Program-made: the position numbers and the translations under genes
Virus record (IMG/VR): IMGVR_UViG_3300021425_000158
Location: 1-26,495 of that record
DNA: 26,495 bases
Origin: a virus
Strand: one strand, 5' to 3'
In this document: positions 1-26,495 of the stretch, piece by piece
How the letters are laid out: each line of letters opens with the position of its first letter
How positions within the stretch are numbered: position 1 is the first letter of the stretch
Notes under the pieces: generated by a model
Database searches by the model: none
What the model was told of the DNA's origin: nothing
What the model saw: only the letters and a program-made list of their open reading frames with translations

Positions 1-3000
1 GTAATATCTCTAACAATATTCCAACATACATCGGCAATATGTTCCCATGTTTTGTATGTAGGTTCTTTTTGGTCAGCAGGTAATACTGAATTTGCATTTT
101 CAAAATACAATCTTGCGAAGTTGACAGAACATGTATTTCCACCAAACTTAACATCTTGTATTAAGCCATCAACCAAGTAACCTGTATCTCTTTCACAATC
201 AGCAACACTGTATGATAGTGAAGGATAATTAACTGCGATGTAAGCAGTAACTTCAGCAATAATAAATGCTCTGTTTAGAAGTAATTGATTACCAGCTTGA
301 TTGTGGTCATTACTTAATGCAGCAGCTGAACCGTATACCTTAGTTCCAACATTGCCTGGACCATTCTGCATAATATCAATGATCTTATCAAATTGAGTAT
401 TGGCTCTTGTTAAAGCAACGCCTGTAACATTAGGATCTGCGGCAATTTTACCTTTAAGGAAATTAATTGCTGCTACTGTTTCAACCAATTGGTCATTAAT
501 AACTTTGTTAGCACCTACAGAACCAGTTCTATATCCTAGTCCCATGAATTGTGAATTCCAAGTACCGCCTGTAGCAACATCTCGTCTTACAGCATCAAGA
601 ATAAATCCTGAATCTCTTGAACATTTTTCTCCATTGAATACAAAGTATTGAGAATCTAGGTAAGATGATATTTCTTTTGCCAAGAAGTCTTTGTTTGTTT
701 GTAATTGTTCTCTTGCGTATTGTCCTTGAGAATTGTAAGTAACTTTTGAAACCGCATCTTTTTCAACCGATACAAATGTATGAGTTCCACCTGAGCTTGC
801 AGCTAACTGAACAGTAATATCATTACCGGCAACATTAGTAATTGCCATAGGTTGATTATAATTAGAATCACCTTTTCTTGGGTATGAATGTTCAGTTGCG
901 TTTGAATCTTGAGCACATGTATATGTAAAGCTATATGGAGCAAACTCAATATAATCGTTTGTTGTTAAATCATGACCAGGAATTGTAATTACACTGATTC
1001 CTGTAGTAGGATCGTATGTAGCAGTTGTTGGTGTATAATGCTTAACATAAGAAGCAGGATTTGGGAAGTATAATGCATCAGCATCAATTGCTCCAACCTC
1101 TGCTCTAACGAATGTATGGGCCCCACCAGTACCTGTTCCAATGTTCATTGTAATTGTATCAGCGGTAACCGAAGAAAGTCTTACAGGGGTCTTATATGCA
1201 GGATGGTGAGCCTGTGGTGCAGCGTGTTCTGTAACATTTCCATCTAATGTACAAGTAAAGACAACCGAGTTAGGTTTAATCATTACCATGTCACCAGCTT
1301 GTAAATTATGTTTACCAATTGTTGCTACAAATACTCCGGTTGCCGCATCGTATGTTGCATCGTATGGAGTATAGGTAGAAACATATTTTGCTGTTTTAAC
1401 ACTGTCAGCAGTTGCTGATACAAATGAATGAACAGATGTATCTGTTGAAGTACCTACATTAACTGTAAATGTTGTGGAAGTTGTTGCCGCAACTACAACC
1501 GGCTTCTTATAAGCAGGATGTTGTCTTTCACCTTTAATTGCTCCTGTGATTGCCGATACAAATGTATGAGCTCCACCGCCGTTAGCAACAGCACCAACAT
1601 TACATCCAATTACATTTCCATTGACTGAAGTTAATTTAACTTTCTTCTTATAGAAAGGATGATGTTCTTCAGGAACAGGATGATTTGTTGAGTTACCGTC
1701 AAGTTCACAACTGAATGTAATACCTCTTGTAGCAAATTCAATCTCATCACCAATTCTTAACTTATGAGTACCAATGTCTGCTGTAAATTCACCAGTGACA
1801 GGATCGTAAGAAGCAGTAGTTGGAGTGAAACTTGTAATTGTTGTAGTTGGGTATGTATGCTGTGTGGCATTACCATCAGTTGCACAAGTAAATGTTAAAC
1901 TGTCAGGTGCAAGTAATACTTCATCTCCTACTTGTAAATCATGTGATCCAACTGTGATAACTGATAAACCAGTAACTGGGTCATATGTTGCATTAGATGG
2001 AGTATATGTTTTACCTGAACTGTTTAATATACCAATGATTTTATCGAATGCTTCGTCCGAACGATGTTCTGATGCATTATCAGAAATACCAATTACATGA
2101 CTAATTGCATTTGTTAAAGCCGATACAAAAGTATGAGCATTAGAACCACCTGTTCCTACATAACATACAATTGTGTTTGTTGTTACTGAATGAACAGGAC
2201 AAGGGTGATTATAGAAAGGATGCCCAGGATTTGGAACAGCGTCATTAGTAGGTCCGCTTCCTGTATCACAACTAAATGTAATACCATCTTCAAGGAATCT
2301 TACATAATCTCCAGGTTGTAAACCGTGACTTCCGATAGTTGCTTCAAACCTTCCTGTTTCAGGATCGTAAGTTGCATCGGTTGGAGTAAACTGAGCGCCA
2401 ATCTCATCTGTATTTACTCTTGTTTTTAATTCGTTAATTGCACCAGTTGTTTCTACCAACTGTTCATTGATTACATTATCAGCAAGTGTAGTACCTGAAC
2501 GATAAGCAATACCTGTTTGGATTGCATTATAGTTTGAACCTGTTAGGATGTCTCTTTCAACCGCAGGTAAGATATAAGATTCAATATCTCTACGACACTT
2601 ATCAGAATTATATCTGAAGTATGTAGTATCAATATATCCTAGTACTAAGTCTTGTAAGAATTGTCTATTTGATTGTAACTGCTTTCTTGCATTTCTCTTA
2701 TCAGCAGGAATAGTTGCAGAATCACTCCATGTAATTGCTGAACCTAATATAGAAATTGCATTAGGTAATGCTTCAACAAAGTTATGGGTATCAATAATAT
2801 CCGACTTGCCTACATTGATTGTAATCTTAGTAGCATTTGCGCCGATGACTTCAATTGGAGTACCTGCAGCTGGGTCAGAAGCTCTAGGATATCCTGTTCT
2901 TGAAACATTATTATCTCGGTCACAAGTAAATATGAGGCCACCTGTTTTCAGAAGAATCTTTCTTCCAACAGTTAATCCGTGGCCGCTGCCGAGTGTGATA

Positions 3001-6000
3001 ACTGATAAACCAGTAGATGGGTCATAAGTTGCGGCAGTAGGTGTAAATTGTTTTCCTTTATTTTCAAGGATAGATAAAATTTCATCGTAGCTTGCATCAA
3101 GTCTTGAAGAAGCCTCGTATGAATCTCCATCTATTAATTCGTTTGTCTGATCTTTTAATCTGCGATATGCTTCAACTGTTTCGTTATTTTGATTTTCCAT
3201 AACAGTTTTAGCAGTTGCCATGTAATATGCACGACCTGCAGTAACAGAGTTATAGTTAGTATCAAATAACATATCGTTCTTAACAGCAGGTAAGATATAA
3301 TCTGAAACATCTCGACGACAAGCTGCTGAATCATATGCATAGAATTCGTCGTTGTTCTCAATCCAATCAATTAGCTCATCTTTAATAAATTCAGAGTTAT
3401 TTTGTATCTGATTTCTAGCTGCGGTATAAGGAACAGAAGTATCTTGCCATATAATCGGGTTGATGTTCTCTTCACCGTACTCTAAGACGTTTAGAAGTTC
3501 CCCAAATGATGTTTCAACGCGTTCGTTGATTTCATTATTACCTGATACAAATATTTCTTTTGTTCTATCTCTTAAGTATTCTAATGCACCTTTTGTTTCT
3601 TCAAGCTGTTCTCCTGGAACAACATAACTGATTGGAGACCTATAAGTAATTCCACCAAGTCTTCCCCAATAGTTAGTATCAAGTGCAATATCATATCCTG
3701 TACCATCAAGGACAATACCTGAATCTCTTAAACATTTATCTGAATCGTATTCTTGATAACCTAATCCACCGTTTACTGAATTGGCTGTTAGGTAACCAAC
3801 CACGTCATCAATAATATCATCACCTGCATAATCAATTGATTGTGCAAATGTAGTATTACCAACAATGGTTGCTGAAGTTGATTTTGGAGCAAAGAAACTG
3901 GTAGTACCTTTTGCTCTCATTGATATATCACCGAACTGAGTACCTGAGTTGTTCAATGTCATTTGACCACCGTTCAATGCATAGAATGCACAACGAACGA
4001 AGATTGACAATGAACCAATACCGTTAACACCAGCACCGTCTCGAGCAACATATCCTAAACCGTTTTGAGTACGAGGTGTGAAACCAAAACATAATACGTA
4101 TGTATATAGTGAATCGGTATCAAGTACTCTTCTATCTGCAAGTACACAACCTCCACCACGACCTACCGCTCTGTTAGGGAAGTCGTCAATACCAATACTT
4201 TCAACAACACCTACACCACCAGATTCTGAAGTTACTGTATCACCTACAGCAAATCCTACACCGTTCTTAAGGTTACGAACTCTAATCTTACGTTGTGTAT
4301 TAACATCTCCAGGTGTTATACCTTTTAGTGCATCTAATGAATCATCCCAAGATAAGTAACCAACTGCACCAGATGAGAATACAACTTCATCATCAAGTTT
4401 CCATAAACTATCTGCTGGGTTTGCGTTATTACCTGTCATACCAACTGCTAAGGTAAATTCTCTACCTAAGTCAGCAAGAGTACCTTTTGAGTTATAAGGA
4501 TTAAGAGGTGGTTCAACATCTTGTCTTAAGAAGTTTGATAACTGAGTACTATCTCTAAGATATGGAGATCTTAATAGTTTAGCACCTGGTCGATATGCAA
4601 TCGCAAATCCACCTTCTGGGAAATCAAAGTTATCAACTTGGAAGTTTTGGTAACCAAATCCTTGAACGTAACAACCTGAACCTACAAGAATACCGTTATT
4701 GTTTTCGTATCCTTTTTCAAGTTCAATTACAGTTGCATACTGACCTGCGGTTGAAGTACAGGAACAATCATCAGGTAACTGCAGATTACCTTTTGTATAA
4801 TAAGTTCCTGGTCCAACCGAAATATGAACAGCATTATTAATTGCGTTACGATTGAGTTCACCACCTGCTTTTTCTAAACAAAGCTCAAATGCTTTTTCTA
4901 ATGTTCTAACAGGTTGTAATTGAGTACCTGGGTTATCGTCGTCACCTGAACCTGCGTCAACGTGTACTTTAAGTGCCTGAGCAGTTTTCTTCGATACTTC
5001 ATCGAATAATTGTCCAAAGTTAATTTGTTCTGTAGCACCTGTCTTTTCGTTACGGATTGCGAAATAACTTTCATCATCCATTGGAGGCTCAAATTCATTA
5101 TTGAGTTCCAAGTCGAAGTCAACAAGTTTGGATTTATTAATTGTACCGCCGTCAAAGACCGAACCTGAAACAGTACCATTCTCAAAACTTGAATTATTTG
5201 AAGATAAGCCATCGGCAGATGAACTTCTGATTGTAATATCAGTTGCTACAACATTGTCCATTGTACCTTGGAAACTTGAATTCGCAAGTGTACCGTTAGA
5301 GAACAATGATTGGTCAATTGTTGAATTTGTAAGGGTTACATTATTACCTGTTCCGTCGTTAAATTCAGAACTTGTAATGACAATGTTATTTGCTGTAGAG
5401 TCTTCAATAACACCGTCTGAAAAATTAGAATTAATAATTGTGGCATTATCAATATCACCATCAGTGTATGTTGAATTGGTGATGTCAGTACCTTCCATTG
5501 TACCACGAAGAATATCAGTATCTTCAATGTTACCATTTTGGAATAGTGAAGCATCAAGAGTTACATTGTTTCCTGTACTATCAAGGATAGAAGAATTTGT
5601 AATAACAACATTGTTAGCAGTTCCGTCATTAAACTCAGAACTTGTTATGATTGTGTTATTTACTGTTGAGTCTGTAATCGCAACATTGTTTGCTGTTGAA
5701 TCTGTAATCGCAACATTGTTAGCAGTACCGTCGTTAAATTGAGACGATGTAATAAGGAAGTTATTTGCTGTGCCATCTAAAAGAGTAGTATTACTAAAGA
5801 TGTTGTTATTACCGCTGCCATCATTAAATGCAGAATTTGTAATTACAATATTATTAGCAGTAGAATCTTCAATTGTACCTAAGTCAAACGAAGACGATGT
5901 GATTGCGATATTATTAGCAGTAGAATCAAAGATTTCAGTATCTGTGATTGTACCTCTTAAGAAATCGGTATCTTCAATGGACGAGTTATCAATGTCAACA

Positions 6001-6215
6001 TTATCGAGGCGTGAATCAGACATAACCACACCGGAGATTGTTCCCCCAGTGATTTTAATTCTTGAAAAGATTTCGTATTGAATTGCTTCAACTAATTCTT
6101 TTCGAGTAATATTACTCGTGCCATCGTCACCTTGGACAAGGTTGACAATAACGAACAGATCTTCCGTCCTGGTATTGGCACCGGTAATCGGAGGTAATTC
6201 TGAAATTTTTGCCAT
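1..6215 (-). CDS. Giant repeat-rich virion structural protein (fibre/spike-like), 3' end outside window
   Basis: The reading frame opens at ATG 6215-6213 (N terminus MAKISELPPITGAN) and has no stop before base 1, giving at least 2071 residues. The start follows AAAAGGAAAAGAG, a good ribosome-binding site, and a TATAAATA element. Visible domains in order: a short N-terminal head; an array of five-residue repeats (about residues 55-320); a pectate-lyase-type beta-helix entry with a D-A-G-S-G-D-D-D-N-P-G-T motif near residue 415 and a beta-rich stretch to about 800; then alternating modules. Five modules carry a Cys-x-Arg-Asp motif (Cys828, 966, 1207, 1865, 2007), and about six are ~100-residue beta modules with Y-D-P-x-T-G and H-T-F-V-S signatures. 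No enzyme motif is seen. The family resembles giant structural proteins of marine T4-like phages; the role as a long fibre or spike is inferred from its architecture and its position after the baseplate genes. Confidence 0.85.
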   Translation of the reverse strand, partial: MAKISELPPITGANTRTEDLFVIVNLVQGDDGTSNITRKELVEAIQYEIFSRIKITGGTISGVVMSDSRLDNVDIDNSSIEDTDFLRGTITDTEIFDSTANNIAITSSSFDLGTIEDSTANNIVITNSAFNDGSGNNNIFSNTTLLDGTANNFLITSSQFNDGTANNVAITDSTANNVAITDSTVNNTIITSSEFNDGTANNVVITNSSILDSTGNNVTLDASLFQNGNIEDTDILRGTMEGTDITNSTYTDGDIDNATIINSNFSDGVIEDSTANNIVITSSEFNDGTGNNVTLTNSTIDQSLFSNGTLANSSFQGTMDNVVATDITIRSSSADGLSSNNSSFENGTVSGSVFDGGTINKSKLVDFDLELNNEFEPPMDDESYFAIRNEKTGATEQINFGQLFDEVSKKTAQALKVHVDAGSGDDDNPGTQLQPVRTLEKAFELCLEKAGGELNRNAINNAVHISVGPGTYYTKGNLQLPDDCSCTSTAGQYATVIELEKGYENNNGILVGSGCYVQGFGYQNFQVDNFDFPEGGFAIAYRPGAKLLRSPYLRDSTQLSNFLRQDVEPPLNPYNSKGTLADLGREFTLAVGMTGNNANPADSLWKLDDEVVFSSGAVGYLSWDDSLDALKGITPGDVNTQRKIRVRNLKNGVGFAVGDTVTSESGGVGVVESIGIDDFPNRAVGRGGGCVLADRRVLDTDSLYTYVLCFGFTPRTQNGLGYVARDGAGVNGIGSLSIFVRCAFYALNGGQMTLNNSGTQFGDISMRAKGTTSFFAPKSTSATIVGNTTFAQSIDYAGDDIIDDVVGYLTANSVNGGLGYQEYDSDKCLRDSGIVLDGTGYDIALDTNYWGRLGGITYRSPISYVVPGEQLEETKGALEYLRDRTKEIFVSGNNEINERVETSFGELLNVLEYGEENINPIIWQDTSVPYTAARNQIQNNSEFIKDELIDWIENNDEFYAYDSAACRRDVSDYILPAVKNDMLFDTNYNSVTAGRAYYMATAKTVMENQNNETVEAYRRLKDQTNELIDGDSYEASSRLDASYDEILSILENKGKQFTPTAATYDPSTGLSVITLGSGHGLTVGRKILLKTGGLIFTCDRDNNVSRTGYPRASDPAAGTPIEVIGANATKITINVGKSDIIDTHNFVEALPNAISILGSAITWSDSATIPADKRNARKQLQSNRQFLQDLVLGYIDTTYFRYNSDKCRRDIESYILPAVERDILTGSNYNAIQTGIAYRSGTTLADNVINEQLVETTGAINELKTRVNTDEIGAQFTPTDATYDPETGRFEATIGSHGLQPGDYVRFLEDGITFSCDTGSGPTNDAVPNPGHPFYNHPCPVHSVTTNTIVCYVGTGGSNAHTFVSALTNAISHVIGISDNASEHRSDEAFDKIIGILNSSGKTYTPSNATYDPVTGLSVITVGSHDLQVGDEVLLAPDSLTFTCATDGNATQHTYPTTTITSFTPTTASYDPVTGEFTADIGTHKLRIGDEIEFATRGITFSCELDGNSTNHPVPEEHHPFYKKKVKLTSVNGNVIGCNVGAVANGGGAHTFVSAITGAIKGERQHPAYKKPVVVAATTSTTFTVNVGTSTDTSVHSFVSATADSVKTAKYVSTYTPYDATYDAATGVFVATIGKHNLQAGDMVMIKPNSVVFTCTLDGNVTEHAAPQAHHPAYKTPVRLSSVTADTITMNIGTGTGGAHTFVRAEVGAIDADALYFPNPASYVKHYTPTTATYDPTTGISVITIPGHDLTTNDYIEFAPYSFTYTCAQDSNATEHSYPRKGDSNYNQPMAITNVAGNDITVQLAASSGGTHTFVSVEKDAVSKVTYNSQGQYAREQLQTNKDFLAKEISSYLDSQYFVFNGEKCSRDSGFILDAVRRDVATGGTWNSQFMGLGYRTGSVGANKVINDQLVETVAAINFLKGKIAADPNVTGVALTRANTQFDKIIDIMQNGPGNVGTKVYGSAAALSNDHNQAGNQLLLNRAFIIAEVTAYIAVNYPSLSYSVADCERDTGYLVDGLIQDVKFGGNTCSVNFARLYFENANSVLPADQKEPTYKTWEHIADVCWNIVRDI
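735..3057 (-). repeat. Six ~100-residue beta modules in giant structural gene
   Basis: Each unit starts with a T-P-T-x-A-T-Y-D-P-x-T-G-like signature, continues with G-x-H-x-L-x-x-G-D and a T-F-T/S-C-x-x-D-G-N motif, then H-P-x-Y-x-x-P-V, and ends in a V-G plus H-T-F-V-S-A segment. Approximate limits of the units are 2740-3057, 2100-2399, 1400-2013 (split), 1540-1840 (inside the split unit), 1075-1385 and 735-1050. A Cys-x-Arg-Asp module lies between the first two units. The copies are diverged, so the expansion is old. Modules of this kind are common in giant structural proteins of marine phages; their function is unknown to me. Confidence 0.75.
5253..6050 (-). repeat. Pentapeptide-like repeat array inside giant structural gene
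   Basis: About 50 consecutive five-residue units run in one register, for example NNVAI TDSTA, then NNVVI TNSSI, with I/V/L/F or A at the last place and N/D/S/T/G elsewhere. At DNA level this is a 15-base periodicity. After about residue 320 the register slips by one and the pattern fades by residue 366. Such repeats normally fold as a right-handed quadrilateral beta-helix, so this section is probably a stiff rod. The repeat is seen directly in the translation; the fold is inferred. Confidence 0.8.
5661..5720 (-). repeat. 30-base tandem duplication (two copies, 28/30 identical)
   Basis: Bases 5661-5690 and 5691-5720 are adjacent copies differing at two positions, sharing an identical 20-base core (tctgtaatcgcaacattgtt). 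Each copy encodes two pentapeptide units (about T-D-S-T-A/V-N-N-V-A-I), so gain or loss of a copy keeps the frame and lengthens or shortens the predicted rod by two units. Confidence 0.85.
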
Positions 6216-6243
6216 TTACTCTTTTCCTTTTGGTATTACTTAT

Positions 6244-6251
6244 TATTTATA
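6244..6251 (-). promoter_or_regulatory. T4-type late promoter element upstream of giant gene
   Basis: The minus strand reads TATAAATA, the exact T4 late-promoter consensus (recognised in T4 by gp55-RNA polymerase with the gp45 clamp). It lies in the 50-base gap after the S74 fibre gene, 28 bases before the ATG at 6215. A match of eight A/T-rich bases has weak statistical value alone; the intergenic position supports it. Confidence 0.65.
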
Positions 6252-6265
6252 AGACCAAACTCAAA

Positions 6266-7555
6266 TTATCCGTCGTTTTCGAGACGGGTTTCTAATTCTT
6301 TTACCTTTTCACTCAATTCTTTGATTGCGTTAACAAGTACTGGCACAATCTGTTGATATCTTACTGCCTTGTAAGTATCATCCTCCATTTCAATATCATA
6401 AACCACTTCTGGTAAAATTTGTTCAATCTCCTGAGCAATAACACCTGGTAGTGTATCCTCAGGTCTGTCTTTATAATTAAACGTGTATGTTTGAATATTT
6501 TCTACTTCTGCAAGTCCCTTTTCGAGAGGAACAATATTTTCTTTTAATCTTTCGTCTGATGCGCTTCCGTTTGTCGTTACATCACCAAAAAATATTGCAT
6601 CACCTGAGTCTCCATTAAGTGTAATTCTAGCAGTTGTTCCACCTGTAAAGAATGTTGTTGTGTTCTCACTAACGTCATGATGATAAGTTTTATTACCACC
6701 GTTAGAAACATAATTGTATGTATCACCAAAAGTATAGATTGCACTATACACATTCATGTTTGCCGCGAAATCAACTAACCTAACATCAGTTCCTGAACTC
6801 TTACGATTAATTCTTATGTAAGGAGTTGAGCCTGATACTCTACCTTCAATAAAGGCATAATTATTTGTATCAATGTAACCGCCTGTTCCAATAAACTCAT
6901 TACCTTTATAAGTGTTCAGTTCACCATCGCCATCAAATGAAATCGTTCCATCGGTTGCGATATTAATACCGTCTCCACCACTGAATGATGCTCTTGCTCT
7001 GTCTTCAGTAAAATATAACCTAGCGCCTTCGGAAACGTCATCGGTAGTTAAACCTGAACCACCTGCTCCAATTGATAATGAGCCAACTGTTAATGAACCT
7101 GTGATAACAGCATCAGGAACAGTTAAAGTACCTGCGGTTGATAAACTAAACTTATTTGGAGCAACACCAGTGTTAATAATAAAATTACCTGGGTTACCGT
7201 TTTCTAATCCTACATCCCAAGATAAACTTCCGTTTGTGTATCTTGTTTGTCCGCCGCCTGCATTTGAAAAAATTGTCGTTGTTTGAGTAGGTCCGTTTAC
7301 TTGTACCTGACTATTAAAGTCAATATTACCACCACCTGTAGCAGCGGCAATTGTATCTGCACTCAATAAACCAGAAGCAGTTAAATTAGTTGCAGAAAAA
7401 GTACCAACAAGGTTTGCATCTCCAGTTGTTGTATCTGCTGTACCAACTTCAGCCGTAATAATATTAGCTTCTAGGATATCGACTAGGTCATTTGTTTTAG
7501 TCAACCAATTTTGGAAGGTCTGAGTTGTTGCTACTTGTCCTATACTTTTAGCCAT
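6266..7555 (-). CDS. Tail fibre protein with C-terminal S74 intramolecular chaperone
   Basis: This 429-residue protein is a trimeric-fibre type chain. The body (about 40-330) is rich in Gly, Thr, Ser and Asn with beta-repeat character. The last 97 residues form a Peptidase_S74 (endosialidase chaperone) domain: S-D-E-R-L-K-E-N-I at 333-341, then a G-V-I-A-Q-E-I motif, Y-x-x-I-V-P-V-L-V-N-A-I and a terminal coiled coil. In the endosialidase family a Ser-Lys dyad five residues apart performs self-cleavage; here Ser333 and Lys338 fit, so cutting is expected just before Ser333 once the fibre has trimerised. The start codon directly abuts the stop of the 61-residue gene, indicating cotranscription. 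The receptor-binding role is inferred. Confidence 0.85.
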   Translation of the reverse strand: MAKSIGQVATTQTFQNWLTKTNDLVDILEANIITAEVGTADTTTGDANLVGTFSATNLTASGLLSADTIAAATGGGNIDFNSQVQVNGPTQTTTIFSNAGGGQTRYTNGSLSWDVGLENGNPGNFIINTGVAPNKFSLSTAGTLTVPDAVITGSLTVGSLSIGAGGSGLTTDDVSEGARLYFTEDRARASFSGGDGINIATDGTISFDGDGELNTYKGNEFIGTGGYIDTNNYAFIEGRVSGSTPYIRINRKSSGTDVRLVDFAANMNVYSAIYTFGDTYNYVSNGGNKTYHHDVSENTTTFFTGGTTARITLNGDSGDAIFFGDVTTNGSASDERLKENIVPLEKGLAEVENIQTYTFNYKDRPEDTLPGVIAQEIEQILPEVVYDIEMEDDTYKAVRYQQIVPVLVNAIKELSEKVKELETRLENDG

Positions 7556-7741
7556 TTATTTGTCTTCCAATTTTTCTATTCTTTCATAGATATCAATTAT
7601 GCTTTTCTTAATATCAATTAAATCGTTTTGGATTCTATCGACCTTTCGATAAAAATTCCTTTCTACCTTATATTTATTGAGAGCATCAGAATCCATATTA
7701 AGGATTGCGCCGGTATTTTCTTCTCTTTTTATATTACTCAT
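7556..7741 (-). CDS. Small coiled-coil protein of marine T4-like structural block
   Basis: A 61-residue protein starting MSNIKREENTGAILNMDSD. Residues about 20-60 are charged and heptad-like (K-V-D-R-I-Q-N-D-L-I-D-I-K-K-S-I), predicting a helical coiled coil. AAGGA precedes the ATG by eight bases and overlaps the end of the upstream 1811-codon gene; its stop directly abuts the next start. I recall similar small proteins with an A-L-N-K-Y-K segment beside tail genes in marine T4-like phages, but the function is not known. It could be a minor virion component or an assembly factor. The translational packing between two structural genes makes it a real gene despite its size. Confidence 0.75.
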   Translation of the reverse strand: MSNIKREENTGAILNMDSDALNKYKVERNFYRKVDRIQNDLIDIKKSIIDIYERIEKLEDK

Positions 7742-7751
7742 AATTTATTCC

Positions 7752-10700
7752 TTATGTAAGCGCAATGCCACGATAATCCTTAAGTATAGGTACGTTATGA
7801 ATATTAGGAGATAGCATATCTATACGAATTTGGAATCTCTTGAATCCTTCAAATGCTCCACCTTGACTTGTGTAAGTAAATGCACCGCCAACTAATCCGC
7901 CGACCTTATTTGCATTTGCTATTCTAAATTTAAATTCTCTGAAATCTTGTAAGTTTGAAATTGTTGAGAAAGATCCTACTCCTTCAAATAATTCTAACTC
8001 TGTCCAAGGTAAATTATCAAACTCATCATTGTCATAACCGTTTTGTGCTTTAATATAACATTTAATATCTGCACCTGTTGGACGATATGCAGTTAAGATT
8101 AAATTGAAATCTTCTGCATCAAGATCTTCCGCCAATTCAATTTTCTTACTAATATATTTTGCTGTGTCAGCTGCTGTATTTGTAAGCTTATATTGATATG
8201 CAATTAGTTTAGAGGCTTCAATATCAACGAATGGAGTAGAGGTTACATTAGAACCATTTTCAACTCCAATATTTAATATGAAGTCTTTAGTACCACTTGG
8301 ATCATTTGACTTACTATAAACAATAACACCTTTCTCTGAGAAATAATTATTATCATTAAATCTCATTGATTTTAAATAAGTACTATTTACATCAGAAGGT
8401 GGAACAAATGTACCTGAAAGATTTGTTCTTGAGGTAGAATCATTTGCTCTCATAATCATAGGTTGAATATAACTTAAATTAATATTATCAATTGAAGCAA
8501 TAGTAGAATACGATGCGCTATCTAATCCTTTAATGATTCCTGTTGCATTAAATTGTTTTGTAGTTGTTGCTGAAGAATTAACCAAATGTAATTCAAATGG
8601 ATTTCTTTGAACATCATATAAATCCAATTCACCAACAACGATAGGTAAATGGGTACCTGCACCGTTACTTATAGTAGGTGTTTCTAATACCAATTCTGAT
8701 GTGTTTGTAATTGAAGCAATCTTATGAATTTCAATTTTGCTTGTTGATGTATTTGTAAGTTTAATGTAATCACCTGCAGCATAAACTGTATCAAATCCAC
8801 TTCCGCCTGATAATGTTTTAGAACCAGTAACAGAAGAATATGCAACGTTACCAGGAGTTGATAATTCTTGATAAATTAATTCACCTGGAGTAAATCTTCC
8901 AGTGACATTACTTAATGTAAAGAATTCGTGATTGTTATTTGTTAATCTTATAGTACCTGTTGATTCGTTGAAGTTATGTCTTCTTACTGTAAATTTAATA
9001 TCTTCGTCTTGATAAGATTTCCAAGCAGAGTTATTTGTTGATGTAAATAATACACCGTCACCCCAATCCTGAGTAATAGCAGAACCTTGAGTAACTCCTG
9101 GTGTTAAATCAACTCCACCAACTTTAGAAGTATATATTAAGTAATTAGGATCTGATGCATCAGGCTGAACAACAATTGAGTATTCTTTTTCTACATCTAA
9201 TCTAACAGGTGCTTCAAATGTAAACGTAGTTGCTAAAGAAGCATCGTCAGATACATTTACATCATCAGGTAATTTGTGTACCGAAGCAAATGGTAAGATT
9301 CTATTTGTAGGATACCCGTTTACAACTTCTCTTATTTGTAATGATACACCATTGAGTGCAGCATTTGCATTTGAACCTGAATCTGTTTGTGAAGGCTTAC
9401 GACGGAAGTATACATCAACCTCTGATAAGTATACTGAATTACTTCCTGCACCCATACCTTTCTTAACAAAGAATGTTTGTGCAAGTGGATCTCTACCTCT
9501 TATACGACGAGCAACGTTTCTAACTGTTGTGGTTGTATTTACATCAAAGTTTGGTGATCTTGTTGAAGTCGTTAAACTCGTTTTCTCAACACTGAAGTTA
9601 TATGCTCGATATGTTACGAATCCTTTTGAAGTAGAAGCAGAATCAATACTGTTATATGCACTTACATCGGCAATTTCTAATACTCTATCACCTACATAGA
9701 ATGTTTCAGCAGGTAAATGGAATACAGCTCTTAATACACCGTTTGCATCTGTTGATACTGCAGCTCCTTTATCTCCATATCTACCTACTTGACCAACCGT
9801 ATCAGCTGTTGGAGAACCTGGCATTACATGTGTATTTACATCAACACCATCAAAGAAGAAGTAATGTCTTTGATTAGGTCTTAATCCTGACATATAGATT
9901 TTAATATCTCTTGATGCCATATAAGGTTGGAATTGGAAATTGGAAACAAATTCACCAACAAAGCTTACTTCAGGTGCTGAAGCAGAAACATTAATTTCAC
10001 TTGTTCTTGTTGTAATTGTTGATGTCTGTGTACCTGCTCCTCTTCTTCCTCTTCGACCTGGATCACGTTCAAAAGTAGTAACTGTATTCGTATCCGTCAT
10101 AGGAAGGAACGTCTGAATATCATCAACAAAATCTTGGAAAGGAGTTGCTAAATCAATATCAATTGAAGCAGGATTAACTGTCGTATCATAAGCAGCATCG
10201 TAAGGTGGAGAAATAACTCCATCACCTACATACTTGTAGAAGTTAGAAACACAATTTCTAAAGTTAGAAGCATAAGGCTGATTAATAATATCTACACTTG
10301 AGTTTCTTCCAATTGTTGCTGCCTTTGCATCAGCAGTACTTGGGAAGATAGATGCTCCTGTTGCTGAATCATAAATTAAATCTAATGGGAATGTTTTAAC
10401 TGAAGGAGTTAATACCTTTTGATTAAATGGAACAGCAGCACTAAATTGTGGATGATTAATTTCTGATAATGTCAAATCATTAAATGGGTCAACAACAAAT
10501 CCATTCTTAAATCTGCTTAAACCGTTTTCATCTCTAATAACTAAATTTGACGTTTCAGATTCTAATTGATTTAATGAAATATAATATGCCATGTTATCAA
10601 TCTTCTTCTCAAGATCGTGCATATCTTTCATCGTATAATTTTTAACGCCTGTTGCTCTTGGCTTAATTGCGAATTCTTTCTTGCGCAAAACTTCAGCAGA

Positions 10701-13187
10701 TTTTTTAGAAAGTGCAGGATAAGTTGGAACCTCTACGTGTGCGATCGCTAATTGGTCTGTGCTAAGTTTTGGCGGAACAGCAAATTTCTGTTCTTCACCT
10801 TTAATTAAAACAATCTCTCCATAAGAATCACAAGCAACTGTATCTATTCTTGTTAAGTAATGTTCTATATCTGTTTGTAATGATTGTTGTGCCGCAGGAA
10901 TAAGTGGAGATCCAAAAGTACTAAATGATAATGCATAAGTACCAACAGATGTTGTGATGGTAGGTGCATTACCTGAAGTTGCTGAATAGTTAGCAGCAGG
11001 ATCTTTATTAATATGCGGTCTGAAATCGAAACAATCTCTTAAGTTAAATACCTGACCTGAGTCAGATACATAAGACGGAATATCAAACTTATCTAATGTA
11101 TTTGGATAACTATTGATTGTAAAGAAGTATTCGCCTGTCGTATTATTAATCTCAAATACTTTTAAGTTAACAGTACATAAACCAGATGGCTCAGGTCTTC
11201 CTTCAATATATTCTAAATATGAAATATCGTAATAAGTATCTTTCTGATTTGTTTTTAATCTAAAGCTGTTTGTATAATCTTCACCTGTTGAATCTACGAT
11301 ACTTACAATCTTAAATACATCAGGGAAACCTAATGAATATTTTGTTGTGACAGATGAGTAACTGAATTTTGAATATGTATCTCTTACTGTTTTATTATAT
11401 GGGTCAATGCCACCTGACGATCCAATTAATCTCTTATTATAAAATACCGTGACAGCTCCATTTACTGAATTGTCATCAAGAACAATATTAAGCTGTGAAT
11501 TATTTAATTGGGTTTGTGTTAATGCGTAATCTACAGAATAAGTAGTACCTGCTAGGTTAACTCTAAGATCGTCGTTAAGACAATTAAAATCTTCACCAGG
11601 ATTAGCAGTTAATGTAATCGTACCACCAGAAGCAGTTGCTGATACTTGAGCCCTTACAGGAATTAAAGTATTCGAGGTTTCAAATAATCCATTTACACCT
11701 GTATCAAATATTAATGATTTCTTACTTGTTTCTTTAATAAGAGGTGCACCTAAGCTTGACGGTTGAATTGGTACATCACCGTTTCCGTCGTTTGCCTTGG
11801 CAATTTCAGACATTGCATAAGCGCCTGAATAAATTGAACTATGAAGATAAATTCTATTATCTGTAATGTTGGTTATTCCTACACTACCAATACTTTGACC
11901 ACCACTATTTAATAACTGACTAGTACCTGTAAGATCTAAATCTACAAATCCTTGTGATGCACTGTCTCCTGAATAAGGTGTAATTTCTAAATAGTTTCCA
12001 TATTCCATGGAAATATTTTGATTTGCTATTGTTTCTGTTTCAGTAATTTGGTCAATGGCAAATGATCTTTCACCAGAATTTTCTACTCTATAACCTTTTA
12101 CATAAGCTGTACCTGGACCTACGACAACATTTACATCACTTCCTCTATCATCAGTACTTAATGGGAACTGTTCTAAAATATAATTACCTGACTCTTCATA
12201 TGTTCTTCGAGCCATCTCCTCTCCCAATACATTGTATTGAGAAACGTCTCTTACCGTAATTGCATTACCATTTTGATAACGAGCCAATGTAAAGAAGTTA
12301 GAATCTTCTTTTGCTTCGGCAATTGTTTTAACTGTTAGTGTTGGTACTAATTTTAATCTGTCTGCACCAGGTGCGTTTTCATTTTTAGAACCATTTGCAT
12401 TATCATAAAGACTTGCATCTTGTAATGCATTAACGAGTGATTCAGATACTAAGTAACCGATTGCTTTATCATCTGCAACATTACTATATTTTTCAACAAC
12501 AATTCTCTGTTCAGCAACAAAGATAAAGTGTCCTTTTTGAAATATAATACCAGGAGCAGCTTCAATACCAAACGCTCGACCAACATGAGGATTACCAGAT
12601 GAACCTATGTCAACAGAAAGTCCTGATGTAATTAATGTATCAATACCTAATGTTTCTGATGTTGTACCTCTGAGATACTTATACCTTACAATTGTTAAAG
12701 TTTCACCAGCTTGGAATTGAGTTTGGCCTGCACTACCAACATTAAGATAATTGATAAAGAATGTATTTAGATTTGGAGGTCTTGTTTGGAAGCCTCTTGC
12801 TGCTTGAACAATTTCTGCTTTTAGGCCGGTAGAACCACCTGTTAATTCGTAAACATAATCAAGCTCAACTTCTTGTCCTGCCAGTGTTTCAACTGCAGGT
12901 CCACTAATATATGCTTCTACATTAAATCCGGTGATTGACGCAGCATCACTTACTTTAACAAACTGCAGGTCATCAAGCTCTGTAAAGTTACAGCCTTTAA
13001 CAACTGAACCTTCTTTAAATACATTGTCACCAAACGACTCAACCTGTCCTTGTAAGATAGTTTGTAATTGAGTAAGTTCTCTTGCCTGTATTGCATATCC
13101 AGGCTTGAACATAACTCGATAAAACTGCTTCTCGGCATCATAGTCATCGAAGTATGGTGCTTGGTTTAAATTTCTATTAATAGGCAT
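7752..13187 (-). CDS. DUF4815-type large virion structural protein (possible gp10-like baseplate component)
   Basis: An 1811-residue protein whose N terminus (N-Q-A-P-Y-F-D-D-Y, then F-K-P-G-Y-A-I-Q-A-R-E-L-T-Q-L-Q) is the hallmark of the DUF4815 structural family of marine myoviruses. A basic R-G-R-R-G patch lies near residue 1045. It precedes a conserved stretch with F-Q-P-Y-M-A-S-R-D and R-H-Y-F-F-F-D-G-V-D-V, and a D-P-L-A-Q-T-F-F-V motif follows further on; the rest is beta-rich. The ATG lies 13 bases after AAGGA, close behind the gp8-like stop. T4 has gp9 to gp12 after gp8; this gene occupies that slot, so a wedge-periphery role akin to gp10 is a reasonable inference, but I see no specific gp10 motif. 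No catalytic signature is visible. Confidence 0.8.
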   Translation of the reverse strand: MPINRNLNQAPYFDDYDAEKQFYRVMFKPGYAIQARELTQLQTILQGQVESFGDNVFKEGSVVKGCNFTELDDLQFVKVSDAASITGFNVEAYISGPAVETLAGQEVELDYVYELTGGSTGLKAEIVQAARGFQTRPPNLNTFFINYLNVGSAGQTQFQAGETLTIVRYKYLRGTTSETLGIDTLITSGLSVDIGSSGNPHVGRAFGIEAAPGIIFQKGHFIFVAEQRIVVEKYSNVADDKAIGYLVSESLVNALQDASLYDNANGSKNENAPGADRLKLVPTLTVKTIAEAKEDSNFFTLARYQNGNAITVRDVSQYNVLGEEMARRTYEESGNYILEQFPLSTDDRGSDVNVVVGPGTAYVKGYRVENSGERSFAIDQITETETIANQNISMEYGNYLEITPYSGDSASQGFVDLDLTGTSQLLNSGGQSIGSVGITNITDNRIYLHSSIYSGAYAMSEIAKANDGNGDVPIQPSSLGAPLIKETSKKSLIFDTGVNGLFETSNTLIPVRAQVSATASGGTITLTANPGEDFNCLNDDLRVNLAGTTYSVDYALTQTQLNNSQLNIVLDDNSVNGAVTVFYNKRLIGSSGGIDPYNKTVRDTYSKFSYSSVTTKYSLGFPDVFKIVSIVDSTGEDYTNSFRLKTNQKDTYYDISYLEYIEGRPEPSGLCTVNLKVFEINNTTGEYFFTINSYPNTLDKFDIPSYVSDSGQVFNLRDCFDFRPHINKDPAANYSATSGNAPTITTSVGTYALSFSTFGSPLIPAAQQSLQTDIEHYLTRIDTVACDSYGEIVLIKGEEQKFAVPPKLSTDQLAIAHVEVPTYPALSKKSAEVLRKKEFAIKPRATGVKNYTMKDMHDLEKKIDNMAYYISLNQLESETSNLVIRDENGLSRFKNGFVVDPFNDLTLSEINHPQFSAAVPFNQKVLTPSVKTFPLDLIYDSATGASIFPSTADAKAATIGRNSSVDIINQPYASNFRNCVSNFYKYVGDGVISPPYDAAYDTTVNPASIDIDLATPFQDFVDDIQTFLPMTDTNTVTTFERDPGRRGRRGAGTQTSTITTRTSEINVSASAPEVSFVGEFVSNFQFQPYMASRDIKIYMSGLRPNQRHYFFFDGVDVNTHVMPGSPTADTVGQVGRYGDKGAAVSTDANGVLRAVFHLPAETFYVGDRVLEIADVSAYNSIDSASTSKGFVTYRAYNFSVEKTSLTTSTRSPNFDVNTTTTVRNVARRIRGRDPLAQTFFVKKGMGAGSNSVYLSEVDVYFRRKPSQTDSGSNANAALNGVSLQIREVVNGYPTNRILPFASVHKLPDDVNVSDDASLATTFTFEAPVRLDVEKEYSIVVQPDASDPNYLIYTSKVGGVDLTPGVTQGSAITQDWGDGVLFTSTNNSAWKSYQDEDIKFTVRRHNFNESTGTIRLTNNNHEFFTLSNVTGRFTPGELIYQELSTPGNVAYSSVTGSKTLSGGSGFDTVYAAGDYIKLTNTSTSKIEIHKIASITNTSELVLETPTISNGAGTHLPIVVGELDLYDVQRNPFELHLVNSSATTTKQFNATGIIKGLDSASYSTIASIDNINLSYIQPMIMRANDSTSRTNLSGTFVPPSDVNSTYLKSMRFNDNNYFSEKGVIVYSKSNDPSGTKDFILNIGVENGSNVTSTPFVDIEASKLIAYQYKLTNTAADTAKYISKKIELAEDLDAEDFNLILTAYRPTGADIKCYIKAQNGYDNDEFDNLPWTELELFEGVGSFSTISNLQDFREFKFRIANANKVGGLVGGAFTYTSQGGAFEGFKRFQIRIDMLSPNIHNVPILKDYRGIALT

Positions 13188-13202
13188 CTTTGCTTACGTT
13201 CC

Positions 13203-15167
13203 TTAAAATTCCAATACGAACTTGAATTCTTCTCTTGAGAGGTCTGTTCTTGCTAACGGGAAGAAGTCCTCCATGAAGTACACTTCGCCTGTTCTTTGTA
13301 TATAATCTGAATAGACAACATTATCTGCTATAGGATTATTTATTGTGATTCTCTGTCCAGTATTCGAGGTAATTGCTAAATTAGGATTAAATGATGTATC
13401 ACCATTACCTATATTGCTGTCATTCCTATATGGACCGATGTATTCTGCTAAATAAACTGTATTTGCATTTTCATCAATCTCATGTATTTGTGCTTCAAAT
13501 ATAATTTCATTATCAACATTAACTTGTGTGATTGTGCTATTTGCATTTAAGCTAGCATAATCATCGGTTGTGATTGCGATACGATTATCAAATACATCAG
13601 GCACGGAAGCAGTATTTGCTTGACCGCTTCTCCATGTAGCCACATCTTCCATATTTTTAAATTGAGGGGATCTTACAATACCGATTGCACCGTATGTATT
13701 TACATCACCAATCTTTGTGTTATCTTCTGCTGTGATATATCCATACATTGAAAAATGTTTACATCTAAATTCATCAATTAAATTATACGCATGACCACCT
13801 TTCGGCTCAATAACTGGTCTTATCGTTGCTCTTACATCAGCTGAAAATTGATTTTCTGGATTATAATCAACTAACGGGTCAACTACTGTCGCAACTGCAT
13901 TATTATAACCTTGACCTTTATTTAATAGTACTACTTTATTAATGTTATTTTTATCAATCTCAGGAATTGCTACTGCTCCAAAACCATCACCTTTAATATC
14001 TATTCTAGGAAAGATTTTTACATTAGCATTTTGTAATGCACCTGAAACAATAAAGTCAGTAACTGCTTCCCATCTTCCGCCTGAAGCATATGCCTCAAAT
14101 CCAGTTCCATCAACATTCGTTGACAAGTCAGGATTTGTTTTTAAAGCAAATGAATCAGCATCAATTAAATCAACATAATAAGTAGGTGTTCCTGTACCTT
14201 CATTATAATTTAATTCTGTCATACCTACTACATCTCTAAACGTAATAGGTTGATTGTCTACAAGATTATGGTCGGTTGATGTAATAACAACCGGTGAAGC
14301 TTGCGTTGCACCTTCAACATTTCCTCTTCTAGGATTTGCTAATTCTCCACCTACATATATTGTCACTTCTCCTGCAGAAGTATATTTATAGTAAAGAATC
14401 TTAAATAAATTTGTTACGCTTGAACTTGCGTTAGTTACATATAAACTTTGTCCTGTATAAAAATCATCAACAGAAGACCAATCAGCTTCAGTAGGATCTA
14501 TTGTTAATTCAACAGTACCATGAGTTGTGACTCCACCTGTTCTTCCTCGAACATAAGCAACTCTACCATTCTTTTCTTCGTATCCGTTATTTACATCAGC
14601 ATTCGTAACTTGTATTTCTGATATCCCACCGCCGTATACCTCAGCTGGTTCAATAATTGCTGTTGGGTCTATTGGTATATAACCTAAAGCATTATAAGCC
14701 TCGAATTGTATTGTAGTGAGACGATACATATACTTCCAGACGTATCCGTCGGCAGTTTCGTATATTTGATTTAAATTAGCAGCATCAAACGTAGGAGGTG
14801 AATCTGCTCCACTATTTTCATTATTGTTTAAACATTTATAAACTCGATAATCATCGGTATCATTATCGTTAGGACCAACTACTGCGTAAAAATTTGTTCC
14901 GTCTAAATCAATTGTATCATCGTACTCAGTATATACTGTTCCTCTTTGCCAAGGATAATACTTAATCATAAAGTTAATATCAGCAGGGGCAATCTTTTTA
15001 GCAAATAAAGTCTTTTCTAAAAACTCATTTTGTGAAACAGCAGAATCGACTGGGCTTATTCCACCGATGCTAGAAACAAACATATAATAGTCATCATTTG
15101 CTTTGATATCAGCAATGAATAACTTATTTACGTCTTGATTAAAATTGTTAGTTAAAATTTCTGGCAT
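13203..15167 (-). CDS. 8: Baseplate wedge protein, gp8-like
   Basis: A 654-residue protein. The N-terminal third carries the traits I associate with T4 gp8 relatives: M-I-K-Y-Y-P-W, F-Y-A-V-V-G, R-V-Y-K-C-L-N-N and A-D-G-Y-V-W-K-Y-M-Y. It is about twice the length of T4 gp8 (334 residues); the extra sequence, from roughly residue 190, is beta-rich and probably an inserted or appended domain. In T4, gp8 forms a dimer in each baseplate wedge with gp10, gp7, gp6, gp25 and gp53. The gene follows the subtilase gene by 45 bases that hold an AATAAATA late-promoter-like element. Its own ribosome-binding site (GCGGAA) is weak. The gp8 assignment rests on motifs plus gene order. Confidence 0.75.
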   Translation of the reverse strand: MPEILTNNFNQDVNKLFIADIKANDDYYMFVSSIGGISPVDSAVSQNEFLEKTLFAKKIAPADINFMIKYYPWQRGTVYTEYDDTIDLDGTNFYAVVGPNDNDTDDYRVYKCLNNNENSGADSPPTFDAANLNQIYETADGYVWKYMYRLTTIQFEAYNALGYIPIDPTAIIEPAEVYGGGISEIQVTNADVNNGYEEKNGRVAYVRGRTGGVTTHGTVELTIDPTEADWSSVDDFYTGQSLYVTNASSSVTNLFKILYYKYTSAGEVTIYVGGELANPRRGNVEGATQASPVVITSTDHNLVDNQPITFRDVVGMTELNYNEGTGTPTYYVDLIDADSFALKTNPDLSTNVDGTGFEAYASGGRWEAVTDFIVSGALQNANVKIFPRIDIKGDGFGAVAIPEIDKNNINKVVLLNKGQGYNNAVATVVDPLVDYNPENQFSADVRATIRPVIEPKGGHAYNLIDEFRCKHFSMYGYITAEDNTKIGDVNTYGAIGIVRSPQFKNMEDVATWRSGQANTASVPDVFDNRIAITTDDYASLNANSTITQVNVDNEIIFEAQIHEIDENANTVYLAEYIGPYRNDSNIGNGDTSFNPNLAITSNTGQRITINNPIADNVVYSDYIQRTGEVYFMEDFFPLARTDLSREEFKFVLEF

Positions 15168-15195
15168 TGTTCCGCTTTCGCTCTATATTTTAGTT

Positions 15196-15203
15196 TATTT
15201 ATT
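15196..15203 (-). promoter_or_regulatory. Possible late promoter element upstream of gp8-like gene
   Basis: The minus strand reads AATAAATA, one mismatch from the T4 late consensus TATAAATA, in the gap between the subtilase stop and the gp8-like start and 28 bases before the ATG. The spacing equals that seen upstream of the giant gene. The single mismatch and the AT-rich context keep the call tentative. Confidence 0.35.
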
Positions 15204-15212
15204 ACGAACATC

Positions 15213-16904
15213 TTAACCCCTTGCCCTTATTCTTGGCCGAGGATATGTTCGTCCTGAAGTAGGTCTTGCTTTTGCATTTAATTTTGGAAAACTCATTCCT
15301 GTTTCAGGTCGTTGATTTACCCATCTTAATATCAAATTGGCAGCACCTTGTAAACTTTCAAAATCTAAAGTACTATCTGCACCTGTGTCATACATTGCAT
15401 TATTTGTTCCATTTGCTTGAAGCCATGCTAACGCTTCTGCTTGAGTCATATTTGGATTACTTTCTGCAAGTAATGCAAGTACACCCGTAACCTGTGGTGC
15501 TGCCATACTTGTTCCGCTTTTCTTTTCTTGCCAATATGCTGAATCTCTCGAATCTTGAAAAGCTCCTGAGGATCCTGGTATAGCACTAACAATTCCATAA
15601 CCTGCTGCATGAATATTACATGCATTACCACAATTTGAAAAACTTCCTTTACGATCGTTTTTTGCTATTCCTAAAGCTCCACATACAATGGCATCACTAT
15701 CACTCATACCGTTTCTTGATATTGTTCTGTGAGAATAATCAGATTCAGCGTATTGGTCACCACCTGAATCCCTCCAATAAACTACATTATCGTGATCTGT
15801 ACCAGATTTTGTATACTTTTGGTAATCATTACCTGATCCCACTACAAATATAATACCATCATTTTTTGCGTCCTCAGCATCGGCCGCGTCTGATGTTTTG
15901 TAAAAAGGTATATACCAATTACCATTGGCGGCAACTACGATACCTCTTGCTTCTAATTCTGCATCGGTTAAATCTCTACCGTCATCACCCCAAGTATCAA
16001 GAGTAACTCCGCGATATCTAAACGCTCCAACGCCAACTGTGCCTACTGGGGCGAAAAATGTTGAACCCTCCTTTCCTCTTCTAAAAGCATAGCTGTGATT
16101 AGAGATCGTTGGGTTTCTTCTGCCTGTCTCAGGATTAATTGATTTATTATTATGCCATTGGCGAATATAATCCCAATAAGTTGTTGTGTCTAATCCATTG
16201 TTTCCATGATTTTGTCCAAAAGGTTGTATATTATATATGTTTGCATCTCTTGCCCACCCTTGTGTATTTCCTGCCACAATACCAGCAACGTGAACTCCGT
16301 GTTCTTCTCCGTCATCGGAGTAATCATAATTTCCGTTTGAGCCCAATCCTAAAGCAGACGTAAGAGAGAACCAATTAAAATGTTGAACTCTCGTTCCACC
16401 TGTACCGTCTGAATTTACAGCAAACTCTGGGTGATTCATTACTGTTGTATTAATTACACTATCAACAATTAGTACATCAACATTTTTTCCTGATGCGGTA
16501 ATTGTATTTGTTCCTGAAGAAGCAGTATTAGTTCCGTCTGAACCCCATTCACCACTTAAAGCATTGTCTCCGATAATATGACGATATAACCCCCAGTTTA
16601 AATCGTTGGATGATGGGACAAAGTTGTCCCTATCGAAGTTTCCCGAAATATCGTACCCATCATATTTACCAATGGCTGATTCTGCATTCTCTTTTGACTC
16701 AACATCCCATACTCTCGGATCTTCTTTTAGTTGTAATACTTCTTCAGCGGTTAACATATAATGAGTGTTACGACTGATTGGTCTTCTTAACTGCAAGTCA
16801 ACTGCTCTATCAGGAATGTATAAGTCACCTCCTGGGGTTTCCATATCATTATAGAAATCTTCCAGGTCTTCTCTATTATGAAGAGTGACAATATATTCCT
16901 TCAT
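15213..16904 (-). CDS. Subtilisin-family serine protease (S8)
   Basis: A 563-residue subtilase. Residues 1-about 75 look like an I9-type inhibitory propeptide (K-E-Y-I-V-T-L at the start, E-V-L-Q-L-K-E-D-P-R-V-W-D-V-E at its end). The catalytic set is complete: Asp148 in V-D-V-L-I-V-D-S-V-I, His202 in E-H-G-V-H-V-A-G-I, oxyanion Asn359 in V-G-S-G-N-D, and Ser466 in G-T-S-M-A-A-P. There is no signal peptide, so it acts inside the infected cell or as part of the virion. The start lies four bases after the stop of the cupredoxin gene, with an AGAGG ribosome-binding site inside that gene's last codons. Position among wedge genes suggests a role in processing tail proteins or in digesting host surface proteins; both are inference. 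Confidence 0.9.
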   Translation of the reverse strand: MKEYIVTLHNREDLEDFYNDMETPGGDLYIPDRAVDLQLRRPISRNTHYMLTAEEVLQLKEDPRVWDVESKENAESAIGKYDGYDISGNFDRDNFVPSSNDLNWGLYRHIIGDNALSGEWGSDGTNTASSGTNTITASGKNVDVLIVDSVINTTVMNHPEFAVNSDGTGGTRVQHFNWFSLTSALGLGSNGNYDYSDDGEEHGVHVAGIVAGNTQGWARDANIYNIQPFGQNHGNNGLDTTTYWDYIRQWHNNKSINPETGRRNPTISNHSYAFRRGKEGSTFFAPVGTVGVGAFRYRGVTLDTWGDDGRDLTDAELEARGIVVAANGNWYIPFYKTSDAADAEDAKNDGIIFVVGSGNDYQKYTKSGTDHDNVVYWRDSGGDQYAESDYSHRTISRNGMSDSDAIVCGALGIAKNDRKGSFSNCGNACNIHAAGYGIVSAIPGSSGAFQDSRDSAYWQEKKSGTSMAAPQVTGVLALLAESNPNMTQAEALAWLQANGTNNAMYDTGADSTLDFESLQGAANLILRWVNQRPETGMSFPKLNAKARPTSGRTYPRPRIRARG

Positions 16905-16908
16905 TTAA

Positions 16909-18798
16909 TTAAGCCTCTAATTGTAGAATTTCTACAGCTACTGTAATTGATTGTGTACTACCACTTTTGTTTCTTACTTTAACAGGTATGTTTGTTGTTG
17001 GTGTCGATTCTAAATTATAACCAATTGTTCCTGGAGATAACTTTACAGTTTGTGCACCTGTTGTAATTACTTCAGCAATAACACCTGCATCTGGTGCAGG
17101 GTCTGTTGTTTCTGCTCTTGAGTTATCTGCTGTTCTAGAACTGTTGTCTGTGTAAAGAGTTACCCAAGCCGCAGCTGATGTTGTGATTGTATATAATGCG
17201 TATCCTTTATACCCAGTAATATCAATATCTGTTGATACTCCATCAGCAATTGATGTTGTAGCCTGAGAAGGAGATGTACGAGATGGTAAACTTCCACCGC
17301 CACCGCCGCCTGCAGCTGCCTCAACAACAATAGTTCCTGTCATATTTGAGTGGGCTTGACATACGTATTTGTAATTTCCAGAAATACTTGCTGGTATTTT
17401 CCAGAATAAAGCGCCGCCCATTCCTGCGTTTGCGTTTGAACCTGAATAATAGTTACTAGAATCTAAAGCAACCAATCCTTCGTTGTAATCAGTACCGCCT
17501 GAATCTTGAATTACAAATGGGTGAGTAGCACCACCTGCATCTGTTAAATCAAATCCAACTGTCGTTCCTGCTTTAACATAAATTGTTGGGTTATCAGTTG
17601 TTCCGTATTGGTCAAAACGATATGAAGTAGAACCGTTATGTGTAACCTTTAGTACGGTAGCAGCATTTAAGAAGCTGTTTTCAAATAATGCTTTATCTAC
17701 ATTGTTTGTTGGTTGTTGGTCTATATCTCCATAATTTGGAGTGAATGATACGTTTCTCCATGTGGAATCATTTGGGAAATAACTTAAAATATCTCCACCT
17801 GATGGGCTTGTAATTGTAGTATCAGTAATATCAGTCATAGCAACTGAACCGCCACCACCGCCACCGGTTTGGTCTGTTACCCAAGCATAATCACTACCAT
17901 TCCAAGATAGGATTTGTCCACTTGAAGCTCCACTTGTATTTAGATGAGTATCGACATCAGAGTTGGTATAAGATCCACCACCTCCGCCGCCAGTTTGGTC
18001 GGCAACCCAAGCAAAGTCAGAACCGTCCCAAGATAAGATTTGATTTGTTTGTGCACTACTTACATTAAGGTGAGCACTTACATCGTTATCAGAATAAGAA
18101 CCGCCTCCTGCCTGAGATATCCAAGCATAGTCAGAACCGTTCCAAGATAAGATTTCATTTGACGATGCTGAACTTGTATTTAAATGATTGTCTACATCAG
18201 AAGTTTGAAACAATGCAGGCAATGCAGCCCATTGATAATCTGAACCACTCCATTGTAATACTTCGTTAGATTGAGCTGAACTTACGTTTAAATGTCCATC
18301 AACATCATTGTTAGCATAAGAAGCTCCGCCGCTTCCGCCTGTCATTTCAACCCAACTATAACTTCCGTTTGCGCTTGTACCAAGTACATAACCATCGGTT
18401 TCACTATTTAATATATTGGCCGAATATACAAATGTGTTGAGAGGGTCTGTGTAATTAGTAATTGCTCCGCCTGAAGTATCAGAGAGTAATTTTCTCCAAG
18501 ATCCATGAGCGTAATATAAGGATCCTGTGTCGTGTGCATGTCCGATTGAACCATGATAGGTACTTGGACTAACGGCAAGCAACTCTGCTTCCGTATCGTA
18601 TAAGAATGATATCTTGTTTGGTTTTCCTGTATAATCCAAATTACCGTTAATGTCAAATAAATTGATTGGATTATTTGCATCACCTAATGCAAGATATAAC
18701 TCGTTAAAGTTATCGTTTGTTTTATCGAATGCATTACGTAACGGATCACCTGTCCCGTCATTAGCGGATGCACCGATGTTAATTATTTGCTTGGCCAT
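16909..18798 (-). CDS. Fibre-like structural protein with tandem repeats and a cupredoxin domain
   Basis: A 629-residue protein. Residues 4-37 (I-N-I-G-A-S-A-N-D-G-T-G-D-P, then F-D-K-T-N-D-N-F-N-E-L) match a head segment frequent in marine phage fibre proteins. Residues about 157-316 hold four ~42-residue repeats joined by poly-Gly linkers. Residues about 360-500 form a cupredoxin-like domain with a full type 1 copper set: His426 (T-H-P-F-V-I), then Cys480, His483 and Met486 in Y-V-C-Q-A-H-S-N-M-T-G. The C-x2-H-x2-M loop equals that of amicyanin. After a second poly-Gly linker comes a beta-rich C-terminal domain. AGGAAAG precedes the ATG and a TATAAATA element lies upstream. Copper binding is inferred from ligands; it could be only a structural beta-sandwich. 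Confidence 0.8.
   Translation of the reverse strand: MAKQIINIGASANDGTGDPLRNAFDKTNDNFNELYLALGDANNPINLFDINGNLDYTGKPNKISFLYDTEAELLAVSPSTYHGSIGHAHDTGSLYYAHGSWRKLLSDTSGGAITNYTDPLNTFVYSANILNSETDGYVLGTSANGSYSWVEMTGGSGGASYANNDVDGHLNVSSAQSNEVLQWSGSDYQWAALPALFQTSDVDNHLNTSSASSNEILSWNGSDYAWISQAGGGSYSDNDVSAHLNVSSAQTNQILSWDGSDFAWVADQTGGGGGGSYTNSDVDTHLNTSGASSGQILSWNGSDYAWVTDQTGGGGGGSVAMTDITDTTITSPSGGDILSYFPNDSTWRNVSFTPNYGDIDQQPTNNVDKALFENSFLNAATVLKVTHNGSTSYRFDQYGTTDNPTIYVKAGTTVGFDLTDAGGATHPFVIQDSGGTDYNEGLVALDSSNYYSGSNANAGMGGALFWKIPASISGNYKYVCQAHSNMTGTIVVEAAAGGGGGGSLPSRTSPSQATTSIADGVSTDIDITGYKGYALYTITTSAAAWVTLYTDNSSRTADNSRAETTDPAPDAGVIAEVITTGAQTVKLSPGTIGYNLESTPTTNIPVKVRNKSGSTQSITVAVEILQLEA
17850..18322 (-). 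repeat. Four ~42-residue tandem repeats with poly-Gly linkers
   Basis: Each unit reads about S-Y-x-x-x-D-V-x-x-H-L-N-x-S-x-A-x-S/T-x-x-I/V-L-x-W-x-G-S-D-Y/F-x-W. The third and fourth units end in D-Q-T followed by five or six glycines; the second ends in three glycines. The two D-Q-T-linked copies are the most similar, so they look like the most recent duplication. The units probably form small stacked beta modules along a fibre shaft. Confidence 0.8.
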
Positions 18799-18837
18799 AG
18801 CGTTTCTTTCCTAAAATAAATTTTTTATTTAATTTAA

Positions 18838-18845
18838 TATTTATA
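18838..18845 (-). promoter_or_regulatory. T4-type late promoter element upstream of cupredoxin fibre gene
   Basis: The minus strand reads GATATAAATATT, containing the exact T4 late consensus TATAAATA. It lies in the 49-base gap between the gp7-like stop (18848) and the start at 18798, 39 bases before the ATG. This would start a transcript covering the fibre, subtilase and downstream wedge genes. Confidence 0.6.
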
Positions 18846-18847
18846 TC

Positions 18848-21800
18848 TTAATACGTAACATCAAAGTTGTTCTCAAGATAGTTAGTTAACATATTTCTCA
18901 TATCTGGAGATACCGTGTGTCCTACATCGTCATTTAACCAAATTACATCACCGTAATTACTTACCTGACTATTTGCTCCGTATGTATCACGATTTGCCGA
19001 TGAAATATTATACCCAGACCATCCAAAGGCTTGAGCAAATCTCCATGCAGATTCTTCAGCACTTAAAAACTTAACTCCGAATGTTTCTGTGAATTCATCG
19101 TTTCCACCAAACGGAACTACTGTATCTTGTTCACCATTCATAAACAATAGTTTTCTTGGTGTTATTGTTGTTTGTTCTGTTGTATACCCATCATAAGGAC
19201 CCCAATCATCTCCAGTGTATTCATGACTAATTGGGTAATAGAATTTATTGTTTCTATATTGTCCTTCATGCATTTGAGAAATCATACATACAATTGCGTC
19301 TACACCTGTATCATCAATTTCAACGGCAGCTCTCAATGCCATTGCTCCACCATTACTTGTACCAATAATACGAATCTTGGTTGGGTCAACATTATTATAA
19401 GTCTTAAGTGTTGTAATCAATTCTTGTAACATTAATATGTCAGGTCCATTCGACTGTTCATTGGCAATGTTCCAAGAATTTAGATATCCTTGAACACCAA
19501 TTAGAATATGTCCTGGTAAATCATTGGCAAAGTTAGCAACCATTCCTGCACCATTACCACCATTACCGTGTAATAAAATTGCTACAGGGAAAGGTCCAGT
19601 ACCTGCAGATGGCATGCCTACCGTTACATCATAATCATGGAATCCTTGACTCCAATTTCTTGTTTGTGTCAAATCACCAGAGGATCCTGTACTTAATGTC
19701 AATCCACCAGTACCGCCAGGAGCATGATCTGCTGAAACCAATGTACTATCTGAAGTATAATTAGTAATACCTGCATTAAGATCTGTAATCTCGGCAACAT
19801 CAAACGGAGAACCACCACCTTGGTCATTAAACAATCTTAAGAACCTTGGTTTGATTGTTCCACCTGCATATGCTTTAAAGATAAAGTCACCAAATAGTTT
19901 TGAACCTGCTAGGTGAACATTTTCTTTTAATAATTTTTCATATTCTTGTAAAGGAAGAGACGATTTAATTTGGTATGAATATTCTTGGAAGAAGTTACTA
20001 TCTTGTACTCTCATTCCCGAATCATAATACTCTAATTGTGTATTTGCTGTTTGTCCTGGTTGTATTCTATAACCACTTAAGTGAGAATTTTGACCTGCCC
20101 AGTATCCTTCTGTCTTACCTTGTGTTTCGGCTTCAATAATACCATAAGCAATAAAGTCGTTATTAGAAGTTCTTAACTCACCAATACCTGTAGCAAAATC
20201 AATAATTTCATTATCAGGTACTTCGTATTCAACATAACCAAACCCTGAATTTAAAATATTTACTTCTTTTACTTTACCAATTTGGAATTCTGTATCTGCA
20301 TTAATAACAGCATTATCACCAAACTTTTCTGGACTATTATAATCATTTGAAATAACAGCAACATTAAATACGAAACTCGGATTACTTGCCAATACAATAT
20401 TTTCATCAGAATTCAAACCACTATAATTAAATGGAGTAATTTTAATAACACCTGCTGTAGAATTAATAGTTTTTACAACACCAAATACATTACTTGATGT
20501 TCCTTTAATTCTGTCACCAATATCAAAACTACCTGCATCGGCCGCATCAACAAATTTAATAAGCTGATCTTTTCTATCTAAGTTTTTAATTAATGAATCT
20601 TGTGCAATCGCAAACACATCAAAATTATAATCAGCACCAGGATTGATATTATTAAACCCTTGAATACGACCAATTGTTAAATCTTGAATATCAAACGCTT
20701 GGTTAAGTGGCGTTGATAAATTGACTGGTGAAGCAGTACCTGACATAGAAGCAGTTGCTTCATAATCAGCAGCATTAAGAACTGTTGTTAAGTGTGGTGT
20801 TATTACGTCGGTAATAACAGATGCAATTGATGTATCAGTTAATCCTGAAACAATTACATCGTCTGAATTATTTGTGTCAGGATATAAAAGACCAGGAGAC
20901 GATGCATTAACAGCAGATAGACTATTACCAGGTTGTACTAAGTCAATTACTAGTTCATTAGAACCTCTATTCGTTGACACAATACTATTTGGTGTAAGTC
21001 CTGTTGACCCATCTGGAGTTTTAACACCAATGGCAGAAATATTTTGTCCTACAACAGTTACTGACCTACCGTTATTATCAGTTAAAGTTTCACCGATAAT
21101 AAATTCTTGATTAAATCCATCTTCACTATTATTTAAAATAATTGCTTGGTCAGAAACAATTAATCGAGTGTTATCTATTGTATAACCATAACCGCCGTCT
21201 TCTAACTCATAAGTAATCTCACCTGAAATTTCATCAGTAACATCGGTGACAATTGCTTTACCTGCATACCCATCTTTTTGTAATACATCAAAGATTTCAC
21301 CAACTTGTCTTCCTGCTGCGTTTCTTAAGGCACCTTTACCTTTTCTTTCAACAACTCTAAATTTTGAAAGTGATCCATTTGTTTTACCAAAAGAAACAAC
21401 CTCTCCGTTAATATTACAAAGAATGTCTTCGTACTTTTTAAATGAACCTTGAATTCCATCAAGATACATCACAGGAGTTTTAACACCATTTAATATAAAG
21501 AAGTTAATTGACCTAACTGAAGCCTTTGCTTTTGTAATACTTCCTTCTATGTTACGAGCTAACAAATCAAAGTAACTATATTCTTTGTCACTTTTTGATA
21601 AGAAGAAATTATTATTTGGAAACATTTGTAAGTATACACCTTGCTTCCAATCTGAATCTGAAACCTTCATCATTTTAGATGCAGGGTATATAATTTCAAT
21701 ATCAAACTCTTGATAGAAAATAGCAAAGAATAATTCTATACCACGGGCAGTACCTTTTGACCTATATAAGTCAAGGATATTTTTAATAATGAATTTAATA

Positions 21801-22054
21801 ATATCAGTCTTGAGTGGAAGGTCAGCAAGAAACTTTTTCTTAAAGAATATAATCATATTCTCTAATGTAGAATCTACATCTCTTGTTTCAAATAATCTTC
21901 TTGACTGATAGATATGTTGGTCTTCTTGAGTTTCAGACCATTTATAATAATCTTCTACTAATTGAACAAGCTCAGGTCCATCTTCCCTATAAATCGCAGG
22001 GAATTGCGTTTTTATGAAAAGCGATATATTTTTTTCGATTTCACCCTGAGGCAT
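18848..22054 (-). CDS. gp7-position baseplate wedge protein with fused C-terminal esterase-like domain
   Basis: A 1068-residue protein. Residues 1-about 150 (F-P-A-I-Y-R-E-D-G-P, L-Y-R-S-K-G-T-A-R-G, F-Y-Q-E-F) match the N-terminal region of marine T4-like wedge proteins placed between gp6 and gp8. Residues 150-740 are beta-rich. A Gly/Ser/Thr linker (about 741-805) leads to an alpha/beta-hydrolase of the PHB-depolymerase/feruloyl-esterase type. It shows an oxyanion H-G-N-G-G at 829-833, nucleophile Ser900 in G-T-S-N-G-G, Asp977 in G-E-Q-D-T-V-V-P and His1046 in V-G-H-T-V, a complete triad in the normal order. T4 gp7 (1032 residues) has no such domain to my knowledge. The gp7 identity rests mainly on synteny. 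The hydrolase probably faces outward and may trim acyl or ester groups of the host surface; substrate unknown. Confidence 0.75.
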   Translation of the reverse strand: MPQGEIEKNISLFIKTQFPAIYREDGPELVQLVEDYYKWSETQEDQHIYQSRRLFETRDVDSTLENMIIFFKKKFLADLPLKTDIIKFIIKNILDLYRSKGTARGIELFFAIFYQEFDIEIIYPASKMMKVSDSDWKQGVYLQMFPNNNFFLSKSDKEYSYFDLLARNIEGSITKAKASVRSINFFILNGVKTPVMYLDGIQGSFKKYEDILCNINGEVVSFGKTNGSLSKFRVVERKGKGALRNAAGRQVGEIFDVLQKDGYAGKAIVTDVTDEISGEITYELEDGGYGYTIDNTRLIVSDQAIILNNSEDGFNQEFIIGETLTDNNGRSVTVVGQNISAIGVKTPDGSTGLTPNSIVSTNRGSNELVIDLVQPGNSLSAVNASSPGLLYPDTNNSDDVIVSGLTDTSIASVITDVITPHLTTVLNAADYEATASMSGTASPVNLSTPLNQAFDIQDLTIGRIQGFNNINPGADYNFDVFAIAQDSLIKNLDRKDQLIKFVDAADAGSFDIGDRIKGTSSNVFGVVKTINSTAGVIKITPFNYSGLNSDENIVLASNPSFVFNVAVISNDYNSPEKFGDNAVINADTEFQIGKVKEVNILNSGFGYVEYEVPDNEIIDFATGIGELRTSNNDFIAYGIIEAETQGKTEGYWAGQNSHLSGYRIQPGQTANTQLEYYDSGMRVQDSNFFQEYSYQIKSSLPLQEYEKLLKENVHLAGSKLFGDFIFKAYAGGTIKPRFLRLFNDQGGGSPFDVAEITDLNAGITNYTSDSTLVSADHAPGGTGGLTLSTGSSGDLTQTRNWSQGFHDYDVTVGMPSAGTGPFPVAILLHGNGGNGAGMVANFANDLPGHILIGVQGYLNSWNIANEQSNGPDILMLQELITTLKTYNNVDPTKIRIIGTSNGGAMALRAAVEIDDTGVDAIVCMISQMHEGQYRNNKFYYPISHEYTGDDWGPYDGYTTEQTTITPRKLLFMNGEQDTVVPFGGNDEFTETFGVKFLSAEESAWRFAQAFGWSGYNISSANRDTYGANSQVSNYGDVIWLNDDVGHTVSPDMRNMLTNYLENNFDVTY

Positions 22055-22069
22055 TATTCTTCTCTCTTA

Positions 22070-23998
22070 TTAATAACTTGAGCCGCTTCCACCACTCGAA
22101 GTGTTGGTTGTCGTATTAGGAGGATTCGTTGCTGATTGAGTTGCGACAGGAGTTTGGAATTCTTCCAAGTCCATTACAACTTTAACATCTGTATCTCTTA
22201 ATATGAATACACGACCTTGTGGTGCTTTAACATCGTTGTCTATTGTTTTTGCCATCACTTTAATTGCTGAACCCGTATATGATTCCACTTTAAAGTTTGT
22301 TAATTTAACTTCACCCTTTTCGTAATCAACTGTACCTGCGGTTGGATTTAAAATTTGTGGGTTAGTAACTTCATCAGTAATAATCATAATATTACCATTA
22401 CCATCATCTTGGAAGAATACACAAGTACCGTCAATGTCGAACGGAGAAGACTTAATCGCAGGCTTATAACTTGTAAATCCATTTGCTGCCTTATAAGGAT
22501 ATGGCTTAACGAGTTTGGTTTCAAATCTAAATGTTGGGTTTGTGGCAAAATTAACTGGTGGAGAATAATCAATAATTGGAGCAATTGAAATTTCACTACT
22601 TAAAATACCAGTATCCAAATTATCAATTGCACTTGATAGTTTTGACGATCTTAATGTCTTATCAAATCCTTCAAGATTATCATCAGAATATTTTTGTATT
22701 TCAGCTCGTACCAATGTTTCAAGTTGGTCTGCATTCTTTTCTGTATTCTTTCTGCTGTAATTTACAATCACCGTCATATCAGCATATACGAATTCTGTTT
22801 GTTTAAAGATAGGCTCAATACCTAATGGAGCACGTTCTCTTAAGTAAGCAATATATGAATTAGATAATGTTGAAGAAATGATTTGTGTATCGTCATTTAA
22901 ATAAACACTAATCGCAACTCTTCCGTATTGAGGTGGGTCAAGCTGTTCACCACCATAAGCAGAGACCGCAGAAATTTCAGGGAATGCCTGTTGTAATAAT
23001 ACTTCGTAATCTTTTGTTGTGACTGCTCTTTCTTGAACTTGTAATGCTTTAGGAGCAAAGTAACGAATGCTTTCCATTGATTCTCTTTCAGCACCACCTG
23101 CTGCAGCAGAAATTGTTCTACAAGTAATTGTTCCACCTTCAACAAAACTTGCACTGAAGTCTGCAGTTGAGCCTGCTCCGTTAGGTTCTGCACCTGAACA
23201 AATTCTATATCTTACTCTTACATCCTCAAATTCTTCAGGTTGTAAACCAAACTGATTCTTACCAAAATAAATTGAATAACGATCATCAAGATAAGGTTCT
23301 AAATAAAATACTTTATCTGTAGGTCTTACTCCGTAAATAGTATTGGCTCTTGTAAATACATTTGCGTCATCAGTTGCTTCAGCATCAACAAACACAACAA
23401 TGGAATCCGTATCCACTTCATTGTTTGTTAAATAAACTCTTAATACTCCATCAGCATCAACAATAAATCCTTCTCTTTGGAAACTCTGTAGCATTTCACC
23501 TTCATAAACATCAATGCTATCAGCAACAAATGTTCCAGGAGGATAAGTTGTTCCGTCGTTTGGATTTGTACCTACAACACGTCGAGCAGTATATACTTCA
23601 TCTGTTACGAAAGAATAACTCTCACCTTGATATGTTACACCAAATTCTGAATACCTTGGAATTGTAATTGTTGAGTCAGTAATGTCAGGAGCAACGATTT
23701 GTACTTGAATTGTTGCCTTTGCTGATTTACGAGATCTTGGAATATAATTTAATTCTTTAGCATGAGAAACGATTGAGTTCTTGAGGACGGCAGAGTCAAG
23801 AAACATTTCGTTAAGTGCCATATTTGTATAGAAGTTATTTTGATAACTATTAAAAGCAAGAACGTCCAAAAGGACACTCATATTAGAACCTTCAAAGTTA
23901 TAATCTTTAAACTGAGTTTGTGTTTGTAAATAAGTTCTTAACTGATCCTTAACGGAATCAAAGTCAAGTTCTGTAATTGGGGTCTTCGGATTTGCCAT
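22070..23998 (-). CDS. 6: Baseplate wedge subunit gp6
   Basis: A 642-residue protein, close to T4 gp6 (660 residues). The N-terminal region is typical of the gp6/baseplate J family: I-T-E-L-D-F-D-S-V, Y-N-F-E-G-S-N-M-S-V-L-L-D-V-L-A, N-S-Y-Q-N-N-F-Y-T-N-M-A-L-N-E-M-F-L-D-S and a K-E-L-N-Y-I-P-R-S segment. A middle T-T-K-D-Y-E-V-L motif (about 330-340) is also shared by the family. The C terminus ends in a short Ser/Thr/Gly/Asn-rich tail from about residue 620. gp6 rings hold the wedges together around the hub and drive the sheath trigger. The gene begins two bases after the gp25 stop. Confidence 0.92.
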   Translation of the reverse strand: MANPKTPITELDFDSVKDQLRTYLQTQTQFKDYNFEGSNMSVLLDVLAFNSYQNNFYTNMALNEMFLDSAVLKNSIVSHAKELNYIPRSRKSAKATIQVQIVAPDITDSTITIPRYSEFGVTYQGESYSFVTDEVYTARRVVGTNPNDGTTYPPGTFVADSIDVYEGEMLQSFQREGFIVDADGVLRVYLTNNEVDTDSIVVFVDAEATDDANVFTRANTIYGVRPTDKVFYLEPYLDDRYSIYFGKNQFGLQPEEFEDVRVRYRICSGAEPNGAGSTADFSASFVEGGTITCRTISAAAGGAERESMESIRYFAPKALQVQERAVTTKDYEVLLQQAFPEISAVSAYGGEQLDPPQYGRVAISVYLNDDTQIISSTLSNSYIAYLRERAPLGIEPIFKQTEFVYADMTVIVNYSRKNTEKNADQLETLVRAEIQKYSDDNLEGFDKTLRSSKLSSAIDNLDTGILSSEISIAPIIDYSPPVNFATNPTFRFETKLVKPYPYKAANGFTSYKPAIKSSPFDIDGTCVFFQDDGNGNIMIITDEVTNPQILNPTAGTVDYEKGEVKLTNFKVESYTGSAIKVMAKTIDNDVKAPQGRVFILRDTDVKVVMDLEEFQTPVATQSATNPPNTTTNTSSGGSGSSY

Positions 23999-24000
23999 CT

Positions 24001-24420
24001 CTATCTATTCCTTTGTAAAATAACATCCAACTGAATGGGTTGCTGATCATTACGAACATAAAAAGTTATCGTAACAAATACCTGACCGTTGTCAGGATCT
24101 GAACTTACACCAACATTAATTAATTGGGCTCTTGGTTCGTATGTCTGAATTGTAGATATTACTCTGTCTTCTATAAGCTTTAACGTACCAGGTGTCATAT
24201 TCTCAAATAACATTGCTCGAATATTACCGCCAATCCTTGGCTGCATTAATCGTTCACCACGATCCGTTAAAATTAAATTTTTAATTGATTCTTTAACTGC
24301 GTCTTCGTCTTTTAATAAGGCAATGTCTTTTGACACCGGACTTATGCGTAAGTCTTTATGAAAATCAGCATTAAGACTGATTTTCTTTTGTTTTGGTGAA
24401 ACTACATCTACTATTGCCAT
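24001..24420 (-). CDS. 25: Baseplate wedge subunit gp25 (GPW/gp25 family)
   Basis: A 139-residue protein of the family's usual size (T4 gp25 is 132). Key marks are D-I-A-L-L-K-D-E-D-A-V-K-E-S-I-K-N-L, then T-D-R-G-E-R-L-M-Q-P-R-I-G-G with L-F-E-N, and E-D-R-V-I near the centre, followed by the Y-E-P-R-A segment. gp25 contacts gp6 and gp53 in the wedge and nucleates sheath polymerisation. The start overlaps the upstream stop as TAATG, indicating coupled translation; gp6 follows at once. Confidence 0.95.
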   Translation of the reverse strand: MAIVDVVSPKQKKISLNADFHKDLRISPVSKDIALLKDEDAVKESIKNLILTDRGERLMQPRIGGNIRAMLFENMTPGTLKLIEDRVISTIQTYEPRAQLINVGVSSDPDNGQVFVTITFYVRNDQQPIQLDVILQRNR

Positions 24421-25973
24421 TAAATTATTTCTCTTATATCTAAATGAATCTTGTCGTCATATTCTTTAACGTATTTAAATCCATTCTTTAATGCTTGTTC
24501 TATAAACACCGAAGGATTTGGTATATCAGATTTTTTAACATCAACAACCAAACCACTTAAATGTGAATTATCTTCAGGACCGTCGGCTTTCTTATTATAC
24601 GCTTTACTTACCCACCCTTCTGTAATAGTAAGCTTGCCTGTAACGCCTGCCGCTGATTTAGTTCTTACCAAATATACTTTCACATCAAGGTCAACCCTTG
24701 TCCATGCGTATATTCCATCACCTTCTTTTGCATCAAACGAATCACCTTCAACTCCAAACGTTGAATCTGAACCATTAAATACATTACCGCATCTCGGCAA
24801 ATTTTTATATTCTTCCGCCGATATTGGTTTAACATTTTCGATAGGTTTACCATCGTTTGTTATTACATTCCCACCAGGTGAAGTCCATTTGCCTTCTAAT
24901 CTATTTATTACCTCTTGCCTAGTTGTTGGAGAATACCTTATGGCTCCAGCTCGTACTGCTGTTGATTCGTTAACCCTAGAGATCGTTTTAAGACGATCTA
25001 CAATGGTACTATATCTCCTTGTATAATCATCAAGGGGTTTATTTATGTCCCTTATAAGTGCTTCTATGTTACCAGCAAGTGCGCAAACACGTGCAACTAA
25101 GTATTGTATTTCTTCAATACCGGGTGAATTGAATAAACTTACTGCATAATCAATTAATCCTATTACCTTATCTTTAATTCCTTTCTTATTCTCTTCAGTA
25201 AAGAATGCGCACATTTGTTCTCTTGTTGTCATAATGCCTTTTACAACTTTACTATTTACAAATGTTTCTGCTCCCTCGGTAATTTTACTTGGGTCAAAAT
25301 TATCAATAATATCTTGTACTTCTTGGAATACTTTATCTATGACATCTTTAATCTTATCTTTGATTTCTTTAATAAGAGCTCGAATAACACCTTCTTGAAA
25401 TAAGTCTTTTATACCATCGTATGATCTTATTTTATTTACTAGTTCCATTGCATCAGCAATTAAACCTTCAACGGTTCCAATCAAATCAAAGAACGCATCA
25501 ACTGAAGCAAAGAATTGGTCAAACTTATTACAAAATCCACCTAAGATAGAAGTATTAAAATCGTTCTTATAATATGAATCTAAATTTCTTGCTAATCTAA
25601 ATGCATCACCTTCGTTTATAAAACTATCAGGTACATAATTATATCCTTGTAGAAAATCAGCCATTTCTAAATTAGAAATATTGCCTCTTGACCATCTATC
25701 AGCAAGGTCAGGATAACTATCAAGAGAACCAATCTTTTGTCTTAATAAAGTATTTAAATAATCGGTTGCTTGATATATGCCATCTCCGTATTTGTTAATT
25801 GCTCTGCCTAATGGATTTGATTCTGCATCTCGAGCAATACTTTCAGCAACTGATTGAGTTACTGCATCAATTTGTCCAAGTGTATATCTTCCTGCCCCGT
25901 CTATTACACCGGTATTTGAAATGTCTAAAGTATTCTGAACTAACTGATTACTATTGTCTACACAATCCGTCAT
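24420..25973 (-). CDS. Baseplate-associated protein with C-terminal M15-type peptidase motif
   Basis: A 517-residue protein directly upstream of gp25. The N-terminal half is helical and charged (residues about 200-260, rich in K-E-I-K-D-K-I-K-D), with an F-L-Q-G-Y-N-Y-V-P-D segment near 109. The C terminus has the zinc-site pattern of the VanY/M15 DD-peptidases: His471-x2-Gly474-x3-Asp478 (S-H-L-S-G-L-V-V-D-V) and, 39 residues after the first His, His510 in K-I-H-L-D-I-R, like the H-x-D-x-R end of M15_3 proteins. If active it would cut peptidoglycan peptide stems. In T4 the gene 5 hub lysozyme does the wall-breaching work, so this protein may take that task; inference. The Ser two residues before His471 is replaced by Asn469, so activity needs testing. 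The start overlaps the upstream stop (ATGA). Confidence 0.7.
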   Translation of the reverse strand: MTDCVDNSNQLVQNTLDISNTGVIDGAGRYTLGQIDAVTQSVAESIARDAESNPLGRAINKYGDGIYQATDYLNTLLRQKIGSLDSYPDLADRWSRGNISNLEMADFLQGYNYVPDSFINEGDAFRLARNLDSYYKNDFNTSILGGFCNKFDQFFASVDAFFDLIGTVEGLIADAMELVNKIRSYDGIKDLFQEGVIRALIKEIKDKIKDVIDKVFQEVQDIIDNFDPSKITEGAETFVNSKVVKGIMTTREQMCAFFTEENKKGIKDKVIGLIDYAVSLFNSPGIEEIQYLVARVCALAGNIEALIRDINKPLDDYTRRYSTIVDRLKTISRVNESTAVRAGAIRYSPTTRQEVINRLEGKWTSPGGNVITNDGKPIENVKPISAEEYKNLPRCGNVFNGSDSTFGVEGDSFDAKEGDGIYAWTRVDLDVKVYLVRTKSAAGVTGKLTITEGWVSKAYNKKADGPEDNSHLSGLVVDVKKSDIPNPSVFIEQALKNGFKYVKEYDDKIHLDIREII

Positions 25974-26495
25974 ACTAGGTTCCTAAGATTTTTTGTTTGG
26001 TTTTTAGCCGAATCATCAAGTGCAGAAATATAACCACCTGAATAACCCATCGCAAAATAACCTTTAGGTACAATCGCAGTTGATTTACTTGGTGGCTCTG
26101 GTGCTTTAACCATATCCATTCCCCATGCACCTAAATCAATAGGTAAGAAATCAGCAACAATAGATAAGAATGCGGATGCAGGATTTAATATCTTAGCATA
26201 GAACTCTGCACTATTACCTGTAGGATATGCCCAACCTGAAGTAATCCCAGGAAGAGGAGCAACGACAGGTGCGGAAACAGCAGGAGGTAATAAAGCAGGT
26301 ACACTCGGTATTGACACTGAAGCAACTGCCGGACTATATCCTCCATTATAAGATACAGGACCTGAAGGTAATGGTGCACCTATTGTTGTAAAGTCACCTC
26401 TTGTTGCCGCGACTGATGTAGCAATAACCGACGGAGAATTCACAACAGTGCTTGAAGTAATTGCGCCTGAGTTAATAGCAGTTGTATTGAATACT
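25970..26495 (-). CDS. Pro/Ala-rich virion protein, C-terminal part (5' end outside window)
   Basis: The frame is open from the right edge to the TGA at 25972-25970, giving at least 174 residues. A GTG at 26443 could act as a start, but the codons before it (N-T-T-A-I-N-S-G-A-I-T-S-S-T-V) continue the same composition, so the true start probably lies outside. Visible are a Ser/Thr-rich stretch, a proline/alanine/valine segment (P-A-L-L-P-P-A-V-S-A-P-V-V-A-P) and a C terminus with I-V-P-K-G-Y-F-A-M-G-Y-S-G-G. I recognise no family. The four-base ATGA overlap with the peptidase-motif gene suggests coupled expression and a related structural role. Confidence 0.6.
   Translation of the reverse strand, partial: VFNTTAINSGAITSSTVVNSPSVIATSVAATRGDFTTIGAPLPSGPVSYNGGYSPAVASVSIPSVPALLPPAVSAPVVAPLPGITSGWAYPTGNSAEFYAKILNPASAFLSIVADFLPIDLGAWGMDMVKAPEPPSKSTAIVPKGYFAMGYSGGYISALDDSAKNQTKNLRNLV

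Follow-up and report, generated by a model that had tools for sequence, protein, structure and literature searches.

Baseplate cluster and the layout of its gp9/gp10-type protein

The window, meaning the whole 26,495-nt stretch analyzed here from a 26.5-kb IMG/VR record of a marine phage, contains a baseplate cluster in the order gp25, gp6, gp7, a gp9/gp10-type gene, a subtilase, and gp8, all on the minus strand. These encode the baseplate wedge proteins gp25 (24001..24420) and gp6 (22070..23998), a gp7-like baseplate wedge protein (18848..22054; phrog_17744), the gp9/gp10-type baseplate protein (16909..18798; PF07880, phrog_677), an S8 subtilase with an intact Asp148, His202, and Ser466 triad (15213..16904; phrog_9158), and a gp8-like baseplate wedge protein (13203..15167; phrog_438). 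The isolates nearest to gp6 are Sinorhizobium phages (39.6%), while the nearest matches of the subtilase (42%) and of the C-terminal domain of the gp9/gp10-type protein (about 60%) are both to cyanophages, and the host may be non-photosynthetic. Cyanophage relatives of the subtilase are 32-42% identical to it, and as a protease inside a baseplate cluster it is possibly virion-borne. Beyond the cluster, the protein at 24420-25973 weakly resembles a family of phage peptidases (phrog_25247, 2.3e-9) and is encoded where phage phiM12 has its M15 peptidase gene. A 2071-aa protein at 3-6215, cut by the window edge, contains a pentapeptide-repeat stretch at residues 262-317.

The ORF at 16909-18798 translates to 629 aa, and we assign its product to the T4 gp9/gp10-type baseplate proteins on the basis of its N-terminus and gene position. 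PF07880, the T4 gp9/10 N-terminal domain, matches residues 1-44 (18667..18798) with 29.4 bits against a cut-off of 25, and S-CREM1, S-H38, and Melnitz have N-termini 50-60% identical to this one at the corresponding locus. The family of baseplate wedge tail fiber protein connectors, phrog_677, matches residues 1-494 (1.3e-37). This N-terminus is common to gp9 and gp10 and cannot separate the two in T4 terms. An earlier note made from the DNA sequence had called the product a phage fiber protein; rather than a simple fiber, it is more precisely a gp9/gp10-type baseplate protein encoded between gp7 and gp8.

The N-terminus is followed by about four copies of a shaft repeat of roughly 40 aa (DVDxHLNxSxAS..ILSWNGSDYAWV; residues about 165-311, 17866..18306), then by the cupredoxin domain (residues about 375-493, 17320..17676), which was recognized by profile, Pfam, and fold, and finally by a Gly-rich linker and a C-terminal beta domain (residues 504-629, 16912..17289; phrog_15343, phrog_9627). 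One shaft-repeat unit shares 85.7% identity over 42 aa with S-SSM7 gp9, and the repeats also match tail proteins of Lentibacter podophages at about 41-46%. Such sharing of repeats with both S-SSM7 gp9 and Lentibacter podophages points to an exchange of modules among marine phages that are not related to each other. The C-terminal beta domain has a 50-61% identical counterpart in cyanophage proteins without a cupredoxin, and its strands are present in a low-confidence model of the full-length protein. We infer the exposure of the predicted copper site rather than reading it from that model, because its quality (pLDDT 48.8) is too poor to place the cupredoxin domain. The window's own subtilase has no cupredoxin, its gp9/gp10-type neighbor carrying the domain instead, and no second cupredoxin was found in the whole 26,495-nt window.

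The cupredoxin domain and its ligands

By sequence and predicted fold, the domain is a member of the cupredoxin superfamily, to which the small blue copper proteins that carry electrons in photosynthesis and respiration belong. A profile built from 54 relatives and searched against 177,635 PDB sequences found almost only copper proteins, among them NirK (3.8e-5), pseudoazurin, plastocyanin, amicyanin, and rusticyanin. The single sequence matches PF13473 and PF00127 below the curated cut-off of each, so Pfam misses the domain by score. An AlphaFold2 model of the domain made with 52 relatives is a beta-sandwich (pLDDT 89.8), and Foldseek returned 136 matches to it at E<=0.001, of which those listed are cupredoxins or multicopper oxidases, including rusticyanin, NirK, amicyanin, and plastocyanin. 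VIA-align superimposed the model on the cupredoxin domain of NirK with a Z of 11.2 (2.4 A over 111 residues) and on the N-terminal (extra) cupredoxin domain of 2dv6 with a Z of 9.6 (2.3 A, 95 residues, 25% identity).

The predicted copper ligands are His426 (17521..17523), which is followed by an invariant Pro427, Cys480 (17359..17361), the sole cysteine of the protein, His483 (17350..17352), and the axial Met486 (17341..17343), all on the minus strand. These residues occur in the order expected for a type 1 copper site. In the model numbering, the first His lies just ahead of strand 72-76, the Cys ends strand 118-124, and the second His and the Met lie in the loop preceding strand 131-137, which are the usual places of these residues in cupredoxins. 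The earlier note had proposed a cupredoxin domain with an intact type 1 ligand set at these four residues and a short C-x2-H-x2-M loop in place of the longer plastocyanin loop; the positions and the loop are borne out by the translation, and the profile, Pfam, and fold results support the domain. The interval it had given, 17341-17730 (residues 357-486), covers all the ligands but begins about 18 residues early and drops the last strand (TGTIVVE). In residue-shuffled proteins of the window the C-x2-H-x2-M loop arises 0.0035 times per window, or 0.0015 times when an upstream His is also required, while the real window has one.

We surveyed homologs with the ligand columns masked, rebuilding the profile and searching all ORFs of the fetched loci, a procedure that avoids circularity. 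All 81 complete unique domains found by this blinded profile keep the H, C, H, and M, although ligand-less members may be under-counted here since the relatives had been collected with unmasked queries; the two further rows were truncated or of a ligand-less type. Loss of the ligands in close relatives, which the earlier note had named beforehand as one observation that would speak against it, did not appear. Together with the shuffling rates, this retention rules out a chance motif.

In our two alignments (A1 and A2), the only invariant columns besides the four ligands and the Pro that follows the first His hold one Tyr and one Thr; this Pro is present in all 83 rows. Across 116 positions only the four ligands and Pro427 have zero entropy, a tally that covered rows with the loop and is to be read beside the blinded count. 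Conservation is low at the interleaved residues 481, 482, 484, 485, and 487, whose ranks are 93-111 of 116. Each of the two synonymous codons occurs at the His and at the Cys positions, in a set of domains whose pairwise identity goes as low as 12%. This codon usage indicates that the residues are conserved, rather than the DNA.

A contrasting case is found in S-SSM5 and syn9, where the gene after gp9 encodes two such domains in tandem. The first bears all the ligands; the second, a weaker match (E about 0.0004-0.0009) located about 100 residues further along, is a sister domain whose Cys-His-Met loop has been lost (L192 residues 572-690 in S-SSM5 and L193 residues 562-680 in syn9). The persistence of this sister shows that the fold tolerates loss of the ligands, and their retention in the other copies argues for a metal function. 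In our reading selection maintains a metal site, most likely of type 1 copper, and we consider binding of copper or another soft metal by the domain to be highly probable.

Distribution among phages and possible roles

At E<=0.01, a query with the single domain matches at least 238 phage records, almost all from marine cyanophages; only four are not Synechococcus, Prochlorococcus, or cyanophage records. The domain, mostly unannotated, occurs in baseplate, tail-fiber, and subtilase proteins, and the gp9 gene records examined have no copper annotation. In a profile search of whole genomes, one to four copies were present in 20 of 26 chosen phages; most of the cyanophages among these had been picked as known carriers, but P-SSM2 and S-TIM5 had not and yet carry the domain. 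The profile search found none in T4, KVP40, Sinorhizobium phage phiM12, the pelagiphages HTVC008M and HTVC010P, or the freshwater cyanophage S-CRM01. The whole genome of S-CREM1 contains no cupredoxin domain either, from which it follows that the domain is not essential to marine cyanophages in general. The earlier note had found such a domain unexpected on a tail. It is indeed surprising there, but with this many phage records and often several copies per virus it is not unique. One ligand-bearing cupredoxin is also encoded by the Methylophilales phage Melnitz (L195, record 108900-111000), whose host is marine and non-photosynthetic.

In BFVD, proteins with the same fold are annotated as proximal tail fiber, tail fiber connector, S8 peptidase, and S74-domain proteins. 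The profile of the subtilase family phrog_9158 includes a C-terminal cupredoxin, and the domain is C-terminal in two relatives of the window's subtilase (L027 and L028) and lies in mid-subtilase, upstream of the Ser motif, in two others (L020:6830-9268 and L017:2050-4488). The pairing of subtilase and cupredoxin is recurrent but not universal. A 505-aa protein at L077:823-2328 has two ligand-bearing cupredoxins (residues about 76-198 and 385-499). In a tree of the domain, the gp9, subtilase, and neighboring-gene copies fall mostly into separate old lineages; many branches are weak and we drew no count of transfers from it.

We propose that the domain is a copper-pinned module for variable host contact, a statement to which, taken as a whole, we give an even chance and which we prefer over electron transfer. 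A cupredoxin with a type 1 ligand set would be built into the baseplate protein between the shaft repeats and the C-terminal beta domain. The apo-protein would be made in the host cell, and copper would enter the virion during assembly, during lysis, or from the surrounding water. Once bound, the metal would link the C-x2-H-x2-M loop with the one that follows the first His and so create a rigid face whose non-ligand residues vary from phage to phage. Exposed on the periphery of the baseplate, this face would contact the host surface, where a subtilase adjoining or fused to the cupredoxin may trim surface proteins. Judging from the conserved site and from the recurrence of the domain in tail proteins of hundreds of marine cyanophages, the virus particles probably carry copper. 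We infer that the metal is copper, that it is held in the virion, that the face meets the host, and that the domain is not mainly an electron carrier. Our preference for host contact comes from the combination of a fixed metal centre with a highly variable frame, which suits variable contacts better than docking to a single partner. The variable residues around the fixed ligands fit adhesion, but could alternatively reflect a mere lack of constraint. The conserved axial Met counts against the host-contact reading, as it exceeds the needs of a purely structural metal site.

That Met leads to the explanation in which the domain is a redox-active blue copper protein, serving in electron transfer or as a sensor of redox state or copper, for instance by telling the baseplate that the host has been reached or by passing electrons to and from a surface protein of the host. 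A redox-tuned type 1 site would require the invariance of all four ligands, axial Met included, and simple metal anchoring would require less. The annotation of T4 gp9 makes it the fiber connector and the trigger for contracting the sheath, so a gp9-type protein could conceivably hold a switch. However, electron carriers usually conserve a docking surface around the exposed His, and here those positions are among the most variable; the domain calls of the window also include no redox partner gene. We think this explanation unlikely, and a redox role of any kind in infection is in our judgment doubtful. Equally tentative is the broader idea that tailed marine phages are copper metalloprotein particles in which a mobile, redox-competent type 1 module, distributed over several baseplate, fiber, and protease proteins of each virion, would provide a redox- or copper-gated step of infection at the host surface. 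A copper or zinc ion might instead act only as a structural rivet that helps an exposed virion domain withstand proteases, light, and seawater and plays no role in contacting the host. Invariant ligands amid free variation would be expected of a rivet, and neighboring subtilases would favor protease-resistant folds. On the other hand, S-SSM5 and syn9 keep the fold in a sister domain that is ligand-less, a rivet has no need of the invariant Met, and many exposed beta domains of phages manage without metal, so that we do not expect this to be the answer.

Two further explanations can largely be set aside. Most isolates carrying the domain infect Synechococcus or Prochlorococcus, which raises the question of whether it is a plastocyanin look-alike that mimics or hijacks photosynthetic electron transport in cyanobacterial hosts. 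Plastocyanin operates in the thylakoid lumen, though, and we know of no route by which a virion protein would enter it. The domain is also carried by the Methylophilales phage, its loop spacing is unlike that of plastocyanin, the neighboring gp6 is closest to Sinorhizobium phages, and the large contigs holding the closest relatives of the window, which are fragments, contain no psbA/psbD family match. Cyanophages moreover have a separate petE (PMC3037559). This explanation is largely refuted already and very improbable. A vestigial cupredoxin, a plain beta-sandwich used for adhesion in which the Cys, His, and Met are leftovers that bind no metal, would be in keeping with the frequent reuse of common folds by phages for adhesion. 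It is hardly credible given the full retention of the four ligands in complete domains despite synonymous codon changes, and in the copy from this family that really is without ligands the loop is gone.

If virions do hold copper, a large share of ocean cyanophages would be metalloparticles, with a bearing on host recognition, phage decay, and the speciation of copper in seawater. Copper in virions, if true, would parallel the "Ferrojan horse" idea put forward for iron.

Relation to known copper proteins and phage tail proteins

The earlier note had described the domain as amicyanin-like. Amicyanin (1aac) does have the cupredoxin fold and the C-x2-H-x2-M spacing, and only the spacing justifies the term. 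Its first ligand is followed by Asn (MPHNVHF) where the phage domain has His-Pro, the distance from the first His to the Cys is 39 residues as opposed to 54, and it is a small electron carrier while the phage domain is part of a predicted virion protein. Overall similarity does not single out amicyanin either, as the profile matches NirK, pseudoazurin, and plastocyanin no less well, and we do not place the domain among the amicyanins. Nor is it a plastocyanin, whose loop is C-x2-H-x4-M. Among the best matches, at 24-25% identity, are the extra cupredoxin of three-domain NirK (2dv6, 6tfd) and the C-terminal domain of 9cck. The short C-x2-H-x2-M loop of the phage domain is shared by 9cck and 6hbe. 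The domains of 2dv6, 6tfd, and 9cck are fused to nitrite reductase, unlike the phage domain.

The gp9-type proteins of S-SSM7, S-RIM8, S-SSM5, P-SSM4, and syn9 share the N-terminal family phrog_677 with the window protein and have a C-terminal cupredoxin with the H and C-x2-H-x2-M ligands, and the shaft repeat of S-SSM7 gp9 is nearly identical to that in the window. In most of these cyanophage proteins the cupredoxin is the extreme C-terminus, whereas the window protein adds the C-terminal beta domain, and identity between the cupredoxins is only about 30-38%. They are annotated as baseplate wedge tail fiber connector, tail pin, or hypothetical, with copper unmentioned. The tail-pin proteins of S-CREM1 and S-H38 occupy the same locus (gp7 - this gene - subtilase - ... 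- gp8) and are 51-53% identical to the window protein at the N-terminus and 50-58% identical in the C-terminal domain, but have no cupredoxin between the two. Its presence here and absence there, at one and the same locus, mark the cupredoxin as a module that was gained or lost between the window phage and S-CREM1/S-H38.

Two scans of 84,980 prokaryote genomes, which detect close relatives only, returned a single weak match of 40 residues. On these scans we reject a recent gain from a cell, and a distant cellular origin is possible. The Anabaena phage A-1(L) tail structure was considered as a solved example and dismissed, as a cupredoxin is unmentioned and its gp9 is the sheath. Our search of the full-text literature, with preprints and subscription journals outside its scope, turned up nothing on cupredoxin domains in structural proteins of phages. 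The fold is known and its setting appears to be new, since no baseplate protein of a tail seems to have been described with a conserved copper site in the literature searched.

Viral nirK is not a mis-annotated version of the domain, as the viral NirK in question is 67-70% identical to bacterial NirK (PMC8115048). Marine phages encode copper proteins as auxiliary metabolic genes, namely the plastocyanin petE and NirK (PMC3037559, PMC8115048). Those are host-like metabolic proteins that are expressed in the cell, in contrast to the domain in the window, which is part of a predicted structural protein.

Follow-up and report, generated by a model that had tools for sequence, protein, structure and literature searches.

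A gp7-type baseplate wedge protein carrying a predicted alpha/beta-hydrolase domain in T4-like phages

Results

The window, i.e. the whole stretch of 26,495 nucleotides analysed in this study (positions 1 to 26,495 of IMG/VR record IMGVR_UViG_3300021425_000158), contains a gene, P0001, in which a gp7-type wedge protein is followed in the same frame by a predicted alpha/beta-hydrolase domain (Table 1). The genes gp25 and gp6 lie directly upstream, which gives the gene order gp25-gp6-gp7, and the nearest cultured gp6 proteins are those of Sinorhizobium phages (39.6% identity). No tRNAs were found in the window. At its other end, a long tail-fibre-like protein (3-6215, minus strand), which is open at the window end, exhibits many repeats of the N-N-x-x-I-T-[DNS]-S type in its first 350 residues.

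Table 1. Location of the fusion gene, its parts and its neighbours in the window
Feature	Position	Strand	Basis or remark
gp25	24001-24420	(-)	upstream context, before gp6
gp6	22070-23998	(-)	directly upstream context
gp7-hydrolase fusion gene (P0001)	18848..22054	(-)	single uninterrupted ORF, ATG start, 1068 aa
gp7 wedge part, residues 1-779	19718..22054	(-)	phrog_17744, gp7 profile match, ends of non-fused relatives
Junction, residues 780-792	19679..19717	(-)	Gly/Ser-rich, partly conserved P-G-G-x-G-G-L-T
Predicted alpha/beta-hydrolase domain, residues 793-1068	18851..19678	(-)	AlphaFold; Foldseek and VIA to 9j07; phrog_2576
Oxyanion-type motif H-G-N-G-G, residues 829-833	19556..19570	(-)	alignment
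Nucleophile Ser900, in G898-T-S-N-G-G	19355..19357	(-)	alignment and model
Acid Asp977	19124..19126	(-)	alignment
Base His1046	18917..18919	(-)	alignment
Next gene: gp9/10-type N-terminus and cupredoxin-like stretch	16909..18798	(-)	homologous stretch hydrolase-fused in ACG-2014h
Subtilase gene (P0006)	15213..16904	(-)	Peptidase_S8, E 3.3e-19; two genes downstream of the fusion gene

The cupredoxin-like stretch of the next gene contains the motifs T-H-P-F and C-Q-A-H-S-N-M, and its match to Cupredoxin_1 (E 0.0097) falls short of the cut-off. These motifs resemble the C-x2-H-x2-M variety of type 1 copper sites, and the strict pattern of this putative site was present in 12 locus rows, some of which share one contig. 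The subtilase gene sits within the wedge gene cluster, and in phage ACG-2014h and locus L177 a homologue of it forms one protein with the hydrolase. The first ~75 residues of the window's subtilase may represent an I9-type propeptide.

With regard to the N-terminal part of P0001, residues 1-779 are matched by PHROG 17744 (baseplate wedge subunit) at E 6.7e-90. A comparison with hhalign, in which a 9-row alignment (window, Cr30, phiM12, DLP6, pf16, X1, Mosig and two IMG/VR rows) was set against a 5-row alignment of T4-type gp7, aligned residues 641-826 of T4 gp7 to window residues 6-211 (probability 97.4, E 9.5e-12, 181 columns), and the identification as gp7 is based on this profile match to the T4 gp7 core. 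An 18-row alignment of close relatives against T4 gp7 alone was not significant (probability 1.2), and no PDB sequence was matched by phmmer with the gp7 part as query. PF23786 reached 19.3 bits in the window, against a cut-off of 27, and matched 6/6 rows (best E 5e-10); TIGR02242 gave E 0.15 in the window and matched 3/6 rows. The first-pass annotation had described a wedge protein in the gp7 position, and this was borne out and extended: judging from the profiles, residues 1-779 are a homologue of T4 gp7 itself rather than merely a protein in its place. The prohead protease family was matched in 1/6 contigs, and the psbA family, which served as a check for a cyanophage host, in 0/7 related contigs, all of them possibly incomplete.

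The same annotation had placed a hydrolase at residues 805-1068, attached by a flexible linker. A hydrolase domain does lie there, but the added module is slightly larger: given that non-fused gp7 proteins end at about residue 779 and that homology to cellular hydrolases begins at about residue 793, it spans approximately window positions 18851-19717. The Gly/Ser-rich composition of residues 780-792 agrees with the linker, whereas its flexibility is put in question by the near invariance of P-G-G-x-G-G-L-T. The AlphaFold model of the full-length protein was poor (pLDDT 63.8, pTM 0.35, with residues 1-135 and 652-784 below pLDDT 50) and does not, therefore, predict the position of the hydrolase on gp7; Foldseek of this model gave hydrolase-type matches only.

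The hydrolase domain on its own was modelled confidently (pLDDT 87.7, pTM 0.89). In this model, Ser900 (model residue 107) occupies the turn between strand 96-106 and helix 108-119, the canonical nucleophile elbow. All of the chains compared by VIA (1000/1000) reached Z >= 8. The two entries of the acetyl xylan esterase AoAXEB from Aspergillus oryzae, 9j07 and 9j08, ranked first by hmmsearch, Foldseek and VIA. The top PDB match, 9j07, had E 9.9e-11 in Foldseek, E 6.2e-8 in the hmmsearch profile search of PDB sequences, and Z 21.8 with an rmsd of 3.0 over 235 residues (19% identical) in VIA. AoAXEB is a member of CE1. On the basis of the modelled fold and the Ser-Asp-His order, the domain is assigned to the alpha/beta-hydrolase superfamily. 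Sequence and alignment reproduced exactly the residue numbers given earlier for the triad (Ser900, Asp977 and His1046) and for H829-G-N-G-G, and the lack of a hydrolase fold, which had been named as a reason to abandon the idea, was not observed. A chance triad was ruled out by fold, conservation and profile matches.

A search against CE1 and PHB-depolymerase families had also been proposed, and here no curated cut-off was reached. NF050058 (PHA depolymerase, NCBIfam) matched residues 814-1001 at E 9e-10, with 43.5 bits against a curated cut-off of 150, TIGR01840 had 16.2 bits against 107.85, PF00756 had 13.9 bits against 22, and PF10503 was absent from the Pfam matches of the domain. NF050058 was the best NCBIfam model in 20/20 rows, yet so far under its cut-off that "PHA depolymerase" was rejected as a family name. 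No match was obtained by phmmer of the window domain against PDB sequences. PHROG 2576, labelled as of unknown function, spans residues 779-1063 (E 6.7e-63).

The substrate cannot be read from the fold, since feruloyl esterases, PHB depolymerases and thioesterases score close behind AoAXEB. In VIA, 9j07 was followed by a feruloyl esterase and then by a PHB depolymerase, and thioesterase and lysophospholipase matches were only about 2 Z lower, so that a lipid or another ester could also be the substrate. A hydrolase active on phospholipid, on the acyl chains of lipid A or lipoprotein, on a storage polyester or on a peptide, which might for example aid membrane passage, is considered rather unlikely. 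Such an enzyme would be in keeping with the matches to the PHB depolymerase 8daj (Z 20.0), to lysophospholipase and acyl-protein thioesterase (6bje and 5syn, Z about 20) and to carboxylesterases, with the first rank of NF050058 among NCBIfam models, and with a Peptidase_S9 match below the cut-off (E 0.0015). Every method nevertheless places the two AoAXEB entries nearest, and one cellular relative bears a sulfatase on the same protein and one a dockerin, although the margins are small. Since relatives bear a sulfatase or a dockerin and the best match is CE1-like, we favour a polysaccharide ester, with lipid esters as the main alternative.

The fusion was found to recur in related contigs. A scan of IMG/VR with the gp7 part only yielded 36 loci, namely 23 fused loci, 10 cut off before the gp7 end and 3 with a complete gp7 without hydrolase; among the 26 that reach the gp7 end, the 3 non-fused ones stop exactly at the junction. 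In one fused locus (L063 726-3798), the gp7 frame is broken up into two ORFs that overlap and comprise 387 and 658 residues. When three scans were pooled, 78/93 contigs were fused, a count that is biased because the hydrolase was the query in two of the three, whereas the gp7-only scan is unbiased. The other 15 comprise 10 in which the contig end falls within gp7, 2 that are truncated in the hydrolase or immediately ahead of it, and the 3 without hydrolase. These three gp7 proteins end in "...ADHEPV" or "...ADHEPTP", where the fused ones continue with "ADHxPGGxGGLTL", and gp7 without hydrolase occurs in otherwise similar gene clusters. These proteins represent a natural empty site, and the hydrolase is a clean add-on.

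A frameshift or an assembly artefact, which the first-pass annotation had named as what would undo the fusion, did not occur. Since in cyanophages the hydrolase is encoded by its own gene just downstream of the gp7 homologue, a false join or read-through between two genes is conceivable; the frame is, however, uninterrupted, those 78 contigs, whose hydrolases are 55-85% identical, have the same join, and the gp7-fused rows form one clade, so that the probability of an artefact is negligible and the independent contigs rule it out. The fusion is a true one and an old one. In a tree of gp7, the non-fused loci L057 and L059 were placed separately among fused rows, with weak supports (80/50 and 86/52), very long outgroup branches and shuffled labels doing as well in 47 and 72 of 500. 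This weakly supported placement would mean that the hydrolase was lost.

Conservation was assessed in 38 rows, no two of them identical, from the window, IMG/VR and four cyanophages. Asp977 is kept in 38/38 rows, His1046 in 37/38, the remaining row being cut off before the histidine, and Ser900 in 35/38, with glycine in the other 3. The rows with glycine (L021, L023 and L024, with the near-copies L022, L025 and L026) form one clade, which also exhibits H-E-N-G-G in place of H-G-N-G-G, with the remainder of the domain retained. Judging from its sequences, this clade speaks against the domain being always an enzyme; it shows that loss of the nucleophile need not mean loss of the fold, and in this clade the domain may have a binding role. 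A domain that is mainly binding or structural, in which the hydrolase fold serves as a ligand-binding head and catalysis is dispensable, is nonetheless improbable. The glycine nucleophile and the glutamate in the oxyanion motif of this clade would fit such a head, as would the gp7 relatives without the domain and the non-catalytic binding function of a carbohydrate esterase active site described in the available text of one report (PMC2661963), but the retention of serine in 35/38, aspartate in 38/38 and histidine in 37/37 readable rows would be unexpected for it.

The dN/dS values (Nei-Gojobori, 224/253 pairs) were 0.10-0.42 for the hydrolase and, similarly, 0.14-0.46 for gp7 residues 1-650; they are rough, because dS is high in many pairs, and indicate purifying selection on both parts. 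Between L038 and L039, dS was 0.23 in the hydrolase and 0.77 in gp7. The hydrolases being much closer than the gp7 parts, this suggests that the module was exchanged.

Beyond viruses, 43 loci were obtained when bacterial and archaeal genomes were scanned; 36 of these carry Bacteroidota titles, and identity reaches 45%. When five cellular proteins were scanned, a T9SS sorting domain was present in all 3 Bacteroidota ones, a dockerin in the Neomarinimicrobiota relative (L150) and a sulfatase in the Opitutia relative (L130), a context typical of the extracellular degradation of polymers. The Opitutia protein (L130 7284-13130) comprises about 1,940 residues, with the hydrolase, the sulfatase and ten matched InlB-type repeat stretches. 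With regard to gene neighbours, a further PHB-type esterase with dockerin adjoins L150 and a further secreted esterase adjoins L132, the others being housekeeping or unrelated; no clear polysaccharide locus was found among the 10 neighbouring proteins scanned. In a 53-row tree, a branch (98/95) separates the viral rows from the others, and within the viral rows those fused to gp7 form one clade (100/99), while the YHYH-fused rows were not resolved as a single clade. If the root lies between bacteria and viruses, the tree would imply one capture and one joining to gp7, with the other carriers elsewhere.

The history of the domain in phages is modular: three carriers bear copies, namely gp7 itself, one protein with YHYH and one with subtilase and cupredoxin parts. 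In the phage collection, the hydrolase domain was found in 65 records, all of them Synechococcus phages or "Cyanophage", at <60% identity, and the gp7 part in 23 records, none of which is a cyanophage; hence, no cultured phage with the gp7-hydrolase fusion was found in this collection. Three of the four cyanophage records examined (S-ShM2, S-SSM4 and ACG-2014d) exhibit a gene of 573-590 residues between a giant structural gene and a gp9-like gene. The hydrolase of these Kyanoviridae YHYH-hydrolase proteins (S-ShM2 ADO97705 and its counterparts; PHROG 2576) is 34-40% identical to that of the window. Their genes, annotated as "gp7" or "hypothetical", have the gp7 homologue on one side and the gp9 gene on the other and are separate from gp7, and the N-terminal half of the S-ShM2 protein is a YHYH domain (PF14240, E 1.4e-39) in place of gp7. 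No YHYH match was found in P0001, whereas in L050 the gp7-hydrolase gene is directly followed by a separate YHYH gene. In related contigs, YHYH was found in 0/7 and 0/1, counts that are uninformative because controls likewise gave no match.

The third carrier is that of ACG-2014h / S-MbCM7 (AHB80591, 974 residues), located in a tail/fibre gene cluster, in which a hydrolase 38% identical to that of the window is attached to a subtilase homologous to P0006 and to a stretch at the C terminus that resembles copper proteins (PF00127 at E 0.0014, narrowly short of the cut-off). This protein joins counterparts of the subtilase gene and the gp9-like gene, which are separate in the window.

The giant "structural protein" of S-ShM2 (record 61318-79914; L186 5819-9001) was matched as a gp7 homologue over residues 653-792 (probability 98.1, E 1.2e-13), so that the S-ShM2 gene annotated as gp7 (SShM2_094, YHYH and hydrolase) is not gp7. 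According to one report, cyano- and pelagimyophages lack T4 gp7, and YHYH is among several domains that occur in unidentified structural proteins from marine myophages (PMC7029224). The gp7-core homologues of the window lineage and of S-ShM2 speak against this absence, and gp7 is thereby identified in phages where it was said to be missing.

Discussion

From fold, conservation and relatives, we infer an activity, a substrate, a copy number and a position in the virion. The domain is probably a relative of CE1-type carbohydrate esterases, namely a serine carboxylester hydrolase that is carried on the gp7 of each wedge and removes O-acyl groups from surface glycans at adsorption. The gp7 part would anchor the enzyme domain to each baseplate wedge. 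T4 has one gp7 per wedge and six per baseplate, and six domains would be present per baseplate if the same holds here. While the baseplate comes to rest on the host, these domains would remove O-acyl groups, most likely acetyl, from the surface polysaccharide near the tail tip, and this deacylation may loosen or un-cap the glycan and allow the tail to reach the membrane or the final receptor. Alongside the hydrolase, other virion-borne modules from this cluster, namely the subtilase, YHYH and cupredoxin-like ones, would be at work. If this is true, six or so active sites would be located on the membrane-facing plate, where contraction is triggered.

The proximity of the subtilase gene and the occurrence of the hydrolase apart from gp7 on some cyanophage genes could also point to a role in assembly, or to cleavage by the subtilase into a soluble enzyme that acts, for example, on debris or on the receptors of superinfecting particles after lysis. 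Nothing tested indicates cleavage, however, and the junction sequence is conserved; such a role is considered very unlikely.

On a broader level, it is conceivable, although we lean towards doubting it, that the wedge region of marine T4-like phages constitutes an exchangeable slot for extracellular enzymes, in which one captured secreted esterase was re-attached to three unrelated carriers, lost, swapped and once turned into a dead binding head. The surface-processing toolset of the phage (esterase, protease and possible copper protein) would then change by domain exchange, beyond tail-fibre change alone. The esterase proposed here provides a function-bearing hypothesis for PHROG 2576 and for part of the cyanophage genes annotated as "gp7" or "hypothetical", and the natural variants with the domain, without it or with a catalytically dead form make its role directly testable. 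Among the best matches in the open-licence PMC literature, none deals with a wedge protein that is fused to a hydrolase.

Compared with known systems, the domain has the fold, the triad order and the H-G-x-G-G and G-x-S-x-G motifs in common with AoAXEB (9j07) and other CE1/PHB-depolymerase-like esterases. These are secreted free enzymes, whereas the window domain is part of a wedge protein gene. The secreted Bacteroidota hydrolases, e.g. that of an Aureispira MAG (L129, which PHROG 2576 matches at E 2e-72), are up to 45% identical over the domain but have a secretion signal region and a T9SS tail where the window protein has gp7. The gp7 proteins of T4, of the Sinorhizobium phage phiM12 and of the Caulobacter phage Cr30 have a homologous core and the same place after gp25 and gp6; they lack the hydrolase, and T4 gp7 exhibits about 640 extra N-terminal residues ahead of the shared core. 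In Pseudomonas phage K8, a wedge protein is reported to take part in receptor binding, without an enzyme (PMC9887876). The closest working analogue would be the deacetylases of tailspikes and tail fibres, for instance those of phages PP99, Possum and Aristophanes, for which virion-borne O-acetyl removal is described in the available texts (PMC6989608, PMC9569702, PMC8471582). In these phages the enzyme resides in the tailspike or fibre, whereas the predicted enzyme domain of the window is carried by a baseplate wedge subunit.
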